From: a virus
DNA length: 56,793 bases
Strand: one strand, 5' to 3'
Virus record (IMG/VR): IMGVR_UViG_3300048839_000639
Location: 1-56,793 of that record
The translations under genes were made by a program, and so were the position numbers. Shown here one piece after another: positions 1-56,793 of the stretch (positions are counted from its first letter, which is position 1; each line of letters starts with the position of its first letter). The notes beneath the pieces were generated by a model. It searched no databases and had not been told where the DNA came from. It saw only the letters and a program-made list of their open reading frames with translations.

Positions 1-136
1 TACAAAATCATCGGCTTTGTCATCATCGCGCTCGTGGCGTTGATGCTGGCCGGATGCGGCGACGGCGGCGGCGGCACCAGCTCGCTGCGGCAGCGCATCA
101 ACGGCGGGCAGGCAAACACCCAGCCCACCCCCGCCC
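1..136. repeat. Terminal direct repeat, left copy (circular join)
   Basis: These 136 bases recur at the right end of the window with one difference, A at 127 against C at 56784. A coding frame runs through the join without interruption. This is what an assembler produces from a circular or circularly permuted molecule, giving a unit length near 56,657 bp. A true short terminal repeat is possible but less likely because it would split a lipoprotein gene. Confidence 0.9.
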
Positions 137-423
137 CGCAGGTGACAACCGTTGTTGAGCGCGAGACCGTGCGCGAAACGGTGGAGGTTGTTCGAGAAGT
201 GTCGGTTGAAGTTCTGGCGACCGTGGAAGTGCCGGTTGTGCAGACCGTCCTCGTGGAAGTGGTGACCACCCCGATGCCAGATGTGCAGGGCTTTGCGGCG
301 CCGGCCAGCGACTGCAACACCTACGTTGCCCTGCCTGTGACCGTTGAGCCGGACGGCACGATCAGCGGCACGTATCTCATGTGCGCGTGGGAAACGGCCG
401 TTGCAATCAGCGAGGGCAAATAA
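1..423 (+). CDS. Probable lipoprotein, main part (starts at 56646 across the join)
   Basis: This is the remainder of a lipoprotein of about 144 residues. After the lipobox LAGC comes a Gly-rich spacer, a Pro-rich segment, and a Val/Glu/Thr-rich stalk (for example VVERETVRETVEVV). The C-terminal part has two cysteines (ASDC and YLMC). Such Val/Glu stalks are familiar next to the lipidated cysteine of Chloroflexota surface proteins, which is one reason to suspect that host. A role in surface display or superinfection exclusion is inference only. It ends one base before the next start, suggesting translational coupling. Confidence 0.8.
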   Translation, partial: YKIIGFVIIALVALMLAGCGDGGGGTSSLRQRINGGQANTQPTPAPQVTTVVERETVRETVEVVREVSVEVLATVEVPVVQTVLVEVVTTPMPDVQGFAAPASDCNTYVALPVTVEPDGTISGTYLMCAWETAVAISEGK

Positions 424-424
424 C

Positions 425-2047
425 ATGGGCAAAATCTGGAACGCAATCACCAAAAAGTCTGGCGACACCGACCTGACGCCCCGCCCCATCGGGCAGCCGG
501 CGCAGGCGCAGACCGACGCGCCGGACAGCGGCGACAACATGACCAGCATCGCCAAAGGCGTCGGCATTCTGGCCGCCGTGATGCTGGTTGTGTCCATCGT
601 GTGGGTATTCACGTTTGCATGGCGCAACGTGCACGAGTTGTTTGAGCGCCATCTGATGGCCGACTCGCTGACGGCGACACTGGCCGCCGGCTCGTCGGTG
701 GGCATGATGGCCGTGCTGCTGCTCGTCACGTTCGGCATCCGCCACAACCGGATGCGCGGACTGGCGACGCTCTACGCCGCCGGCTGGTTTGCCATCGTCG
801 TGGCACTGGTGACGATCAAAACGCTGTTTGATGCGGCGGCAAGCGACAGCCCAAATCTTAAGGAACTCGCCAACAACGTGCTCAGCACCGCGCCGTGGCT
901 GGCAAACATGGGCAGTGTGCTGGCGGCGATTCTGGCCGGCTTGTGCATCGCGCCTGTGGCAAGCATGTTCGGCGCGGCCAAACACACCGCCAACGACATG
1001 ACCGAGGACGAGGCGCGCGCGCGCTACGCATGGAACGCCGGCAAGCTCATCATCTCCGGCGCATCCATCGGACTGGCCGTTCTGTTTGGCGCAAACGTGA
1101 TCGGCATCAACGTGTTCATCGCCGTGCTGCTGGGCCTCGTGCTCGATGTCGGCTTCATCGTCGCGCTGCAAAAGGCCGAGTCGAGCGCTCAGGCCGGCGA
1201 CCATCGCGCAGCCGGCACATGGACAAAGTTTGTTTGGGTGTATGGCAGCTTCATCGCGCTCATGGCAATTGAGACCATCCCCGCCCTTGCCAAAATCATG
1301 GGCACGCCGGTGGATGTGCCTGGCATCACCGACAACCAGTTCCTGCACTCGCTGGGCCGGTTTGCCTACATCGCGGCCATCGGCATGGGCATCCTCACGA
1401 TTGTGCTGACGGCCACCAGCAACATCCGCCAAAAGCGCGACGAGGACGCAGCGGATGCAACGCCGGCCAGCGTGGCGACGATCAAGCAGCCTGCCGCCCC
1501 TGCCGCCCCACTGAGCCGGCGCATCGCAGGCGGCATCCGCGAGGCGCGCGCCGGCGCCGGCGAGATTGGCGAGGCACTGCGCGGCAGGCCGGCGCCGCAG
1601 TTGCCCGAAGGCGTTCAACTGACGGCCACCAATGGACGCGACGGCGCTGCGTGGGAGATGAAGCGCGATGGGCAAACCGTCGCGTCAGGCAAGGAGCCGC
1701 CGCTGACCGAGTCGAAGGACGCCGGCAATGCCGCACTTATGGCAAGCGGCGGCAATCCAGTAAAACGCGCCGAGAACGGCACGCCATACGATGCCACTGG
1801 GTTGATTGTGTCACCCGATGAGGGCGAGGAGCTGATGCGCCGGCACCGCGAGATGTTGGAGCGCAGTCAATCAAGCAATCCGCGCGGATGGGAAACCATA
1901 AGTGAGTGGATGCCAGTCAACTCAATTCGCGTGCGCGAGTTGGGTAAGGCGGGTTGGGAGTTGGTAGGTGTCGGCGACAGAGAGATGCACCGCACTGGTG
2001 ACATGCAGCCGAGCAGACTACACACCTTTCGCCGCCCAAAAACATAG
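425..2047 (+). CDS. Multi-pass membrane protein with C-terminal GWELV motif
   Basis: The ATG at 425 directly follows the lipoprotein stop and gives 540 residues. A frame open further upstream would overlap the lipoprotein. Residues 40-350 hold seven or eight hydrophobic segments separated by short loops. An Ala/Pro-rich linker follows, then a basic region. The last 60 residues contain LGKAGWELVGV and end in FRRPK, resembling the small DUF4177-type domain (pattern LxxxGWELV...FKRP). No transporter or channel family is recognised. Co-location with a lipoprotein suggests a joint membrane function, unknown in kind. Confidence 0.75.
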   Translation: MGKIWNAITKKSGDTDLTPRPIGQPAQAQTDAPDSGDNMTSIAKGVGILAAVMLVVSIVWVFTFAWRNVHELFERHLMADSLTATLAAGSSVGMMAVLLLVTFGIRHNRMRGLATLYAAGWFAIVVALVTIKTLFDAAASDSPNLKELANNVLSTAPWLANMGSVLAAILAGLCIAPVASMFGAAKHTANDMTEDEARARYAWNAGKLIISGASIGLAVLFGANVIGINVFIAVLLGLVLDVGFIVALQKAESSAQAGDHRAAGTWTKFVWVYGSFIALMAIETIPALAKIMGTPVDVPGITDNQFLHSLGRFAYIAAIGMGILTIVLTATSNIRQKRDEDAADATPASVATIKQPAAPAAPLSRRIAGGIREARAGAGEIGEALRGRPAPQLPEGVQLTATNGRDGAAWEMKRDGQTVASGKEPPLTESKDAGNAALMASGGNPVKRAENGTPYDATGLIVSPDEGEELMRRHREMLERSQSSNPRGWETISEWMPVNSIRVRELGKAGWELVGVGDREMHRTGDMQPSRLHTFRRPKT

Positions 2048-2058
2048 CGCCGGCATCG

Positions 2059-2535
2059 GTGAATAGCGATTCTGGCACGGGTGACACTGTGCCAGAATCG
2101 GCGTTGTCGGCGAGTGAAAATGATGCACCACAAGGCGAAACACAGAACAGCGAGCAAAACGCAGAAAACAAGCCGGATTCAGACGTTTTAGGGGAGAAAT
2201 TAGGGAGAATTTCAGGGGAGAATTTCAGGGGCGAAATTGAGCCGGCTCAGGGAGAAATTCAGGGAGAAATTTCTGCACCGGATCAGCGCGGGTCAGGGAG
2301 AAATTACACATGGAGCATTTCGCAGGAAACGCTGGCCTCATATCGCATTTTGAAATACAAGAGCGGACGCTATTTCAAGGCTCGCTCAACCTACAGGAGT
2401 GGTAAACAACATGACAAACACATCTGCGCAGTCGCGCCCATCTACGAAACCCAAAACAGTCATAAAGCGAAAGCAGCGCGAGCCGCTTACGCCAGGCAAC
2501 GAAAGACTTCTGCGGGACGCACTCGCCAACGGTGA
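2059..2535 (+). CDS. Hypothetical protein containing the GGGAGAAATT repeats
   Basis: A frame of 158 residues opens with GTG at 2059, with no clear ribosome site. The first half is acidic and low-complexity and includes the peptide repeats produced by the DNA array at 2190-2308 (GEI/GEN units). The second half (YRILKYKSGRYFKARSTY) looks like folded, basic protein. Its 3' end overlaps the next gene by 125 bases in another frame, so either this frame or its last part may not be used. The DNA repeats could matter more than the protein. Confidence 0.5.
   Translation: MNSDSGTGDTVPESALSASENDAPQGETQNSEQNAENKPDSDVLGEKLGRISGENFRGEIEPAQGEIQGEISAPDQRGSGRNYTWSISQETLASYRILKYKSGRYFKARSTYRSGKQHDKHICAVAPIYETQNSHKAKAARAAYARQRKTSAGRTRQR
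2068..2099. repeat. Perfect 11-bp hairpin
   Basis: GATTCTGGCAC (2068-2078) and GTGCCAGAATC (2089-2099) are perfect inverted repeats around a 10-base loop. No T-run follows, so it is not a typical terminator. It sits just before the GGGAGAAATT array and may belong to the same regulatory or replication site. Confidence 0.75.
2190..2308. repeat. Seven-copy AGGGAGAAATT(TCA) direct-repeat array
   Basis: Seven copies of an 11-14 base unit, all in the same orientation, begin near 2190, 2202, 2214, 2227, 2249, 2261 and 2295. The core is GGGAGAAATT with variants such as GGGAGAATTT and GGGCGAAATT. The spacing of about 12 bases in the first four is close to one helical turn. Such arrays are typical of iterons or of centromere/operator clusters bound by small dimeric proteins. 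A ribbon-helix-helix gene follows at 2754. A function as protein-binding array is inferred. Confidence 0.7.
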
Positions 2536-2722
2536 CGCGACCGTGCTGGCAATGGCGTTCAGCGTTGGCGTGGAGATCGACGCCGAAGGCGCGACGATGG
2601 ATTTGCCGCCGGCAAGCTATGCCATCGTCATGTTGCACAGCAATCCGCCTGACCTGCGCGGGTTGTATGGCTCGCAATCGCCGGCGGTGGAAGTGCCGGC
2701 CAGTGAGCCCGCAACCACTTGA
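2411..2722 (+). CDS. Hypothetical protein, basic N-terminus
   Basis: The ATG at 2411 follows AGGAG at a workable distance and gives 103 residues; a GTG 12 bases upstream is the alternative. The first 30 residues are Lys/Arg/Thr-rich and probably disordered. The rest (NERLLRDALANGDATVLAMA) predicts a compact helical protein, ending in a Pro/Glu/Ala tail. No family is recognised. It is followed after 31 bases by the ribbon-helix-helix gene. Confidence 0.65.
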   Translation: MTNTSAQSRPSTKPKTVIKRKQREPLTPGNERLLRDALANGDATVLAMAFSVGVEIDAEGATMDLPPASYAIVMLHSNPPDLRGLYGSQSPAVEVPASEPATT

Positions 2723-2753
2723 CGCGTAAATACAAGCGCGCTACAACGTCGGT

Positions 2754-2912
2754 ATGGCGAAGGAACAAACGTCTTACCGTATCAGCGTAGTCGCAAAGCA
2801 TCTTCTCGCGCTTCTATCCGCAAAACTCGGCCTCAGTCAAACCGCTGTCATTGAACTGGCAATTAGGCGGCTTGCTGATGCCGAGGGCGTTAAAGTGGAA
2901 GGTAGTAAATGA
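2754..2912 (+). CDS. Ribbon-helix-helix DNA-binding protein (CopG/Arc type)
   Basis: A short frame of 52 residues starts at ATG 2754. The start MAKEQTSYRISVVAKHLLA gives a candidate beta strand (SYRISV) and helix A; LGLSQTAVIELAIRRLAD gives the turn and helix B of a ribbon-helix-helix fold. These proteins bind direct or inverted repeats as dimers. The nearby 7-copy array (2190-2308) is an obvious candidate target, either for autoregulation or for partition. Its stop overlaps the next ATG (ATGA), so the two are translationally coupled. A sequence GCTACAAC just upstream may be part of a promoter. Confidence 0.7.
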   Translation: MAKEQTSYRISVVAKHLLALLSAKLGLSQTAVIELAIRRLADAEGVKVEGSK

Positions 2913-3391
2913 CGGGCTACGTTTATTTCATCAGTGACGGGGTGGCAGTGAAGATTGGCATTGCCAGATTAGTAGGCGCTCGATTGCGTGACTTACAGAC
3001 TGGCAACACTAAACAACTGTCGGTTTTACACACCATAGAAACCAATGAGCCCCGCAAGGTTGAAGGCTGGCTGCACTGGAAGTATTCAGACCGTCGCATT
3101 GTGGGGGAGTGGTTTGCCTTGACTGCGAGCGACATTGATGATGTGAAAGCCATGAACCTGTCGCAGGGTTTGCCTGATAAAAAGATGGTGGCTGATGGAA
3201 TGGGCAAAGGCTTTACATTCGAGCAGGTGCTTTCATTCCTTGAGTCTGCCGTGTGGCACTGTCAACAGAATGGCATTGATGTGAAATTGATTAATAAGCC
3301 GGACGCCCTATGGCTAAAAGTTGATGGGGCAGAACTGACGGTAAATGGAATCCTTGAAGTTGAGCGGCCCGCCCGGCAGGTGACACCATGA
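2909..3391 (+). CDS. GIY-YIG-like (T5orf172/Mug113 type) domain protein
   Basis: The 160-residue product starts MTGYVYFISDG and continues AVKIGIA, LRDLQTGN, RKVEGWLHWKYSDRR and GEWFAL. This order matches the T5orf172/Mug113 branch of the GIY-YIG nuclease fold: the YVYFI strand in place of GIY, KIG for YIG, then conserved Arg, Glu/His and the EWF segment. Phage members are presumed nucleases or DNA-binding proteins. The last 75 residues are of unknown type. ATG overlaps the preceding stop and the gene ends by overlapping the next ATG, so it sits in a tight operon. Confidence 0.8.
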   Translation: MTGYVYFISDGVAVKIGIARLVGARLRDLQTGNTKQLSVLHTIETNEPRKVEGWLHWKYSDRRIVGEWFALTASDIDDVKAMNLSQGLPDKKMVADGMGKGFTFEQVLSFLESAVWHCQQNGIDVKLINKPDALWLKVDGAELTVNGILEVERPARQVTP

Positions 3392-3648
3392 CCAAAATTG
3401 AAACCATGTATGCCGGCGCGGTTGGCGAGATGACCGCGCTCAAGCCCGACGCGCCTGATTTTGAGACGCGCCTTGATGCGCTCGTCTCGCTGCTCATCAA
3501 GATCAAATACGCCTCGCACCTGCGCGAGGTGAGGGCGGACGGCTCGACCGACTGGGCGACGGCAGATCACTTCCTTGCGCAAGTCGAATCGGGCATGCAC
3601 CAGCACGGCATTGTGTCGGGCTGGCAGGACAAGGCGGTGACGAAATGA
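3388..3648 (+). CDS. Hypothetical small protein
   Basis: An 86-residue frame overlaps its neighbours by ATGA at both ends, which strongly supports translation. The product is predicted helical (DFETRLDALVSLLIKIKYAS) with no signal peptide or metal motif. I do not recognise a family. Confidence 0.7.
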   Translation: MTKIETMYAGAVGEMTALKPDAPDFETRLDALVSLLIKIKYASHLREVRADGSTDWATADHFLAQVESGMHQHGIVSGWQDKAVTK

Positions 3649-3839
3649 CGATGCAGCAGGCAATCATGCAGATTGAATCAACCGGCGGCATGGCCCGTCA
3701 GCCGGCGCGATCCACGGCGCTTGCGGTGTGGGTTCACAAGGCAGTGCCGGCGGCATTCGATAGGGCGGTGGCGCGTATCAAGGCGGCAGGCTTCACAGTC
3801 ATCGTGTGCAAGTCGCGCGAAATGTTTGACGGGAGGTAG
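3645..3839 (+). CDS. Hypothetical small protein
   Basis: A 64-residue product starts at ATG 3645, overlapping the previous stop. The middle (WVHKAVPAAFDRAVARIKAAGFTVIV) suggests a helix followed by a beta strand. It is the last gene before a terminator at 3862-3899. No family is recognised. Confidence 0.65.
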   Translation: MTMQQAIMQIESTGGMARQPARSTALAVWVHKAVPAAFDRAVARIKAAGFTVIVCKSREMFDGR

Positions 3840-3861
3840 GCAACCTCACCGCTTCAACATG

Positions 3862-3899
3862 AAAAAAAAGCGCCGGCCACCAGGTCGGCGTTCTTTTTG
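3862..3899. terminator. Bidirectional rho-independent terminator
   Basis: An A-run (3862-3869) is followed by the stem CGCCGGCC / GGTCGGCG (3871-3878 with 3883-3890), a 4-base loop and then TTCTTTTT. It closes the 2411-3839 gene group. Confidence 0.85.
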
Positions 3900-4020
3900 T
3901 CTGACGCTCGTCAGCCGACACTTGCCAGCCTCACACCGTCGGCAGGTGAGCCGGCCCCGTGTAGGAGAACGTGTAGAACATATGTCCTTTGCGACAATCA
4001 GGGTGTAGACGTTTCTCCTC

Positions 4021-4347
4021 TTGGTGTGCCGGCTGTGGATTTTTGGGGACACACAGCCGGCAACCGAAAAATTGACTGTGGGGCAAAGCACAGCAGAAAC
4101 CGCGCACCCTCGTGCGGCTGGACCAGCCGCAGGATTCACACCCGACCCCGACGCGACACCACAAACGCCCTTTGAGGCGGAGCTGTTGCGCAATCTCCTC
4201 AGATTCATTCGGGCGCTCGATCAAAAACACAACATCGTCTTACAGCGCGGCATGTGGGTGGCCGTGCGCGCTTCACCGCGCGGCAGCGCAGGGCCGGACG
4301 CAAAACTGCTTGAGCTTGACAGCCGCATATTCAACAACGAATCATGA
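4021..4347 (+). CDS. Hypothetical protein
   Basis: The frame gives up to 108 residues from TTG 4021; GTG 4024 is equally possible and the true start may lie further in. The C-terminal half (TPFEAELLRNLLRFIRALDQ) is a clear amphipathic helix followed by a beta-rich piece. The stop overlaps the next ATG (4344), which supports expression together with the phosphoesterase gene. The region 3900-4020 upstream holds no other gene. Family unknown. Confidence 0.55.
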   Translation: MVCRLWIFGDTQPATEKLTVGQSTAETAHPRAAGPAAGFTPDPDATPQTPFEAELLRNLLRFIRALDQKHNIVLQRGMWVAVRASPRGSAGPDAKLLELDSRIFNNES

Positions 4348-5630
4348 GCGGCAAACTATCGGATTACTGGATTGAAAAAGAGCCGGTATTGGTAGCAGAA
4401 GCACAAAATAGAATCGTGAACGGCAAGATGCCCTTCGGCGGATGGAACGAGATTGCTTCCATCGTAGGCCGGCCAGCATCGCAGTGTCAGCAGCAGTATC
4501 AACGCGCCGTCCAGTCGGGCAGGGCCGGCCGCGAGGACACCGCAGAGCCGGCCAGAGACCCCGTTGCAGAAGAAACAGAGCGGCGCGACCGCATGCGCCG
4601 GCTGCGCGAGGAACAAGAGTTACTTAAGGCCGTGGCCGGCGAGAAGTCCTTGCGCGCCATGCTGGACGCACTGGCCGAGAAGGCCGCTGCGCGTTTCACG
4701 GCGCCGCCACCCTACAGAGCGCCCAAGCCCACCAAACGCACCACGCGAGAAAGCATGGTCATGTTGCTGAGTGACTGGCACAGCGCCGAAGTCATCTCCA
4801 AAGAAGGCACCCGCGGCCACAATGAATACAACGCCTTGATTACATCGCAGCGCGCGCGGCGGGTGACCGACGGCGCAATCGGCATCAAGTCAAAACTTGA
4901 GGCCGGCGGCTGGCACTTCGATGAGATGGTCGTCGCGCTCAATGGCGACTTCGTTCCTGGCACGATCCACGAGATTGAGAAGTTCACCGATGCGGCCAAT
5001 GTGGTGGTCAATGTGCACGGCACCGCGTGGATTCTGGCGCAAGCCCTGCGCGACCTGGCCGGCGTGTATCCAACACTGCGCGTTTATTGCTTGAGCGGCA
5101 ATCATGGCCGGCTGCCCGATGCACGCCGGATGCAGCAGAAGGAGCCGCTGCGCAACTGGGACACGCTCGTGTATCTCTACGCAAGGGCGTTTCTGTCGAA
5201 TGTGCCAAACATCGAATGGCACATCCCCAACGCCTACAGCGTCCTGTTTGACGTGAAGGGCTTCACGTTTGCGCAGACGCATGGACACGACATCAAGGGC
5301 TGGGCCGGCATCCCGTTTTACGGCATCCAGCGATCCACGCGCAACCAGAACGCGCTTGAAGCGGCGCGCCGGCGCACCATCAACTATTGGCTGCTGTCGC
5401 ACTTTCACACGCAATCCAGTCTGCCGCAGGCGGCCGGTGAGGTGTTTGTGAACGGCAGTCTGTGCGGCGGCACGGAATACACGGTGAACGGCCTGGGCGC
5501 GGCAGACCCGCCCAACCAGCTCATGTTTGGCGTGCATGCCGAGCACGGCGTGACGCATCGATGGCCGCTGTATGCATCGGCTGAGGCGGATGCGCCGAGC
5601 TACGACATGGGCGGGTGGGTGATCGGGTGA
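4344..5630 (+). CDS. Calcineurin-like metallophosphoesterase
   Basis: The 428-residue product carries the metallophosphoesterase signature in order: LLSDWHSAE (D-x-H), LNGDFV (GDxx), LSGNHGRL (GNH), THGHDIKG (H) and LSHFHTQ (HxH). These residues bind two metal ions and hydrolyse phosphodiesters or phosphomonoesters. Residues 5-60 (WNEIASIVGRPASQCQQQYQ) look like a Myb/SANT-type helix-turn-helix, and a charged helical linker follows, so the enzyme may be tethered to DNA. Phage enzymes of this build are usually annotated as DNA-repair-type exonucleases; the substrate here is unknown. It ends at a terminator. Confidence 0.85.
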   Translation: MSGKLSDYWIEKEPVLVAEAQNRIVNGKMPFGGWNEIASIVGRPASQCQQQYQRAVQSGRAGREDTAEPARDPVAEETERRDRMRRLREEQELLKAVAGEKSLRAMLDALAEKAAARFTAPPPYRAPKPTKRTTRESMVMLLSDWHSAEVISKEGTRGHNEYNALITSQRARRVTDGAIGIKSKLEAGGWHFDEMVVALNGDFVPGTIHEIEKFTDAANVVVNVHGTAWILAQALRDLAGVYPTLRVYCLSGNHGRLPDARRMQQKEPLRNWDTLVYLYARAFLSNVPNIEWHIPNAYSVLFDVKGFTFAQTHGHDIKGWAGIPFYGIQRSTRNQNALEAARRRTINYWLLSHFHTQSSLPQAAGEVFVNGSLCGGTEYTVNGLGAADPPNQLMFGVHAEHGVTHRWPLYASAEADAPSYDMGGWVIG

Positions 5631-5634
5631 CAAC

Positions 5635-5671
5635 AAAAAAGCGCGGCACCTGTGAGCGTGCCGCACTTTTT
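5635..5671. terminator. Bidirectional rho-independent terminator
   Basis: A-run, then GCGCGGCAC and GTGCCGCAC (5641-5649 with 5658-5666, one mismatch), then TTTTT. It separates the rightward phosphoesterase gene from the leftward accessory operon and can serve both. Confidence 0.85.
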
Positions 5672-5682
5672 GCTACTGTGCT

Positions 5683-6114
5683 TTACCGCAGTGCCTCCAT
5701 CGGCGCTAGATTTTGCTCGCCCTTGCCAACGCGATTCCACCAGCGTTCTGCCGCGTCCACCAGCGTAAGCTTGTCGGTATATGACAGCGCGGCGAGTTTG
5801 CGCACCAGCGCCGGCCCGTCAACTTTCCATTTTTGGTCGAGGTGATTGAGCGAGATGGCGTCGCTGATTTCAGCGTCAATGAAGATGAGCGCGTGCTCGT
5901 CAAAAAATCCGGTGCCGTTCAGCGCATCCAGAATCAGCGAGATTTCGCCCTCGCTGAATTGCTCGCGCAGGCGCCGGCGTGCGACGGCCAGTACGTAGAG
6001 ATACCGCGACAGCATTTTGCTGATGGTGCCGCTGCGGTTTTCGCCGGCGTTGCGTAGCTCAATCTCGGCGGTGAGTTCGGGTTGCAGGGAGATGGGGAAT
6101 TTGTCGGCTGGCAT
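5683..6114 (-). CDS. Hypothetical protein, last gene of the leftward accessory operon
   Basis: The 143-residue product starts MPADKFPISLQPELTAEIEL, which could be a short strand and helix of a ribbon-helix-helix-like N-terminus (RSGTISKMLSRYLYVLAVAR). The remainder is helical and acidic. It follows the previous gene after three bases. Regulation of the operon is possible but unproven. Confidence 0.65.
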   Translation of the reverse strand: MPADKFPISLQPELTAEIELRNAGENRSGTISKMLSRYLYVLAVARRRLREQFSEGEISLILDALNGTGFFDEHALIFIDAEISDAISLNHLDQKWKVDGPALVRKLAALSYTDKLTLVDAAERWWNRVGKGEQNLAPMEALR

Positions 6115-6117
6115 GGG

Positions 6118-6333
6118 TTAATCCTTGATCCAGTCCCACAGCCGCTGTAACAGCGTGCGGGGCCGGCGATGCAGGTTGAGTCGCTTTGCCGCTTCTTGCA
6201 CGCTCAGCACATGCATGTGCGGCTTGATCTTCGTCGGGTCGATGAGCGTGACGCGCTGGCCGCGCAGGATGGCTACCGCGCGGCCGGTCTCGATCAACGT
6301 CAGCAGGTCTTCGTCAAACTCCTCGCGGTTCAT
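6118..6333 (-). CDS. Hypothetical small protein
   Basis: A 71-residue product overlaps the DUF1874 gene by ATGA. The part VLSVQEAAKRLNLHRRPRTL resembles a short helix-turn-helix of the excisionase/MerR kind but is too short to be sure. It lies between the DUF1874 gene and the terminal operon gene. Confidence 0.6.
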   Translation of the reverse strand: MNREEFDEDLLTLIETGRAVAILRGQRVTLIDPTKIKPHMHVLSVQEAAKRLNLHRRPRTLLQRLWDWIKD

Positions 6334-6656
6334 GCGCTGTATTCCACAGCGCAGTATTCATAGTCGCTGCGCTGCGGCACGTAGTTTTTGTCAGCTTTGC
6401 GCTTGGGGTCAACCAGGCGGAAGTTCAGCCGGCACACCAGCATCGTGTCGCCGCTGGCGAGCGTCGTCTCGGCGCGGCTCACCGGCACGTGCACACCAGC
6501 GATCTGCTGGATGTGCGTCGCAGTGGCTTCGTAGCCGACGAATGACTGAAACGGCGCGGCGCGCAGGCGCTCTGCAAATTCGGACTCGGTGAGCATCGTC
6601 ATGCGATAGGTGCCGGCCTGCGGCATCATCGCGGAGTTCATGAGTTTTGTGGTCAT
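6330..6656 (-). CDS. DUF1874 (STIV B116-like) protein, AcrIII-1 anti-CRISPR relative
   Basis: The 108-residue product follows the DUF1874 pattern closely: MNSAMMPQAGTYRM, then FVGYEATA, GVHVPVSRAE, LASGDTMLV, RLNFRLVD and a C-terminal YEYCAVEY. Characterised members (AcrIII-1) are dimeric ring nucleases that bind and cleave cyclic tetra-adenylate and so switch off type III CRISPR immunity. In those, the catalytic His lies in the GHExTA motif and a conserved Arg-x-x-Glu lines the pocket. Here the His position is Tyr42 and the second pair reads Arg80...Asp83. The protein may therefore bind rather than cleave the ring, or have another ligand. The start overlaps the upstream stop; Met6 is the start expected from relatives. 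Confidence 0.82.
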   Translation of the reverse strand: MTTKLMNSAMMPQAGTYRMTMLTESEFAERLRAAPFQSFVGYEATATHIQQIAGVHVPVSRAETTLASGDTMLVCRLNFRLVDPKRKADKNYVPQRSDYEYCAVEYSA

Positions 6657-6865
6657 TCGTGGTTGATCTCCTCGACAGCGGCTTCCGGAGTCGTGTGGAA
6701 TCCGCTGGTGTAGTGGCCGGCGGCGGTATACATCACCGCGCCGGCGGCGTCACGGTGGGCAAACACATCCACCTGTGCACCGCAGCAGTCATAGGTGACT
6801 GCGACGCGCAGTGTGTCAGAGTTTGCTCGGTCAAAGTCTTGCGGGGTGTGCGGTTTGATTTTCAT
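6653..6865 (-). CDS. Hypothetical small protein
   Basis: I place the start at the ATG at 6865 because longer versions would run through the terminator hairpin at 6873-6906. The 70-residue product (MKIKPHTPQDFDR...) has a CC pair and a C-terminal helix, with the middle AQVDVFAHRDAAGAVMYTAA probably beta-rich. It overlaps the DUF1874 start by ATGA, so the two are coupled. No ribosome site is obvious. Confidence 0.6.
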   Translation of the reverse strand: MKIKPHTPQDFDRANSDTLRVAVTYDCCGAQVDVFAHRDAAGAVMYTAAGHYTSGFHTTPEAAVEEINHE

Positions 6866-6872
6866 GGGAAAC

Positions 6873-6906
6873 AAAAAACGGCGAACACAAATTGATGTGT
6901 TCGCCG
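6873..6906 (-). terminator. Terminator inside the accessory operon
   Basis: On the minus strand CGGCGAACACA and TGTGTTCGCCG (11 bp, loop of 6) are followed directly by TTTTTT. This would end transcripts of the upstream gene or attenuate the DUF1874 pair downstream. Confidence 0.8.
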
Positions 6907-7005
6907 GCAGTCGCGCTCTTTCAGAATTTCTTTTCGCCACTAAGGGCAATTCTGCAAAAGTTGCAGTCCCCTCGTGCGGGGTTGGCTGCGCGACTGCCGG
7001 CGAGT

Positions 7006-7581
7006 CTACATCGTCTCCACCTCGGCGTCAATCACGACGCCATCTTCGTCGCGGTATGTGCCCACGCGCCGACCGCGCAGGTATTCAACCTCGGCCATTC
7101 CGCTTTCGCTGAGATACAGCGGGGCGGCTTCCTCGCCCATGCGCAGGTAGCCATACGCTGCCTCGCTCCACTCGTCGGGGAGCGTGGGCGTGATGTCGCG
7201 GTCGTGGTCGCCGCGCTCCACCTTCTCCGCGTGCTGACACGCGGGGACGGTGATTGACATGTGCAGCATCGGCATCGGGATGCAGGTGCGCGCGTCGAAC
7301 GAGCGGATGTTGAGCAGGTCGTAGTAGCCAACCTCGCCTGAGTCGGCGTCGTAAAACATAGACTCAAGGCCGGCGTCAACCTCGACAAAAAAGAACGTCT
7401 GAAACGTCTGCGCGCTCAAGTCGCGTTTGTTGCGCGTGATGATGTGCAGCGCGGCGACGAAAAACAAATTCGCGCTGTAGTAATCGCCGGCGTTCTTTGC
7501 GCGCTCGATCAACTCGATGAGTGCGTGAATTTCGGCGAAAACGTCGGGCTTGGTCGGCATGTTCATGGCTTTTGCTGTCAT
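7006..7581 (-). CDS. Hypothetical protein of the accessory operon
   Basis: The likely start is ATG 7581 (MTAKAMNMPTKPDVFAEI), with ATGs at 7566 and 7560 as alternatives; longer forms would run back through the upstream hairpin. The product of about 191 residues has a helical N-terminal third (HALIELIERAKNAGDYYSAN), a middle with SMFYDADSGEVGYYDLL, and an acidic C-terminus. No family is recognised. The purine-rich GAGAGGGG that could act as ribosome site lies inside the 3' arm of a 12-bp hairpin, suggesting control at the translation level. Confidence 0.65.
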   Translation of the reverse strand: MTAKAMNMPTKPDVFAEIHALIELIERAKNAGDYYSANLFFVAALHIITRNKRDLSAQTFQTFFFVEVDAGLESMFYDADSGEVGYYDLLNIRSFDARTCIPMPMLHMSITVPACQHAEKVERGDHDRDITPTLPDEWSEAAYGYLRMGEEAAPLYLSESGMAEVEYLRGRRVGTYRDEDGVVIDAEVETM

Positions 7582-7618
7582 CCCCTCTCGCGGGGATATT
7601 TCATCGCCGCGAGAGGGG
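7582..7618 (-). promoter_or_regulatory. 12-bp hairpin covering the ribosome site of the downstream gene
   Basis: CCCCTCTCGCGG (7582-7593) and CCGCGAGAGGGG (7607-7618) pair perfectly around a 13-base loop. On the minus strand the arm nearest the gene ends exactly before the ATG at 7581. It may block ribosome access, act as a processing site, or mimic a CRISPR repeat (see findings). Confidence 0.7.
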
Positions 7619-7634
7619 AGAGTGTGTTGATGGA

Positions 7635-8627
7635 TTAGAGCGCCCTCACAAGCCACTGCATGTATTCGGGCGAGTCAACAGCCACGGCTTCGCACGGCTC
7701 GATTTCTTCCTCGTAGCCCTCATCAGTCGGGCTGTCGCTGGCGGCCTTGACCAGCCAGACGATTTTGACGCGATCCGGTTCCAGGTTCGGATGCGCGAGG
7801 AGCACCGCGTCGCGCTCGTTGAGGGCTTCGATGGAAGGGCAGACGCGGTCTTTCCATTCGGCGGCATCCTCGTAGTCGAGGACGTAGCCAGGAAACTCGG
7901 CGGCGGCGCGCTCAATGAAATACAGCCGTCCGCACTCGTGGCCGGCGGCCATGCCACGGCGCAGGCGTTCGCTGCCGTGCTCGTTTGCCCACGCGATACG
8001 CGCATCGCGTGCAGCTTGCTTCGCCGCTTCCTTCTCGGCGGCTTCCGCCGCCTTGCGCGCTTCGGCCTCGGCCTTGAAAGCGGGTTGCAGTGCGAGGTAT
8101 TCAGCGCGCGCGGCTTCATAAGCGCGCAGGTCGATTTCCGCGCCGGCCTCGCGCGCGTTCGCCATCTGCCGGTCAATGTTGCCGCCGGTGTAGGTCGCGC
8201 TGCGCGCCTCGATCAACGCGCGGTAGTTGGCCGCGATGCCGTCAATGTGAGCCTGCGCACTCACGCGCACCTGCTCGCGGTGCAGCGCGGCGAGGCGGTC
8301 GAACTCGGCCTGATGCATCTCGCGCGATGCGAGTGCATTGCCGGCGCGCGCGATCCAGTCAGCGATGCTTGGCAGCGTCTCAAACTCGTCAGCTCGCTCG
8401 GTGATCCACTGAGGCGCGCCAGTGGTGCTATACATCTGCCGCGCGCCAGTGGTGCGCGCCGGCATCTCATAGCACTCGTTTTTCACACAGCGCACGAGCA
8501 CCGCGCGCTGCTCAGGGGTGAGCAACACGGGATCGAACTCAATGCGCTCAGTGCGCGCGAGTTGCTTGCCGGTGGCGATGAAATGAGCACTAATCAGTTT
8601 CTGCGTCGGGTGAAATTCTGCGAACAT
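7635..8627 (-). CDS. Coiled-coil hypothetical protein
   Basis: ATG 8627 follows AGGAG with six bases between and gives 330 residues (MFAEFHPTQKLISAHF). Residues about 90-230 are rich in Ala/Glu/Arg and form long helices (for example KAEAEARKAAEAAEKEAAKQ), consistent with a coiled coil. The ends are mixed and acidic. No catalytic motif is seen. It is the longest gene of the accessory operon. Confidence 0.75.
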   Translation of the reverse strand: MFAEFHPTQKLISAHFIATGKQLARTERIEFDPVLLTPEQRAVLVRCVKNECYEMPARTTGARQMYSTTGAPQWITERADEFETLPSIADWIARAGNALASREMHQAEFDRLAALHREQVRVSAQAHIDGIAANYRALIEARSATYTGGNIDRQMANAREAGAEIDLRAYEAARAEYLALQPAFKAEAEARKAAEAAEKEAAKQAARDARIAWANEHGSERLRRGMAAGHECGRLYFIERAAAEFPGYVLDYEDAAEWKDRVCPSIEALNERDAVLLAHPNLEPDRVKIVWLVKAASDSPTDEGYEEEIEPCEAVAVDSPEYMQWLVRAL

Positions 8628-8687
8628 TGGTTTCTCCTGCCGGCACCTGCCGGCTGAATCAAATCTGATGTGCACATGCTCATCAGT

Positions 8688-8725
8688 CCCGCTGCGCGGG
8701 AGACACCCCCACCGCGAGGGTGGGG
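8688..8725 (-). promoter_or_regulatory. Two adjacent GC-rich hairpins upstream of the coiled-coil gene
   Basis: CCCGC-TGC-GCGGG (8688-8700) is followed by CCCCACC-GCGAG-GGTGGGG (8707-8725). Read on the plus strand the second continues into GATGTTTCG. No T-run follows on either strand, so a plain terminator is unlikely. The layout repeats the hairpin-before-gene pattern seen at 7582-7618. Confidence 0.6.
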
Positions 8726-8740
8726 ATGTTTCGCTGTGCA

Positions 8741-9067
8741 CTATCGGATGATCGTGAGGCCGCCCTGACCGTGGCTGCGCTTTGCGCCGGTGCGCCCCAC
8801 GTAGATTTCGAACGCGCCATTCGCCCTGCGGTTGGCTTCCGCGTAGGTGATCTGCGCATTACCGAAATAGCAGTTGGCGACAAACCCATCGCGGCTATAG
8901 CGGCGGATGCGGTCAGCAGTGGGGTTTTCGTCGATTGCCGCAAGGAGCTTGTCGATGTCGCTGTTGTAAAGCACGCGCGTGCGTGCGCGGCCCTCGATGG
9001 CATCAGCGGCATTGCGAAGGGTGGTCTTGATGTCGGACTGGTCGGTATTCGGAGTGTAGGTAATCAT
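8741..9067 (-). CDS. Hypothetical protein, first gene of the accessory operon
   Basis: ATG 9067 gives 108 residues (MITYTPNTDQSDIKTTLR). The N-terminal half is helical (DKLLAAIDENPTADRI); the C-terminal half (VANCYFGNAQITYAEANRRA) looks alpha/beta with a Gly-rich end. It is the first gene after the promoter at 9133-9161. Family unknown. Confidence 0.7.
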   Translation of the reverse strand: MITYTPNTDQSDIKTTLRNAADAIEGRARTRVLYNSDIDKLLAAIDENPTADRIRRYSRDGFVANCYFGNAQITYAEANRRANGAFEIYVGRTGAKRSHGQGGLTIIR

Positions 9068-9132
9068 TTGTCGTTTCCTCGTTCACTTGAACTTTGGTAG
9101 CTCGCACACTTGTGCTTGCCGTCGATAGATGT

Positions 9133-9161
9133 ATGGTAACACCATAGTAATACCGTGTCAA
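9133..9161 (-). promoter_or_regulatory. Leftward promoter with operator for the accessory operon
   Basis: On the minus strand TTGACA (9156-9161), a 17-base spacer and TACCAT (9133-9138) form a good sigma-70-type promoter. The palindrome ATGGT-AAC-ACCAT (9133-9145) overlaps the -10 box, a position suited to repressor binding. Confidence 0.75.
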
Positions 9162-9169
9162 GGGGTGGA

Positions 9170-9532
9170 AGGGATGAATTTTGAATCATCCAATGATTGA
9201 GTGAAAACCGCCCAAAATCCGCGCCTCGGTCACTCGCACGAGGAAACACCCGCACGAGCGTGCAAACGCCACGCCCTGCGCGCCCCTGTGCGCGCGCAGC
9301 GGTATGATTCCGGTGTCGCCGCAGCGAGGGCGGATCGCAACTAGGGCGTTTATTGCGCGTCGGGCCAGTAGGATGCACCCGACCGGCGGCAACCAACGAC
9401 CATCGGCTCCAACGCGCGAGACGGCGCTGAAATGCCGGTGCAGGGCAACCTGTGCGCCGCCGGCCTTCGGTCCAAACAGGCACACCAAACGGGCATATAA
9501 TGCCCACAACGAAATAGCCAGCCAGCGATTAC
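9170..9532. other. Gene-free stretch with no recognised content
   Basis: About 360 bases between the leftward promoter and a rightward hairpin. Open frames exist on both strands but none resembles a protein, and none has a good ribosome site. The only items noted are GGGCAT-ATA-ATGCCC (9491-9505), a palindrome that contains a TATAAT -10-like box, and several GC-rich inverted repeats. A promoter for 9584 onward may lie here. Confidence 0.5.
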
Positions 9533-9567
9533 GCGGCGGCAATCTATCTCCGATAGGTTGCCGCCGC
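9533..9567 (+). terminator. 16-bp hairpin before the 9584 gene
   Basis: GCGGCGGCAATCTATC pairs with GATAGGTTGCCGCCGC (one G-U pair) around a 3-base loop, followed by GTTTGCGTTTT. It could terminate incoming transcripts or attenuate the cluster that starts at 9584. Confidence 0.6.
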
Positions 9568-9583
9568 GTTTGCGTTTTCCGCC

Positions 9584-9829
9584 ATGTCACCACAGGCAAA
9601 AGTCTTTCATGTCGTGTCCGTGAAGCTCCTGGTCGAGTCCACAAAGGACGGTGACGGCACTGCGGCTTACGAGCAAACGCTGGTTGCGCTTGAAGCCGCG
9701 CGCGGCCTGATTGCGCACGTCACAGGACGGGAAGTGCGCACGAAGGCGGCGATTTTGGAGCCGATTCGACTGATCGAACTGGCCCACGAGGAACAACCTC
9801 AAGAGGAAACAACCGATGACCGCAAGTGA
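9584..9829 (+). CDS. Hypothetical protein
   Basis: The 81-residue product from ATG 9584 (MSPQAKVFHVVSVKLLVEST) has a beta-strand start and a helix (YEQTLVALEAARGLIAHVTG), ending acidic. It overlaps the next gene by 14 bases. No family is recognised; it opens the membrane-protein cluster. Confidence 0.65.
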   Translation: MSPQAKVFHVVSVKLLVESTKDGDGTAAYEQTLVALEAARGLIAHVTGREVRTKAAILEPIRLIELAHEEQPQEETTDDRK

Positions 9830-10106
9830 ACTTTCCGCACTGGCCGGCGTGATCCTGTCGCTGGCCTTCTCCTATGTCCCTGGCCTCAGTGCGTGGTTTG
9901 GCGACAAAGAGCCGACGGTGAAGCGCCTCATCATGGCCGGCGTGCTGCTGGTGGCCGTGGCTGCAATCTTCGGCCTGAGCTGCGCCGGCGTGCTCACCGC
10001 AGCGACCTGCGACCAGCCTGGTGCGGTGGGCCTCGCTGCCGCTTTTCTGTCTGCACTCGTTGCCAATCAGGCAACGTATCTCATCAGTCCGAGGCCGGCT
10101 GAGTGA
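9816..10106 (+). CDS. Small membrane protein, holin-like
   Basis: The 96-residue product has three hydrophobic stretches (residues about 5-25, 38-60 and 68-90) with a short charged loop FGDKEPTVKR between the first two. Size, charge and position beside another small membrane protein fit a phage holin, which makes the membrane hole at lysis. There is no recognisable endolysin next to it, so the assignment is tentative. It overlaps its neighbour by ATGA-type spacing (GTGA at 10103). Confidence 0.5.
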   Translation: MTASELSALAGVILSLAFSYVPGLSAWFGDKEPTVKRLIMAGVLLVAVAAIFGLSCAGVLTAATCDQPGAVGLAAAFLSALVANQATYLISPRPAE

Positions 10107-10405
10107 ATCCAGAGCGTGAAGGGCAGGTCACTCTAATGGATCAATACGCAGGTGCTTTTCTGGACATCGTTCGGCTGGTGCTGGTGGCCGTGGCCGCGTC
10201 GTTCGGCTCAACCGCTGCGCTCGTGCGGCATTTTGGCCGGCGCGAGGACATCGACCGCGCGGAAATAACGCGGCTGAAAGAAAACGAGGCGCGTCAAGAC
10301 CGCAAGATCGAGGATTTGCAGATTCAGGTCAAGACACTCACCGAATTTATGCGCTCGTCAGGGCATGACCCAAACCTCTACAGCGCCGCCCCACAAACCG
10401 GCTAG
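10103..10405 (+). CDS. Membrane-anchored coiled-coil protein (zero-frame product)
   Basis: The 100-residue product starts at GTG 10103 (a second possible start is ATG 10136). Residues about 16-38 are one membrane segment (IVRLVLVAVAASFGSTAALV), followed by a charged coiled coil (RLKENEARQDRKIEDLQIQV) that should lie in the cytoplasm. Near the end the message carries the heptamer CCCAAAC at 10369-10375 in the frame needed for -1 slippage, followed by a strong hairpin containing the stop. A fraction of ribosomes could thus continue into the effector-associated domain. Alone, the short form could be a holin partner or antiholin. Confidence 0.7.
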   Translation: MNPEREGQVTLMDQYAGAFLDIVRLVLVAVAASFGSTAALVRHFGRREDIDRAEITRLKENEARQDRKIEDLQIQVKTLTEFMRSSGHDPNLYSAAPQTG

Positions 10406-10412
10406 GCGGCGC
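10369..10412 (+). promoter_or_regulatory. Putative -1 programmed frameshift signal
   Basis: C-CCA-AAC (10369-10375) fits the X-XXY-YYZ slippery rule in the frame of the 10103 gene. Seven bases downstream an 8-bp perfect GC stem (10383-10390 with 10405-10412) with a 14-base loop follows. The zero-frame stop TAG (10403-10405) touches the right arm. The -1 frame is open from here to 10632. Confidence 0.6.
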
Positions 10413-10434
10413 CGGACACATTCGTGAAACGCTG

Positions 10435-10632
10435 TTGGGCCGGCTTTTGAATGAGTTTGACAACAACGAAATCGACGACTTGCGATTGAAACTTGGATGG
10501 CGACAAGACGAACTTTGGAGCGACGGCGCAACCCTCGACGAACGGGCGCGCGCGCTGGTGGAAGCCTGCACGCGGCACGGCTCGCTCGGCTCGCTGCTGC
10601 GGCTGGTCGAGTTGTCGCGCCCTTCGTCGTGA
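10435..10632 (+). CDS. Effector-associated (death-like) domain, probably a -1 frameshift extension
   Basis: The frame carries GRLLNEFDNNEIDDL, LKLGWRQDEL, RARALVEACTRHGSL and a final SRP. This matches effector-associated domains (EADs), small helical adaptors that recruit effectors in NTPase-based bacterial conflict systems. The first usable start (TTG 10435) lies inside helix 1 and has no ribosome site, while the helix begins upstream at IRETLLG in the same open frame. The -1 shift at 10369-10375 restores the full domain and gives a 176-residue membrane-anchored fusion. The EAD call rests on pattern recognition; the fusion is inferred. Confidence 0.6.
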   Translation: MGRLLNEFDNNEIDDLRLKLGWRQDELWSDGATLDERARALVEACTRHGSLGSLLRLVELSRPSS

Positions 10633-10814
10633 TGGCGCTGCTGGCGCTGCTGGCCGGCGTGATGGTGCTGATGATCGCGCGCGCCGGCGATGCCTGGTGC
10701 AGCGCGGCCATCCGCTGGCATGAGCCGCATCCGCAATCTAACTACCGCATCCCGTATCGCCCCTGTGAGGCGAACGGGTGGGGCAATGAATGGGAAATCG
10801 CCGGCATTCCATAG
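10632..10814 (+). CDS. Small single-pass membrane or secreted protein
   Basis: ATG 10632 overlaps the previous stop (TGATG); GTG 10629 is possible. The 60-residue product has one N-terminal membrane segment (ALLALLAGVMVLMIARAG) then a polar tail with two Cys (DAWCSAA and YRPCEAN), Pro and Trp, likely outside the membrane. The layout recalls small spanin-like or exclusion proteins, but no family is recognised. Confidence 0.55.
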   Translation: MALLALLAGVMVLMIARAGDAWCSAAIRWHEPHPQSNYRIPYRPCEANGWGNEWEIAGIP

Positions 10815-10828
10815 CCGGCAGGAGAAAC

Positions 10829-12043
10829 ATGAACAACAAAGCTCGACACATTTCTGTTTTGATTCTGGCCGTGGCAATGCTCGCCACGCTGCCGGCCAGC
10901 GCGCAGGTGCCGAACGGCTATGACCCGCGCTTCGACATCAACGGCGACAACGTGATGGACATCCGCGACGTGACGATGCTCAGCACCGTCATTCAGGCCA
11001 ACTACGGCGCAACGAACAACACCGCGCCGGCCACGGCCACGCCGGTGGTCACCTCGACAGCCACCGCAACCCCTGCGCCGGCATCCACGGCGACGCCGGC
11101 GCCGACGGCAACGCCTGGGCACGATCACACCGCGCTCAATCGCTGCGGCGTGCCAATCGACCAGTGGTGGACGGCCACGGAGCCGAACGGCTGCGAGAAC
11201 GGCAGCGAGCGCGGCGACGCGCCGCCCACATGGGTAAAGGCATATGAAACGCAGCGCGGACGCACGTTCTCCATGCACGGCCCCAACCTCACCAGCGCGT
11301 CCGAGGCGTCCATGAAATTCATGGTCATGAAAGGCTATGGCTTCACTGTGCCGGTGGTCAGGCCGCGCAATGTGAACGTCGATGTGTATTGCGTGGTGCA
11401 CGGCGGCAGCGTGCCGTTTGAGCGCGCGCAGAAGGTGCATAGCTGGCGCTGCTGGTTCCGTGAGGGTGACAACGGCAACATCTCGGCCATTCAGGGCTGG
11501 TATCGAGCCCCTGGGTTTGCGTTTGAGCGCATCGTCGGTTTCGACGGCACGCCCAACCGCAACAACTTCCCCATTATTTTTGCGCCGTCTCGCGCATCGG
11601 CGGCGGCCGGTGGTGGCGGCTGCGAGCAGTGGTATGTCGGCGCGGCCGGCAGCGAGCCGAACATTGAATTCGGCATCACGTTCTGCGGCACGGTGGCATT
11701 CTGGCAGCCCAACGAAACCGCGCTGGACTTCGACATGTCGAAGTGGGACTTGAGCGGCCACAGCGGCACGCGCAGGCGCATGGAAATCAGCTACTACAAA
11801 ACTACGCGCCCCGACAACCAGCGCACCGGCATCTACTGGGCCACGCAGGCCGGCGTCCCAGTGAGCGGCCCGAATGATCCGGCCTGCACCGGCTCAACCG
11901 TGATTGACGGCGTGAGTTACGCGACGTTGTGCCTGGAGCAGAACGTCAGCACGACCCTGCCGGAAATCTCGTTTGCTTCGACGAACGGGCGCAATGCCTT
12001 TGAGCGCGATTACCCATCTGATGGCGTTGTCGCACCCAACTGA
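10829..12043 (+). CDS. Secreted protein with dockerin-like motif and Thr/Pro linker
   Basis: ATG 10829 follows GCAGGAG and gives 404 residues; the upstream alternative lacks a signal. Residues 1-26 are a signal peptide ending in ASA. Then FDINGDNVMDIRDVTML matches one calcium-binding half of a type I dockerin (DxNxDxxxDxxD). A Thr/Pro/Ala linker of about 45 residues follows (TATPAPASTATPAP). The C-terminal 280 residues, with several Cys and Trp, are of unknown family. Dockerins normally need two such segments; only one is clear. Such secreted proteins are rare in phages and may be cargo that alters the host surface. Confidence 0.75.
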   Translation: MNNKARHISVLILAVAMLATLPASAQVPNGYDPRFDINGDNVMDIRDVTMLSTVIQANYGATNNTAPATATPVVTSTATATPAPASTATPAPTATPGHDHTALNRCGVPIDQWWTATEPNGCENGSERGDAPPTWVKAYETQRGRTFSMHGPNLTSASEASMKFMVMKGYGFTVPVVRPRNVNVDVYCVVHGGSVPFERAQKVHSWRCWFREGDNGNISAIQGWYRAPGFAFERIVGFDGTPNRNNFPIIFAPSRASAAAGGGGCEQWYVGAAGSEPNIEFGITFCGTVAFWQPNETALDFDMSKWDLSGHSGTRRRMEISYYKTTRPDNQRTGIYWATQAGVPVSGPNDPACTGSTVIDGVSYATLCLEQNVSTTLPEISFASTNGRNAFERDYPSDGVVAPN

Positions 12044-12113
12044 CCGCGCCGGACAAAACACAGTGACCCTGCCGGCGCGCACCCTGCGCGCCGGCTATTT
12101 GGAGGAATAACCC

Positions 12114-12749
12114 ATGATTAACGCAGACTTTCGACCGCGTGGCACGCTGATGGCGCGCCACATCAAGGCGCAGCGCGCGCCGCTTTCGTGGCGGCTGCGC
12201 AACATCCTGCGCTGGACCTACGTGTGGGGATTCATCGTGAACACCCTCGCACGGATTTTCAGCAAGATCACCGGCGCGGTGACGCTGACCAGCGAGCTGC
12301 GCGGACGGCTGCGCAAGGCAGACGGCCAGTGGATCGATTACGGCGTGCTCAGCCGGCGCGTGATTACGGATGCCGGCGTCACGTTCCTGCGCGACGACTT
12401 CAACAACAACGCGCAGGACATCACCACGCTCAACTTCCACGGCTGCGGCACCGGCACGACCGCCGAGGCCGCTGGACAGACCGCGCTCGTCACCGAATCG
12501 ACCACCGTCCTCAATCCAGACAGCACGCGCGCGACCGGCACGCGCTCGACGCCGGCGGCCAACCAGTTTCAAACCGTCGGCACGCTGACGTTCGACGCAT
12601 CGGCGGCCATCACCGAGCACGGCGTGTTTTCGCAGGCCGCGACCGGTGGCGGCACGTTGTGGGATCGCAGCGTATTCTCGGCCATCAACGTGGCATCGGG
12701 CGACTCGATCCAGTTCACCTACGTGCTGACCTTGACCGCCGGCGGCTAA
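12114..12749 (+). CDS. Probable phage surface/structural protein
   Basis: ATG 12114 follows GGAGGAAT and gives 211 residues. After a basic, partly hydrophobic start (WRLRNILRWTYVWGFIVNTL) the body is Thr/Ala/Gly-rich and beta-like. The segment ITEHGVFSQAATGGGTLWDR followed by NVASGDSIQFTYVLTL resembles a beta domain I associate with phage virion accessory proteins. It precedes two other probable surface proteins. The exact role is unknown. Confidence 0.55.
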   Translation: MINADFRPRGTLMARHIKAQRAPLSWRLRNILRWTYVWGFIVNTLARIFSKITGAVTLTSELRGRLRKADGQWIDYGVLSRRVITDAGVTFLRDDFNNNAQDITTLNFHGCGTGTTAEAAGQTALVTESTTVLNPDSTRATGTRSTPAANQFQTVGTLTFDASAAITEHGVFSQAATGGGTLWDRSVFSAINVASGDSIQFTYVLTLTAGG

Positions 12750-12771
12750 CCCCTGCCGGCGCGAGCCGCAA

Positions 12772-14655
12772 ATGGCAAGCATCTTTTCTGACGGCTTTGA
12801 ATCGGGCGACTTCTCCGCATGGTCATGGACGACCGTGAACGGCACAGGCGCGTCCGTGGCTGTCAGCAACACCGCAGAGCGCACCGGCACATACGGCTTT
12901 ATTGCCGAGGGCGCGACAGGCGCCCAAAGCTGGAATGCATATGCGGTCAAGTCGTTCACCGCGCCGGCATCCAACGTCATTCACGCGCGTTTCTGGTTCA
13001 ACATTCAGGCCGCGTCATCGGGCGGCGGCCTGCGCGTATTCCGGTTGAATGGCAGTGGCTTGTTCAATCTGTTTCGCCTGCTCGACTACTATGGCACATG
13101 GCGCATTGCACTGCGCAAGCGCGACGGCAACAACGAGAAGATTGACCTTTCCGGAGGCATTCCCACGGCGCAGTGGGTGAAGGTCGATGTGCTGTATGAC
13201 ATCTCTGGCACAAACCCTGTGCTAAAGGTGTGGGTTGACGGCACAGAGAAGGTGAATTTCACCGACACGACGAGCGGCACGACAGCCATGCCAAATGAGA
13301 TGCAACTTGGCGGCGCAGAGGAGGCATGGACGCAAACAGCGACACTGTGGTTTGATGATCTTGATGCGTGGGATGACGCATCAAACGTCCCTGGCAGTTC
13401 GCAGCAGTTCAACCAGAGCATTGCCGGATCGCTCACTTCTGCCGGCAGTATCGCGCGGCGCACGGGCAAACGGCCTGCCGGATCGCTCACTTCTGCCGGC
13501 GCCATTACACGGCGCGCCGGCAAACGCGCCACGGGTGGACTTACCAGCGCCGGCAGCATCGTGCGGCGCGCCGGCAAACGCGCCACGGGTGGACTTACCA
13601 GCGCCGGCACCCTCAGCAAACAAACGCGCACAACGAAGGCCGGCTCGCTCACCAGCAGCGGCGCCTTGTCGGTGGTGCGCGCATTCCTGATGGCACTGGC
13701 CGGCAGCCTCTCGGCGGCCGGTGTCCTGCTTAAGCAGACCGTCAAGCCGGCGTCGGGATCGCTCACGGGCGCCGGCAGCATCAGCAAACAGACGCGCACA
13801 ACGAAGGCCGGCACACTCACCAGCGCCGGCACCTTGTCGGTGGTGCGTGCATTCCTGATGGCACTGGCCGGCGCGCTTGCCACCGCCGGCGCACTGGTCA
13901 AGCAAACGCGCACGACTGAGGCGGGATCACTCACCAGCGTCGGCACCCTCAGCAAACAAACGCGCACAACGAAGGCCGGCACGCTCACGAGCGCCGGCAC
14001 CCTGGCCGTGATTCGGACGTTTCTCAGGGCGCTTGCTGGCACGCTTGCAGCGGCTGGCAGTCTCGCGCGGCAGACCGTCAAGCGGCCAGCCGGCACACTC
14101 ACCGCAGCCGGCACCCTCAGCAAACAAACGCGCACGGCGAAGGCTGGCACGCTCACGAGCGCCGGCACCCTGGCCGTGATTCGGACGTTTCTCAGGGCGC
14201 TTGCTGGCACGCTTGCAGCGGCTGGCAGTCTCGCGCGGCAAACGCGCACGGTTGAAGGCGGGGCGCTTGCAAGCAGTGGCACGGTTTCACGGCAAACACG
14301 CGCGACGAAGGCCGGCGCGCTCACCCTGGCCGGTGGGGTGGTGAAGCGCATCGGCGTGAGTGCTGCGGGTGTGCTCGACAGCGCCGGCGCGATCACCAAG
14401 CGGGTGGCTGTTGGACTCGGCAGCGCGCTCACCCTGGCCGGCGATCTGGCAAAGCAGACTCGCGTAAGGGCCGCGGGTGTGCTGGCGAGTGCCGGCGCGA
14501 TCACCAAGCGGGTGGGCATCCGGCTCGGCGGCACGCTGGCGAGCGCCGGCGCTGCGGTCATTCAACTGGCGCGCGCGCTCCTGATCGACTTTCGCATGAA
14601 GGGCGACGATGCCATGCAGATGCGCGACGATGACGACGAAATGAGGATGGAGTAA
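12772..14655 (+). CDS. Repeat-rich probable tail fibre/adhesin with LamG-like head
   Basis: The 627-residue product starts MASIFSDGFESGDFSAWSW. Residues 1-205 look like a concanavalin/LamG-type jelly roll (WVKVDVLYDISG, LKVWVDGTEK, LWFDDLDAWD). Residues about 220-600 are tandem repeats of 17-18 residues with core AGxLTSAGxLxxxTR, near 22 copies, some grouped into longer blocks with FLMALAG or FLRALAG inserts. This suggests an elongated beta-solenoid or shaft. The end is acidic. Carbohydrate binding plus shaft fits a receptor-binding or decoration fibre. No ribosome site is obvious. Confidence 0.65.
   Translation: MASIFSDGFESGDFSAWSWTTVNGTGASVAVSNTAERTGTYGFIAEGATGAQSWNAYAVKSFTAPASNVIHARFWFNIQAASSGGGLRVFRLNGSGLFNLFRLLDYYGTWRIALRKRDGNNEKIDLSGGIPTAQWVKVDVLYDISGTNPVLKVWVDGTEKVNFTDTTSGTTAMPNEMQLGGAEEAWTQTATLWFDDLDAWDDASNVPGSSQQFNQSIAGSLTSAGSIARRTGKRPAGSLTSAGAITRRAGKRATGGLTSAGSIVRRAGKRATGGLTSAGTLSKQTRTTKAGSLTSSGALSVVRAFLMALAGSLSAAGVLLKQTVKPASGSLTGAGSISKQTRTTKAGTLTSAGTLSVVRAFLMALAGALATAGALVKQTRTTEAGSLTSVGTLSKQTRTTKAGTLTSAGTLAVIRTFLRALAGTLAAAGSLARQTVKRPAGTLTAAGTLSKQTRTAKAGTLTSAGTLAVIRTFLRALAGTLAAAGSLARQTRTVEGGALASSGTVSRQTRATKAGALTLAGGVVKRIGVSAAGVLDSAGAITKRVAVGLGSALTLAGDLAKQTRVRAAGVLASAGAITKRVGIRLGGTLASAGAAVIQLARALLIDFRMKGDDAMQMRDDDDEMRME
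13421..14580 (+). repeat. Tandem coding repeats of about 51-54 bp
   Basis: Units such as CTCACCAGCGCCGGCACC and AAACAAACGCGCACAACG recur through the 3' two thirds of the gene. Two long blocks, near 13960-14065 and 14140-14245, are almost identical. Recombination between units could change shaft length. Confidence 0.85.
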
Positions 14656-14671
14656 GGACGGAGAAGGACGG

Positions 14672-14980
14672 ATGAACAAACGCGAACTTGCCAACAGCCC
14701 AGTGGCGCAGTCGGTGCGCGAGAAACGCGCGCGCAGGATCGAGCTTCAAGCCGGCCTCGGCGCCGGCAGTCCATCGGTCAAGGTGTTCGACGAACTCACA
14801 GGGGTGGACATCAGCGCGGTCGCCGGCGTGCTCACCGGCGCGGCCTCGATCACAGACGATGTGTTTACCACGCCTCAGATTCAGCCGTCCACGGCGTGGC
14901 GGTCGTATCGCGTGGAGTGCTGGTTTACCGTCGGCTCTGAGCAGTGGATTCGCTACTTTCGCCTGATCGCCGAGGCGTGA
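14672..14980 (+). CDS. Hypothetical phage protein
   Basis: ATG 14672 follows GAAGGA and gives 102 residues. The N-terminus is charged (RELANSPVAQSVREKRARRI); the rest is a small beta protein ending in VECWFTVGSEQWIRYF. It closes the probable surface-protein cluster and may be a fibre accessory. No family is recognised. Confidence 0.6.
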   Translation: MNKRELANSPVAQSVREKRARRIELQAGLGAGSPSVKVFDELTGVDISAVAGVLTGAASITDDVFTTPQIQPSTAWRSYRVECWFTVGSEQWIRYFRLIAEA

Positions 14981-15162
14981 ATGGATGCGTGAACGGATGC
15001 GTGAGACGATGAAAAGGCGGCGGGGTGTGTGCAGTGCGGTGCGCGTTGGCGGGAATCTCCTCGGCATGGTGGGCGAGCTTTCAGGCAGTCCACCATCGCA
15101 CCTCCCGCCAATCCGCCCAACAGTCACACCCCACAGCCGGCCACATGGACGCGATCACGCGC

Positions 15163-15200
15163 AACAATATTGTATACGTGTATACGATTTTATGGTTAAC
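15163..15200 (+). promoter_or_regulatory. AT-rich palindromic operator region
   Basis: Within the gene-free stretch 14981-15214, CAATATTG is followed by GTATAC-GT-GTATAC (15172-15185) and an AT-rich tract leading to GGGAGGG before the GTG at 15215. Paired GTATAC palindromes suggest a repressor operator at the promoter of the 15215 gene. Confidence 0.5.
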
Positions 15201-15214
15201 GGGAGGGCAGACCT

Positions 15215-15451
15215 GTGTTAATCCAGACTGAGCCAGACGGCACGATCACGTTTCTTTCGCCGCGCACAAAGCGCGTGCTTTTCAAGATGCGTGACGGGCA
15301 GCTCATCATCCGCGAACGGGCGGACGCATCGAGCGATGACTTTTGGTATATCCCTGTGCCGATGCTGGCACGGGCTGACGCGGTGGCGCGGCTCGGCCAT
15401 GATCCCGCTGCGCTTGAGGAGAGTCTAGGGGTTGTTGTGTGCCGGCCCTGA
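15215..15451 (+). CDS. Hypothetical small protein
   Basis: GTG 15215 follows GGGAGGG and gives 78 residues. Predicted strands (TITFLSPRTKRVLFKMRDGQ) precede a helix (ADAVARLGHDPAALEESLG). The gene lies alone between an operator-like region and a tRNA-like gene. Family unknown. Confidence 0.6.
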   Translation: MLIQTEPDGTITFLSPRTKRVLFKMRDGQLIIRERADASSDDFWYIPVPMLARADAVARLGHDPAALEESLGVVVCRP

Positions 15452-15461
15452 CCGGCAGTCA

Positions 15462-15534
<73 letters not shown>

Positions 15535-15569
15535 TATTTTGTGTTTGCTCTCCGTATATACTTGCGCGC

Positions 15570-15773
15570 ATGTCTGAACTGAACACGCGCGCCGCCGAAC
15601 TGGTGGCGCGCGCAAAAATCAAGTCGCTGTGGACAGAATGGACAAGCGGCATCATCACTTCCGCCGATGCCAGGCAGCGCGTGAAGGAAATGAAAAACAG
15701 CCCGCAAGGCATCCCTGACGCCGTGCGGGCTGAGTTTGACGAACTGGATCGCGCTGTTTCAAGCGCCGTCTAG
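15570..15773 (+). CDS. Hypothetical small protein
   Basis: ATG 15570 begins 35 bases after the tRNA-like gene and gives 67 residues (MSELNTRAAELVARAKIKSL). It is fully helical and charged, with no cysteine. The stop overlaps by four bases with the stop of the leftward excisionase-like gene. Confidence 0.65.
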   Translation: MSELNTRAAELVARAKIKSLWTEWTSGIITSADARQRVKEMKNSPQGIPDAVRAEFDELDRAVSSAV

Positions 15774-16030
15774 CCTTCCTCTTTGGTCTTCGCTGGATGC
15801 TTTTTGCGCCATCCGTGATAGGGCGCGTTTGGCTTCTCCTTCGGGCCGCGCTTGTCGTGAACGGCAAACTGCTTCAGGTCGGCTTCCGCAAAGCGATGCT
15901 CCCGCCCGACCTTGACCCCGATGCTTTTGCGGCGCGCAAACGCGCGCACCGCCTGCTCCTGCTTGCCCAGCTTGCGGGCCACGTCGCCCACGCTGTAGGG
16001 GTATGCGCACATGAAATCCTGAATGTCCAT
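15770..16030 (-). CDS. Excisionase-like winged-helix DNA-binding protein
   Basis: ATG 16030 gives 86 residues. YPYSVGDVARKLGKQEQAV, then KSIGVKVGREHRFAEADLKQF, matches the MerR/excisionase helix-turn-helix: recognition helix, wing, and the R-F-x-x-D-L closing segment. The tail is basic. Such small proteins direct recombinases or repress promoters; with two integrases in this genome it is a candidate recombination directionality factor, although it lies 23 kb from them. An inverted repeat in its own promoter (16039-16057) suggests autoregulation. Confidence 0.7.
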   Translation of the reverse strand: MDIQDFMCAYPYSVGDVARKLGKQEQAVRAFARRKSIGVKVGREHRFAEADLKQFAVHDKRGPKEKPNAPYHGWRKKHPAKTKEEG

Positions 16031-16037
16031 GCGCCGG

Positions 16038-16057
16038 ATTGTATCACCGCAATACAA
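16038..16057 (-). promoter_or_regulatory. -10-like box and operator upstream of the excisionase-like gene
   Basis: TTGTAT and ATACAA (16039-16044 with 16052-16057) form an inverted repeat around seven bases. On the minus strand it contains TACAAT (16038-16043), a -10-like box eight bases before the ATG, so a leaderless or very short-leader message is possible. Confidence 0.5.
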
Positions 16058-16061
16058 AACA

Positions 16062-16949
16062 CTAGAAAGGCGGATCATTGAGCACCTCCAGGGTGAACAA
16101 GGCCGGCTGTAAAACGGGTTGCAAAACAGGTTGCGCCACGGGCGCCGGCGTTGCCACTGCATCAATGCCTGCGCGGGCGGCGTCCGGCGCCGGCGCGCCA
16201 CTGAATGGGAAGGGCTTGACCATCCACGGCGCAAACAGATAGCCATTGACCAGCGCGGCTTTCACGCACACATCAAGGATGTCCTGCCCGTAAAGGCAGT
16301 AGGAATGATTACTGGCGTGCAGCAGCATGCGCCCCGTGCCCATTGCCGGATCGCTCACCGTCTTCCAGCGCGCGTCTTTCTGTGCATCTTCGTCGCCAAA
16401 CGTCATGCGCGTCATCATCTCCGCAACTGAATGCGGCGTGGGATAAAAGCCGGCGCGCCGGCCAATGGCGCACTCGGCCATCAGGTCGCCGAGGATGTCG
16501 TAAGGGTGAAGCATCGGCCAGGCCAGGTTGAAGGTTTGATACAGCCGCATGGACGCGCCTTTGCGCGGCTCTCGCGGCAGTTCTGACTGCGAGCTGTGGC
16601 CGAAGCCATAGAGCAGCCAGCGCAGGAAATAGTCGAGATGTTCCCAGCTTGACCAGCCCAGCCAGCCGCCATCGGCCACGAGGTCGAGGCACTTCTCGAT
16701 GTGCCTGCGGGCCAGCGCAACGCCGGCCATGTCGTCGCCAAAGTCTATGCGCGGGATGGGGCCGGCATCCCCGTCGGCGCCGGCTTCCATCACCGCGCAC
16801 CAGTGCGCCCAGCGCCCGTATCCCATCTCATCCACGCCGATGAGATAGGGCAGAAGCCAGCCGGCCTTGAGATCGCGCTGAAGCGACTCGTCGATTGCAT
16901 GGGGCTTGAGGGCGCGCAGCCGCGCGCGCATGTCGTAGAGTGTGCTCAT
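16062..16949 (-). CDS. N6-adenine DNA methylase-like protein, possibly truncated
   Basis: The 295-residue product contains GFYPTPHSVAEMM (motif X region) and SDPAMGTGRML (motif I, SAM binding) followed by YGQDIL, as in N-6 DNA methylases of type I/IIG systems. The catalytic motif IV ([DN]PP[YF]) normally follows by 60-80 residues with a target domain beyond; here the protein ends in LNDPPF, so motif IV is the last four residues. It may be a natural minimal form or truncated and inactive. It lies downstream of the amidotransferase gene, separated by a terminator. Confidence 0.75.
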   Translation of the reverse strand: MSTLYDMRARLRALKPHAIDESLQRDLKAGWLLPYLIGVDEMGYGRWAHWCAVMEAGADGDAGPIPRIDFGDDMAGVALARRHIEKCLDLVADGGWLGWSSWEHLDYFLRWLLYGFGHSSQSELPREPRKGASMRLYQTFNLAWPMLHPYDILGDLMAECAIGRRAGFYPTPHSVAEMMTRMTFGDEDAQKDARWKTVSDPAMGTGRMLLHASNHSYCLYGQDILDVCVKAALVNGYLFAPWMVKPFPFSGAPAPDAARAGIDAVATPAPVAQPVLQPVLQPALFTLEVLNDPPF

Positions 16950-16952
16950 GGC

Positions 16953-17007
16953 AAAAAAGAGGACAAAAAAGAGGGTAAAAAAGAGGCTGGGCTATTTCAG
17001 CCCAGCC
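16953..17007 (-). terminator. Terminator with three T-tracts overlapping the amidotransferase stop
   Basis: On the minus strand GGCTGGGCT/AGCCCAGCC (16985-17007, loop of 5, containing the TGA stop region) is followed by three consecutive CTCTTTTTT-type tracts reaching the next gene's ATG. This is unusually long for a terminator and would strongly reduce read-through into the methylase gene. Confidence 0.8.
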
Positions 17008-17627
17008 AGAAACCACTTGAACAGCGCCGCCCATTTCGGCTCACTGTTCCACAACATCTCAGGATGCCACTGCACCCCCAGCGCGCCCGGGCGGTGGATC
17101 GCCTCGATCACGCCGTCATCCGAGCGCGCCGCCACATCGAAACCTGCCGGCACCATTCGCGTGGACTGGTGGTGGTAGGAGTTCACCGTATAGGTGGGCA
17201 GGTGCTTGCGCAGGCTCATGCGCACGTCCTGCAAGCGGTGCACCGAGGGGTGATGGTCTGTCAGGCCGTCCTGATGGATGTCCTGATACAAGGATCCGCC
17301 GGCGGCCACGGTCAGCATCTGGTGGCCGCGGCAGATGCCAAACACCGGCTTGTCTTCGTTGAGCGCGCGCCGCGCCAGCATCCATTCAACGCGATCACGC
17401 TTCCATGAGGATTCACTGACTTGTGAATGCCGCTTCGCCTCGCCGTAAAAAAATGGGTGAATGTCCGCGCCGCCCAGCAGCATCAGGCCATCGAATGGGG
17501 TGGAGTAAGCCTCTTCCATCGTGGTGATGAGTTCGATGCGAATGTCGGGCTTGAGGGCGCGCAGGATGCTGTAAACGCTGCCGGTGGCCGTGCCTTCGTG
17601 GAGGGCCACAGTGTTAAGAGTTTTCAT
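16992..17627 (-). CDS. Class I glutamine amidotransferase, peptidase C26 type
   Basis: ATG 17627 gives 211 residues. The nucleophile elbow FGICRGHQ (Cys99), NSYHHQ (149-154) and VQWHPE (His188, Glu190) form the catalytic triad of gamma-glutamyl hydrolase/PuuD-type amidotransferases. GLMLLGGADIHP is the usual oxyanion region. These enzymes hydrolyse gamma-glutamyl amide bonds. The gene follows the amidoligase in the same direction, an association known from amidoligase biosynthetic and phage clusters. The two likely make and trim, or charge and release, a gamma-linked amide. The leader contains four GAGATTG repeats. Confidence 0.88.
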   Translation of the reverse strand: MKTLNTVALHEGTATGSVYSILRALKPDIRIELITTMEEAYSTPFDGLMLLGGADIHPFFYGEAKRHSQVSESSWKRDRVEWMLARRALNEDKPVFGICRGHQMLTVAAGGSLYQDIHQDGLTDHHPSVHRLQDVRMSLRKHLPTYTVNSYHHQSTRMVPAGFDVAARSDDGVIEAIHRPGALGVQWHPEMLWNSEPKWAALFKWFLAGLK

Positions 17628-17639
17628 GGTCTGTCCTAT

Positions 17640-17667
17640 GAGATTGGAGATTGGAGATTGGAGATTG
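17640..17667. repeat. Four perfect tandem copies of GAGATTG
   Basis: A 7-base unit is repeated four times without variation directly upstream of the amidotransferase start (17627) and downstream of a terminator. Such short tandem repeats can slip during replication and change spacing or leader length. Confidence 0.9.
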
Positions 17668-17668
17668 C

Positions 17669-17704
17669 AAAAAAGAAGCCTCTCGGCTTGATAAACCGAG
17701 AGGC
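17669..17704 (-). terminator. Terminator after the amidoligase gene
   Basis: On the minus strand GCCTCTCGG and CCGAGAGGC (9 bp, loop of 9) are followed by TTCTTTTTT. It lies between the amidoligase and amidotransferase genes, so the second gene is expressed by read-through or an extra promoter. Confidence 0.85.
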
Positions 17705-17716
17705 CAGCCGATGCCG

Positions 17717-18502
17717 TCAAGCTGCCGGCTGAATGGGTGACTGGGGAGCCGCTGCCGTGAGTTGTTGCAGCATGAATGCTGCCACTTCTGCCGGTGATTC
17801 ATCTTCGACAATGCAGAAGGCCGAGGCCAAAGAAACCTGAAAATGGTCATGGATGAACCGATCAACCGCCACATCCGCCGGCAACTGGGTTGATCGAGGG
17901 TTGATTTCCGTTTCGGTGATTCTGGCAACCAGTGCCGTAATCATGTAAATGGCTGACAGAACAAAATCGCAATCGATGACCGATGCAAAAAGCCGGCATT
18001 CGATTGTGTTTTTGCCGCTTCGGCCATAGTTGGTTGTGTTGAGAGAGTTGTATCGATCCCGCTGCCACATCGAAGCCGGCTTGCAAAAAAATGATTGCAG
18101 TCGGGTGGACATTTGGGAGCCGTTCAAACTCCAGAAAGCAAATTCGTATCGCTTGAATGCCTTCACAATTCGGGTGAATTGCTCGCTTGTGATGTTGCCG
18201 GCACCGATATGAACATGGATGCCGCAAGACCGATCAGAGATTGCATGCATGTCCTGCAATCGCAGCACAGCCTGGGCCGCCTGAATCAGACCATCCTCAC
18301 CCTTCAAAATCGGGCTGACAATCTCAACACCAAAATAGCCGGCAGGGGCATGAAGGGAGCCGTCATGCTGAGCATTCCAGCCAGCCGGCCATCCCTCAAT
18401 CTGGTCGCCGCGGTGGTATTGACCCACCGAGATCAGCTCTCGCACACTGTTGGGAAGGTAGCATTCGATTTCCAGACCGAAGGTAATTTCTGAGGCTTTC
18501 AT
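17717..18502 (-). CDS. COOH-NH2 amidoligase (Amidoligase_2 family)
   Basis: The 261-residue product has the glutamine-synthetase-like amidoligase signature: FGLEIEC (9-14), QHDGSL (45-50), FGVEIVSP (57-64), CGIHVHIG (93-100) and TIECRLF (166-172). In this fold the Glu residues bind metal and ATP while the enzyme joins a carboxyl and an amine. Family members are predicted to make peptide tags or modified cell-wall or peptide products, often beside class I amidotransferases. Substrate unknown. A near-consensus promoter with a palindromic operator lies just upstream (18533-18561). Confidence 0.88.
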   Translation of the reverse strand: MKASEITFGLEIECYLPNSVRELISVGQYHRGDQIEGWPAGWNAQHDGSLHAPAGYFGVEIVSPILKGEDGLIQAAQAVLRLQDMHAISDRSCGIHVHIGAGNITSEQFTRIVKAFKRYEFAFWSLNGSQMSTRLQSFFCKPASMWQRDRYNSLNTTNYGRSGKNTIECRLFASVIDCDFVLSAIYMITALVARITETEINPRSTQLPADVAVDRFIHDHFQVSLASAFCIVEDESPAEVAAFMLQQLTAAAPQSPIQPAA

Positions 18503-18532
18503 CGCATTTTCTCCGCAGTTAAGATTGACCTA

Positions 18533-18561
18533 TTTATATCACAGTGATACTAATTTGTCAA
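18533..18561 (-). promoter_or_regulatory. Leftward promoter with palindromic operator for the amidoligase
   Basis: On the minus strand TTGACA (18556-18561), 17 bases, TATAAA (18533-18538). The perfect palindrome TATCAC-A-GTGATA (18537-18549) overlaps the -10 box, indicating repressor control. Confidence 0.85.
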
Positions 18562-18638
18562 TATAGAAAAGAAGGAAAAGGCAAATGAGTTTTTCGGATG
18601 TTCGAAAAGATGGTGTCGGGCAATTGCTCGTTTCCCTA

Positions 18639-18667
18639 TTGACAAATGAATATTGTCGTGATATAAA
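18639..18667 (+). promoter_or_regulatory. Rightward promoter for the DUF2958-like gene
   Basis: TTGACA (18639-18644), 17 bases, TATAAA (18662-18667). The sequence is very close to that of the leftward amidoligase promoter (shared TTGACAAAT start and GTGATATAAAT end), suggesting common origin or regulator. The ATG at 18675 begins eight bases beyond, so the transcript would be leaderless. Confidence 0.75.
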
Positions 18668-18674
18668 TCTGTCC

Positions 18675-19121
18675 ATGATGGAAACCAAATCCAGACAGTC
18701 AAAGCAGCAGGTCGCACAGGCAACCCTTGCCATCCTCAACACCCTGCAAGATTTTGTGTCGCCGGCTCAGCGCAGGGTGGTCGCAAATTTGTCCGCCGGC
18801 GAGGAAGGCGAATGGTTCCTGCAAAAGATGCAGGAAATCCGCCAGACAGTTGACACAATGCCCAAGTCCTACGAAACGGATGGGCAGGGCGACAATGCCG
18901 TTGCCCATCTTCACTACTTCGGCCCTTCGTGTGATTTCTACATCACCGAAAAGGACATGTGCAAAAAGCAGCATCAGGCTTTCGGCTCTGCGTCGTATGG
19001 ACACGGCGCCGAGATGGGCTACATCTCGCTTTGTGACCTACTGAGGCATGGTGTCGAACTCGACTTTCACTTCACCCCTCGCTCGCTGAAAGACCTGAAG
19101 GCCTCAGGCGCCATTCGCTGA
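18675..19121 (+). CDS. DUF2958-like protein
   Basis: I choose ATG 18675, 148 residues, because a near-consensus promoter occupies the preceding bases; a longer form from ATG 18585 (AAGGA upstream) is open. After a helical N-terminal half the sequence HLHYFGPSCDFYITEKD, then AEMGYISLCDLL and VELDFHFTPRSL matches DUF2958, a small domain of plasmids and integrative elements with unknown biochemical role. It is divergent from the amidoligase gene and has a similar promoter, so both may belong to one regulon. Confidence 0.7.
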   Translation: MMETKSRQSKQQVAQATLAILNTLQDFVSPAQRRVVANLSAGEEGEWFLQKMQEIRQTVDTMPKSYETDGQGDNAVAHLHYFGPSCDFYITEKDMCKKQHQAFGSASYGHGAEMGYISLCDLLRHGVELDFHFTPRSLKDLKASGAIR

Positions 19122-19122
19122 A

Positions 19123-19365
19123 ATGGATGACAAACTGATAACCCCCGTCCGGCTGGCCCAACTGAAAGCCGATGCCGAGAAGATCGCCAAAGAGCCGCTG
19201 ACCGTGGAGCAGGTTCGCGCAGCGATGTATTACTTTGGCAGTGAGCTGGCCTGCCTGCGGCTGTTTGCCAAGATCAACACCTTTGGCGCGGCGCATCACC
19301 CACATGCGCGGGTGGGCTACAGCGCCAATCGTTCAACCTGGTATTTTGTGACTGATATGACATGA
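19123..19365 (+). CDS. Hypothetical small protein
   Basis: The 80-residue product starts one base after the preceding stop and overlaps the next ATG. LTVEQVRAAMYYFGSELACLRLF is helical, and the end (YSANRSTWYFVTDM) is strand-like. Coupling suggests co-expression with the DUF2958-like and PP-loop genes. Family unknown. Confidence 0.65.
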   Translation: MDDKLITPVRLAQLKADAEKIAKEPLTVEQVRAAMYYFGSELACLRLFAKINTFGAAHHPHARVGYSANRSTWYFVTDMT

Positions 19366-20135
19366 CAACCCTTCAACTTCCCCTTATGCCCCCTGAGGCG
19401 TTCGGCGCATGGGATACAATCGAGCTAGTTAACATTCCATCCAGCGCCCAACTCCGAGAGCAGATCGCCAACGAAACCGACACGATCATGCTGTCATTTT
19501 CGTGCGGCAAAGACTCCATTGGCGCATGGCTTGCGCTTCGTCCGCATTTCAAGCGCATCATCCCCGTTTACATGTGGCTGGTGCCTGGCCTGCGTTTCGT
19601 CGAAGATTCGCTCCGCTACTACGAGGACTTCTTCGACACGCCGATCATGCGCGTGCCGCACCCCTCGTTTTATCGCTGGCTGAATCACTTCGTTTACCAG
19701 CCGCCGGAACGATGCGCGATCATTGAGCGCGTGGGCTTTCCCAACCCCGACTATGACCAGATGCTGGACATGGCCGCCGAGGACGCCGGGTTGAAGCGAC
19801 GCCCGTGGTCGGCCACCGGCGTGCGTGCTGCCGACAGCCCTGTGCGGCGCGCGGCGAGCACGCGCTATGGCGTCCGCAATGCCGGACGCAAAACGTTCTT
19901 CGCCATTTGGGACTGGACAAAAGACAAGCTCATCACCGAAATTGAACGCGCCGGCGTGAAGCTGCCCGTTGACTACAAGTGGTTTGGCCGATCCTTCGAC
20001 GGCATTGACCGCCGCTTTCTGGAGCCGCTGCGCAAACACGCGCCGGCAGATTACAAGACCATCCTCGACTGGTTTCCGCTGGCCGAGATTGACATGCTGA
20101 GGAAACGCCATGCCGAAGAAAATCAACCTCAATGA
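19362..20135 (+). CDS. PAPS reductase-like PP-loop ATP pyrophosphatase
   Basis: The 257-residue product carries the PP-loop SFSCGKDS (45-52) and the fold of phosphoadenosine phosphosulfate reductase-type ATP pyrophosphatases, but lacks the C-terminal ECGLH of assimilatory reductases. Phage members are widespread; proposed roles include DNA or tRNA thiolation-type chemistry and altering host sulfur metabolism. The C-terminal half is strongly basic with repeated Arg. It overlaps the following gene by 26 bases. Confidence 0.82.
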   Translation: MTTLQLPLMPPEAFGAWDTIELVNIPSSAQLREQIANETDTIMLSFSCGKDSIGAWLALRPHFKRIIPVYMWLVPGLRFVEDSLRYYEDFFDTPIMRVPHPSFYRWLNHFVYQPPERCAIIERVGFPNPDYDQMLDMAAEDAGLKRRPWSATGVRAADSPVRRAASTRYGVRNAGRKTFFAIWDWTKDKLITEIERAGVKLPVDYKWFGRSFDGIDRRFLEPLRKHAPADYKTILDWFPLAEIDMLRKRHAEENQPQ

Positions 20136-20553
20136 AGACTTGAACCTGGGCAATGACCTGGGTGAAGATTTCGATCTGGACATGGGTGAGGGCGCTTTCT
20201 CGCTTGACGACGATGAGATGCCCAGCCCTGTGGCCGGCGTGAACTACACCGGCCGCGTTCAAGACGACGCTGTGGCCGAGGCCGAGGCGGTGATGTCCGC
20301 CTTCCAGAAACGTGCTGCCGACGAGGCGCATCGATTCCGCGAGGCCACTGACTCGGAGTTCTGGTGCTGTTTTTGCTTCCAGACGCGCGAACAGAAGGAA
20401 GAGTTTCTGCGCGCGTTCAATCTGCTCAGCCTGGGTGACAAGTATCTGGACGGCCCCAAAGCCGCCCGTCGCATGGGCAAGCCCGTGCAGCCGGCCAACG
20501 TGCAATACCGCGATGGCCGGATTGATCCCAAGCTGGCAAAGCTCGCTCGCTAA
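20110..20553 (+). CDS. Hypothetical acidic protein linked to the PP-loop gene
   Basis: The 147-residue product has an acidic Asp/Leu-rich N-terminus (NEDLNLGNDLGEDFDLDMGE), a central WCCFCF cluster that could bind metal, and a basic C-terminus. It overlaps the PP-loop gene by 26 bases, so co-function is plausible: an acidic partner or substrate carrier. Family unknown, though I recall similar genes beside phage PAPS-reductase-like genes. Confidence 0.7.
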   Translation: MPKKINLNEDLNLGNDLGEDFDLDMGEGAFSLDDDEMPSPVAGVNYTGRVQDDAVAEAEAVMSAFQKRAADEAHRFREATDSEFWCCFCFQTREQKEEFLRAFNLLSLGDKYLDGPKAARRMGKPVQPANVQYRDGRIDPKLAKLAR

Positions 20554-20587
20554 TCACACGAAGGGAAAGAGGAGGTGATGTGCAGTT

Positions 20588-20710
20588 TTGAATCGCATTC
20601 GCAACGCCGCTCGCAACCTGGTGAACCGCGTGACTGGTCGCGGCAACCGCAATGCCCGCAGCGCCGGCGCCGCCCGCAGCGCCGGCGCCGCCCGCAGCTC
20701 TGGCACCTGA
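20588..20710 (+). CDS. Small Arg/Ala/Gly-rich basic protein
   Basis: A TTG at 20588 lies 12 bases after AGGAGG and opens 40 residues (LNRIRNAARNLVNRVTGRGN as codons, first residue read as Met) with a tail of ARSAGA repeats produced by an 18-base DNA tandem repeat. Small Arg-rich proteins at this place, before the terminase, occur in many phages. A rival frame from 20575 gives an unconvincing Arg/Gln-rich product. Confidence 0.45.
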   Translation: MNRIRNAARNLVNRVTGRGNRNARSAGAARSAGAARSSGT

Positions 20711-20749
20711 TCTGTTGTCAGCGCGTCTGGAAGACCCTGACTTTTCATC

Positions 20750-21310
20750 ATGAGCGAGCAGCCTGACCCCCCAACCCCTGACACGTCGGATAGCGGCGCG
20801 CCGGACAGCAAGCCGCCCCGACGAGGCCGGCCCACTGATTGCACGCCGGAGGCCACAAAATCCATCTCCGGCGCCATCTCGCTGGGCCTGACCTACAAGG
20901 ATGCGGCGCTGGCCGCGGACGTGTCATACAAGACGTTCATCAACTGGATGAAACGCGGACGCGACGAAGCCGCGCGCCTGCACGACGCCGGCCCGCGCGC
21001 CAAGCCCCGCGCCCGTGAACTGCCCTTTTTGGAATTCTTTTATGCTATAAAAAAGGCGAAGGCCAAAGGAAAGGCGCGGCTGGTCAAAACCATCTTCCAG
21101 CACTCCGAAACGAGCTGGCAGGCCGCGGCGTGGATTTTGGAACGCCGGCACCCGCGCCAGTTCGCGCTGCGCACACGTTCGGAAGTGACCGGCAAAGACG
21201 GCGGCCCCATCCAGCACGAGCACGCCACGGTAACGCTGGTGATGCCAGACAATGGACGCGGCGATGCCACGCAACCGACCACAACCCCGAACCCAAGCGC
21301 CGGCGACTGA
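20750..21310 (+). CDS. terS: Terminase small subunit
   Basis: The 186-residue product has a disordered Pro-rich start, RRGRPTDCTPEATKSI, then a helix-turn-helix LTYKDAALAADVSYKTFINW with the downstream helix MKRGRDEAARL. This is the DNA-recognition domain of phage small terminases, which select phage DNA for packaging. It overlaps the large-subunit gene by 59 bases, a common arrangement. An internal helix KKAKAKGKARLVKTIFQHSE fits the oligomerisation part. Confidence 0.85.
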   Translation: MSEQPDPPTPDTSDSGAPDSKPPRRGRPTDCTPEATKSISGAISLGLTYKDAALAADVSYKTFINWMKRGRDEAARLHDAGPRAKPRARELPFLEFFYAIKKAKAKGKARLVKTIFQHSETSWQAAAWILERRHPRQFALRTRSEVTGKDGGPIQHEHATVTLVMPDNGRGDATQPTTTPNPSAGD

Positions 21311-22685
21311 AATCCGGCCCCAGCCGGCGCAGTGGACGTTTCACTCCACGCCGGCGGACATCGCAATCTTCGGCGGTGCTGCCGGCGGCGGCAAAAGCTG
21401 GTCGCTTCTGGCCGAGCCATTGCGCCACATCACCAACCCTGACTTTGGCGCGGTGATTTTTCGGCGCACGCATCCACAGATCGTGCTGGAAGGCGGTTTG
21501 CTCGACGAGTCGGCGCGTGTTTACGGTGCATTTGGCGGCCATCTCAACAAGTCGGCCCTGCGCTGGCTGTTTCCCAGCGGCGCCAGCATCACGCTGGACG
21601 CCATGCAATATGAGTCGAACGTCTACGACTGGCAGGGTTCGCAGGTGCCGCTGATCGAGTGGGACGAGTTGACGCATTTCACCGCCAAGCAGTTCTGGTA
21701 TATGCTGTCGCGCAACCGCTCGACGTGCGGTGTGCGCCCCTACATCCGTGCGAGCTGCAACCCTGACCCCGACTCATTTGTGGCTGACCTGATTGCGTGG
21801 TGGATCGACCAGGAAACCGGCTACCCCATCCCTGAGCGCGGCGGCGTTTTGCGCTACTTCTATCGCCTGGCCGATGAAATGCACTGGTATGGTTCGCCAG
21901 AAGAAGCCATGCACGCGCATCCAGACATGGCGAAGGACGCGCCGCCTAAATCGCTCACGTTCATCCCCAGCCGGCTGGAAGACAACGCCGTGCTGATGCA
22001 ACGCGACCCTGGCTACCTTGCCAACCTGAAATCGCTCCCGCTGGTGGACATGGAGCGCCTGCTGAAAGGCAACTGGAAGGTGCGTCCGGCTGCCGGCAAG
22101 GTGTTTAACCGGGGCTGGTTTGAGATCGTGGACGCCGCGCCTGCCGGCGGCACAGAGGTGCGCGGATGGGACTTTGCGGCCACTGAGCGCAAGATCAACA
22201 AGCCCGACCCCGACTTCACCGCCGGCGTGCTGGTGCGGCGGGTGGGCGATGTGTATTACGTGATGGACTGCGAGGATTTTCAGGAAGGCCCGACCGAGGT
22301 CGAAACGCGCTTCAAAAACATCTCGCAGCAGGATCACATGCGCGCTGCTGCCGGACGCTCGCAGTATCGCGTCCGCTTTGAAGTTGAGCCTGGCGGCGCC
22401 GCCCGACGCGACGCCATGCGCCTGATAGGGATGCTGGCCGGCATCGACGTGCGCGGCATTGACGCACGCGGCGACAAGGTGACGCGCGCGGCGCCGCTGG
22501 CTGCACAGGCCCGCGCCGGCAACGTCAAGATCGTGCGCGGCGCGTGGAATGAACGCTTCCTGAAGCACATGCACAGCTTCCCCGAAGGTGCGCACGATGA
22601 CATCGCCGATGCTGTGGCGTCTGCCTTCAACGAACTCACCGAGTGGTGGGTGCCGGAAGCGGAGTCTGGGCCTTCGGTGTGGTGA
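21252..22685 (+). CDS. terL: Terminase large subunit
   Basis: The 477-residue product has the packaging ATPase Walker A GGAAGGGKS (41-49), Walker B VPLIEWDEL (132-140) and the RNase H-like nuclease motifs RGWDFAAT (near 300) and a final HDDIADAVASAF. It drives DNA into the prohead and cuts the concatemer. Length and motifs are complete. The start at 21252 overlaps terS; a later start near the PQPAQWTFHS segment is possible. It is followed by a duplicated promoter-hairpin unit. Confidence 0.95.
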   Translation: MDAAMPRNRPQPRTQAPATEIRPQPAQWTFHSTPADIAIFGGAAGGGKSWSLLAEPLRHITNPDFGAVIFRRTHPQIVLEGGLLDESARVYGAFGGHLNKSALRWLFPSGASITLDAMQYESNVYDWQGSQVPLIEWDELTHFTAKQFWYMLSRNRSTCGVRPYIRASCNPDPDSFVADLIAWWIDQETGYPIPERGGVLRYFYRLADEMHWYGSPEEAMHAHPDMAKDAPPKSLTFIPSRLEDNAVLMQRDPGYLANLKSLPLVDMERLLKGNWKVRPAAGKVFNRGWFEIVDAAPAGGTEVRGWDFAATERKINKPDPDFTAGVLVRRVGDVYYVMDCEDFQEGPTEVETRFKNISQQDHMRAAAGRSQYRVRFEVEPGGAARRDAMRLIGMLAGIDVRGIDARGDKVTRAAPLAAQARAGNVKIVRGAWNERFLKHMHSFPEGAHDDIADAVASAFNELTEWWVPEAESGPSVW

Positions 22686-22701
22686 AGGCCGCAAACAGAG
22701 A

Positions 22702-22754
22702 TACAATAACGGCAAGCGCAGAGGCGCACCAAACTGGTTTTGGTGCGCCTTTTT
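22702..22754 (+). terminator. Duplicated TACAAT-hairpin unit, copy 1
   Basis: TACAAT (22702-22707) is followed after two bases by CGGCAAGCGCAG and a 12-bp perfect stem AGGCGCACCAAA/TTTGGTGCGCCT (22722-22750) with TTTTT. A 41-base stretch (22710-22750) is identical to 25558-25598. The stem plus T-run is a terminator between terL and the portal gene; the -10-like box suggests a very short transcript. Confidence 0.8.
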
Positions 22755-22772
22755 AGTTTTCCCATCCAGCCT

Positions 22773-24128
22773 ATGGACTTCATTACCCGCACCATCATGT
22801 CGGCGGTGATCGACGACGAGCGCGCACGGCTCAACCGCATCAAGGAGGCGAACGACGCCTACGCCGGCAAATACAAGGACTTGCTCATCGTCCGGCAGGG
22901 GCAGGCCGATGACAACACCAAGCCGAATCTTGCGCGCTTGATCGTTGACAAGGGCAAGACGTTCCTGATGGGCGCTGCCGGCCCCAAGATCAAGGTGGAC
23001 GGCAACGAGCCGGCGCAGGCGTGGCTTGATGCGTGCCTGAAAGCCAACCGCTGGCCGACCAAGTGCAAGGAGATTGCGCAGAACGGCGGCATCGCCGGCC
23101 ATGCCTTCATCAAGCTCTCCGGCGCGCGCACCGAGCGCGGCGAAACCTACCCGCGCATCATCGTGCAAGACCCCGCAAACGTCACCGCGCACTGGGATGC
23201 AGACGACATCAGCGACGTGCTGCGCTACCGCATCCAATATCCGGCAGTCGGGCGCGATGGCAAGCCAATGGTCAAAAAGCAGGTGATCGAGCGTGACGAG
23301 GCCGGCGCCGGCTGGACAGTGATCGACTCCGAAGCGCGCAACGGCGGCGCGTTCATTGAAACGTCTCGCGTGGCGTGGCCGTGGCCGTGGGCGCCGATGC
23401 TGGACTGCCAGAATCTCGTCGCGCCGAACGTGTATTACGGCATGGCCGACCTTGAAACGGATGTGCTTCACCTGATCCGGCGCATTCAGTTTGTCCTCAG
23501 CAATGCGGCGCGGCTGAATCGCATCCACGCCCACCCCAAGACGTGGGGCAGGGGCTTCAAGACGTCTCAGCTTGAGATTGGCGCAGATGAAATGCTCGTG
23601 CTGCCAGGGGAAACGGCACAGATCGGCGCGCTTGAGGCCACCGGCGACATGGCCGGCAGCATGGCCCTTTACAACGCGCTGAATGACCTGCTTTTCATGC
23701 TGGCGCGCATCCCGCCCATCACCATGTCGAAGCTCGACAACATCGGCGCCATCGCCGGCATTGCGCTCAAGATTCTGTATGGCCCGATTGTCGAACTGAC
23801 GAACGACAAGCGCGGCACCTACGGCGACATGATTGAGCAGATGGCCGTCCGGCTGCTTGAAATGGGCAACTACGCCGGCGCAACCGTCACCCTTGAATGG
23901 CCCGAAATCGTGCCGGCCAACGAGGTTGAGGCGCAGCAGGTTCTGCTTGCCGACAAGGAGGCCGGCCTTGTGAGCAGCGAGACGGCCAGCGCCAAACGCG
24001 GCTACGACTGGGCAAAAGAGAAGGGCTTGATCGACGCGCAGAAGGAGGAGAACATGCAGCGGTTCGACACCCCGCAGGGCAACACAGACGCGGCTGACGA
24101 CATCCTCACGCGCTTGACGAGGCGGTAG
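22773..24128 (+). CDS. Portal protein (SPP1 gp6-like)
   Basis: ATG 22773 gives 451 residues (MDFITRTIMSAVIDDERARL). LLIVRQGQADDNTKPNLARL and IVDKGKTFLMG fit the N-terminal wing of SPP1-type portals, and the long alpha-rich part with MALYNALNDLLFMLARIPPI fits the stem and clip. The C-terminal acidic part (ADKEAGLVSSETASAKRGYD) also recurs in portals. Twelve copies would form the DNA entry channel. Placement directly after terL is canonical. Confidence 0.9.
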   Translation: MDFITRTIMSAVIDDERARLNRIKEANDAYAGKYKDLLIVRQGQADDNTKPNLARLIVDKGKTFLMGAAGPKIKVDGNEPAQAWLDACLKANRWPTKCKEIAQNGGIAGHAFIKLSGARTERGETYPRIIVQDPANVTAHWDADDISDVLRYRIQYPAVGRDGKPMVKKQVIERDEAGAGWTVIDSEARNGGAFIETSRVAWPWPWAPMLDCQNLVAPNVYYGMADLETDVLHLIRRIQFVLSNAARLNRIHAHPKTWGRGFKTSQLEIGADEMLVLPGETAQIGALEATGDMAGSMALYNALNDLLFMLARIPPITMSKLDNIGAIAGIALKILYGPIVELTNDKRGTYGDMIEQMAVRLLEMGNYAGATVTLEWPEIVPANEVEAQQVLLADKEAGLVSSETASAKRGYDWAKEKGLIDAQKEENMQRFDTPQGNTDAADDILTRLTRR

Positions 24129-24131
24129 CAC

Positions 24132-25244
24132 ATGGCTGGCGCTTCACCCACTGAGCGGACGCTGAATGAACTCAGCCGCATCCGCGATGCGTTTCTGCGC
24201 GACCTTGAGGCCAAAGAGGCCGGCGCAATAAAGGCGCTCGTCGAGCAATACGCCGGCATCGTGAAGCGCCTGCGCGCACAGATTCAAGAGGACTGGGAGA
24301 AGATCGAAGCGCGCAAGGCCACCGGCGAGACGCCGCGCCGGTCATGGATTTACGAGACGGGCCGGCTGCAACGGCTGCTCGACCAGGCCGAGTTTGAGTT
24401 TCGCGGCTGGTCAACGCTGGCCGCGCAGGTCACTGCGGCGCTTCAAGGCGAGGCCGTGGCGGTCGCCGGCGCCATTGTCGGCGAACAACTCCGGCTCTTG
24501 TTCACCCCTGCCGGCGCTTCGTCGGTGGTCGTGGGCTTCGACGTGCTGCCGGTGGATGTGCTTGAGCATCTTGTCGGCACCCTGCGCGACGGCTCGCCGC
24601 TTGTCCGCCTGTTCGATGAGATCGGGCCGCAGGTGCGCGAACGGATGGCCGAGGCGCTGACAACCGGCATCGTGAAGGGCGACAGTCCGCGCGTGGTGGG
24701 CCGGCGCATTCAGAAGGCCGCGTCGATTGGCCTTGCGCGCGGGGTGAGGATTGCGCGCACGGAGATGATGCGCTCGTACCGCACGGCACACCATGACAAT
24801 TACAGGGCTAACAGTGACGTGCTGGCCGGCTGGATTTGGCTTTCATCCCGCAACGGGCGCACCTGCGCGGCGTGCCTTGCCATGCACGGCACGTTTCACA
24901 AACTCGATGAGGAATTGCTCGACCATCCCAACGGCAGATGCACGCCGATGCCCGTATCAAAGTCCTTCGCGCAAATGGGCCTCGCGGATGTGGCGGCAGA
25001 ACGCGGCTGGCAGGACATGGCCGTCGATCCTGCTGAGGTTGAAACCGGCGAAGCATGGTTCAAAAAGCAGCCACTGGCGGTCAAGGCCGAGGTGCTCGGC
25101 GCAGCCGGCGCAAGTGCCTATGTCGCTGGCCGTGTGTCGCTGGCCGACTTCGTGACGGTGCGCAAGTCGCGCACATGGGGCAATTCGATCAATGCCGCGT
25201 CGCTCGCCACCGCGCTTGAGAACGCACGGCGGCGCACAGGTTGA
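24132..25244 (+). CDS. Minor head protein (SPP1 gp7/Mu gpF-like)
   Basis: The 370-residue product starts three bases after the portal. The C-terminal half has RIARTEMMRSYRTAHHDNYR, then LSSRNGRTCAACLAMHGT and HPNGRCTPMPV: the conserved Arg-Thr-Glu and Cys/His pattern of the phage head morphogenesis domain. It probably contacts the portal inside the capsid. The N-terminal half is helical. Confidence 0.88.
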   Translation: MAGASPTERTLNELSRIRDAFLRDLEAKEAGAIKALVEQYAGIVKRLRAQIQEDWEKIEARKATGETPRRSWIYETGRLQRLLDQAEFEFRGWSTLAAQVTAALQGEAVAVAGAIVGEQLRLLFTPAGASSVVVGFDVLPVDVLEHLVGTLRDGSPLVRLFDEIGPQVRERMAEALTTGIVKGDSPRVVGRRIQKAASIGLARGVRIARTEMMRSYRTAHHDNYRANSDVLAGWIWLSSRNGRTCAACLAMHGTFHKLDEELLDHPNGRCTPMPVSKSFAQMGLADVAAERGWQDMAVDPAEVETGEAWFKKQPLAVKAEVLGAAGASAYVAGRVSLADFVTVRKSRTWGNSINAASLATALENARRRTG

Positions 25245-25256
25245 CATATTCACATC

Positions 25257-25517
25257 ATGACATTGGACGCACTCCTCACCGTGATCGCGCTCGGCATTGT
25301 GGCCGTGTATTTCGTCCTTGCGGCGGCGACGTATCGCCGGCAGCGCGACGAGGCGCGCGAGATTGTGCTCGCGCTTCTGGATCGCGGCGAGGCGCTGGCC
25401 GATGCTGCGCCGGCAGACCTGCGCGCCCTTTCAACCTATGCCCTTTGGCGGACGGCTGCGAAGAATGCGCGCCGGCGGATGATGACCCCGCCGGCAGAAC
25501 AAAGGCCACCGGAGTAA
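25257..25517 (+). CDS. Small single-pass membrane protein
   Basis: ATG 25257 gives 86 residues. Residues 3-26 (LDALLTVIALGIVAVYFVLA) are one membrane segment, followed by a cytoplasmic charged helix (YRRQRDEAREIVLALLDRGE). A membrane protein among head genes is unusual. It might recruit head assembly to the membrane, or be a lysis or exclusion protein. Family unknown. Confidence 0.65.
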   Translation: MTLDALLTVIALGIVAVYFVLAAATYRRQRDEAREIVLALLDRGEALADAAPADLRALSTYALWRTAAKNARRRMMTPPAEQRPPE

Positions 25518-25548
25518 GCGCATCGGAATAGGTGCACCGGAATGGTGC

Positions 25549-25609
25549 TACAATCACCGGCAAGCGCAGAGGCGCACCAAACTGGTTTTGGTGCGCCTCT
25601 GCTTTTTTT
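25549..25609 (+). terminator. Duplicated TACAAT-hairpin unit, copy 2
   Basis: TACAAT (25549-25554), three bases, then the same 41-base sequence as at 22710-22750, here extended into a 16-bp perfect stem GCAGAGGCGCACCAAA/TTTGGTGCGCCTCTGC (25566-25602) with TTTTTTT. A strong terminator lies 28 bases before the scaffold gene start. Confidence 0.85.
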
Positions 25610-25637
25610 CCCTTTTCACTTCGGAGGTTACAGCGGA

Positions 25638-26282
25638 ATGGAAGGCCAGGAGCCAACCACACCGTCGGCACAGGATGCCGACCCCATCGGCGGCGCGCAG
25701 CCGGCAGCGACACCCCAGGCGGGTGCAACGGGCAATGACGCGGAAGCGAAATACCAACGTGAGTTGTCTGAGGCACGCAAAGAGGCGGCGAACTATCGCA
25801 AGACCCTGCGCGACACCGAGACGCGGCTGAAAGAGCTTGAAAACGCTCAACTGAGCGAGGCCGACAAGGCCAAGAAAGAGCTTGAAGAACTGCGCGGATA
25901 CAAGTCGAGCACGTCCGAGGCGGTGAAGGCCCTCAACCTTCAAATGTCGGTCGAGCGCATCGCGCGCAAGCTCGGCGTTGTGGACGAGGAAGCCGCGTTT
26001 GCCCTGATGGACAGGTCGAAGGTGACGTTTGGCGACGATGGCCGGCCCGACGGCGACACCGTGCAGGCGGCGCTTGAGTCGCTGCTGACGGCCAAGCCGT
26101 GGCTGAAACCCGCGGCGCCGGCAGCACCCGCAGCACCCGCTGCGCCAAGCCTTTCGCCGGCCAACCCCGGCAAGGCGCCGATTGGCGGGGCCTTGACGCA
26201 GGCGGACATCAGCAAGATGACGCAGGCCGAAATCAATGAGCGTTGGGCGGAAGTATCGGCAGCCCTGCAAGCAGGGCGTTAG
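25638..26282 (+). CDS. Capsid scaffold protein
   Basis: ATG 25638 follows CGGAGG and gives 214 residues. A Pro/Ala/Gln-rich start is followed by a long charged coiled coil (KYQRELSEARKEAANYRKTL, then RDTETRLKELENAQLSEADK), a helical middle with VERIARKLGVVDEEAAFAL, an Ala/Pro linker and a short basic/helical end. Composition, size and position directly before the capsid gene are those of gp20-type scaffolds that shape the prohead and then leave. Confidence 0.85.
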   Translation: MEGQEPTTPSAQDADPIGGAQPAATPQAGATGNDAEAKYQRELSEARKEAANYRKTLRDTETRLKELENAQLSEADKAKKELEELRGYKSSTSEAVKALNLQMSVERIARKLGVVDEEAAFALMDRSKVTFGDDGRPDGDTVQAALESLLTAKPWLKPAAPAAPAAPAAPSLSPANPGKAPIGGALTQADISKMTQAEINERWAEVSAALQAGR

Positions 26283-26323
26283 CGCATCGGCACGAGCCGG
26301 CGCGCACAGAGGAATAGCAGGCA

Positions 26324-27196
26324 ATGGCACTCAACAACTTCATCCCCACGCTGTGGGGCGCGCGGCTCCTTGAGAATTTGAACAAGGCGCTGCGCTTCGC
26401 TCAGGCCGGCGTCGTGAATCGTGACTACGAAGGCACCATTCAGGCGCTCGGCGACTCGGTGAAGATCAACAGCATCGGGCGCGTGACGGTGGGCGATTAC
26501 GCCAAGAACACCAACATTGGCGATCCCGAAACCTTGAGCGATGGGCAGACCACGCTCACGATCACCCAGTCGAAGTATTTCAACTTCCAGATCGACGATG
26601 TGGATCGCGCGCAGCAGGCCCCGAAGGTCATGGACGCGGCCATGCGCGAATCGGCGTATGCGATCAACAACACCATCGACCAGTTTGTCGCCGGCTTCTA
26701 CACCGACGCGGCCACGACCAACCTGATCGGCACCGATGCCAGCCCCAAGACGGTGGGCCTCGGCGGCAGCGACGCGCAAGCCTACAACCTGATCGTGGAC
26801 GCCAAGACCGCGCTGGACGTGGCGAACGTGCCGGACGATGGGCAACGTTGGATCATCGTGCCGCCGTGGATCGAGGGCCTTCTGCTCAAGGACGAGCGCT
26901 TCGTGAAATTCGGCACGCCGGCGCAGGACGAGCGCCTGTTGAACGGCCAGATTCGCCAGGTGTCGGGCTTCAACGTCATGACCAGCAACAACGTCAACAA
27001 CACGGCGGACACCAAGCACAAGCTGATGTTTGGCCACCCGATGGCAATCTCGTTTGCGCTGCAAATCAACAACGTGGAAGCCTACCGCCCTGAGAAGCGG
27101 TTTGCCGATGCCGTGAAGGGCCTCACGCTCTACGGCGGCAAGGTCGTGCGACCGGACGCGCTCGGCGTCATCACCGCCAGCAAGGGCACCCTGTAA
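26324..27196 (+). CDS. Major capsid protein
   Basis: The 290-residue product begins ALNNFIPTLWGARLLENLNK, a start typical of P22-coat-like HK97-fold capsid proteins. VKINSIGRVTVGDY and FQIDDVDRAQQ follow, then a helix with MRESAYAINNTIDQFVAGFY and the C-terminal VEAYRPEKRFADAVKGLTLYG. These segments fit the E-loop, spine helix and P domain. It assembles the icosahedral shell. Confidence 0.92.
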   Translation: MALNNFIPTLWGARLLENLNKALRFAQAGVVNRDYEGTIQALGDSVKINSIGRVTVGDYAKNTNIGDPETLSDGQTTLTITQSKYFNFQIDDVDRAQQAPKVMDAAMRESAYAINNTIDQFVAGFYTDAATTNLIGTDASPKTVGLGGSDAQAYNLIVDAKTALDVANVPDDGQRWIIVPPWIEGLLLKDERFVKFGTPAQDERLLNGQIRQVSGFNVMTSNNVNNTADTKHKLMFGHPMAISFALQINNVEAYRPEKRFADAVKGLTLYGGKVVRPDALGVITASKGTL

Positions 27197-27233
27197 GCCG
27201 GCACTGCCGGCGATGAGTGATTAAGACTTGATG

Positions 27234-27270
27234 GCCGCGCCGATGGTCGTGTTTCGACCGTCGGCGCGGC
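27234..27270 (+). promoter_or_regulatory. 16-bp hairpin between capsid and decoration genes
   Basis: GCCGCGCCGATGGTCG pairs with CGACCGTCGGCGCGGC (one G-U pair), loop TGTTT. No T-run follows. It may stabilise the 3' end of capsid mRNA after processing or attenuate downstream genes, giving capsid excess over minor proteins. Confidence 0.65.
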
Positions 27271-27288
27271 ATTGGAGAACACAAACAC

Positions 27289-27660
27289 ATGCCACGCACC
27301 AACGTTCCTTTGCAGGCATTCGCCGCCAATGGTGAACTGACCGACCCGACGCCCGTCACGATTGACGCGACGAATCAGCACGTCATCCCCGCTGCGGGGC
27401 AGTCGCAGCGCATCGTCCTGCGCGTGAAAAACACCTTCGCCGGCAGCAAGGTGGTCACGGTCAAGGCCGGCGACAAAGAGCCGGCATTCCGCGCCGGCCT
27501 CGGCGACCTCGCCGTGACGCTCGCGCAGAACGCCGTCAAGTGGATCGGGCCGCTGGAATCGGCGCGCTTCATCCAGAACGACGGCACCATCGAAGTGGAT
27601 GTTGCCAGCGGCACGACCGGCGAAATCACCGCGTTCCAGTGGCCCGGTCTCGGCGCGTAA
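27289..27660 (+). CDS. Probable head decoration protein
   Basis: The 123-residue product is beta-rich (VTIDATNQHVIPA, SQRIVLRVKNTF, KVVTVKAGDKEPAFRAGLG, AVKWIGPLESARFIQNDG). Small beta proteins directly after the capsid gene commonly bind the capsid exterior. The segment WIGPLESARF resembles capsid-adjacent proteins I have seen in other siphoviruses. Function inferred from position and fold. Confidence 0.65.
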   Translation: MPRTNVPLQAFAANGELTDPTPVTIDATNQHVIPAAGQSQRIVLRVKNTFAGSKVVTVKAGDKEPAFRAGLGDLAVTLAQNAVKWIGPLESARFIQNDGTIEVDVASGTTGEITAFQWPGLGA

Positions 27661-27675
27661 AAGAGGTAAAAGCAC

Positions 27676-27888
27676 ATGCCTGACGGACTGGTCTGGATCC
27701 GCGTGTTTGCAACGGGTGCCGAGTGGGAAGTGCCGGCGGCGAAGGCCGCTGAATTGACCCGCTGGTATCCGAAGGACTACGCGGTTATTGCGCCGAGCGT
27801 GCCGCCCGACGCGCCGGCTGAGCATCCGGCAGACGCGCCGGCAAGCGAGCCGGCAAGCGAGCCGGCCAAGCCCAAAAAGGCGAAGTAA
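27676..27888 (+). CDS. Hypothetical small protein with Ala/Pro/Glu tail
   Basis: ATG 27676 follows GAGGT and gives 70 residues. The first 38 form a small fold (MPDGLVWIRVFATGAEWEVP); the rest is a repetitive Pro-Ala-Glu tail ending in KPKKAK. It overlaps the next start by one base. Possibly a head-associated protein. Confidence 0.7.
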   Translation: MPDGLVWIRVFATGAEWEVPAAKAAELTRWYPKDYAVIAPSVPPDAPAEHPADAPASEPASEPAKPKKAK

Positions 27889-28436
27889 TGGCACGCGAAA
27901 CGATGGCCGCCCTCATCGCCAAGTTGCGCCTGATGGTCAATGACCCGCTCGGCGCAACGCAGCGGTTTTCCGATGACCAGTTGCAGGACATCCTTGACGC
28001 AAACCGCGAGGACATCCGGCAAATGGCGCTTGAGCCGGCGGACACCATCGCCGCAAACGGCGCAACGACCTGGCTGGACTGGTTTTCACCCTTGGGCGGC
28101 GCGTGGGAGACCGGCGCAACCCTGCAAAACAGTTCATGGCAGTCGCTCACCGCCGACAGCGCAGAGCTGTTGATCGGTGTGTGGCATTTCAACGCGGCGC
28201 AAAGCCTGCCGATGTATGTCACGGGCCGGCTGTATGACCTGCACGCGGCGGCGGCGGATGTGATCGAGCTGAAGATGGCGCAGGCGGCTGAGGACTTCGA
28301 CTTTTCAGCCGACGGCGGCAGCTACTCGCTCAGCCAGAAGCTGCGCGGCCTGCAAACCATGCTCAACACCCATCGTTCAAAGGCGCGCGTCAGCACGGCT
28401 GTGTTGATGCGCGGCGACACGAGGCCGGAATGTTGA
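27888..28436 (+). CDS. Head-tail connector (adaptor) protein
   Basis: The 182-residue product starts with a helix and LRLMVNDPLGATQRFSDDQL, then LQDILDANREDIRQMAL, the pattern of gp15/gp6-type head-tail adaptors whose helices bind the portal. The C-terminal half (FNAAQSLPMYVTGRLYDLHA) is helical too. Position between capsid genes and the stopper agrees. Confidence 0.75.
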   Translation: MARETMAALIAKLRLMVNDPLGATQRFSDDQLQDILDANREDIRQMALEPADTIAANGATTWLDWFSPLGGAWETGATLQNSSWQSLTADSAELLIGVWHFNAAQSLPMYVTGRLYDLHAAAADVIELKMAQAAEDFDFSADGGSYSLSQKLRGLQTMLNTHRSKARVSTAVLMRGDTRPEC

Positions 28437-28819
28437 ACGCGCGCGACATGCAACAGATGCAGGCAGCGCAGGAAGCCAGCATGCCCGACGAATGCCAGTT
28501 GCTGCGGCGCACCGATGGCGCGGTGGATGCCTACGGGGTGCCGGCGCCGGCATATGCCGTGGCCGCGACTGTGAAGTGCGGCCTGTCTCATTCGCAGGTC
28601 AACAGCGAAGCGGGTGGACGCGAGCGGCGCGGCACACAAGTGCCGATTGAAATCCGGCGCTTGCGCCTGCCGGCAGACACGAGCGTGAGCAACATCGACC
28701 GTGTGAGCATCACGCGGCGGTTTGGCGCGTCCATCACGCCGGTGCTGTATGAAATCGTGGGTGACCCGCAGCGCGGCCCGTCCGGGCTGCTCGTGCAGAT
28801 TCAGAAGGTGACCGAATGA
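28430..28819 (+). CDS. Head closure (stopper) protein
   Basis: The 129-residue product has CQLLRRTDGAVDAYGVPAPA, then a beta-barrel-like series (VKCGLSHSQVNSE, QVPIEIRRLRLPADT, YEIVGDPQRGPSGLLVQIQK). This matches small beta-barrel stoppers that plug the portal channel. It overlaps neighbours by 7 and 4 bases. Confidence 0.72.
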   Translation: MLNARDMQQMQAAQEASMPDECQLLRRTDGAVDAYGVPAPAYAVAATVKCGLSHSQVNSEAGGRERRGTQVPIEIRRLRLPADTSVSNIDRVSITRRFGASITPVLYEIVGDPQRGPSGLLVQIQKVTE

Positions 28820-29208
28820 GCGGCGATGTGAAATGGCATGGGCAGCGCGTCAGGGGCGAGGTGCAGGCCGCGACACGGGCGGCCATCGCAAAGCTGGCCT
28901 TTGACATTGAGGCCGGCGCAAAGGCGCAGATCACCGACAACCAGCAGATCGACACCGGATTCATGCGCAACTCCACCTACACCGTGACGAAGGATCACGG
29001 CGTGAGAGCCGGCGCCGGCGCCGGCGTTGCAGGGCGTGAGGCGGCCAGTCCGCAGCCGCTCGGTGACGCGGATGCGATTGTCGGCGTCGGCGCGGTGTAT
29101 GCCATTTACAACGAAGTCAAAAAGTCGTTCCTGCGCGTGGCCTTTGAGCGCGTCATCGGCGCGGCTGGCGGCACGTTCAAGCGCACATTCGGCGAGCGTG
29201 GATTCTGA
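28816..29208 (+). CDS. Tail completion protein (HK97 gp10-like)
   Basis: The 130-residue product has an N-terminal helix with AIAKLAFDIEAGAKAQITDN, then DTGFMRNSTYTV and a C-terminal VGVGAVYAIYNEVKKSFL. This order is the gp10-like minor tail signature (helix, DTGxLRNS, Y-A-x-Y-x-E). It joins the tail to the head. Confidence 0.85.
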   Translation: MSGDVKWHGQRVRGEVQAATRAAIAKLAFDIEAGAKAQITDNQQIDTGFMRNSTYTVTKDHGVRAGAGAGVAGREAASPQPLGDADAIVGVGAVYAIYNEVKKSFLRVAFERVIGAAGGTFKRTFGERGF

Positions 29209-29220
29209 CAGGACTTATAG

Positions 29221-29604
29221 ATGGTGGACATGGAGGCAACCCTGCGCGCAAAACTGGCGGCCAACGGGCCGCTTGTGGCCGCCGTGGGCAGCCGCATCTA
29301 TGCAGCCGAGAAACTGCCGGCAGGCTACAAGCCAAGTGTCGGCGGCGCGGTGTTGTTCAAGGTGTCGGGCGGCAGCGCCGACTATGCCATCACGCTCAGG
29401 CCGACGGTTCAGGTGCGCAGCTACGGGCTGGACGAAGGGGCGGCGCGGCAGGTGGATCGCCTGGTGTTCGATGCGTTGCACGACCTGCAAAGCGGCAACG
29501 TGCTCAAGGTTCAAGTTGACATTCTCGGACAGCTTGTGGCTGACCCTGAAACAGATTGGCGGTATGTGCTGAGCTACTACACGGCGCAGATCGCAAACAT
29601 TTAG
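29221..29604 (+). CDS. Tail terminator (DUF3168-like)
   Basis: The 127-residue product starts MEATLRAKLAANGPLVAAVG and RIYAAEKLPAGY, then LRPTVQVRSYGLDEGAARQV, as in DUF3168 and lambda gpU-type proteins that end the tail tube. Position before the tail tube gene agrees. The start is ATG 29221; ATG 29230 is also possible. Confidence 0.8.
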   Translation: MVDMEATLRAKLAANGPLVAAVGSRIYAAEKLPAGYKPSVGGAVLFKVSGGSADYAITLRPTVQVRSYGLDEGAARQVDRLVFDALHDLQSGNVLKVQVDILGQLVADPETDWRYVLSYYTAQIANI

Positions 29605-29628
29605 GCAAACATTTAAGGAGAGTGAGAC

Positions 29629-30240
29629 ATGCCCGACATCAAGGCAACCGACATCCTGATCGGCCCGCTGAAAATTTACGTGGCGGCGCTCGGCACGACC
29701 CTGCCATCCGACACCCTCGCAGAAGATGCGGCGTGGCCGTCCGGCTGGACGCAGGTCGCGTTCACCAAAGAGCCGCTGACGCTGGCAAGCGAGTTTGAAT
29801 CGCTCGACATCGAAGTCGAGGAGGCCATGAGTCCGATTCACCGGCGCAAGATGAAAGAGTCCTGCACCTTTGAAACGGTTCTGGCCGAGTTCACCACGCA
29901 GAATCTGGCCTACGCGCTGGACGGCACGCACACGGCAACGACTGCGCCGACCACCACCACCGAAGGCGTGGAAACCTTCACGCTCGGCGGAAATCGTTTC
30001 CTCACGGAACGCATGTGGGGCTTTGAGGGCAAGTTCCACAACCGCGACGGCACGGTTGCGCTGCCGGTGCGCCTGTATATCTGGCGCGGTTCGGCTGAGT
30101 CTGGCGGCGAGCTTGAATTCTCAAAGTCCGATTACGCCGGCATCCCGCTCAAGATCATGGCCCTGGCCGACACGTCCAAGACAGTCGGGCAACACTTGTT
30201 CAAGATCGTGCGCGTGCTGCCTGAAACAGACATCGTTTAA
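29629..30240 (+). CDS. Major tail (tube) protein
   Basis: ATG 29629 follows AAGGAG and gives 203 residues. The beta-rich sequence (LIGPLKIYVAALG, WTQVAFTKEPLTL, SLDIEVEEAMSPIHRRKMKE, CTFETVLAEFT) fits the tube fold, with the typical conserved core of two sheets. It directly precedes the tail chaperones, as in most siphoviruses. Confidence 0.85.
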   Translation: MPDIKATDILIGPLKIYVAALGTTLPSDTLAEDAAWPSGWTQVAFTKEPLTLASEFESLDIEVEEAMSPIHRRKMKESCTFETVLAEFTTQNLAYALDGTHTATTAPTTTTEGVETFTLGGNRFLTERMWGFEGKFHNRDGTVALPVRLYIWRGSAESGGELEFSKSDYAGIPLKIMALADTSKTVGQHLFKIVRVLPETDIV

Positions 30241-30291
30241 TCGAAGTGCCGGCGCTCACGGGCGCCGGCAACAACGAAGAAAACCACGAAC

Positions 30292-30690
30292 ATGAAAGAG
30301 ATTGTCATCACGATTGCCGGCAAAGACTACACCGTGCAGCCGCTCAAGTTCAAGGGAAGCCGCTCATGGCGCATGGCGCTGGCCGAGAAATTCGACGGCA
30401 TTGTGGACGCGCTGCAAGGCGTGGGCATGGTGGAAGTGAAGGACATGGCCGGCATCGGCAGAATCATCGACGAGCTGAAAGGCACGTTGATTGGTTCGCT
30501 GGATACCGTTCTGGATTTGGTCTGCGCGTATGTGCCGGCCATCAGCGAGGATCGAGCGAGGATCGAGGAGGAGGCATTCGATGAGGAAATCATCGATGCG
30601 TTCACCCGCATCCTCGGCCTTGCATTCCCTTTAGGGAAAATTCTCGGTGCGATGAATGGCCTAACGGCCAGCACGACATCGAGGAGCTAG
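30292..30690 (+). CDS. Tail assembly chaperone, short form
   Basis: The 132-residue zero-frame product (MKEIVITIAGKDYTVQPLKF) is the gpG-like chaperone that coats the tape measure during tail assembly. Near the end the codons CCT-TTA form part of CCCTTTA (30627-30633), a canonical slippery heptamer. A -1 shift there leads into the long frame described separately. Confidence 0.82.
   Translation: MKEIVITIAGKDYTVQPLKFKGSRSWRMALAEKFDGIVDALQGVGMVEVKDMAGIGRIIDELKGTLIGSLDTVLDLVCAYVPAISEDRARIEEEAFDEEIIDAFTRILGLAFPLGKILGAMNGLTASTTSRS
30627..30633 (+). promoter_or_regulatory. Slippery heptamer CCCTTTA for -1 frameshifting
   Basis: C-CCT-TTA is in the frame required for X-XXY-YYZ tandem slippage. The -1 frame is open on both sides and downstream encodes a typical chaperone extension. 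A small hairpin TGGCC-TAAC-GGCCA lies at 30657-30670. Frameshifting at this position is conserved in siphovirus tail genes. Confidence 0.85.
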
Positions 30691-30965
30691 TTTTCGGCGT
30701 TTACGGTCGCGCTGCCGACGACCTTGACGATTTTGATCGGGCATTGCTCGCGCATTCGTATGCGCGGCGCAAGCAGTTTGAGGCTCGACTGATCGCGGTG
30801 GAGGTGGCAAAGATGCTCACCGGCGCGACGGGTTCAACCCCTCATCCTGCCGGCGCCGCAGCCGGCGCACCAGCCGTTCGCACGGTGACCCGCACCGGCA
30901 AGGCCATGGATCGCGTGCCGGCGCGCGCGCTGCTCGATCAACTGGGCGCACGACTCGACTTCTAG
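30633..30965 (+). CDS. Tail assembly chaperone, -1 frameshift extension
   Basis: Read in the -1 frame from 30633 the product adds 110 residues (starting RENSRCDEWPNGQHDIEELV) to the first 114 of the 30292 gene, giving about 224 residues. YGRAADDLDDFDRALLAHSY and ARRKQFEARLIAVEVA are typical of the T part of G-T fusions. No ribosome site precedes the internal TTG at 30744, supporting the fusion. Confidence 0.82.
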   Translation, partial: RENSRCDEWPNGQHDIEELVFGVYGRAADDLDDFDRALLAHSYARRKQFEARLIAVEVAKMLTGATGSTPHPAGAAAGAPAVRTVTRTGKAMDRVPARALLDQLGARLDF

Positions 30966-30977
30966 CTTTTTATAGAC

Positions 30978-33398
30978 ATGGGCATCACACTCGGCGACCT
31001 TTTTGTCCGCATTCGCGGCGACCAGTCCGGCCTTGATGGCGACCTCAACCAGGCCGAGAAGAAGACGCAAGCCTCTGCCGGGCGCATGGGCGGCTTCTTC
31101 ACCGGCGCGCTGCAACACGCCGTCGGCGGCGCGATCCTCGGCGGCGTGCAGGCCATCGGAGGCGCGATCACCGGCGCCGTGTCGCAGGCGTGGGACGCCA
31201 CCAAGTCGTATGAATCCATGAGCGCGGCGCTCAACACGCTGCTCACCAAAGAGATTCAAACGCAAAGCGTCCAGGTCAAGCGCATCGCCGTCGGCCAGAA
31301 AACCATTCAAGTCACCGAAGGCGGCGCGGCTGCCGACTTGAAGAAGGGCGAGAGTGAGGCCGACCTTGCGTTCAAGATTCAAAAGACCACCAACGCCATT
31401 CAGGTGCAGAACGAGCGGCTGCAAGAGGCCATTGCAAAAGGCAAGGAATCGGCGGCAGAGATTGAAGCGCGCCGGCTGCGCATTCAGGGCATGGAAAACC
31501 AGCTTGCCGCGTTGAATGGCCGGCAGGGACAGGCCGGCACCGCCGTGTCCAAGACCATCACGCTCTACAAAGAGGAAAAGACCGCGGCCATTGACATCAT
31601 GACGGCGCGCAAGATGGCGGCGGAGAAAACCAAAGAGCTGATGGAGTGGTCTCAGAAACTCGCCATTCAGTCGCCCTACTCACAAGACGATGTGATTAAG
31701 GCCATGAAGATGGGCATCGCGCTCGGCTACAACTCCGACCAGGCCAAGCGGCTCACCAACGCCAACATCAACTTTGCGGCGGCGACCGGCGCGACCGGCG
31801 ACGCCATGAGCCGGATCACGCTTGCGCTCGGCCAGATGCAGGCCAAAGGCAAGCTGGCCGGCGGCGAGATGCTGCAACTCACCGAAGCCGGCGTGCCGAT
31901 GCGTGAGATTCTGCTTGAGTCCGGCAAGATCGCCGGCCTGACGACTGAGAACTTCGCCAAGATGCAGGAGAAGGGCTTGATTCCTGCGAAAGAGGCATAC
32001 GAAGCGTATGTCGAATACATGGAAAAGCACTTTCCAACGGCGGCGAAGGATCAAGCCAACACGCTCGCCGGCCTGCAAAACTCGTTTGAGGACTTGCAGA
32101 AGGTTGTATTGCGCACGGCCTTTGAGCCGATGTTTCGGGCGCTACAACCGTATCTGGTGAAGTTTGCCGAGGTCTTGCAGAATCCCGCGCTGCTCGCCAC
32201 CGTGCAGGGCATCGGCGCGGCGCTGGGGCAGGGCTTCGGCGCGGCGCTGAGCACGCTGATGACCTTCTTTTCGGTCATCGGCAACAACATCGCCGCCGGA
32301 CGCAACCCGCTCGATGCGCTGCGGCTGGCCCTGCTCAATGTCGTGCCGCCTGAGTTTGTGCCACTGGTGAACACAGTCATCAACACGATCAAGACTGTCA
32401 TTGGAACGGTGACGGGCCTTGTGGCGCAGTTTCAAACCGCGTCCGCCGGCGGCGCAGGTGGCATCATGGACATGCTCGGCCTGTCGCCGGAAGTGCAGGC
32501 CACGCTTACGGGCATCGTTGCCAGCATTCAGGGCATTCTCAGCCAGCTCGTGGCCTACGTTCAAGCGAATCTGCCGGCGATGAAAGCCGTTGCAACGGAT
32601 GTATTCAACGGCATCGGGTGGCTGGTGCAGAACGTGCTCGGCCCGTGGCTGCAATTCCTTGTCACGAAGGTGGGCGAGGTCATCGGGTGGGTGAACACCA
32701 ACATGCCGATGATGCTGCAAACCTTCAGCACAATCGTAAACGCGATCATGACGCTCTTTTCGACGGCATGGCCGACGATTCAACGGGTTGCGCTTTCGGC
32801 GCTGCAATCCTTGCAGGCCGGCGTGACGTTCGTTATCACGCTCATTCAGGGCATCATCACGTTTGCCATGCAGGCGATCAATGGCGACTGGGAAGCGGCA
32901 TGGGAAACGCTCAAGACCACGGCAGACACACTGTGGCAGGAGATTTTGACCTTCATGCAGGGCTTTCCAAAGGCCATGCTGGACATTGGCAAGAAGATCA
33001 TTGACGGCCTGATCGAAGGCGTGAAGTCAAAGGCAGTGCAGTTCAAAGAGGCGCTCTTGAGCATTCTGCCGCCGGCGATTCGCGCGGTGCTCGCGCAGAT
33101 GGGCATCGCGTCGCCGTCGAAGGTCACCATGAAGATCGGCAACCAGCTTGTCGATGGCTTGATTGTGCCGTTTGAAAAGCGCATGGGCGACGTGCGCGAG
33201 GCCATGACCGGCCTGATTCAGCCGATGGCGCAGGCCCCTGCCGGCGTGCCGGCGCTGGCCGGCGCGGTTGCAGCCGGCGCGTCTGGCGCCGGCAACACCA
33301 GCATCAATATCAACATGGGCGGCGTGCAGATGGCAAACGAGATGGACGCCTACAGCGTCGCGTATCGCATTGCAAAGCGCGTAAAGGATGGCATTTGA
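30978..33398 (+). CDS. Tape measure protein
   Basis: The 806-residue product begins GDLFVRIRGDQSGLDGDLNQ and has the tape-measure N-terminal region (YESMSAALNTLL ... MEWSQKLAIQSPYSQDDVIK, and GAMSR-type helices), several hydrophobic helices between residues 390 and 660, and a C-terminal IASPSKVTMKIGNQLVDGL typical of the family. Length sets tail length, roughly 120 nm by the usual residue-to-length rule. A Lys/Glu-rich coiled coil (residues 110-200) looks like an insertion. Confidence 0.93.
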   Translation: MGITLGDLFVRIRGDQSGLDGDLNQAEKKTQASAGRMGGFFTGALQHAVGGAILGGVQAIGGAITGAVSQAWDATKSYESMSAALNTLLTKEIQTQSVQVKRIAVGQKTIQVTEGGAAADLKKGESEADLAFKIQKTTNAIQVQNERLQEAIAKGKESAAEIEARRLRIQGMENQLAALNGRQGQAGTAVSKTITLYKEEKTAAIDIMTARKMAAEKTKELMEWSQKLAIQSPYSQDDVIKAMKMGIALGYNSDQAKRLTNANINFAAATGATGDAMSRITLALGQMQAKGKLAGGEMLQLTEAGVPMREILLESGKIAGLTTENFAKMQEKGLIPAKEAYEAYVEYMEKHFPTAAKDQANTLAGLQNSFEDLQKVVLRTAFEPMFRALQPYLVKFAEVLQNPALLATVQGIGAALGQGFGAALSTLMTFFSVIGNNIAAGRNPLDALRLALLNVVPPEFVPLVNTVINTIKTVIGTVTGLVAQFQTASAGGAGGIMDMLGLSPEVQATLTGIVASIQGILSQLVAYVQANLPAMKAVATDVFNGIGWLVQNVLGPWLQFLVTKVGEVIGWVNTNMPMMLQTFSTIVNAIMTLFSTAWPTIQRVALSALQSLQAGVTFVITLIQGIITFAMQAINGDWEAAWETLKTTADTLWQEILTFMQGFPKAMLDIGKKIIDGLIEGVKSKAVQFKEALLSILPPAIRAVLAQMGIASPSKVTMKIGNQLVDGLIVPFEKRMGDVREAMTGLIQPMAQAPAGVPALAGAVAAGASGAGNTSININMGGVQMANEMDAYSVAYRIAKRVKDGI

Positions 33399-34723
33399 TG
33401 GCACAGGTTCAATTCACGACTGAGTTGCCGTTTGATGATCTGCTGTTTGACGGCCTGCACCGCAGCGCGTTCATGCTGGCGCCGCCTGACGGTGAGAATC
33501 CAGTCACTGAAAACATCGAAGTTGTGGCCGAGAATGGCGCGGCTGCGCTCGGCCAGATTGCAACCCTTGAGCGATGGTTTAACAGCGCGCGCGAGCGGTG
33601 GGCCGGCTCCTCAGACGGCAGACCGCGCAACAAGCACATCCCGCCTGTGTATGCGCGCATCGACCTGGCCGAAAGCGGCGACTGGCACAGGGCGGAAATC
33701 ATCGCTGGCCGCGTGGAAGTGAATGAGCCTATCAGCGCCTACACCTACCCCAAGCCGGTGCGTTACCTGATTCAGTTCACGCACACGGCGGGATGGGAAG
33801 GGGCCGAGGTGGACGTGACACTGACGCCTCAATCGGGCGGCAAAGGCACATCGCTCAACCTGAGCCTGTTTCAAAACTTCCACATTGAGCCTACGGACTT
33901 CGATGATGGCAACATGCCGGCGCGCGCGATCATCCGCCTGCAAAACTCAAACGCCAACCTGGTGCAGCACGCGACGGTGTGGCTCGGCATGTTCCGCTCA
34001 TTTCTCACCACCGACAAATGGAACGGCAAATACGAGGCCGAGGCCGGCACCGGCGGCAGTGTGGTCGGTGACGGCGGATCGTCCGGCGGTCAATATCGTT
34101 CGTTTACGTGGGGCGTGTCCACGCCCACGCTGGTGCAGACGTGGACGATACCGGCCAGCGCCTGCGCGTATGCCGCAGGCCGGCGCGTGCGCCCTGTGGT
34201 GCGGTGGGCGACGGTGCCGAACTACACCGACCTGAGCGTGCGTTTTGCCGTGCGCTTTGGCGGCACGGCAGAGCTTGCCACCACGCCGTGGCAGCGCGTC
34301 ACCCCGAACGCCGGCATGCACGAGGCGTTCTCTCTGCCCCTGCCGCCGCGCTACGTGGGCGGCACGCCGGTGGCGCATGAGATTGTCATGTATGGGCGCC
34401 GGACATCCGGCGCATCCACCACGCTCACGCCGGACGTGCTGTATCTCATGGCGGCTGAGCAATTCATTCGCTTCAAGCCGGCTGGCTACGGCCTGCCTGA
34501 GAACTGGGAACTGGTGTCGGATGGCGTTGCCGGCTACACGCATGTCTATGACGGTCTTTCAAGCAGCGGCATCTATGACCAGCAGGGCGATTACATCATG
34601 CTCACGCCAAACGCGATGCACTCGTTCAACCTGGCGCATGTCGCCAACGTGATCGGTGTGACGCCGGTCAACCGCACCACCACTGTGCGCGTCAGGGCGC
34701 GGCCAAGAAGGAGCACGCTGTGA
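33398..34723 (+). CDS. Distal tail-type protein
   Basis: ATG 33398 overlaps the tape-measure stop (TGATG) and gives 441 residues. The body is beta-rich, with a Gly/Ser linker near residue 220 (GTGGSVVGDGGSSGGQ) dividing two domains. Position between tape measure and a hub-like protein fits Dit or a related tail-tip component. The C-terminal domain may bind sugar. Family assignment by position. Confidence 0.7.
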   Translation: MAQVQFTTELPFDDLLFDGLHRSAFMLAPPDGENPVTENIEVVAENGAAALGQIATLERWFNSARERWAGSSDGRPRNKHIPPVYARIDLAESGDWHRAEIIAGRVEVNEPISAYTYPKPVRYLIQFTHTAGWEGAEVDVTLTPQSGGKGTSLNLSLFQNFHIEPTDFDDGNMPARAIIRLQNSNANLVQHATVWLGMFRSFLTTDKWNGKYEAEAGTGGSVVGDGGSSGGQYRSFTWGVSTPTLVQTWTIPASACAYAAGRRVRPVVRWATVPNYTDLSVRFAVRFGGTAELATTPWQRVTPNAGMHEAFSLPLPPRYVGGTPVAHEIVMYGRRTSGASTTLTPDVLYLMAAEQFIRFKPAGYGLPENWELVSDGVAGYTHVYDGLSSSGIYDQQGDYIMLTPNAMHSFNLAHVANVIGVTPVNRTTTVRVRARPRRSTL

Positions 34724-36258
34724 GGATCGGAGCATCGTTCTTTACCCGCTCGTTTGCGAATCTTCAAGCGCCGCCGGCAGTCAAATTTCAGGTGGAGCAA
34801 TACTCCATGCACGTCCTCGGCGGGCCGAGTCAGGCGCGCATCGTCGCAACCGGCCGCCCTGACGACCTGTGGGACTGCATCAACCTGCTGCGGTGCGGTG
34901 TGGAGCTGCACGACGAGCGCGGCGACGTGGTTTGGTGGGGCTACGTGGATGAGGTGCGCGTCAACATGGACACGGCAGAGTGGGGCGTGAGCATCCAGCA
35001 GATGGCAAACTCCATTGCCTGCGCCTACACCACCCAAAGCGGCATCCTGAGCGCCGCCGGCGCGCGCCGGACGACTGCCTACGCACAGGACGCGCTCAGC
35101 ATTGCTGAGTATGGCGAGCGGCAGTTGATCGTCACAGCCAACAACACAGATGCGACCGGCGCGGCGGCCATCCGCGATCAGGCGCTTGCGGCCATCGGCT
35201 GGCCCATGCCGACATCAGACCTTGCCGAAGGGACGGGCAACAAGGCAGTGATCCTGTGCCGCGGCTGGTATGAAACAACCGAATGGAAGTATTACAGCAA
35301 CCCGCTCGGCGTTTACGGCCACATCGCCACCCCTGACGTTTACCAGACCATCGGCGATAACGTGGCTGAAATCGAAACCGTGTGGACAATGCCGGCAGGC
35401 TCAGACACGTTCGACACCATCGGCCTGTTTCTGCAAAGGTCGCTTTACGGATTCCCTGCAATCAACCTGAATGGCCGGATTCACAACGGGACGAACCAGG
35501 GCGCGCCCGTGCTTGCCACGTTCACCATCACGCCGGCGGACATTTCGGCCACCGGCAACGGCGAGGGCGGATACATCGAAAAGGCACTGTCGGCCACCAT
35601 TACCGGCAGCACGTCACCCTTGTGCATTGCGCTGATTCGCGCCGGCGGCGCAGACCTGACGAATCACTACCGGCTCGGCTGCACCGGCACCATTCACCCG
35701 TATTCATCGACGACATTTGGCGAACCCGGCAACTGGAACGCACTGCCCTACGATGTCATTTTCAAATTCACGCGGCAGGACAACATCGTGCCGCAGATTC
35801 AGGCCATGCTCACCTCTGCCGGCCAGTTTCTCACCGGCATCGACATCGAGGCCGCATCGACGATCAAGACGCGCCCGACACGCGCCGGAGATGCAACGGC
35901 ACGCGCGCAGATCGAGGAGCTGCTTGCCATGCACACCGGCGCATCGGGCCGGCTTGCAATCGAGGTCACGCGCGACCGCAGGGCGCGTTTGTATGGAGAG
36001 CCGGACGCCGGCACGCCCATCTATGTGGATCGGTTCATGAATCCCTTCGACAGCGCCGGCGCGCCCATTGAGCGGCATTACTGCCCGTATGGATATTGGG
36101 CCAGCTTGAAAGAGGTCTATCCCGCGGGCGTGGCAAACAACATGGATGGCTCAAGCGGCACGGTGGGCTTTGTCGAAGGCGCTGATTACAACGTGGCTCA
36201 AGGCCGCTGGACACCGCGCTTTCGCAGGAATCGAAACGCTTTTACAGGTGCACAATGA
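34720..36258 (+). CDS. Tail tip/hub protein
   Basis: The 512-residue product starts VRIGASFFTRSF as codons (GTG first) and VKFQVEQYSMHVLGGPSQAR, similar to hub or Tal N-termini that thread the tail tube. An insert with beta domains follows (residues 150-340), then DRFMNPFDSAGAPIERHY. It overlaps neighbours by ATGA-type joints. Role in host contact inferred. Confidence 0.68.
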   Translation: MRIGASFFTRSFANLQAPPAVKFQVEQYSMHVLGGPSQARIVATGRPDDLWDCINLLRCGVELHDERGDVVWWGYVDEVRVNMDTAEWGVSIQQMANSIACAYTTQSGILSAAGARRTTAYAQDALSIAEYGERQLIVTANNTDATGAAAIRDQALAAIGWPMPTSDLAEGTGNKAVILCRGWYETTEWKYYSNPLGVYGHIATPDVYQTIGDNVAEIETVWTMPAGSDTFDTIGLFLQRSLYGFPAINLNGRIHNGTNQGAPVLATFTITPADISATGNGEGGYIEKALSATITGSTSPLCIALIRAGGADLTNHYRLGCTGTIHPYSSTTFGEPGNWNALPYDVIFKFTRQDNIVPQIQAMLTSAGQFLTGIDIEAASTIKTRPTRAGDATARAQIEELLAMHTGASGRLAIEVTRDRRARLYGEPDAGTPIYVDRFMNPFDSAGAPIERHYCPYGYWASLKEVYPAGVANNMDGSSGTVGFVEGADYNVAQGRWTPRFRRNRNAFTGAQ

Positions 36259-38486
36259 ACGACAGAGAGGCGGCAGATTTCGTTTATCGCATCCGGCCCT
36301 TTCTTGCCCAGTTGATGGGCGAGGCCGGCGTTTCTGGCGGCGGCGCCGGATCAGGCGGCGTTTACACCCCACTCACGCGCCAAATCTTCGCCGGCTCCGG
36401 CCTCACGCAATCCCGCACCGACCTTGCCGCCGACATGACCATCAATGCAGCCGTGGCAAATACCGGCGCAGTCGGCCTGACGGTTGAGGCCGACGCCATC
36501 CGGCTCACGTCATCGTCGAATCCAGGCGCTGCGGCTGTGGTGCTGGCGACCGATGCAAACGGCCACATGACGATTGTGAGGGCCACGGCCACCGAGCGCG
36601 TGCGAACGCCATTGATCGACACCGCTTCCGGCGCGCTCGCGATCAGTCCAGCCGGCGCGCTCACGCTCACCCCAGGCAATGGCGTGGTCAACCTGACCAC
36701 CGGCATTCTGCAATCGAGCAACTACGCATCGCAGACAACAGGCTTTGGCATCACCCACGCCGGCGCCGCTGACTTCCGCTACCTGTTTGTCGATGAGATG
36801 CACGCGAAGTCGTTCATCGCCGACTTGGAGCAGGCATTGGCCGGTGGTCAGATCATCTCTAAAAGCGTGGCGCTCATGGGCAAGGTGTTCACCGCGCCGG
36901 CAGCCGGCGCAACGGCCACCCTGTGGGTGCGCGACCTGCCCAGCGCGGCGAACATGGCCGCGTTTCAAAGTGGCGACATCGTGCGCGTGCGCACGTTCTT
37001 GCGCAGCGGCGGCAGCCTGAGCATTTCGGATTGTTGGGGGGTGGTCACGGCCTACGCTGACGGCACGGGCGCGGACGAAGGGTTGCAGTCGTGGACGTTC
37101 ACCCGATCCAGCGCGCCCAACGCCGGCGCGATGACCGCCGGCACGACTGTGCAGCCCGACGCGATTGTGCTGGACTACGGCACGAGCGGGAACGGCATTT
37201 ACGAGGTGAACGCCATTGATGGCGCATACGGCGCAAACTCGCCTTATGCGCAGATTGTGCAGTGGACGGGCCACCCTGCAACCGGCTCGGTTGTGCGCGC
37301 GCGATATGGCAAGCTGGACGGGTGGGGCGGGGGCTACGCCGGCACAAACACGTTCGGGATTGTGGCCGGCAATGTGTCCGCCACATGGATCGCAGCCGAG
37401 GCCACCAACGGCTTTCGGGTGATGAACGGCACAACGGTGCTCGGCCAGTGGGACACCGCCGGCAACATGCAGCTCGGCCAGGTGGCCGCGTCAAAGGCCA
37501 ACATCTATTTCGATGTGACCAGCGGCGAACTGCGTTTCCGCACCAACACCACGGCGTATTTCGTCGTGCGGTCTGATGGCCGGCTCGCATTTGCGCAGGG
37601 CGCTGCGGCGGCGAACTCGGTGAACTGGGAAATGTCGAACGGCGAAACCGTGTCGCAGGTCTTTGGCTACCGAGGCGGTGGACGGTCGTATGCAACCCTG
37701 ATTGCATACGGCTACAGCGGCGCGGCCGGCATCACCGAACTCATCGCCTACACGCCCAACAACTCAAGCGGCTTTGCGCGCCTGTGGCTGGACGGCAATG
37801 CCAAACAGATCATTGCCGACAACGTGATCGTCGCAAATGCCGGCGTCTCGGCCACGTCAGTGACGGCATCGGGCGACCTCACCGCCGCCGGCGCGGTGTA
37901 TGCGTCCAACTGGCTTCGCACCTACGGCGCGACGGGATGGTATTCGCAGGACTATGGCGGCGGCTGGCACATGTCAGACACCACATGGGTGCGCTCATAC
38001 AACGGCAAGGCCGTTTACACGTCCAACATCATGCGCGCCGACGGTGGCTTTCAGGCCAGCGGCACGGGCCAGACCGTCATCAACGGATCGGCGCAGCACG
38101 TCTCGCAGGGTGTCACCGGCTGGCTGTATGTGCAGACGGGCGTCATTACAGCCTATGACAACGTGGGCGTGCTGAATGGCTCCGCAGGCCGGACAACGGG
38201 GACATACACGATTGACCTGCAATCAGGCAACAACGGCTCGATGCCTGCCGGCGTCAAGGCGGTGGGCGTGCGCTTTAGTGCGGTGTGGGCGAACGCGGCC
38301 AACAACGGCGCAATGACCATGACCTACGGCGGCGTAACGCTCGGCGTGTGCCGCGCGCAGGTCAACAGCCGGTTTTCGGATGGGTATTGCGTGCTGCCAG
38401 CGGATGGCAATGGCGACATTTCCTTTTCGATTCTCAATGACAACTCCAGCGGCGTGGTGGTCGCGCTGTGCGGATACTTCATTTGA
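36255..38486 (+). CDS. Tail fibre with shufflon-type C-terminal motif
   Basis: The 743-residue product has a helical start, Ala/Gly/Thr-rich shaft-like repeats (GVVNLTTGILQSSN, HAGAADFRYLFVDEMHAKSF), several beta domains and, near residue 550, ASNWLRTYGATGWYSQDYGG followed by SDTTWVRSYNGKAVYT. That pair is the recognisable motif of receptor-binding tips in phage fibres and of PilV shufflon ends. The final 90 residues form a small beta domain. It is the best receptor-binding candidate of the tail operon. Confidence 0.82.
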   Translation: MNDREAADFVYRIRPFLAQLMGEAGVSGGGAGSGGVYTPLTRQIFAGSGLTQSRTDLAADMTINAAVANTGAVGLTVEADAIRLTSSSNPGAAAVVLATDANGHMTIVRATATERVRTPLIDTASGALAISPAGALTLTPGNGVVNLTTGILQSSNYASQTTGFGITHAGAADFRYLFVDEMHAKSFIADLEQALAGGQIISKSVALMGKVFTAPAAGATATLWVRDLPSAANMAAFQSGDIVRVRTFLRSGGSLSISDCWGVVTAYADGTGADEGLQSWTFTRSSAPNAGAMTAGTTVQPDAIVLDYGTSGNGIYEVNAIDGAYGANSPYAQIVQWTGHPATGSVVRARYGKLDGWGGGYAGTNTFGIVAGNVSATWIAAEATNGFRVMNGTTVLGQWDTAGNMQLGQVAASKANIYFDVTSGELRFRTNTTAYFVVRSDGRLAFAQGAAAANSVNWEMSNGETVSQVFGYRGGGRSYATLIAYGYSGAAGITELIAYTPNNSSGFARLWLDGNAKQIIADNVIVANAGVSATSVTASGDLTAAGAVYASNWLRTYGATGWYSQDYGGGWHMSDTTWVRSYNGKAVYTSNIMRADGGFQASGTGQTVINGSAQHVSQGVTGWLYVQTGVITAYDNVGVLNGSAGRTTGTYTIDLQSGNNGSMPAGVKAVGVRFSAVWANAANNGAMTMTYGGVTLGVCRAQVNSRFSDGYCVLPADGNGDISFSILNDNSSGVVVALCGYFI

Positions 38487-38887
38487 ACGGCAGTCTGATT
38501 CGCGGTACGATTACCGTCATGCTCATCGCCTTCCTCGTCTACCTGCTCACTTTCCACAACGTGGGGCCTCAAGAGGTCTGGCTGTTTTACTACAACCCTG
38601 CCGGCAGAATCACCATCACAAGCGAGCACTGCACGGCGACCGATCCGTGGACATCGCAGTGTTTCATCCCTGCCGGCGTCCAGACGGTCGAGTTGAAAGT
38701 ATCGGCGCCGTGTTCGCTCGACACGGTGCCGGTGCTGGTCAGCGAAGACTGGCGCGGCCCTCGGCGCAGCGTGCACTGGGAATACCTGCCCAACGCCGCG
38801 CCGTGCGTGCACCGGCAGATTTTCACAATGGTGTGGAACGACTACACACCAGGCGCAAAAGAGGACACGAAGGAATTAGAACCATGA
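38468..38887 (+). CDS. Small membrane-anchored protein with external domain
   Basis: The frame opens at GTG 38468; TTG 38483 (TTGA overlap with the fibre stop) or ATG 38519 are alternative starts. One N-terminal membrane segment (TVMLIAFLVYLLTF) is followed by a beta-rich external domain with four Cys (EHCTATDPW, SQCFIPAG, SAPCSLD, AAPCVHR), which may form two disulfides. Position at the end of the tail operon suggests lysis, exclusion or secretion. Family unknown. Confidence 0.65.
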   Translation: MRILHLNGSLIRGTITVMLIAFLVYLLTFHNVGPQEVWLFYYNPAGRITITSEHCTATDPWTSQCFIPAGVQTVELKVSAPCSLDTVPVLVSEDWRGPRRSVHWEYLPNAAPCVHRQIFTMVWNDYTPGAKEDTKELEP

Positions 38888-39114
38888 TTGAGAAAGCACA
38901 AGAGAAACTCGACACGCTGCGCCGGCAGCATTCGCAGCTCATGCGCGACATGGACGGCATGCAAGCCCAACTTGCCCAGTTGCAGGGGCGCATGAACGAG
39001 TGCGGCCAGTTGATTACCGCCGTTTCGGGCGGCATCGTGGCGCTTGAGCAACTGGTTGCGGAATGCGCGCCGGCGCCAGCGACTCAGCCGGTCGAAGAAG
39101 CGGCAGCGGGATAG
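38884..39114 (+). CDS. Small coiled-coil protein
   Basis: ATG 38884 overlaps the previous stop and gives 76 residues. EKAQEKLDTLRRQHSQLMRD, then MDGMQAQLAQLQGRMNECGQ, is one long heptad-patterned helix with a short Pro/Glu/Ala tail. It closes the late operon. It may be a structural or regulatory accessory. Confidence 0.7.
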   Translation: MIEKAQEKLDTLRRQHSQLMRDMDGMQAQLAQLQGRMNECGQLITAVSGGIVALEQLVAECAPAPATQPVEEAAAG

Positions 39115-39120
39115 GGAAAA

Positions 39121-39152
39121 GGACTGGCCGCCGATCACTCGGCGGTCAGTCC
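39121..39152. terminator. Terminator between late operon and integrase
   Basis: GGACTGGCCGCCGA and TCGGCGGTCAGTCC form a 14-bp stem (one G-U) with a 4-base loop; on the minus strand TTTT follows. It separates convergent transcripts. Confidence 0.75.
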
Positions 39153-39194
39153 TCAATAGCGGAAGCGACGGGTTTGGGATTCGCGTTTGGGGTC

Positions 39195-40673
39195 TTATCG
39201 CGCAGCCTGCACCAGCTCTTTGTAGGCGGCTTTCACGCGCCACTCGACGATGGCGCGCTCGTCAATGTCCACCACGACGCCGGCGAGAATGGTGAGAAGC
39301 GCGTTGTTGCGCTCTTTGGTGGACATCTCGGCCCACTGGCCGGCGAAGTCGATCAGGCTTTCGGCGGCCTGCGCAATGCTTGGGGCCGGCTGCGCCTCAA
39401 GATCGGCCATGTCGCGTTTGATGCGCGCCAGCTCGCGCAGGTAATCCGCCTCGGCCATGCCGCCGGCTTGAAACATGGTGCCCAGCCGCTTCATCTCGCC
39501 GCGCAGGTTGGCGGCCATCTGCGCGCGCTCGTCCTGCACGCTGACCGACTGCGACAGTTCGATTGCCTCGTCGATCACGTCCTCGGTGAGCTTGAGCGAG
39601 GCGATGAATTCATCCACCTGCGCCACCAGCACGCTTTCAGCCAGGTAGTGACGTTTGGCGGGGCAGGGGATGCCGCGTTCGTGGCTGCGGCAGATGTAAT
39701 AGGGTGACTCATGCCCCGATCCACCGGCCATGCCGCACGTCATGCGCTTGTCGCAGCCGGCGCACACGGCAAGGTCTTGCAGCAGGTATTGATGATGCGG
39801 CAGCGCAGCGCGGCCCGGTCGGGAACGGCCATGTGTGCGCATGGCGACCTGCAAGCGTTCGTGTTCGGCCCAGCTCATCAGCGGCTGGTGTGTGCCGTCA
39901 AAAAGCAGCGTCTCGTTCTTGCTGCGGCGTTTGGGCTTGCCGTCCGGCCCTTTGCCGGCCATGCCGCGATACACAATCTTGCCGGCGTAGAACGGATTGC
40001 GCAGCATCCCCAGCACGGTGTCCTTGCTGAAAGCGCGATTGTCGCGGGTGAGAATGCCGCGCGCCCTGAGTTCTTTGGCAATGTCGCCGGCTGAATACGT
40101 GCCGGTGAGCATCCTGTCCACCATCTCGCGCCAGATGGTGAATCGCGGTTCATCCGGCACATCCTCGCCGGCTTCGCGCTTGTAGCCGAACGGTGGGCGG
40201 GTGGCGTTCGACTTGCGCCGTGTGATCGCCTTCGACTTCTTGCGGCGCGCGATGTCCTCACTCAGGCGCTCGCGCTCGTGGGCGCCGATGACAATGCCGA
40301 GATTGCGCACCAGCCGGCCGCCGGCGCTGCGGTCGTGCTGCTGTGTGACGCTGATGACCGGCACACCGAGCCGGTCAAGCTCCTCAAGGATTGAAATGTC
40401 GGCGGCCGCGCGGCTGAATCGGTTGTAATCGTAGACGAGGATCGCCTGCCACCGCTGCCGCCCAGAACGGGCCATGAGCAGGAGGCGCTGAAACTGCTTG
40501 CGCTCGTGGGTGCCTCCGCTGATGGCCTCGTCCTTGAACGTCTCGATCACCGCCATGCCGTGCTCGGCGGCGTAGCGTGCAATGGTGTCGGCCTGTGAGG
40601 CGACGGTGTGGCCGTCGCGCTGCATCTCGCTTGAGTAGCGGATGTATTGCGCGGCGGGGATGAGGTCAGTCAT
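39195..40673 (-). CDS. Large serine integrase
   Basis: The 492-residue product has AAQYIRYSSEMQ (Arg12, catalytic Ser14), the resolvase core (YDYNRFSRAAADI, RLGVPVISVTQQ, GRLVRNLGIVIGAHERE), a recombinase domain (FGYKREAG, LTRDNRAFSKDTVLGMLRNP, FYAGKIVYRG), a zinc ribbon (CAGCDKRMTC ... YYICRSHERGIPC) and a C-terminal coiled coil. It would integrate the circular phage at attP/attB without host factors. attP is expected within a few hundred bases but cannot be placed from one strand. The start overlaps the upstream stop (ATGA). Confidence 0.93.
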   Translation of the reverse strand: MTDLIPAAQYIRYSSEMQRDGHTVASQADTIARYAAEHGMAVIETFKDEAISGGTHERKQFQRLLLMARSGRQRWQAILVYDYNRFSRAAADISILEELDRLGVPVISVTQQHDRSAGGRLVRNLGIVIGAHERERLSEDIARRKKSKAITRRKSNATRPPFGYKREAGEDVPDEPRFTIWREMVDRMLTGTYSAGDIAKELRARGILTRDNRAFSKDTVLGMLRNPFYAGKIVYRGMAGKGPDGKPKRRSKNETLLFDGTHQPLMSWAEHERLQVAMRTHGRSRPGRAALPHHQYLLQDLAVCAGCDKRMTCGMAGGSGHESPYYICRSHERGIPCPAKRHYLAESVLVAQVDEFIASLKLTEDVIDEAIELSQSVSVQDERAQMAANLRGEMKRLGTMFQAGGMAEADYLRELARIKRDMADLEAQPAPSIAQAAESLIDFAGQWAEMSTKERNNALLTILAGVVVDIDERAIVEWRVKAAYKELVQAAR

Positions 40674-40852
40674 GCCGGCACGGGTGCTCTGACCAGCTTC
40701 ACGCCCCTGCGGATGGCCGCCTGCGCGATGATTTGCGCCAGGGCGCGCCGGCTGTCGATGTCGTCATGGCTGTGCACGATGGCAATGCGTGCCACGTTCG
40801 GCGCGCGCTTGGGCCGGCTGTGCCGGCGAGGGTGGGGGAGTTTGGGGGTCAT
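40670..40852 (-). CDS. Small basic hypothetical protein
   Basis: The 60-residue product (MTPKLPHPRRHSRPKRAPNV) has a basic, disordered start and an alpha/beta end (ARIAIVHSHDDIDSRRALAQ, IIAQAAIRRGVKLVR). It overlaps both neighbours by ATGA. Its position directly before the integrase could suit a directionality or regulatory protein, but no motif is seen. Confidence 0.65.
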   Translation of the reverse strand: MTPKLPHPRRHSRPKRAPNVARIAIVHSHDDIDSRRALAQIIAQAAIRRGVKLVRAPVPA

Positions 40853-41118
40853 GGTATGAACGGCTCCAGGCCGATAAGCGATTCTCGGATGAGATACAAA
40901 ACGTTTGTGCGCCGGCGCTTGAATCCCCTGACCACTGTTTCCCAGCTTTGCCCCGGCACACTCAAGAGACTGGTATGTGCACCGTTTCCGCGCCACCGCA
41001 CGCCGTAGTTGCTTGTAAAGCCGTTGTCGTCCGAGCCGATGTTGACAATCTCGCCGGTGCCGATGACGCGAGGCGGCGCACCATTTGATGGGATAAGTTC
41101 GATGGTCACTCGGATCAT
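40849..41118 (-). CDS. Hypothetical phage protein
   Basis: The 89-residue product (MIRVTIELIPSNGAPPRVIG) is a small beta protein with GEIVNIGSDDNGFTSNYGVR. Similar short proteins starting MITVRIEL occur in phage early regions. Function unknown. Coupled to both neighbours by four-base overlaps. Confidence 0.7.
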   Translation of the reverse strand: MIRVTIELIPSNGAPPRVIGTGEIVNIGSDDNGFTSNYGVRWRGNGAHTSLLSVPGQSWETVVRGFKRRRTNVLYLIRESLIGLEPFIP

Positions 41119-41255
41119 TTGCCATCATCCTCCAACGCGCCGGCAATCCACCACAGCATCAGCAGGTGCAATCGCCGGCGCTGCAAAGCCGGCAGGACAA
41201 ACAGGCGCACAAGCGCGGCGCGTTGCTCCCTGCTGGCAATCCAAACTTCATTCAT
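41115..41255 (-). CDS. Very small basic protein
   Basis: A 46-residue frame (MNEVWIASREQRAALVRLFV) overlaps its neighbours by ATGA at both ends, filling exactly the gap between them; this is strong evidence for translation. It is helical and Arg/Leu-rich with LHLLMLWWIAGAL in the second half. Family unknown. Confidence 0.65.
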   Translation of the reverse strand: MNEVWIASREQRAALVRLFVLPALQRRRLHLLMLWWIAGALEDDGK

Positions 41256-41734
41256 TTGCCATCGTCCTCTAGCGCGCTCAGCCGCGCCTGCAACTCAGCA
41301 TTGGCTCGCGCCATGTCGTCACGCTCTCGCCCGATGCGCTCGATGTCGGCACGCAGGTTGGTGATAACCGCCTCTGCATCGTTGCGTTCGAGCAAGAGGA
41401 GCTTTGCTTCAGTCTTCAAGCCGGCAGTGTATTCGGCACGGTAATCCATGATGGCACGCAGCCGGCGCACCTCAGCGACCAGCGCCGGCACGTCTGCACG
41501 GGCAGCGGCGATGAAGGCGGCATCGGTAGTTGCGTTTGGCAACACGTCCATTTGCGCAAGACTCAACCCGCCCAGCGCATCCGGCCCGAACACTTGAGCT
41601 ACATAGCAATGGCCTTTTTTGCCTATCTGCCTTGATGCCTCCCACGGCCCCGGCGTCGCGGCATTCGCTCGCGCTTCGATGGCGTCCAGATCGAGCGCCG
41701 GCGTCGCGGTGTAGGTCTCTCGTTCTTCGCTCAT
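41252..41734 (-). CDS. Ead/Ea22-like protein
   Basis: The 160-residue product has LDAIEARANAATPGPWEASR, then TDAAFIAAARADVPALVAEV and a C-terminal coiled coil (LERNDAEAVITNLRADIERI). This is the Ead/Ea22 pattern found in many phage early regions (ATPGPW ... FIAxARxDVPxLLxEL). Its biochemical role is unknown. Confidence 0.85.
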   Translation of the reverse strand: MSEERETYTATPALDLDAIEARANAATPGPWEASRQIGKKGHCYVAQVFGPDALGGLSLAQMDVLPNATTDAAFIAAARADVPALVAEVRRLRAIMDYRAEYTAGLKTEAKLLLLERNDAEAVITNLRADIERIGRERDDMARANAELQARLSALEDDGK

Positions 41735-41810
41735 TAGCTTTTCTCCCCATATGCACTATTAGAATGATTACAGCGCATATAAATCAGACGATAGGTAGAC
41801 GATTCAGGCA

Positions 41811-42773
41811 TCAAGCCCCGTAGTCAATCGACTTCTCGGCGGCATTCTCCACGCGCTCGACTTCGTGCGCGTAGATCATGGTTGTGTCCACGCTGGCATG
41901 TCCCAACATGGCCTGCACGTTGCGGATGCTTTCGCCCCTGCGCAGCGCACTGGTGGCCGCGCTGTGCCGGATGCTGTGAGACGTTTTGTTGAGCGAGTAG
42001 ATGCCGGTCGCCTTGCGCGCTTCCAAGATCATCCGGCGCGCTGCCGACTGCGACCACCGGCCGCCCATGTTGCGCCGGCTGCCGCTGGTGAACAACGGCC
42101 CATCCGCCCCACCCCGTTCCTGCAACCAGTCCAGCAGGGCGTTCACCGCGTCGGGATGCGCGATCACGGCCACGTCATCAGCCTCGCGGTGACCCTTCAT
42201 CGTCTTGTAAAGCACGCGCTGGCCGCCTTCGGTGCCGATGTCGCCCAGGTCGGCGCGGTGCAGTTCGATGTCTCGCACGCCGCAGTAGGCGCGCAGCATC
42301 AGGTAACAGCGATCCCGCGCCGGCAGTCCCTTCGCGTAGTCCAGCAGCCGGCGCATCTCGGTATCGTCGAACGCCTGCCGCGAGTGGCGTTTATTGGCGC
42401 CGCGCCGTTTCGCGCCGTCCACGTCCTCGCCAGGATCGACAGGCGTGTAGCCGGCCTTGCGCGCCCACGCGGTGAAGGTCTTTGCGCCGGCCAGCCACAG
42501 GTTCACTGAGCCAGGTTTGTAGCCGTCGGTCAGCAGCGCGGCCTTCCAGCGGCGCATGGCGTCGGTCGTGATTTGCGCCTCGCCCACTGAGTGCAGGTAT
42601 TCCCGCAGCTTGCGCAGGCCGATGCGATACACGCGCGCGGTCGCGTCGCTCATCTCGTGGCCGGCGACTTTAAGCGCAAGGTCGGCATGCCACAGGTCAA
42701 TGAGCGCATCAGGCCCAGGCAATTGGATGATGTCCGAATGTCGGACGGTGGCTGTGACAAGTGCGGTGGTCAT
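41811..42773 (-). CDS. Tyrosine recombinase (XerC/D-like)
   Basis: The 320-residue product has the full catalytic set: Arg167 (CGVRDIELH), Lys193 (KTMKGHRE), His266-x-x-Arg269 (HSIRHSAA), His292 (GHASVDTT) and Tyr301. The N-terminal SAM-like domain (residues 20-110) is complete. A second integrase-type enzyme beside a serine integrase is unusual; it could resolve dimers, invert a segment or act at another site. The gap 41735-41810 next to it is AT-rich and may contain a recombination site. Its start overlaps the upstream stop. Confidence 0.92.
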   Translation of the reverse strand: MTTALVTATVRHSDIIQLPGPDALIDLWHADLALKVAGHEMSDATARVYRIGLRKLREYLHSVGEAQITTDAMRRWKAALLTDGYKPGSVNLWLAGAKTFTAWARKAGYTPVDPGEDVDGAKRRGANKRHSRQAFDDTEMRRLLDYAKGLPARDRCYLMLRAYCGVRDIELHRADLGDIGTEGGQRVLYKTMKGHREADDVAVIAHPDAVNALLDWLQERGGADGPLFTSGSRRNMGGRWSQSAARRMILEARKATGIYSLNKTSHSIRHSAATSALRRGESIRNVQAMLGHASVDTTMIYAHEVERVENAAEKSIDYGA

Positions 42774-43411
42774 TTCGCCCCGATTGCGCGCAGCCCTTCG
42801 TCGCGCGCCACATTCAGCCGGCTCATGGCCTCATCTGATCCGCCGGCGTCAGGGTGTGCCGTGCGGGCCTTCCCGCGATATGCAATATGGATATGTGATG
42901 TGGCCGCTTGTTTGTCCATTTCGGCCAAATCGCTCGTCAAGCCCAACACCTGCCACCATGTTTGCTGTGCACCCGCGGGCGGCAATGCGGCGTAGCCGGT
43001 GAATGCGCGGTCGAGATTGCCCACGCCCCACCGATCCATGCCGCGCATGGCGTCTATGTGCATCGCAATCGCGTAGATGTTGTCTGCCACTGCATCCCAC
43101 TTGTCGCAGGCCAGCACAACCGGCTTGCCCTCAATTGCAAAGTAGCAGGCGGCGCCGGTGTCGTCCGGCTCCTTCTGCGCGCCGTAGGGCAACCCGTTCA
43201 ACTTGACGCGCAAATTGGTGCTCAGAACGATGCTGGCAGCGTGCAGGCGCTCAAGCTCTTGATCGAGTGCGCGCACCGCCTCGGCCACGGTCTTGCGGCG
43301 ATTCATCCGGTTGGCGCGGGATGAGAAGCGTGCGCGTTGTTGATCGCGTCGGGCTGTGCGCGGCCAGCCGGCCGGCCACGACAAGGGAAATGCTTGCTGT
43401 TGGTCGTTCAT
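42770..43411 (-). CDS. J-domain-like protein
   Basis: ATG 43411 gives 213 residues (MNDQQQAFPLSWPAGWPRTA). The C-terminus has YRGKARTAHPDAGGSDEAMS, with HPD in the place used by DnaJ cochaperones to stimulate Hsp70. The N-terminal FPLSWPAGWPRT is a start I associate with phage J-domain proteins. It may recruit host DnaK to replication or recombination complexes. Coupled by ATGA to the next genes. Confidence 0.8.
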   Translation of the reverse strand: MNDQQQAFPLSWPAGWPRTARRDQQRARFSSRANRMNRRKTVAEAVRALDQELERLHAASIVLSTNLRVKLNGLPYGAQKEPDDTGAACYFAIEGKPVVLACDKWDAVADNIYAIAMHIDAMRGMDRWGVGNLDRAFTGYAALPPAGAQQTWWQVLGLTSDLAEMDKQAATSHIHIAYRGKARTAHPDAGGSDEAMSRLNVARDEGLRAIGAK

Positions 43412-43653
43412 GGTTTCTCCGCTTGCTTTTCGTGCCAGCGCGCAACCCTCCACATGTCATCAAGCCGGCCGCGTTCTCGGCTTGTCGCTTCGTCGATCGC
43501 AATCATGAAGCGCAGCGCATTGGCTGAATCAATCCTCCCCTCCCCTTCCAGATAGGCTATTTGTTCCTTTGCGACATCCTGCGCGGCATTTAGTGCATTG
43601 ATTTGCTGCTGAATGCTTGTGGCTTTGTAATCCATCTCCTCGTTTCTCCTCAC
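43408..43653 (-). CDS. Hypothetical small coiled-coil protein
   Basis: GTG 43653 overlaps the RuvB-like stop (GTGA) and gives 81 residues; ATG 43635 is the alternative. SIQQQINALNAAQDVAKEQI and a second charged helix suggest a helical hairpin. Family unknown. It lies between two chaperone/recombination genes. Confidence 0.65.
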   Translation of the reverse strand: MRRNEEMDYKATSIQQQINALNAAQDVAKEQIAYLEGEGRIDSANALRFMIAIDEATSRERGRLDDMWRVARWHEKQAEKP

Positions 43654-44711
43654 CTCACCATCAGGGGCAGCTCTTCAAGCCGCGCCTTGATCCGGTTGTA
43701 TGCGTCCATCCCGTCGGGCGTGATTACCCGCCCGTCTTTGGCGAGCGCGATGTAGCCAAAGCGTTTCAACAGTGGCTCAATCTCATCGCGCACCCGTTCG
43801 CTTTCGATGCCTTCAAGCGAGGCGATAATCACGCGCTCGCCCACAGGCCGGCGCTCTTTCACCAGCACGGCCAGATACGCCAGGTCGTCATGTGTCAGGC
43901 CATTGCGTGACACGATGCCCAGGCCGAACATGACGCGCGCAAAACAGTCGTCCACGGTCTGGCCGGTGTCGGCAATCTCCTCGGCCACGTCACGGGCCAG
44001 CATGAACGCCCTGCGCGGCACGAGCCGCGATGCCTTCGCTACGAGCGGCACCGCCTCAGCCGGCAGGTCGGCGTGCTTGATCCTCACCATTTCCTCAATC
44101 TCGCTCTGGCTGTAACTGGTCAGCAGAATCTCGGTGCACCGGCTGCGGAAGGCGTCATCAAGCGAGCCCTGCTTGGTCGTGGCGAACATGAACAAGACAT
44201 TGCCCACCAGCGCCACGCGGCGAACGCCGGCGCGCGCAAGGATCACGCTTTTGTCGTTGGCTTCGAGCGCGGTCAAGAGCGCGTTCTGCACGCTCACGCC
44301 GAGCGTGTGCACCTCGTCGATGAACACCGCGCACGGTGGATACTCCACCATCGGCATGCCTGAGCGCGTGCCGGCCTTCTTCACCGGCAGGTCGCTGTCA
44401 ATCAGCAAGTCCTCAAGCGCATCGAACAATTGTTCACGGCTCTTGATGGCCGTGCCGTCGAGATGCAAAAACGGCAGGCCGAGCGCGGTGGCCGTGCGCT
44501 TTGCCATCGTGGTTTTGCCAAGCGACGGGCCGCCCACGAACAAAAACACGCGATCCATGCGCGGCGGGGTGTGAGACAACGCCACGCGCAGGCTGCGCTT
44601 GATCGAATACACCGCCGGCGTGTTACCGATGAAGCCGGCAAACGCCTCGTCTACGCGGCTGCGGATGTCAGTGCGTCCGCAAATGTCAGTGTTCTGTGTG
44701 TCCATGCTCAT
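43650..44711 (-). CDS. RuvB-like AAA+ ATPase
   Basis: The 353-residue product has Walker A GGPSLGKT (60-67), Walker B VFIDEVH (129-135), sensor 1 FMFATT, arginine finger SRC region (DDAFRSRCTEI) and a C-terminal winged helix (GLTHDDLAYLAVL ... VRDEIEPLLKRFGYIALAKD) as in RuvB. It probably moves Holliday junctions or remodels replication complexes. No RuvA is seen. Paired in this block with a DUF1064 nuclease that could resolve junctions. Confidence 0.85.
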   Translation of the reverse strand: MSMDTQNTDICGRTDIRSRVDEAFAGFIGNTPAVYSIKRSLRVALSHTPPRMDRVFLFVGGPSLGKTTMAKRTATALGLPFLHLDGTAIKSREQLFDALEDLLIDSDLPVKKAGTRSGMPMVEYPPCAVFIDEVHTLGVSVQNALLTALEANDKSVILARAGVRRVALVGNVLFMFATTKQGSLDDAFRSRCTEILLTSYSQSEIEEMVRIKHADLPAEAVPLVAKASRLVPRRAFMLARDVAEEIADTGQTVDDCFARVMFGLGIVSRNGLTHDDLAYLAVLVKERRPVGERVIIASLEGIESERVRDEIEPLLKRFGYIALAKDGRVITPDGMDAYNRIKARLEELPLMVR

Positions 44712-44980
44712 TCTCGGTATTCATCAGCCGGCAGATTCGGAAACAATGCCGTCGCTGCGCCCTTGCTGAGCTTGTCGCCGTTTCGGGCGACCATCTCCGC
44801 GCCGTGTTTGGGGCCTGCATACATGGGGTATCCGCCGGCGTAGGCAGCCCATTCCTTCGCCGGCATGACCTCGGCGGGATACGTTGCGTCGGGAATCAAC
44901 GCGACTGCAACAATGGCGGCGGGATACGTTCCATCGTCTGTCGATGTGCCGAAGTGAATGGCCTGGATGATGGTGTTCAA
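44708..44980 (-). CDS. Hypothetical protein
   Basis: TTG 44980 overlaps the upstream stop (TTGA) and gives 90 residues. It is a small alpha/beta protein with AAIVAVALIPDATYPAEVMP and YPMYAGPKHGAEMVARNGDK. It overlaps the RuvB-like start. Family unknown. Confidence 0.65.
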   Translation of the reverse strand: MNTIIQAIHFGTSTDDGTYPAAIVAVALIPDATYPAEVMPAKEWAAYAGGYPMYAGPKHGAEMVARNGDKLSKGAATALFPNLPADEYRE

Positions 44981-45303
44981 AACAATTTCTCCTGCTTTGC
45001 TTCTGGCTTGGCCGGCTCAGTCGGCGCCGGCGCAATTGTCAAGCGGTATCCCACCTGGCTATTCATCGCCTGCGGGTCCAAGTCCACCGGCTCGCTGGCC
45101 GCAACCACGTAGCCCACACGCTTGATGTAAGCCTTGAAAATCCCCATCTCCTTGCCGTCAGGCGCGGCATTGTGCCGCGTGATGGTGAGATGCCGCGTGC
45201 TCGCGTCGTAGGCCAGCATTGCGCCATGCTCAAGCGTGCGCGGCGACGCAATGGTGCCGGCGATCAAGCCGCGCAAAACGTATTCCAATGCCGTGCTGCT
45301 CAT
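44977..45303 (-). CDS. Hypothetical protein ending in a clamp-binding-like motif
   Basis: The 108-residue product (MSSTALEYVLRGLIAGTIAS) is alpha/beta, with LEHGAMLAYDASTRHLTITR in the middle and a Pro/Lys tail ending in QEKLF. That pentapeptide fits the QxxLF sliding-clamp binding consensus and is at the exposed C-terminus. A clamp-binding role is inferred. Otherwise unknown. Confidence 0.65.
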   Translation of the reverse strand: MSSTALEYVLRGLIAGTIASPRTLEHGAMLAYDASTRHLTITRHNAAPDGKEMGIFKAYIKRVGYVVAASEPVDLDPQAMNSQVGYRLTIAPAPTEPAKPEAKQEKLF

Positions 45304-45663
45304 CTAAACCTCCTTGATTGCGACGCCGTAAAGCGCCAGCACCAGTTTCTTCTTCAAGAGATACACCGCTGTCCTCACGCCTTTGGCATCCTCGACAACG
45401 ATGTCGCCGGCAGTGTCTGCATACACAAAATCAGCGATGTAAACGCCGATCAAAACACCCTCGACACGAAGCGGATACTTCACCTGCCGGCGCAGGCCGC
45501 TAATGAGGCCGGCGCGCTCCATGATTCGCAGTTGCGCCCATCGGTCAAGCTCGCGCTCTGAATCGAACTTGCCATCGGGCGTTTCCACTCGCGTGTTGCG
45601 ATATTTGTTCTGCGCCTTCTCGCCGGTCATCTGCGCATACTGCCTGCTTGTGAGTTTCACCAT
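45304..45663 (-). CDS. DUF1064 endonuclease-like protein
   Basis: The 119-residue product has NKYRNTRVETPDGKFDSERE, then RRQVKYPLR, YIADFVYADT and VVEDAKGVRT. This is the DUF1064 order, with acidic residues and Lys of a PD-(D/E)xK nuclease core (FDSERE, ADF, EDxKG). Members are thought to be Holliday-junction resolvase or DNA nuclease-like enzymes in phage recombination clusters. It ends directly at the next gene start. Confidence 0.85.
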   Translation of the reverse strand: MVKLTSRQYAQMTGEKAQNKYRNTRVETPDGKFDSERELDRWAQLRIMERAGLISGLRRQVKYPLRVEGVLIGVYIADFVYADTAGDIVVEDAKGVRTAVYLLKKKLVLALYGVAIKEV

Positions 45664-45772
45664 GATTTACAAACGAAGCCGGCTGCCGGTCATCCTGCCC
45701 TAGCCCCTGATCCGTGGGAGTGCAGGACGCCTGATGCTCGTTCGCCGGCCTCGTCGCGTCGTGACGGCGCTG
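45664..45772. other. Non-coding gap before the nuclease gene
   Basis: About 109 bases with no gene. A GC-rich segment and the sequence CCGGCTGCCGG offer weak hairpins; no convincing promoter is seen on the minus strand. Confidence 0.4.
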
Positions 45773-46777
45773 TCATTGCGCCGGAATCACCTCTTCATCC
45801 ATGCTGCCCACTACATCAAACGCAATCGGTAGCGTATCGGCTTCCAGAGTGCCGCCGGCTGCTGCATACACGTTGCGCACAGCCTGCCGGAAGTAGCTGG
45901 CCTTGAGCTCAATCCCCACCCCGCGCCGGCCTGCGCGCACTGCGCCGTAAACCTCTGAGCCAACACCCATGAACGGCGTAAGCACCGTTTCGCTTGGGTT
46001 GCTGCGTAGCGCAATCACGCGGTCGATCACGTCAAGCTGCAACGGGTGAACGTGCTTTTCGTCGTCCTTGTCGCGCGCGGCCTTGTAGGGCAACACACGG
46101 TCGATGCGAATGTCATCCCAGAACGAGGATGCATACTGCCGCCAAATCCAATGGCTGTAGCGGTTTTCAGTTTGCTTGCCTGCATAGCCTCGGAAGTGCA
46201 TCACTTCGCGCGGAATTTGGCGCTCGCCGGCATACTCCATCATGCCGACGGGATGCGCAACAGGGATCGGGTTGTCTCCGCTGCGCCGGAAGAGCAGCAG
46301 GTAATCCGCTGATGCCAGACCGCACTTCGTTGAATCGTTGACGAGCGTCATGTGCGCAAGGTTCTTTTGCATGGTGCGATTGCGCACGGCCAGCGGCTCT
46401 TTCCAAATGCAATGCCGGCCGCAGTAGGCCCACCCCTCTCGCTCGTGCAGCCGTATAACATCGCCGGGGAAATCGATGTAGCTGTCGCTGCCGCTGTTGG
46501 ATCGCGGGATGTCCATCACATGAACAGCAGTAATCCGGCCCGGCATTGTGATGCGGTGCAAGTCCCGCACGACAAAGGTGTAATGCCCAAAAAACTCGTC
46601 GTAGCCATCGCAGTTGCTCAAGTCGCGCTCGTCGCTTGAGTAGTTGTAGAGACCACCAAACGGGGGCGAATACACCGACAGGTGAATCGACTTGTCAGGG
46701 ATGTGCTGCATGACTTCCATGCAGTCGCCGTTGTAAAGCGCGTATTGATCGGTGATTACTTGATCGAGAACAGCCAT
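45773..46777 (-). CDS. Beta-class DNA N4/N6 methyltransferase
   Basis: The 334-residue product has the catalytic motif SPPF (37-40) near the N-terminus (YSPPFGGLYNYS) and the SAM-binding motif (VLTPFMGVGSEVYGAVRAGR, then VGIELKASYF) near the C-terminus, so the order IV-TRD-I defines the beta class. Between lies the target-recognition region. It overlaps the SNF2-type helicase gene by 22 bases, an arrangement typical of phage methylase-helicase pairs. It could protect phage DNA from host restriction. Confidence 0.9.
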   Translation of the reverse strand: MAVLDQVITDQYALYNGDCMEVMQHIPDKSIHLSVYSPPFGGLYNYSSDERDLSNCDGYDEFFGHYTFVVRDLHRITMPGRITAVHVMDIPRSNSGSDSYIDFPGDVIRLHEREGWAYCGRHCIWKEPLAVRNRTMQKNLAHMTLVNDSTKCGLASADYLLLFRRSGDNPIPVAHPVGMMEYAGERQIPREVMHFRGYAGKQTENRYSHWIWRQYASSFWDDIRIDRVLPYKAARDKDDEKHVHPLQLDVIDRVIALRSNPSETVLTPFMGVGSEVYGAVRAGRRGVGIELKASYFRQAVRNVYAAAGGTLEADTLPIAFDVVGSMDEEVIPAQ

Positions 46778-48156
46778 GAGGGAATCTCCTCTTTGTTGCG
46801 GAATGTCTGATGCCGGTCGATGGCAAGCGCGTTGTTCATCTCGCGCACCAGCGCGGCAAACATGCGGTCGGCGTTTTCTGCTTTGCGGTTGAGGTTTTTA
46901 AGGACGCCCTGGTCGCCCTCAGTGGTAATCACGTCCACCGTGACTGGGCGCGTCTGTCCAAAACGCCAACACCGACGCACGGCCTGGTAATACTGCTCAA
47001 ACGAGTGTGAGGGGAAGAACGTCACATGATTGCAGTGCTGGAAGTTCAATCCCCACGCGCCGATCTTGGGCTTTGTGATGAGCACGCGAGCGCGCCCATC
47101 GGCGAAGGCCATCAGCTTGTCTTCCTTTGCGCGGTCGGGGTCGCTCCCGCTGACCTGGACTGCATCGGGGATCAACTCCTCAAGCGCGTCTCCTTCTTCG
47201 TTGAGGTGGCACCAGACGAGCGCCGGCTGGCCGGTGCCGTTCACCAGCGCGGACACCTGTTCACATCGCTCGCCGATGGTGCGGCGGTGTTCCTCGCGTT
47301 GCTCTTGCAGCCCGACGGCTGGCATGGTGAACAACATGCCGTTGTCGAATGGTTCACTATCAACAACGCGCTCGACTTGGTGCAACGGCGGCAGAATGAA
47401 GCCTTCATCGCTGAAGCCCATGTCAGAGGGCCGGCGCAGCGCACGCGCCCACGAGCACACCCATCGCCAGAACGGCATCTCGGAGTGGCCGCGGAATCGC
47501 CACTTCACCGCCTCGCGGTGGTTGCGCCGCGTGCCAGTGGAATTGTTGTTGTCGTTTTTGAAGAAACGATTGAGCATGTCCATGTGACCAAGATAGCCAA
47601 GCGCCTCTGATGAGGTGCCAAGTTCGGTGTAATCGTTGGGCGCGGCGGTCGCTGTTGCCAGCAACCGATACGGCATCTTGCGCATGAAGATCGTGATCTC
47701 GGCTTTGCGCACGCCGTCAAAGTTTTTGAGTATTGACGATTCATCGCATACCATGCCGGCGAAGTCGGATGGATTGAACAGATGCAATTGCTCGTAGTTC
47801 GTGACGTTGATGCCATCGGCGATTTGCCCATCGCGCGACAGATGCGCCTTGATGCCAAACTTCTCAGCCTCGCGCATCATTTGAATGGCAACGGCCAGCG
47901 GCGTGGCAATCAACACGCGAGAGCCGGTGTGCCGCACGATGTTCTCGGCCCATACAAACTCCATCGCTGTTTTGCCGAGTCCGCAGTCAGCGAATATCGC
48001 CCCGCGACCCTTCAACACAGCCCATTCGACAAGAGCGGCTTGAAAGTCAAACAGAAACGGCGGTAGCCATTTTGGGGAGAAACCAAAATTGCCACTAAGT
48101 TGAGCCTTGCGGTCAAGAAAGTCCGCGTAGCTAGTGTTGTTATTCAAATGCGTCAT
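46756..48156 (-). CDS. SNF2/SF2-type helicase
   Basis: The 466-residue product has motif I FADCGLGKT (55-63), motif II VCDESS, motif III LLATATAAPNDY and motif VI QYYQAVRRCWRFGQ, plus ALVWCHLNEEGD (IV) and LITKPKIGAWGLNFQ (V). It is the phage DNA translocase type seen beside DNA methylases. It may remodel forks or move proteins off DNA. The C-terminus overlaps the methyltransferase gene; the N-terminus overlaps the next gene by ATGA. Confidence 0.9.
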   Translation of the reverse strand: MTHLNNNTSYADFLDRKAQLSGNFGFSPKWLPPFLFDFQAALVEWAVLKGRGAIFADCGLGKTAMEFVWAENIVRHTGSRVLIATPLAVAIQMMREAEKFGIKAHLSRDGQIADGINVTNYEQLHLFNPSDFAGMVCDESSILKNFDGVRKAEITIFMRKMPYRLLATATAAPNDYTELGTSSEALGYLGHMDMLNRFFKNDNNNSTGTRRNHREAVKWRFRGHSEMPFWRWVCSWARALRRPSDMGFSDEGFILPPLHQVERVVDSEPFDNGMLFTMPAVGLQEQREEHRRTIGERCEQVSALVNGTGQPALVWCHLNEEGDALEELIPDAVQVSGSDPDRAKEDKLMAFADGRARVLITKPKIGAWGLNFQHCNHVTFFPSHSFEQYYQAVRRCWRFGQTRPVTVDVITTEGDQGVLKNLNRKAENADRMFAALVREMNNALAIDRHQTFRNKEEIPSWLFSIK

Positions 48157-48410
48157 GCGTTCACCCTTACCCGCTTCGCCGGCCTCGCTGCCGGCTTGAG
48201 ATAGCGCGGCGCAACAAGCATCACGCCGGCGTTTGGTGCGTCGAAGCGCAACACAATCTTGGTGCCGCGTCCGGTGACAATCTCCTCAATCACACCTGTG
48301 TTGCCGCGGCTGTTGTCGTAGTCAAACACGAGCGTGCCGTTCACTTCAAGTTTTGCGCGCTGCATGTTGATGAGGCGCACCCGCTGGCCGACTGATAGCG
48401 TGGTCGTCAT
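48153..48410 (-). CDS. Hypothetical small SH3/KOW-like protein
   Basis: The 85-residue product has LSVGQRVRLINMQR, then NTGVIEEIVTGRGTKIVLRF and a basic tail. The GxRVRL ... TGVIEEI pattern resembles small beta-barrel (KOW/SH3-like) nucleic-acid-binding domains. Coupled to both neighbours. Function inferred only. Confidence 0.65.
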   Translation of the reverse strand: MTTTLSVGQRVRLINMQRAKLEVNGTLVFDYDNSRGNTGVIEEIVTGRGTKIVLRFDAPNAGVMLVAPRYLKPAARPAKRVRVNA

Positions 48411-48886
48411 TTGCCGCCCTCGCTGGCTTCCGGCGTAGCCGGTGCGTCACCCTGCGGCACTTCGTCAGTCGGCTGGTGAGTCGGCTGGTGAGTCGGCGCC
48501 GGCTGCGACTTGGGCGCGCGTGCACGGATGGGGAATTGTTCTTCGCGTCCCTTCATGCGCTTGGTGGCATACAGCACCACGCGCTTGCCCACCCAGTCGT
48601 CCATCTCATCGGTGCCGATGGCCTCGGCGATGCTTTCGGCCTTTGGCTTGCTCAGCACCAGTCCGTGGCCCAGCCCAGGCACATTTTCCAAAAACGGCAG
48701 CGATGTGATTTCGCCGGTTTTGCCGTTCACGTTGTTGAAGCGCAACACATGGTTGGTTTCTTCGGGCTTGTCAGCGCCGGCGCGCATCTTTTCGGCTCGC
48801 ACTGCGGTGACCATGATGAGAATTTGCGTCGCGCCGAGATGCTTGCCGGCGAGGTATTTATCAGGGAATACGTGATTGGCTTTCAT
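48407..48886 (-). CDS. Phage DNA-metabolism protein (VLSKxxAxxI...WVGKRVxLY type)
   Basis: ATG 48886 follows AAGGAG and gives 159 residues. KANHVFPDKYLAGKHLGATQ, GHGLVLSKPKAESIAEAIGT and DDWVGKRVVLYATK fit a short protein common next to recombination genes in siphoviruses, usually unnamed and sometimes suspected to bind DNA. The tail is Pro/Gln/Glu-rich. Longer forms would run through the hairpin at 48905-48946. Confidence 0.72.
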   Translation of the reverse strand: MKANHVFPDKYLAGKHLGATQILIMVTAVRAEKMRAGADKPEETNHVLRFNNVNGKTGEITSLPFLENVPGLGHGLVLSKPKAESIAEAIGTDEMDDWVGKRVVLYATKRMKGREEQFPIRARAPKSQPAPTHQPTHQPTDEVPQGDAPATPEASEGGK

Positions 48887-48904
48887 TTCTGCTCCTTCTG
48901 AAAA

Positions 48905-48946
48905 TGGCTGACTCGGTAAATCGAGGGGGGAAAACCGAGTCAGCCA
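48905..48946 (-). terminator. 13-bp hairpin between early leftward genes
   Basis: TGGCTGACTCGGT and ACCGAGTCAGCCA pair perfectly around a 16-base loop; on the minus strand TTTTC follows. It is a weak terminator or an mRNA processing/attenuation site inside the early operon. Confidence 0.7.
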
Positions 48947-48950
48947 CTTC

Positions 48951-49529
48951 TCACTCGCGCGACTGAGAGCCGAGTGATTTATCCTCGCCGGCTTCACGCG
49001 AAGCCGGCGCACAGTCCGAATGGTTGAGCGCGTGCGCGTAGAGGGCTGATTCCTCCGTGATCGGCGCAGCAGGCGCCACACCGCAAAGCGCAAACGCGGG
49101 ATTGACGAGCTTGACAACGCCTTCCAGCGCGCAGGCCATTTCGGCAAGCTCAGGATCGCCGGCGCTCCACAACGCAAGGGCGGTTTCCTCAAGCGCGGCG
49201 GCCATCGTCTCGATCATGCCGGCATCGCTGTCGTTTGCGAGGGCGTCGGCACGGTCATCGCGCTGTGCCATCTCAGCCGACAGGCGCGCAATCTCGTCGT
49301 TCTTGAGGTTGATGAGCGCAGCTTGTGTGTCGGCGAGATGTTGAAGCGGCTTTTCTGCGCCGGCGATGGCGCCGCGAATTGCACGTTCGATTACGGTCAT
49401 GTCATTGCCGGTCAGGTCGCAATGGCGCTCAATGGCTCCGAGCGCGAATTGCACGTTGCGGTCGGTGTCGTCTACTGGCTCGTTATTTGCCAGCGCGCCG
49501 TCGCGGTAGAAATGGTTCTTTGTGGTCAT
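48951..49529 (-). CDS. Hypothetical acidic protein
   Basis: ATG 49529 gives 192 residues (MTTKNHFYRDGALANNEPVD). The central part is helical (ALINLKNDEIARLSAEMAQR) and acidic; the C-terminus is polar. It is coupled to the upstream gene by ATGA. No family is recognised. Confidence 0.68.
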   Translation of the reverse strand: MTTKNHFYRDGALANNEPVDDTDRNVQFALGAIERHCDLTGNDMTVIERAIRGAIAGAEKPLQHLADTQAALINLKNDEIARLSAEMAQRDDRADALANDSDAGMIETMAAALEETALALWSAGDPELAEMACALEGVVKLVNPAFALCGVAPAAPITEESALYAHALNHSDCAPASREAGEDKSLGSQSRE

Positions 49530-49900
49530 CGCGTCACCTCCACAATAGGCAGATGGGCGCGCGGCTGAATGCATTCCATCGCCGGCGCAACGGGGGAGCT
49601 GACCATGCACCACGGCGCGGGTGAGACGATGCCCTGCCCGTGGGCCTTTTTCAACCCTGCCCCACTGAGCGCAATCACGAAGATCGCGCCCAGCAGAACA
49701 AGGCCAGCAAGGAGGAAAGTCACGACGACGCGCCCCGTATAAACGCGCCGCCGGCCAGTGGTCGAAATGCTGCCGGCACGCGCCAGCCGCTTCGGGTCAA
49801 GCGTGAGCATCGGCAAGCCGGCGCGGTTCACGCTTTTGGTGATGGGTGCTTTGCCGGCGTGCTCAGGCCGGCGATAGATCGTGCGCGGTGTGTTGCTCAT
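49526..49900 (-). CDS. Single-pass membrane protein
   Basis: The 124-residue product has a basic N-terminal part (RLARAGSISTTGRRRVYTGR), one membrane segment (VVVTFLLAGLVLLGAIFVIA) near residues 57-79 and an external tail with two Cys. An early-region membrane protein could be an exclusion or host-takeover factor. Family unknown. Overlaps both neighbours by ATGA. Confidence 0.65.
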   Translation of the reverse strand: MSNTPRTIYRRPEHAGKAPITKSVNRAGLPMLTLDPKRLARAGSISTTGRRRVYTGRVVVTFLLAGLVLLGAIFVIALSGAGLKKAHGQGIVSPAPWCMVSSPVAPAMECIQPRAHLPIVEVTR

Positions 49901-50295
49901 GGATGCACCTCACGGACAAACGTCTTCATGCGTCCCGTCTCGCTGCTGATGTCGTGCATCAACGTCGCCACGACGCGCCACACGCGCGACATGCTCGCGC
50001 ACGTGGGGTAGTAGACGGTGCACTCACTCGCGCCGCCGTCGGTGCGGTGGAAGCCGACAAGAGCGTCGGCCACGGTGATGGTGTGCACGCGCTTGCGCGG
50101 TGGGGCGGGCGGCGCGAGGCGTGCGCGGATGGCGGCGGCGAATGTGTTGCGCTGGCGTGTGCGGCGGCGAATGTTCTTCATGGCAAGCTGCTGTTCGCGC
50201 AAGGTCGCCATGTCGAAATTGGGCATGTCTTGCAGCATCTCTTCGATGTCGCGGGACGCGACACACATTGCATTAAAAAGCGTAAGAGCATTCAC
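49897..50295 (-). CDS. Hypothetical protein
   Basis: GTG 50295 overlaps the upstream stop (GTGA) and gives 132 residues; ATG 50268 is an alternative. SRDIEEMLQDMPNFDMATLR and MKNIRRRTRQRNTFAAAIRA are helical and basic, suggesting nucleic-acid contact. Family unknown. Confidence 0.65.
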   Translation of the reverse strand: MNALTLFNAMCVASRDIEEMLQDMPNFDMATLREQQLAMKNIRRRTRQRNTFAAAIRARLAPPAPPRKRVHTITVADALVGFHRTDGGASECTVYYPTCASMSRVWRVVATLMHDISSETGRMKTFVREVHP

Positions 50296-50714
50296 GCTGC
50301 ACGCTCCTCGACGAACATGGCGCGGATGCGCGGCATGAGATGGTCGTGTGTCGCGCGCGTCACGGTGCGCAGGTAGACCCTGCGCCCTTCGTCCTGCGAC
50401 TGATCGGGCCGGCGCACAAACAACGTGATGCAATGCTTGCTGCTGTTACTGCGCAGATCATCACGGTTGTGCCACACGTCCACCATCAGGCCGGCCTCGT
50501 GTGCCTCCTGCACGAGGCCGGCCAGTGTGTTGATTGCGGACTCGCGCTCGTCGCGCGTGCGGCCAAAGGTCACAGCCCATGCCGCATCATTCATGCGGCT
50601 GAACAGCGACGGCTGCGCCGGCGTGCTCGGTGTGCGGCTGAGTGAAGCGTGATATGCAACGCTGGCCGGCGTGCCGGTTTCGCGGTGCTTCCAGCGAAGT
50701 CGGTAATTGCTCAT
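50292..50714 (-). CDS. Hypothetical protein with hairpin-controlled start
   Basis: ATG 50714 follows AGGAG and gives 140 residues (MSNYRLRWKHRETGTPASVA). The alpha/beta body has EAHEAGLMVDVWHNRDDLRS and RVYLRTVTRATHDHLM. An 11-bp inverted repeat (50703-50750) places the start codon region in one arm and the ribosome site in the loop. Family unknown. Confidence 0.68.
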   Translation of the reverse strand: MSNYRLRWKHRETGTPASVAYHASLSRTPSTPAQPSLFSRMNDAAWAVTFGRTRDERESAINTLAGLVQEAHEAGLMVDVWHNRDDLRSNSSKHCITLFVRRPDQSQDEGRRVYLRTVTRATHDHLMPRIRAMFVEERAA

Positions 50715-50750
50715 CGTTGTTTCTCCTCTTAGAAATAACTGAGCAATTAC
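50703..50750 (-). promoter_or_regulatory. 11-bp inverted repeat spanning stop, ribosome site and start
   Basis: GTAATTGCTCA (50703-50713) and TGAGCAATTAC (50740-50750) are perfect inverted repeats. On the message the upstream gene's TAA is in the first arm, AGGAG in the loop, and the codons after the downstream ATG in the second arm. Confidence 0.75.
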
Positions 50751-51277
50751 GCCGCGTGAACGGCTGCGACACTCGCGGCGGCCAGCCATTCGTTAATGCC
50801 TGCCGGCTTGTTGTCCACCCGCGCCACGGTCAGCATGAGGCCGGCGCGGATCGCGGTGATGCGCCCCACATCGTCAATGCCAATCTGCCGCTTGCGCAGG
50901 TAGGTCGTGCTTTCGTCAATCGCCATGTCGATGCCGGCGGCAAACACCGCGAGCTTGACCTGCAGATCGTCGATCATGGCCTTTTGCGTCTTGATGAGCG
51001 CGTCGCGCTCGGAGACTTCCTCGCGCATGTTTTCGATTTCGGTGTAAAGCGCCGTGCAGTCGATGGCCGACTGCGGCGCCGGCTTGGGTTCTGCGCCGGC
51101 TTGGCGCTTCTGCCATTCAATCTCATTGCCAGGGTTGTCGCCGCTGCCGTTCAGCCACGCCACACGCGCGGCTGCAAATGCAGGGGATTCACAATCAAGG
51201 TCGGGGTGCCACACGCCGGAAGGGTCGCGGTGGCCGGTCGTCCACAGTTGGGGTTCGGTCTGGATATACAGATACAT
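50747..51277 (-). CDS. Hypothetical protein, first gene of the leftward early operon
   Basis: ATG 51277 gives 176 residues (MYLYIQTEPQLWTTGHRDPS). WHPDLDCESPAFAAARVAWL is compact; a central coiled coil (EIENMREEVSERDALIKTQK) follows. It is the first gene after the operator-controlled promoter at 51344-51381. Family unknown. Confidence 0.7.
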   Translation of the reverse strand: MYLYIQTEPQLWTTGHRDPSGVWHPDLDCESPAFAAARVAWLNGSGDNPGNEIEWQKRQAGAEPKPAPQSAIDCTALYTEIENMREEVSERDALIKTQKAMIDDLQVKLAVFAAGIDMAIDESTTYLRKRQIGIDDVGRITAIRAGLMLTVARVDNKPAGINEWLAAASVAAVHAA

Positions 51278-51343
51278 GCTGCCCTCGCTTGCTGTCGGTC
51301 TGAATGGCTCTTTGTGAGTCCTACGTCACGCTGAGCCGCTTAT

Positions 51344-51381
51344 ACAGACAACAGTCTATCAGACGGCTGTCTGTATGTCAA
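51344..51381 (-). promoter_or_regulatory. Leftward early promoter with two operators (pL-like)
   Basis: On the minus strand TTGACA (51376-51381), 17 bases, TAGACT (51353-51358). Operator-like sites ACAGAC-N4-GTCTG(A) (51359-51374) and AGAC-N4-GTCTGT (51344-51357) lie in the spacer and over the -10 box, with centres 15 bases apart. The unit is nearly identical to that at 52044-52081 in the opposite orientation. Confidence 0.85.
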
Positions 51382-51410
51382 GAGGGGAAAGCAAAAAATC
51401 GAAAAAGTCC

Positions 51411-51416
51411 TAGAAT
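51411..51416 (+). promoter_or_regulatory. -10 box of the repressor gene (leaderless message likely)
   Basis: TAGAAT lies ten bases before the ATG at 51426 and no ribosome site is present, so transcription probably begins at or next to the start codon, as for lambda cI from its maintenance promoter. No good -35 box is seen; activation by bound repressor is possible. Confidence 0.5.
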
Positions 51417-51425
51417 CTCCGAATC

Positions 51426-51935
51426 ATGACCAACACAATGGATTTATCTCGCCTCGCGCGCGAGCTGGCCCGATGGCGGCAAGAAGCGAATCTGTCACAG
51501 TCGGCACTTGCAAAACTCATAGGCGTGCATGTGACCTACATCCAGAAGCTGGAATCGGAAACGCCAAAGTCAAATCGCAGGCCGGCGATGGAGATGGTCG
51601 CCCACATTGTGGCGGTGCTCGATCAAGCCAGAATCGAGGCCGGCCTGATTGATGAAAGCGACCGCATAGACATGAATTACGCTTTCCGTCTGGCTGGCTA
51701 TCCAGAGGTGGCGACACCTATCCAATGGGCCAGTCTTTTGCAGGAACTCAACAGCATTCCGACTACTGAAATAGACAGCGCATCAAAAATCGAGGGCATT
51801 GCCAGAAGAATTTCAGCAAAATATCAACAGAGGAATGTCGATGTCGAAGCAACGCAGAACAAGGGCAGTCATCGCCGCCATCCTAAAGATCATTCAAAAG
51901 CAACCACCGCCAAAAAAGGCGCCCACAAAACTTAA
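51426..51935 (+). CDS. Phage repressor (XRE helix-turn-helix)
   Basis: The 169-residue product has an XRE-type HTH: ARWRQEANLSQSALAKLIGV, then VTYIQKLESETPKS (residues 15-60). The rest is not a LexA-type peptidase; the end is Lys/His-rich. It is flanked by two matching promoter/operator units, directing away from it, the classic place of a lysogeny repressor. Absence of a self-cleavage domain suggests induction by another route. A strong terminator follows at 52012-52040. Confidence 0.85.
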   Translation: MTNTMDLSRLARELARWRQEANLSQSALAKLIGVHVTYIQKLESETPKSNRRPAMEMVAHIVAVLDQARIEAGLIDESDRIDMNYAFRLAGYPEVATPIQWASLLQELNSIPTTEIDSASKIEGIARRISAKYQQRNVDVEATQNKGSHRRHPKDHSKATTAKKGAHKT

Positions 51936-52011
51936 GCGAGTGAACGACAAGTATTAAGCAAACGCAGCAAGCACCCCACGCATCACACCGCCATCGAAAT
52001 TTAATAAGAAC

Positions 52012-52040
52012 AACATGCGCCAGTAGGCGCATGTTTTTTT
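52012..52040 (+). terminator. Terminator of the repressor gene
   Basis: AACATGCGCC-AGTA-GGCGCATGTT (10-bp stem) is followed by TTTTT. It isolates the repressor gene from the rightward early promoter that begins at 52044. Confidence 0.9.
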
Positions 52041-52043
52041 GTG

Positions 52044-52081
52044 TTGACATACAGACAACCGTCTGTTAGACTGTCGTCTGT
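52044..52081 (+). promoter_or_regulatory. Rightward early promoter with two operators (pR-like)
   Basis: TTGACA (52044-52049), 17 bases, TAGACT (52067-52072). Operator A ACAGAC-AACC-GTCTGT (52051-52066) fills the spacer and operator B AGAC-TGTC-GTCTGT (52068-52081) covers the -10 box and start, again 15 bases apart. GGAGG and the ATG at 52095 follow. Confidence 0.88.
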
Positions 52082-52094
52082 GTATGGAGGTTTG

Positions 52095-52361
52095 ATGGCA
52101 GACGACAAAACGTTTTCAGAGGTGATGCGCAATTGGCGCACGCAGAAGGGCTACAGCCAGCAGCGGCTTGCCGAGTTGCTGGAAGAAAAGGCGAGGCCGC
52201 AAGAGGTCACGGCGCACTTGGTCGGCAAGATCGAACTTGGGCAACGCGACGCGCAGCAGTGGTTTGTGATCGCGTTCGCAAATCTGTCCGGCCAGAACGT
52301 CAACCGGCTTTTGCGTGCTGCCGGCTGGCCGGAAATCGAAAAGGCGGCGATGCCATCATGA
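52095..52361 (+). CDS. Cro-like XRE helix-turn-helix protein
   Basis: ATG 52095 follows GGAGG with four bases and gives 88 residues (MADDKTFSEVMRNWRTQKGY). SQQRLAELLEEKARPQEVTA and LVGKIELGQRDAQQW form the XRE HTH with an insertion between helices. It is the first gene of the rightward early transcript, the position of Cro, and could compete for the shared operators. Downstream lies the replication module. Confidence 0.82.
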   Translation: MADDKTFSEVMRNWRTQKGYSQQRLAELLEEKARPQEVTAHLVGKIELGQRDAQQWFVIAFANLSGQNVNRLLRAAGWPEIEKAAMPS

Positions 52362-52428
52362 CCGCCGGCACCGCCGCCCCGCCCCATCGGGCAGGACTAT
52401 TTTAACGACAAAGATTAGTGACAAAAAA

Positions 52429-52564
52429 CCGCTGACGTTTCTCCTCAGATTGGTCAGCGGCTGTAGGACTTGGTTCACAGCAGGGCAGTGCTGCAAACAA
52501 CCGGCAACAATCTAGCATATGTTGCAGAGCGTGTCAAGCGGCCTTCCCTACTGAATCGGTAGGG
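52429..52564 (+). promoter_or_regulatory. Two hairpins upstream of the replication initiator
   Basis: CCGCTGAC/GTCAGCGG (52429-52436 with 52453-52460) lies in the gene-free gap 52362-52566. CCCTAC/GTAGGG (52546-52551 with 52559-52564) lies three bases before the ATG at 52567, with the AGGG that could act as ribosome site in its arm. Both suggest control of initiator expression. Confidence 0.55.
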
Positions 52565-52566
52565 CA

Positions 52567-53508
52567 ATGAGTAAATTACTAATCAATGAGCCGCCCCTGC
52601 AATTCTTGCCGTCACTGGCGGCAAAGGTGGGCGACCGGCAGGCGATCTGCCTGCAACAACTTCACTTCATGCTCAACATCCCAGGCGCTGCCATTGAGCG
52701 CGCCGACGACAAGGGCCGGATGCGCCGGTGGATCAAGGCCACGTATGCGCAATGGGCGCGCGATCACTTCCGCAACTGCTGGCCGGCGGACTCGATCCGC
52801 AAGTATTTCGGCGAGCTGCGCATTTCCGGCTACGTGCTGGCCGCGCAGTTCGACATCGAAACGGGGGATGCGACCTCGTATCTGTCGATTGACTACGACA
52901 AACTGGATGACCCCCATGTGGCAAAAATTGCCACATCCCCATCTGGCAAAAATCGCCACATCCCCCCCCATGTGGCAAATTCAGTAGAGGACCATGTGGC
53001 AAAAATTGCCACATCTACTATAGAAAAAGATATTACTACCACCACCACCGCAGCGCAGGGGGGTGAAAAGCTGCCGGCTGAGCTTGAAGCGGCACGGAAA
53101 GAGCGCGCCGAGCGCATGGCTGATCCCTCGCTCGACGATCCCCGCGTCAAGGACTGGCGTGAGGTGACCGGCAACATTCCTGACGCCTTTCAACGCGAGT
53201 TCATCATGAGCCGCGTGAAGGCCGATGATCCTGACTGGCGCGAATGCCTCGTTTACTGGTGCGCGGAGTATCCCCACGCCAAACACTCACTTTACAAGCA
53301 GGCCGACTGCTACGGAAAGGGCAACTGGAAACCCCGACAGGCTGCGCCGGCAGCAGCGAGGCCGGCGCGCAAGTCTGCCGGCGCCGCGTCGGGCAAGCCG
53401 GCCAGCAAAGCCCCTGCCCCGCTGGACACCGACGCAGAGGCCGCGGCGCAGGCCGAAAAGATCAACCGCATCATGGCGATGCGCTATGGACAAGGAGCAA
53501 CAGCATGA
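52567..53508 (+). CDS. Replication initiator with internal iterons
   Basis: The 313-residue product has a winged-helix N-terminal part (FLPSLAAKVGDRQAICLQQL, MRRWIKATYAQWARDHF, SIRKYFGELRISGYVLAAQF) of the kind in phage replisome organisers. The middle has the peptide repeats HVAKIATS, encoded by palindromic DNA repeats (52916-53014). The C-terminal region includes WREVTGNIPDAFQREFIMSR and an Ala/Pro/Lys-rich tail. By analogy with lambda O it binds the internal repeats and starts replication. It overlaps the loader gene by ATGA. Confidence 0.82.
   Translation: MSKLLINEPPLQFLPSLAAKVGDRQAICLQQLHFMLNIPGAAIERADDKGRMRRWIKATYAQWARDHFRNCWPADSIRKYFGELRISGYVLAAQFDIETGDATSYLSIDYDKLDDPHVAKIATSPSGKNRHIPPHVANSVEDHVAKIATSTIEKDITTTTTAAQGGEKLPAELEAARKERAERMADPSLDDPRVKDWREVTGNIPDAFQREFIMSRVKADDPDWRECLVYWCAEYPHAKHSLYKQADCYGKGNWKPRQAAPAAARPARKSAGAASGKPASKAPAPLDTDAEAAAQAEKINRIMAMRYGQGATA
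52916..53014. repeat. Palindromic iterons, probable replication origin
   Basis: ATGTGGCAAAAATTGCCACA(T) occurs at 52916-52936 and 52994-53014; a variant with ATCTGG and TCGCC at 52941-52961; a half site ATGTGGCAAAT at 52970-52980. Spacing is 24-29 bases. An AT-rich tract (53015-53040, TCTACTATAGAAAAAGATAT) follows, suited to DNA opening. The arrangement within the initiator gene recalls the lambda origin. Confidence 0.8.
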
Positions 53509-54392
53509 GCGTGACACAACAGGACATCGACCGCTGGCGCTTTCGCAAGGTGCCGGAAGAAACCATTGCGCGCTGGATTCGCAACGACGATAAGGCGCGC
53601 GCCGAGCTGATCGCGCAGGCCCAGCGCATCGCCGCCATTGATGCACGCCGGCGCGGTGTTGCCCCTGGCACGCCGGCGGATGCCGCCCCTGTCGTGATCG
53701 AGCAGCCGGCGCACAGGTGCGCAAAGTGCGAGGACAAGGGCGTTTACGTGAACGCCGGCGGCGCGCTTGTGCCGTGCAATGCCTGCGGCGCTGACGTGCG
53801 CATGGCCGAGGCGCGCGTGAAGTCGCTGGATCGCTATTCATCCGGCTTGAGCGCGCGCACATCGGCGCAGACATTCAGCAACTTTGAAGCCGACAGCAAA
53901 ACCGCGCCGATTGTCGAGGCGTGCCGGCGCTGGGCCACCTCACCCGCCGGCTGGCTGGTCGTGTGGGGTGACACCGGCTGCGGCAAGTCGCACCTGTGCG
54001 CGGCGGTGTTCAACGCGCTGCGCCACCGCAAGCAGGTGGCCGTGTTCGTCACCGGCCCCGACCTGATGCAGTCGCTCAAGCACCTGATGAACGAGGAAAC
54101 GGCGCAGGCCGAAGGCGAAACCGTGACCGAGCGCACCGAGAAATACCAGAAGGCCCCCGTGCTCATCATCGACGACATGCGCGCCGAGCAACATACGCCG
54201 TGGAGTGATGGCGTCTGGTTTTCGATCCTCGATTATCGGTATCGCAACCAGTTGCCCACGATGATCGCCACCAACGAGGATCCAGCCGGCGAGGTGTTCC
54301 CTGCGCGCATCTCATCGCGCATCCGCGATGAGCACAAAGGATTTTCGATTGTCCTGCGCAACATGGGCAAGGACATGCGGGTGACGGCATGA
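53505..54392 (+). CDS. DnaC-like helicase loader ATPase
   Basis: The 295-residue product has two CxxC pairs (Cys72/75 and Cys91/94) forming a possible zinc finger, then the AAA+ core with Walker A GDTGCGKS (155-162) and Walker B LIIDD near 218, and MIATNED as sensor 1. It is the usual partner of phage initiators: it loads the host replicative helicase at the origin. No phage DnaB is present. Coupled to both neighbours by ATGA. Confidence 0.9.
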   Translation: MSVTQQDIDRWRFRKVPEETIARWIRNDDKARAELIAQAQRIAAIDARRRGVAPGTPADAAPVVIEQPAHRCAKCEDKGVYVNAGGALVPCNACGADVRMAEARVKSLDRYSSGLSARTSAQTFSNFEADSKTAPIVEACRRWATSPAGWLVVWGDTGCGKSHLCAAVFNALRHRKQVAVFVTGPDLMQSLKHLMNEETAQAEGETVTERTEKYQKAPVLIIDDMRAEQHTPWSDGVWFSILDYRYRNQLPTMIATNEDPAGEVFPARISSRIRDEHKGFSIVLRNMGKDMRVTA

Positions 54393-54652
54393 GCGCAATA
54401 TCACCGCGAAGCGTTGCCCCGCCCCACCCAAAAGGGGCTTTCACCGACCGCCAAAAGCAGGTGCTCGCGCTTGTGGCAACGGGCATGACCGACCGGATGG
54501 TGGCCGAGCAGCTTGGCATCACCGAGGGGACAGTGACGGCGCAGCTACGGGCCGTTTACGCGCGGCTTGAGTTGACGCGCAGCGCAAAGAATCCGCGCGT
54601 GCTGGTGACGCTCTACGCCATCCGCGCCGGCCTGGTGAGGGTGACGGCATGA
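54389..54652 (+). CDS. LuxR/GerE-type helix-turn-helix protein
   Basis: The 87-residue product is essentially one HTH: FTDRQKQVLALVATGMTDRM, then VAEQLGITEGTVTAQLRAVY and ARLELTRSAKNPRVLV. This is the GerE/LuxR family pattern (LTxRExxVLxLxAxGxxxxxIAxxLxIxxxTVxxHxxxxxxKL), with no receiver domain. A small regulator of phage or host genes. Overlaps both neighbours. Confidence 0.85.
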   Translation: MSAISPRSVAPPHPKGAFTDRQKQVLALVATGMTDRMVAEQLGITEGTVTAQLRAVYARLELTRSAKNPRVLVTLYAIRAGLVRVTA

Positions 54653-55914
54653 GCACATTTGGATCGCTTTTTACTGGCTTCGGCGGCGCTGACATCGGCG
54701 CGGCGGCCGCCGGCTTCACCCCGCTGTGGGGCGTGGAGTATGACGCAGACATCGCCGGCGTTGCGAATGCCAACCTGGGCGGCCATGTGCGCGTGGCGGA
54801 TGTGCTGGACTGTAATCCGTGCGACTTCGCGCCGGTTGACCTGCTGCACGCATCACCGCCCTGCCCCAATTTCTCGGTGGCGAAAGCCGGCCGCGAAGAA
54901 ACGGCGCACGACATGGCGCTGGCAGACAAGGTGGCCGAGTTCATCCGCGTGCTGCATCCGCGCTTTGTCACCATTGAAAACGTGCCGCAGTATGTGAAGG
55001 CTCATAGCTACAAGCGCATCATGAAGGCGCTGGCGGATATGGGCTACATGTATGACGTGCAGGTGCTGAACAGCGCCGATTTCGGCGTGTCGCAGACGCG
55101 CAAACGCCTGATTGTGCGCGCCGTGATGGGCGCGTTTCCGCCTGCGCTGCCGCGCCCTGTGCCGTGGGTGGGCTGGTATGCGGCCATCGAGGACATTCTG
55201 CACACGCTGCCGGAATCGAGGTTTGCAGAGTGGCAGTTGAAGCGGTTGCCGGAATCACTGAAAAGCACATTCATGTCGGAAGAGGCGAACACCAGCGCCG
55301 CGCCCGTCATCAAAGGCGTTGATGCGCCGGCAATGACGATTCACGCTTCATACGTCAAAAAGATTGTGTTGCCAAAGGCCTTCATCGCCGGCGGTGCAAA
55401 CACCAGCGACGAACAGGCCGCGGCCGGCGTGGGCGTGGGCGATGCAGACGAGCCGGTGCGATGCGTGGCGACCAATGGCGCACGGTGGCGCGCCCTGCTG
55501 GTGGACGGTCAGCAAACCAATCCATCATCGGACGGCGTGCGTGTGCTGAACACGCGCAGGGATGCAGAGCCGGCCATCACGATCAACGCATCGCAATACA
55601 AGGGCGCGCATGTGGCGCTGCTGATTGAAAGCAAGAACTCAAATCAGGAGTGGGCTGTCGGGCTGCGCAACCACGACGCGCCGGCGCTGACGGTGGTCAC
55701 GGATGACCGCCCATCACACGCGCCCAAAGGCTGGCTCAGCACCGGCCGCGTGGTGCAGATGACGCCGCGCGCGCTGGCGCGCTTTCAGTCATTCCCTGAC
55801 TGGTATCAGTTGCCCGACAAGCGCAGTCTGGCATGTCGCGGCATTGGCAATGCCGTGCCGCCGCTGATGTATCAGCGCATCACAGAGGGGTTTCGGCAAG
55901 AGGTGACAGCATGA
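54649..55914 (+). CDS. C5 cytosine DNA methyltransferase
   Basis: The 421-residue product has motif I GSLFTGFGGADIG (5-17), motif IV SPPCPNFS (Cys72 nucleophile), motif VI TIENVPQYV, motif VIII QTRKRLIVR and motif X GIGNAVPP near the C-terminus, so all key parts are present. The target region between VIII and X is large (about 230 residues). A phage orphan methylase can block host restriction; the overabundant GCCGGC is one possible target. Coupled to both neighbours. Confidence 0.93.
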   Translation: MSTFGSLFTGFGGADIGAAAAGFTPLWGVEYDADIAGVANANLGGHVRVADVLDCNPCDFAPVDLLHASPPCPNFSVAKAGREETAHDMALADKVAEFIRVLHPRFVTIENVPQYVKAHSYKRIMKALADMGYMYDVQVLNSADFGVSQTRKRLIVRAVMGAFPPALPRPVPWVGWYAAIEDILHTLPESRFAEWQLKRLPESLKSTFMSEEANTSAAPVIKGVDAPAMTIHASYVKKIVLPKAFIAGGANTSDEQAAAGVGVGDADEPVRCVATNGARWRALLVDGQQTNPSSDGVRVLNTRRDAEPAITINASQYKGAHVALLIESKNSNQEWAVGLRNHDAPALTVVTDDRPSHAPKGWLSTGRVVQMTPRALARFQSFPDWYQLPDKRSLACRGIGNAVPPLMYQRITEGFRQEVTA

Positions 55915-56435
55915 GCAAGATTGACAGCAAGATCGACAGGGTGCACGCCATGCTAAACGGCGATGCGGTGGATTTCGGCTCCGTGCTTGACGCGATGAGC
56001 GGCACACGCTCGCGCAGGGTGTTTTCCCGCCCCATCGAGCCGGCCCAGCCGGTGAGGCCCATTGAGCCGGCAGACGTGCTCGCGCAGCCGGTGCAGGGGC
56101 AGACAAGGCAGGAGCGCACGGCGCAGGCCCACGCGCGCCGGCAGCGCATCATCGACTTCGTGGAATCGTATTTCGCATCGCATTACCGGCCGCCGACGAT
56201 CCGCGAGATTTGCGCCGGCGCCGGCATTGATTCGGCCAGCATGATCCTGTTTCACATGCGCGCCCTTTGCCAGAGTGGACAGATCGTTGACACCGGCGAC
56301 CACGGCGAAAGCCGGCGCTACGTGCCGGCGTGGTTGCCAGGAGTGATTAACCGTGAGATGGAAGCGCAGCGCGCAGCAAGACAGGCCGCAGGACAGGCAT
56401 CACGACAGCAGGACGCTGGTCATTCTGAGGGTTGA
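55911..56435 (+). CDS. LexA-type winged-helix protein without peptidase
   Basis: The 174-residue product (MSKIDSKIDRVHAMLNGDAV) has RRQRIIDFVESYFASHYRPP, TIREICAGAGIDSASMILFH and MRALCQSGQIVD, the LexA N-terminal DNA-binding pattern. No Ser-Lys peptidase domain follows. The start 1-80 is Pro-rich. It may occupy host SOS-type operators or regulate late genes. It ends near the circular join. Confidence 0.8.
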   Translation: MSKIDSKIDRVHAMLNGDAVDFGSVLDAMSGTRSRRVFSRPIEPAQPVRPIEPADVLAQPVQGQTRQERTAQAHARRQRIIDFVESYFASHYRPPTIREICAGAGIDSASMILFHMRALCQSGQIVDTGDHGESRRYVPAWLPGVINREMEAQRAARQAAGQASRQQDAGHSEG

Positions 56436-56538
56436 GCGTGGCCGTGTGGATTACAGGATCGTCGATGCGGCTGGCAGGACGGTGCGCGAAGGCGTGCAGC
56501 GACTGGCCGGCAAAAACAAACGGAGGCGATGCGTATGA
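56353..56538 (+). CDS. Small basic hypothetical protein
   Basis: A 61-residue frame opens at GTG 56353 and overlaps the LexA-type gene by 83 bases; a later start may be used. RTLVILRVERGRVDYRIVDA is a plausible beta hairpin and the end is KNKRRRCV. No good ribosome site. Family unknown. Confidence 0.4.
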   Translation: MRWKRSAQQDRPQDRHHDSRTLVILRVERGRVDYRIVDAAGRTVREGVQRLAGKNKRRRCV

Positions 56539-56553
56539 AGTGACAAAAAGGCC

Positions 56554-56600
56554 GACAGGTGAAGCTGCCGGCCAGCGCGGAGGAGTAACAACCGCGCTGG
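56554..56600 (+). promoter_or_regulatory. Adjacent hairpins before the lipoprotein gene
   Basis: CCAGCGCGG and CCGCGCTGG (56572-56580 with 56592-56600) form a perfect 9-bp stem; just before it, GGCCG/CCGGCC-type pairing is possible (56550-56573). No T-run follows. They mark the boundary between the replication module and the lipoprotein cluster, and may attenuate transcription. Confidence 0.55.
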
Positions 56601-56645
56601 ATCAGGATTCTAAGCGAACCAGTCAAATTAGAAAAAGGAGTAAAA

Positions 56646-56793
56646 ATGCAGAACGTTTACAAAATCATCGGCTTTGTCATCATCGCGCTCGTGGCGTTGA
56701 TGCTGGCCGGATGCGGCGACGGCGGCGGCGGCACCAGCTCGCTGCGGCAGCGCATCAACGGCGGGCAGGCAAACACCCAGCCCCCCCCCGCCC
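56646..56793 (+). CDS. Probable lipoprotein, N-terminal part (continues at base 1)
   Basis: The ATG at 56646 follows an AGGAG ribosome site and opens a frame that continues at base 1 after the circular join. The first residues (MQNVYKIIGFVIIALVALML) form a short charged start and a hydrophobic stretch, followed by the lipobox LAGC. This is a classical lipoprotein signal, so the mature protein would be lipid-anchored outside the cell membrane. The gene lies just downstream of two hairpins (56554-56600) and starts the region 1 cluster. It is cut only by the linear presentation. Confidence 0.85.
   Translation, partial: MQNVYKIIGFVIIALVALMLAGCGDGGGGTSSLRQRINGGQANTQPPPA
56658..56793. repeat. Terminal direct repeat, right copy (circular join)
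   Basis: This is the right copy of the 136-base end overlap. The single mismatch lies in a C-rich tract (A at 127 in the left copy, C here at 56784), which suggests a read-end error rather than a biological variant. Confidence 0.9.

What the first reader, a model, noticed from the sequence alone, without database searches (positions are those of the whole stretch)
6330..6656. AcrIII-1-family (DUF1874) protein with tyrosine at the catalytic histidine position
Seen: the family pattern is clear (GTYRM, EATA, VPVSRAE, SGDTMLV, FRLVD). The motif reads GYEATA where ring nucleases have GHExTA, and RLVD where they have an Arg-x-x-Glu. Known: AcrIII-1 degrades cyclic tetra-adenylate to defeat type III CRISPR. 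Inference: a variant without the general acid may sequester the signal, act on another cyclic nucleotide, or be slow.
Basis: partly seen in the sequence, partly recalled or inferred. Interest (0 to 1): 0.8.

Follow-up and report, generated by a model that had tools for sequence, protein, structure and literature searches.

The report
Tyrosine-type relative of anti-CRISPR AcrIII-1
This phage gene encodes a relative of AcrIII-1, an enzyme viruses use to destroy a bacterial alarm molecule, and it belongs to a widely spread branch, not described in the papers searched, in which the catalytic histidine and its glutamate partner have both been replaced, so the branch either does the same job with different chemistry or has changed job.

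Summary
Window 6330-6656 (-) encodes a 108-aa DUF1874/STIV_B116-like protein (Pfam 41.4 bits, cutoff 26). Its AlphaFold2 model (pLDDT 93.8) matches AFV3-109, SIRV1 AcrIII-1 and Csx1-Crn2 at Z about 15. Tyr42 stands where AcrIII-1 enzymes have the catalytic His. It is no one-off: 26 distinct Tyr-type proteins were found in metagenomic viral contigs and genomes, and they separate from 38 His-type proteins on one branch (100/99; 80/17 when the motif columns are removed). The swap is coordinated. In AFV3-109 the His contacts Glu86 of the opposing subunit; in 25 aligned Tyr-type proteins that Glu is never present (Asp 15, Asn 3, others), while Asn7, Arg61 and a new Lys87 are invariant. No invariant His replaces the lost one. 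dN/dS in two subgroups is 0.06-0.30. Named phages and two CRISPR-locus copies that were read carry His. Best guess: a phage anti-type-III protein that still binds a cyclic oligoadenylate and probably cleaves it with a Tyr/Lys/Arg site, as RelE does where its relatives use Glu/His/Arg. Sequestration and a changed ligand remain open; no activity could be tested. New variant of a known kind.

The parts
6330..6656 (-). Tyr-type DUF1874 (STIV_B116-like) protein, 108 aa; putative anti-type-III-CRISPR protein
   Evidence: Pfam PF08960 41.4 bits; PHROG 5063; AF2 pLDDT 93.8; VIA Z 15.6 to 2j6b, 15.5 to 6scf, 15.3 to 8y7g
6522..6536 (-). GYEAT motif (residues 41-45): Tyr42 at the position of His45 (AFV3-109), the catalytic His of AcrIII-1 (His47 in SIRV1 gp29)
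   Evidence: alignments; Tyr in 26 of 26 Tyr-side members
6396..6419 (-). R80-L-V-D83-P-K-R-K87: Arg kept, opposing-subunit Glu replaced by Asp, Lys87 invariant in the clade
   Evidence: R80 22/25, D83 15/25, E83 0/25, K87 25/25 in the Tyr type; E83 34/38 in the His type
6653..6949 (-). 98-aa ORF of unknown family, upstream gene with 4-base overlap (same operon)
   Evidence: no Pfam or PHROG match above noise
6118..6333 (-). 71-aa ORF, downstream gene with 4-base overlap; only a weak helix-turn-helix match
   Evidence: HTH_17 E 0.097, below cut-off
5683..6114 (-). 143-aa ORF; its homologue is the gene directly upstream of the Tyr-type gene in the Saprospiraceae locus L008; the N-terminus looks like a ribbon-helix-helix regulator by eye only
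   Evidence: clustering; 32% identity, E 8e-10

Best explanation
A temperate tailed phage carries, in a small minus-strand operon, a member of a Tyr-type branch of DUF1874. Shown: DUF1874 fold; conserved pocket residues (Asn7, Thr45, Arg61, Arg80); coordinated loss of the His and its opposing-subunit Glu; invariant Tyr42 and Lys87; purifying selection within the clade. Inferred: the protein is a dimer whose cradle binds a cyclic oligoadenylate, most likely cA4, made by type III CRISPR Cas10, and removes it so that CARF effectors are not activated. Inferred with less certainty: removal is by cleavage without metal, the ring's own 2'-OH attacking the phosphate, with Tyr42 near the leaving group, Arg61 on the phosphate and Lys87 from the other subunit's lid loop in place of the His-Glu pair. 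RelE gives the precedent, using Tyr where relatives such as YafQ-type toxins use a Glu/His/Arg triad.
For: Family and fold. Coordinated replacement. Structural reason for the coordination: AFV3-109 His45 hydrogen-bonds Glu86 of the opposing monomer, Arg64 contacts His45, and Asn6, Thr48, Glu86 and Val90 line the ligand pocket (PMC1796864); without gaps, Val90 corresponds to Lys87. One branch. Purifying selection. Phage or mobile setting: tailed-phage genes in the window, amidase and tape-measure-like prophage genes next to the copy in L014/L097, integrase beside the copy in L008. Hosts: real type III loci in three of six Tyr-bearing genomes, two of them with Csx1-like CARF effector genes next to cas10. 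RelE precedent: PMC4989188 and PMC7584586.
Against: His is essential in the enzymes tested: H495A of Csx1-Crn2 does not degrade cA4 (PMC7293037), and SIRV1 gp29 H47A is inactive though it binds cA4 at about 25 nM (PMC7213978). No ligand, dimer or activity was tested here. Enrichment of type III CRISPR in hosts is weak (3 of 6 against 27% and 16% phylum backgrounds). The window's host is unknown. Whether natively expressed AcrIII-1 is an anti-CRISPR at all is disputed (Martinez-Alvarez 2025, seen only as a citation). In RelE2 of S. cattleya a Tyr-to-His change abolished toxicity, so the two residues are not freely interchangeable there.
Confidence: 0.4

Rival explanations
1. Sponge: the Tyr type no longer cleaves but binds cA4 tightly and stoichiometrically, starving Csx1-type effectors, as Acb2, Tad1 and Tad2 do for other signals (the latter from general knowledge).
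For: The inactive H47A mutant of SIRV1 gp29 still binds cA4 at about 25 nM (PMC7213978), so losing the His does not cost binding. Pocket residues N7, R61 and R80 are kept. Csx15 has been suggested as a possible sponge (PMC12409355).
Against: A simple sponge does not explain why Tyr42 is invariant rather than variable, or why Lys87 is invariant (25/25).
Confidence: 0.25
2. Changed ligand: the remodelled site binds or cleaves another signal (cA3, cA6, SAM-AMP or a CBASS nucleotide).
For: Both the residue facing the scissile phosphate and the lid loop changed together. A broad-specificity ring nuclease with a different fold, Crn4, exists (PMC12830947).
Against: The type III loci found in two Tyr-bearing genomes carry Csx1-like and CARF-PDDEXK effector genes, which are usually cA4 systems (established knowledge, not tested). 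Most pocket residues are kept.
Confidence: 0.2
3. Not a cyclic-nucleotide protein: the Tyr branch has another role in mobile elements, for example nucleic-acid binding or regulation.
For: AFV3-109 binds dsDNA weakly (5 uM, PMC1796864). A native anti-CRISPR role of AcrIII-1 is disputed (citation).
Against: The conserved residues map to the ligand pocket.
Confidence: 0.15

Closest known systems
AcrIII-1 (SIRV1 gp29, PDB 6scf; DUF1874 viral ring nuclease)
   Same: Fold (Z 15.5, 106 residues aligned), small stand-alone viral protein, Asn/Thr/Arg/Arg pocket residues
   Different: His replaced by Tyr, Glu of RxxEG replaced by Asp, the EGxxL lid and helix replaced by DPxxK(G)...D[YFW]E; 16% identity in the structural alignment
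AFV3-109 (PDB 2j6b) and STIV B116 (2j85)
   Same: Best sequence and fold match (E 2e-6; Z 15.6)
   Different: Same His/Glu to Tyr/Asp swap; new invariant Lys in the lid loop
Crn2 (DUF1874 in CRISPR loci; Csx1-Crn2, PDB 8y7g)
   Same: Fold (Z 15.3) and most pocket residues
   Different: Crn2 sits in type III loci and keeps His (H495; also L104 Vibrio aerogenes plasmid, and L015); no Tyr-type copy was found next to cas10
YddF of Bacillus subtilis and phage YddF-like proteins
   Same: Same Pfam family, mobile-element setting
   Different: All named phage copies whose sequence was read keep GH
PADLOC model PDLC01147 named Csx16
   Same: Matches the query (40.7 bits) and His-type proteins (69 bits)
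   Different: The profile evidently covers DUF1874; Tyr-type members score lower, 16.5-53 bits

Membership tests
DUF1874 / STIV_B116-like (Pfam PF08960) | Score over the curated gathering cut-off | tested here: met
   41.4 bits against 26
DUF1874 / STIV_B116-like (Pfam PF08960) | DUF1874 fold (five-stranded sheet with helices on one side) | tested here: met
   AF2 model pLDDT 93.8; Z 13-16 to AFV3-109, STIV B116, SIRV1 AcrIII-1 and Csx1-Crn2
AcrIII-1 / Crn2 ring nuclease | Active-site His (H47 in SIRV1 gp29, H495 in Csx1-Crn2) | tested here: not met
   Tyr42 in the window and in 26/26 clade members; no other invariant His
AcrIII-1 / Crn2 ring nuclease | Glu of RxxEG that pairs with the His across the dimer | tested here: not met
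   Asp83 in the window; Glu in 0/25 of the clade
AcrIII-1 / Crn2 ring nuclease | Conserved Asn (Asn6), Arg (Arg64), Arg (Arg83) of the pocket and dimer contact | tested here: met
   N7 25/25, R61 25/25, R80 22/25; roles from PMC1796864
AcrIII-1 / Crn2 ring nuclease | Dimer with cA4 in the cradle | not testable with these tools
   Only monomer prediction offered; no ligand docking
AcrIII-1 / Crn2 ring nuclease | Rapid metal-independent cleavage of cA4 | not testable with these tools
   Needs a biochemical assay
Crn2 (CRISPR-associated) | Encoded in or fused to a type III CRISPR locus | tested here: not met
   Window copy is in a tailed-phage contig; no CRISPR genes seen near the other Tyr-type copies inspected

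The most novel reading that the evidence does not exclude
A second class of DUF1874 ring nuclease that cleaves cyclic oligoadenylate with an inter-subunit Tyr/Lys/Arg site in place of His/Glu: a natural active-site replacement, parallel to RelE versus YafQ/YoeB, that is common in uncultured phages and missed by His-based screens.
Probability: 0.35. Interest if true: 0.75.

Novelty: new variant of a known kind. Interest (0 to 1): 0.58.

Why it matters
Surveys of viral ring nucleases remove hits that lack key conserved residues (PMC12409355 describes such manual removal), so this branch would be counted as false positives although it is conserved and widespread. It gives a ready natural set for asking whether the His general acid is needed, whether a phage can turn a ring nuclease into a sponge, or whether the family reads other signals. 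It would also extend the list of candidate anti-type-III proteins to mobile elements of Chloroflexota, Caldisericota and Bacteroidota.

Tried and rejected
Chance or misalignment: rejected, 26 homologues keep Tyr and separate alignments agree. Decayed gene: not supported; dN/dS 0.06-0.30 within subgroups and invariant residues. Alternative catalytic His: rejected, no invariant His in the clade. Tyr type as a CRISPR-locus ring nuclease: no copy found next to cas10; the apparent Cas10 palm in the Caldisericaceae genome G003 (E 3e-7) lies in a membrane protein that looks like a diguanylate cyclase by eye and was discounted. Strong host enrichment for type III CRISPR: not shown (3 of 6; backgrounds 81/301 and 48/296). 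Conserved operon partner: the neighbour 5683-6114 has one homologue beside the L008 copy, but a viral-contig scan found no others. A scan of viral contigs with the mixed Tyr/His alignment, to look for other residues at position 42, could not be run. L015 joined the Tyr side in the first tree on a very long branch (3.37) and was left out later. The tree without motif columns keeps the split but weakly (80/17; 77% of bootstraps). NCBIfam gave no match over cut-off for any member. Megablast of window 4000-20000 against named phages: no match.

Full report
Observation. The ORF at 6330-6656 (-) is 108 aa. It passes the Pfam PF08960 cut-off (41.4 bits against 26) and matches PHROG 5063. The nearest solved sequence is AFV3-109, 2j6b (E 2e-6). 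The start codon overlaps the stop of the upstream gene and the stop overlaps the start of the downstream gene, both as ATGA, so it reads as a coupled operon gene. The window is a tailed temperate phage contig: major head protein, head morphogenesis, tape measure, two integrase/recombinase genes. Its capsid is closest to Deep-sea thermophilic phage D6E at 58%, and no named phage is near at DNA level over 4000-20000.

Fold. An AlphaFold2 model built on an alignment of 39 sequences has mean pLDDT 93.8. It matches DUF1874 structures and nothing else convincingly: Z 15.6 to AFV3-109, 15.5 to SIRV1 AcrIII-1 (6scf), 15.3 to Csx1-Crn2 H495A with cA4 (8y7g); the next entry outside the family is at Z 3.0.

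A Tyr clade. Scans of viral contigs and genome contigs and Pfam searches of genomes gave Tyr-type relatives; a His-type scan and named phages gave the comparison set. Position 42 is Tyr in 26 proteins and His in 38. They fall on two sides of one branch with support 100/99, in all 200 bootstrap trees. With the motif and everything from residue 80 removed, the same split is still in the best tree, with 80/17 support and 77% of bootstraps, so one switch is likely but not nailed down, and the root is unknown. Tyr-type members occur in contigs named Chloroflexi, Caldisericaceae and Saprospiraceae and in many unnamed viral contigs. The sampling is biased: one of the two patterns of the largest Tyr scan contains GY; the other (L[ML]NSA...) does not, and the Pfam searches do not. 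Leaving out the three genomes that were found by the Tyr query, those Pfam searches gave Tyr in three genomes (L014, L079, L081) and His in two (L015; L080 and L082).

Coordinated change. PMC1796864 says that in AFV3-109 His45 hydrogen-bonds the carboxylate of Glu86 of the opposing monomer, contacts Arg64, and lines a ligand pocket with Asn6, Thr48, Val90 and Glu86 of the second monomer. In the 38 His-type proteins that Glu is present in 34. In 25 aligned Tyr-type proteins it is never Glu (Asp 15, Asn 3, others), the next residue turns from Gly (34/38) to Pro (19/25), and a Lys four residues on, the ungapped counterpart of Val90, is invariant (25/25). Asn7 (25/25) and Arg61 (25/25) are kept; Arg80 in 22/25. 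The divergent Bacteroidota member L079, not in that count, is an exception: Tyr, but Lys for Arg61 and an EG in the loop. The C-terminal helix of the His type is replaced, in most Tyr members, by a stretch ending in D[YFW]E. Two catalytic partners from two subunits changing together is what one expects from a remodelled site, not from decay; dN/dS among six related copies is 0.07-0.30, and 0.06 in another pair.

Mechanism. In tested enzymes the His is essential for cleavage (H495A: PMC7293037), while SIRV1 H47A binds cA4 with a KD near 25 nM (PMC7213978). Hence a Tyr-type protein could be a sponge. Yet a sponge does not require Tyr and Lys to be invariant. The RelE superfamily offers a precedent for such a replacement: YafQ-family toxins use a Glu/His/Arg triad (PMC7584586), RelE uses Tyr87, with Arg81 among its other site residues (PMC4989188, which also cites Griffin 2013 on the atypical catalytic residues of RelE). 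I therefore put cleavage by Tyr/Lys/Arg first (0.4), sequestration second (0.25), another ligand third (0.2), and a role outside cyclic nucleotides last (0.15). None was tested.

Setting. Real type III loci are present in three of six genomes with a Tyr copy (G004, G005, G110), in two of them with Csx1-like effectors. Phylum backgrounds of a Cas10 palm match are 81/301 (Chloroflexota) and 48/296 (Bacteroidota), so this is suggestive only. No Tyr-type copy was seen beside cas10; His-type copies do occur there (L104, Vibrio aerogenes plasmid; L015 lies about 4 kb from a Cas10 on the same contig). Every named phage whose copy was read has His. Regulator-like genes lie beside several copies, which fits anti-defence operons but proves nothing.

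Known or new. The family is known, the fold is known and the anti-type-III role of the His type is published, though disputed for native expression (citation). No mention of a Tyr type was seen in the passages read of the papers that name both DUF1874 and ring nuclease (they were searched by term, not read in full, and the 2020 Nature paper that named AcrIII-1 was not held). PMC12409355 states that hits lacking key conserved residues were removed as false positives. I file the protein as a DUF1874 member that may work like, but cannot be called, an AcrIII-1 ring nuclease, because the two defining catalytic residues were tested and not met.

Noticed in passing
window 16992-18502 (-): Adjacent amidoligase (PHROG 2443) and glutamine amidotransferase (PHROG 7218) genes, a pair reminiscent of peptide- or wall-modification loci, here in a phage.
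   Followed up: no
window 12772-14655 (+): 627-aa protein with a long degenerate repeat array (DNA periods 54, 168, 336) and no PHROG match; perhaps a tail or host-contact protein.
   Followed up: partly
window 39195-40673 (-) and 41811-42773 (-): A serine recombinase-type integrase (PHROG 95) and a tyrosine-type integrase (PHROG 1) in one phage contig.
   Followed up: no
window 45773-46777 (-) and 54649-55914 (+): Two DNA methyltransferases of different PHROGs; also a phosphoadenosine phosphosulfate reductase-like gene at 19362-20135.
   Followed up: no
window 15462-15534 (+): tRNA-Val (anticodon aac), the only tRNA in the contig; could be a carried gene or an attachment-site remnant.
   Followed up: no
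L104 3992-4309 (Vibrio aerogenes plasmid pLMG19650): His-type YddF-family protein inside a type III-B CRISPR locus on a plasmid, between cas1 and RAMP/cas10 genes.
   Followed up: partly
L079 1450-1794 (-): Divergent Bacteroidota member with Tyr but also Lys in place of Arg61 and an EG in the loop; a possible intermediate or degenerate copy.
   Followed up: no
L103 560-909 (Vibrio phage Rostov 7): The deposited start of the YddF-like gene (742) is internal; the full frame reads MKLPIALLNTTIATTDG... upstream of it.
   Followed up: yes
PADLOC model PDLC01147 (Csx16), matched by window 6330-6656: The profile named Csx16 scores DUF1874 proteins at up to 69 bits, so DUF1874 copies may be reported as Csx16 by that tool.
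   Followed up: no
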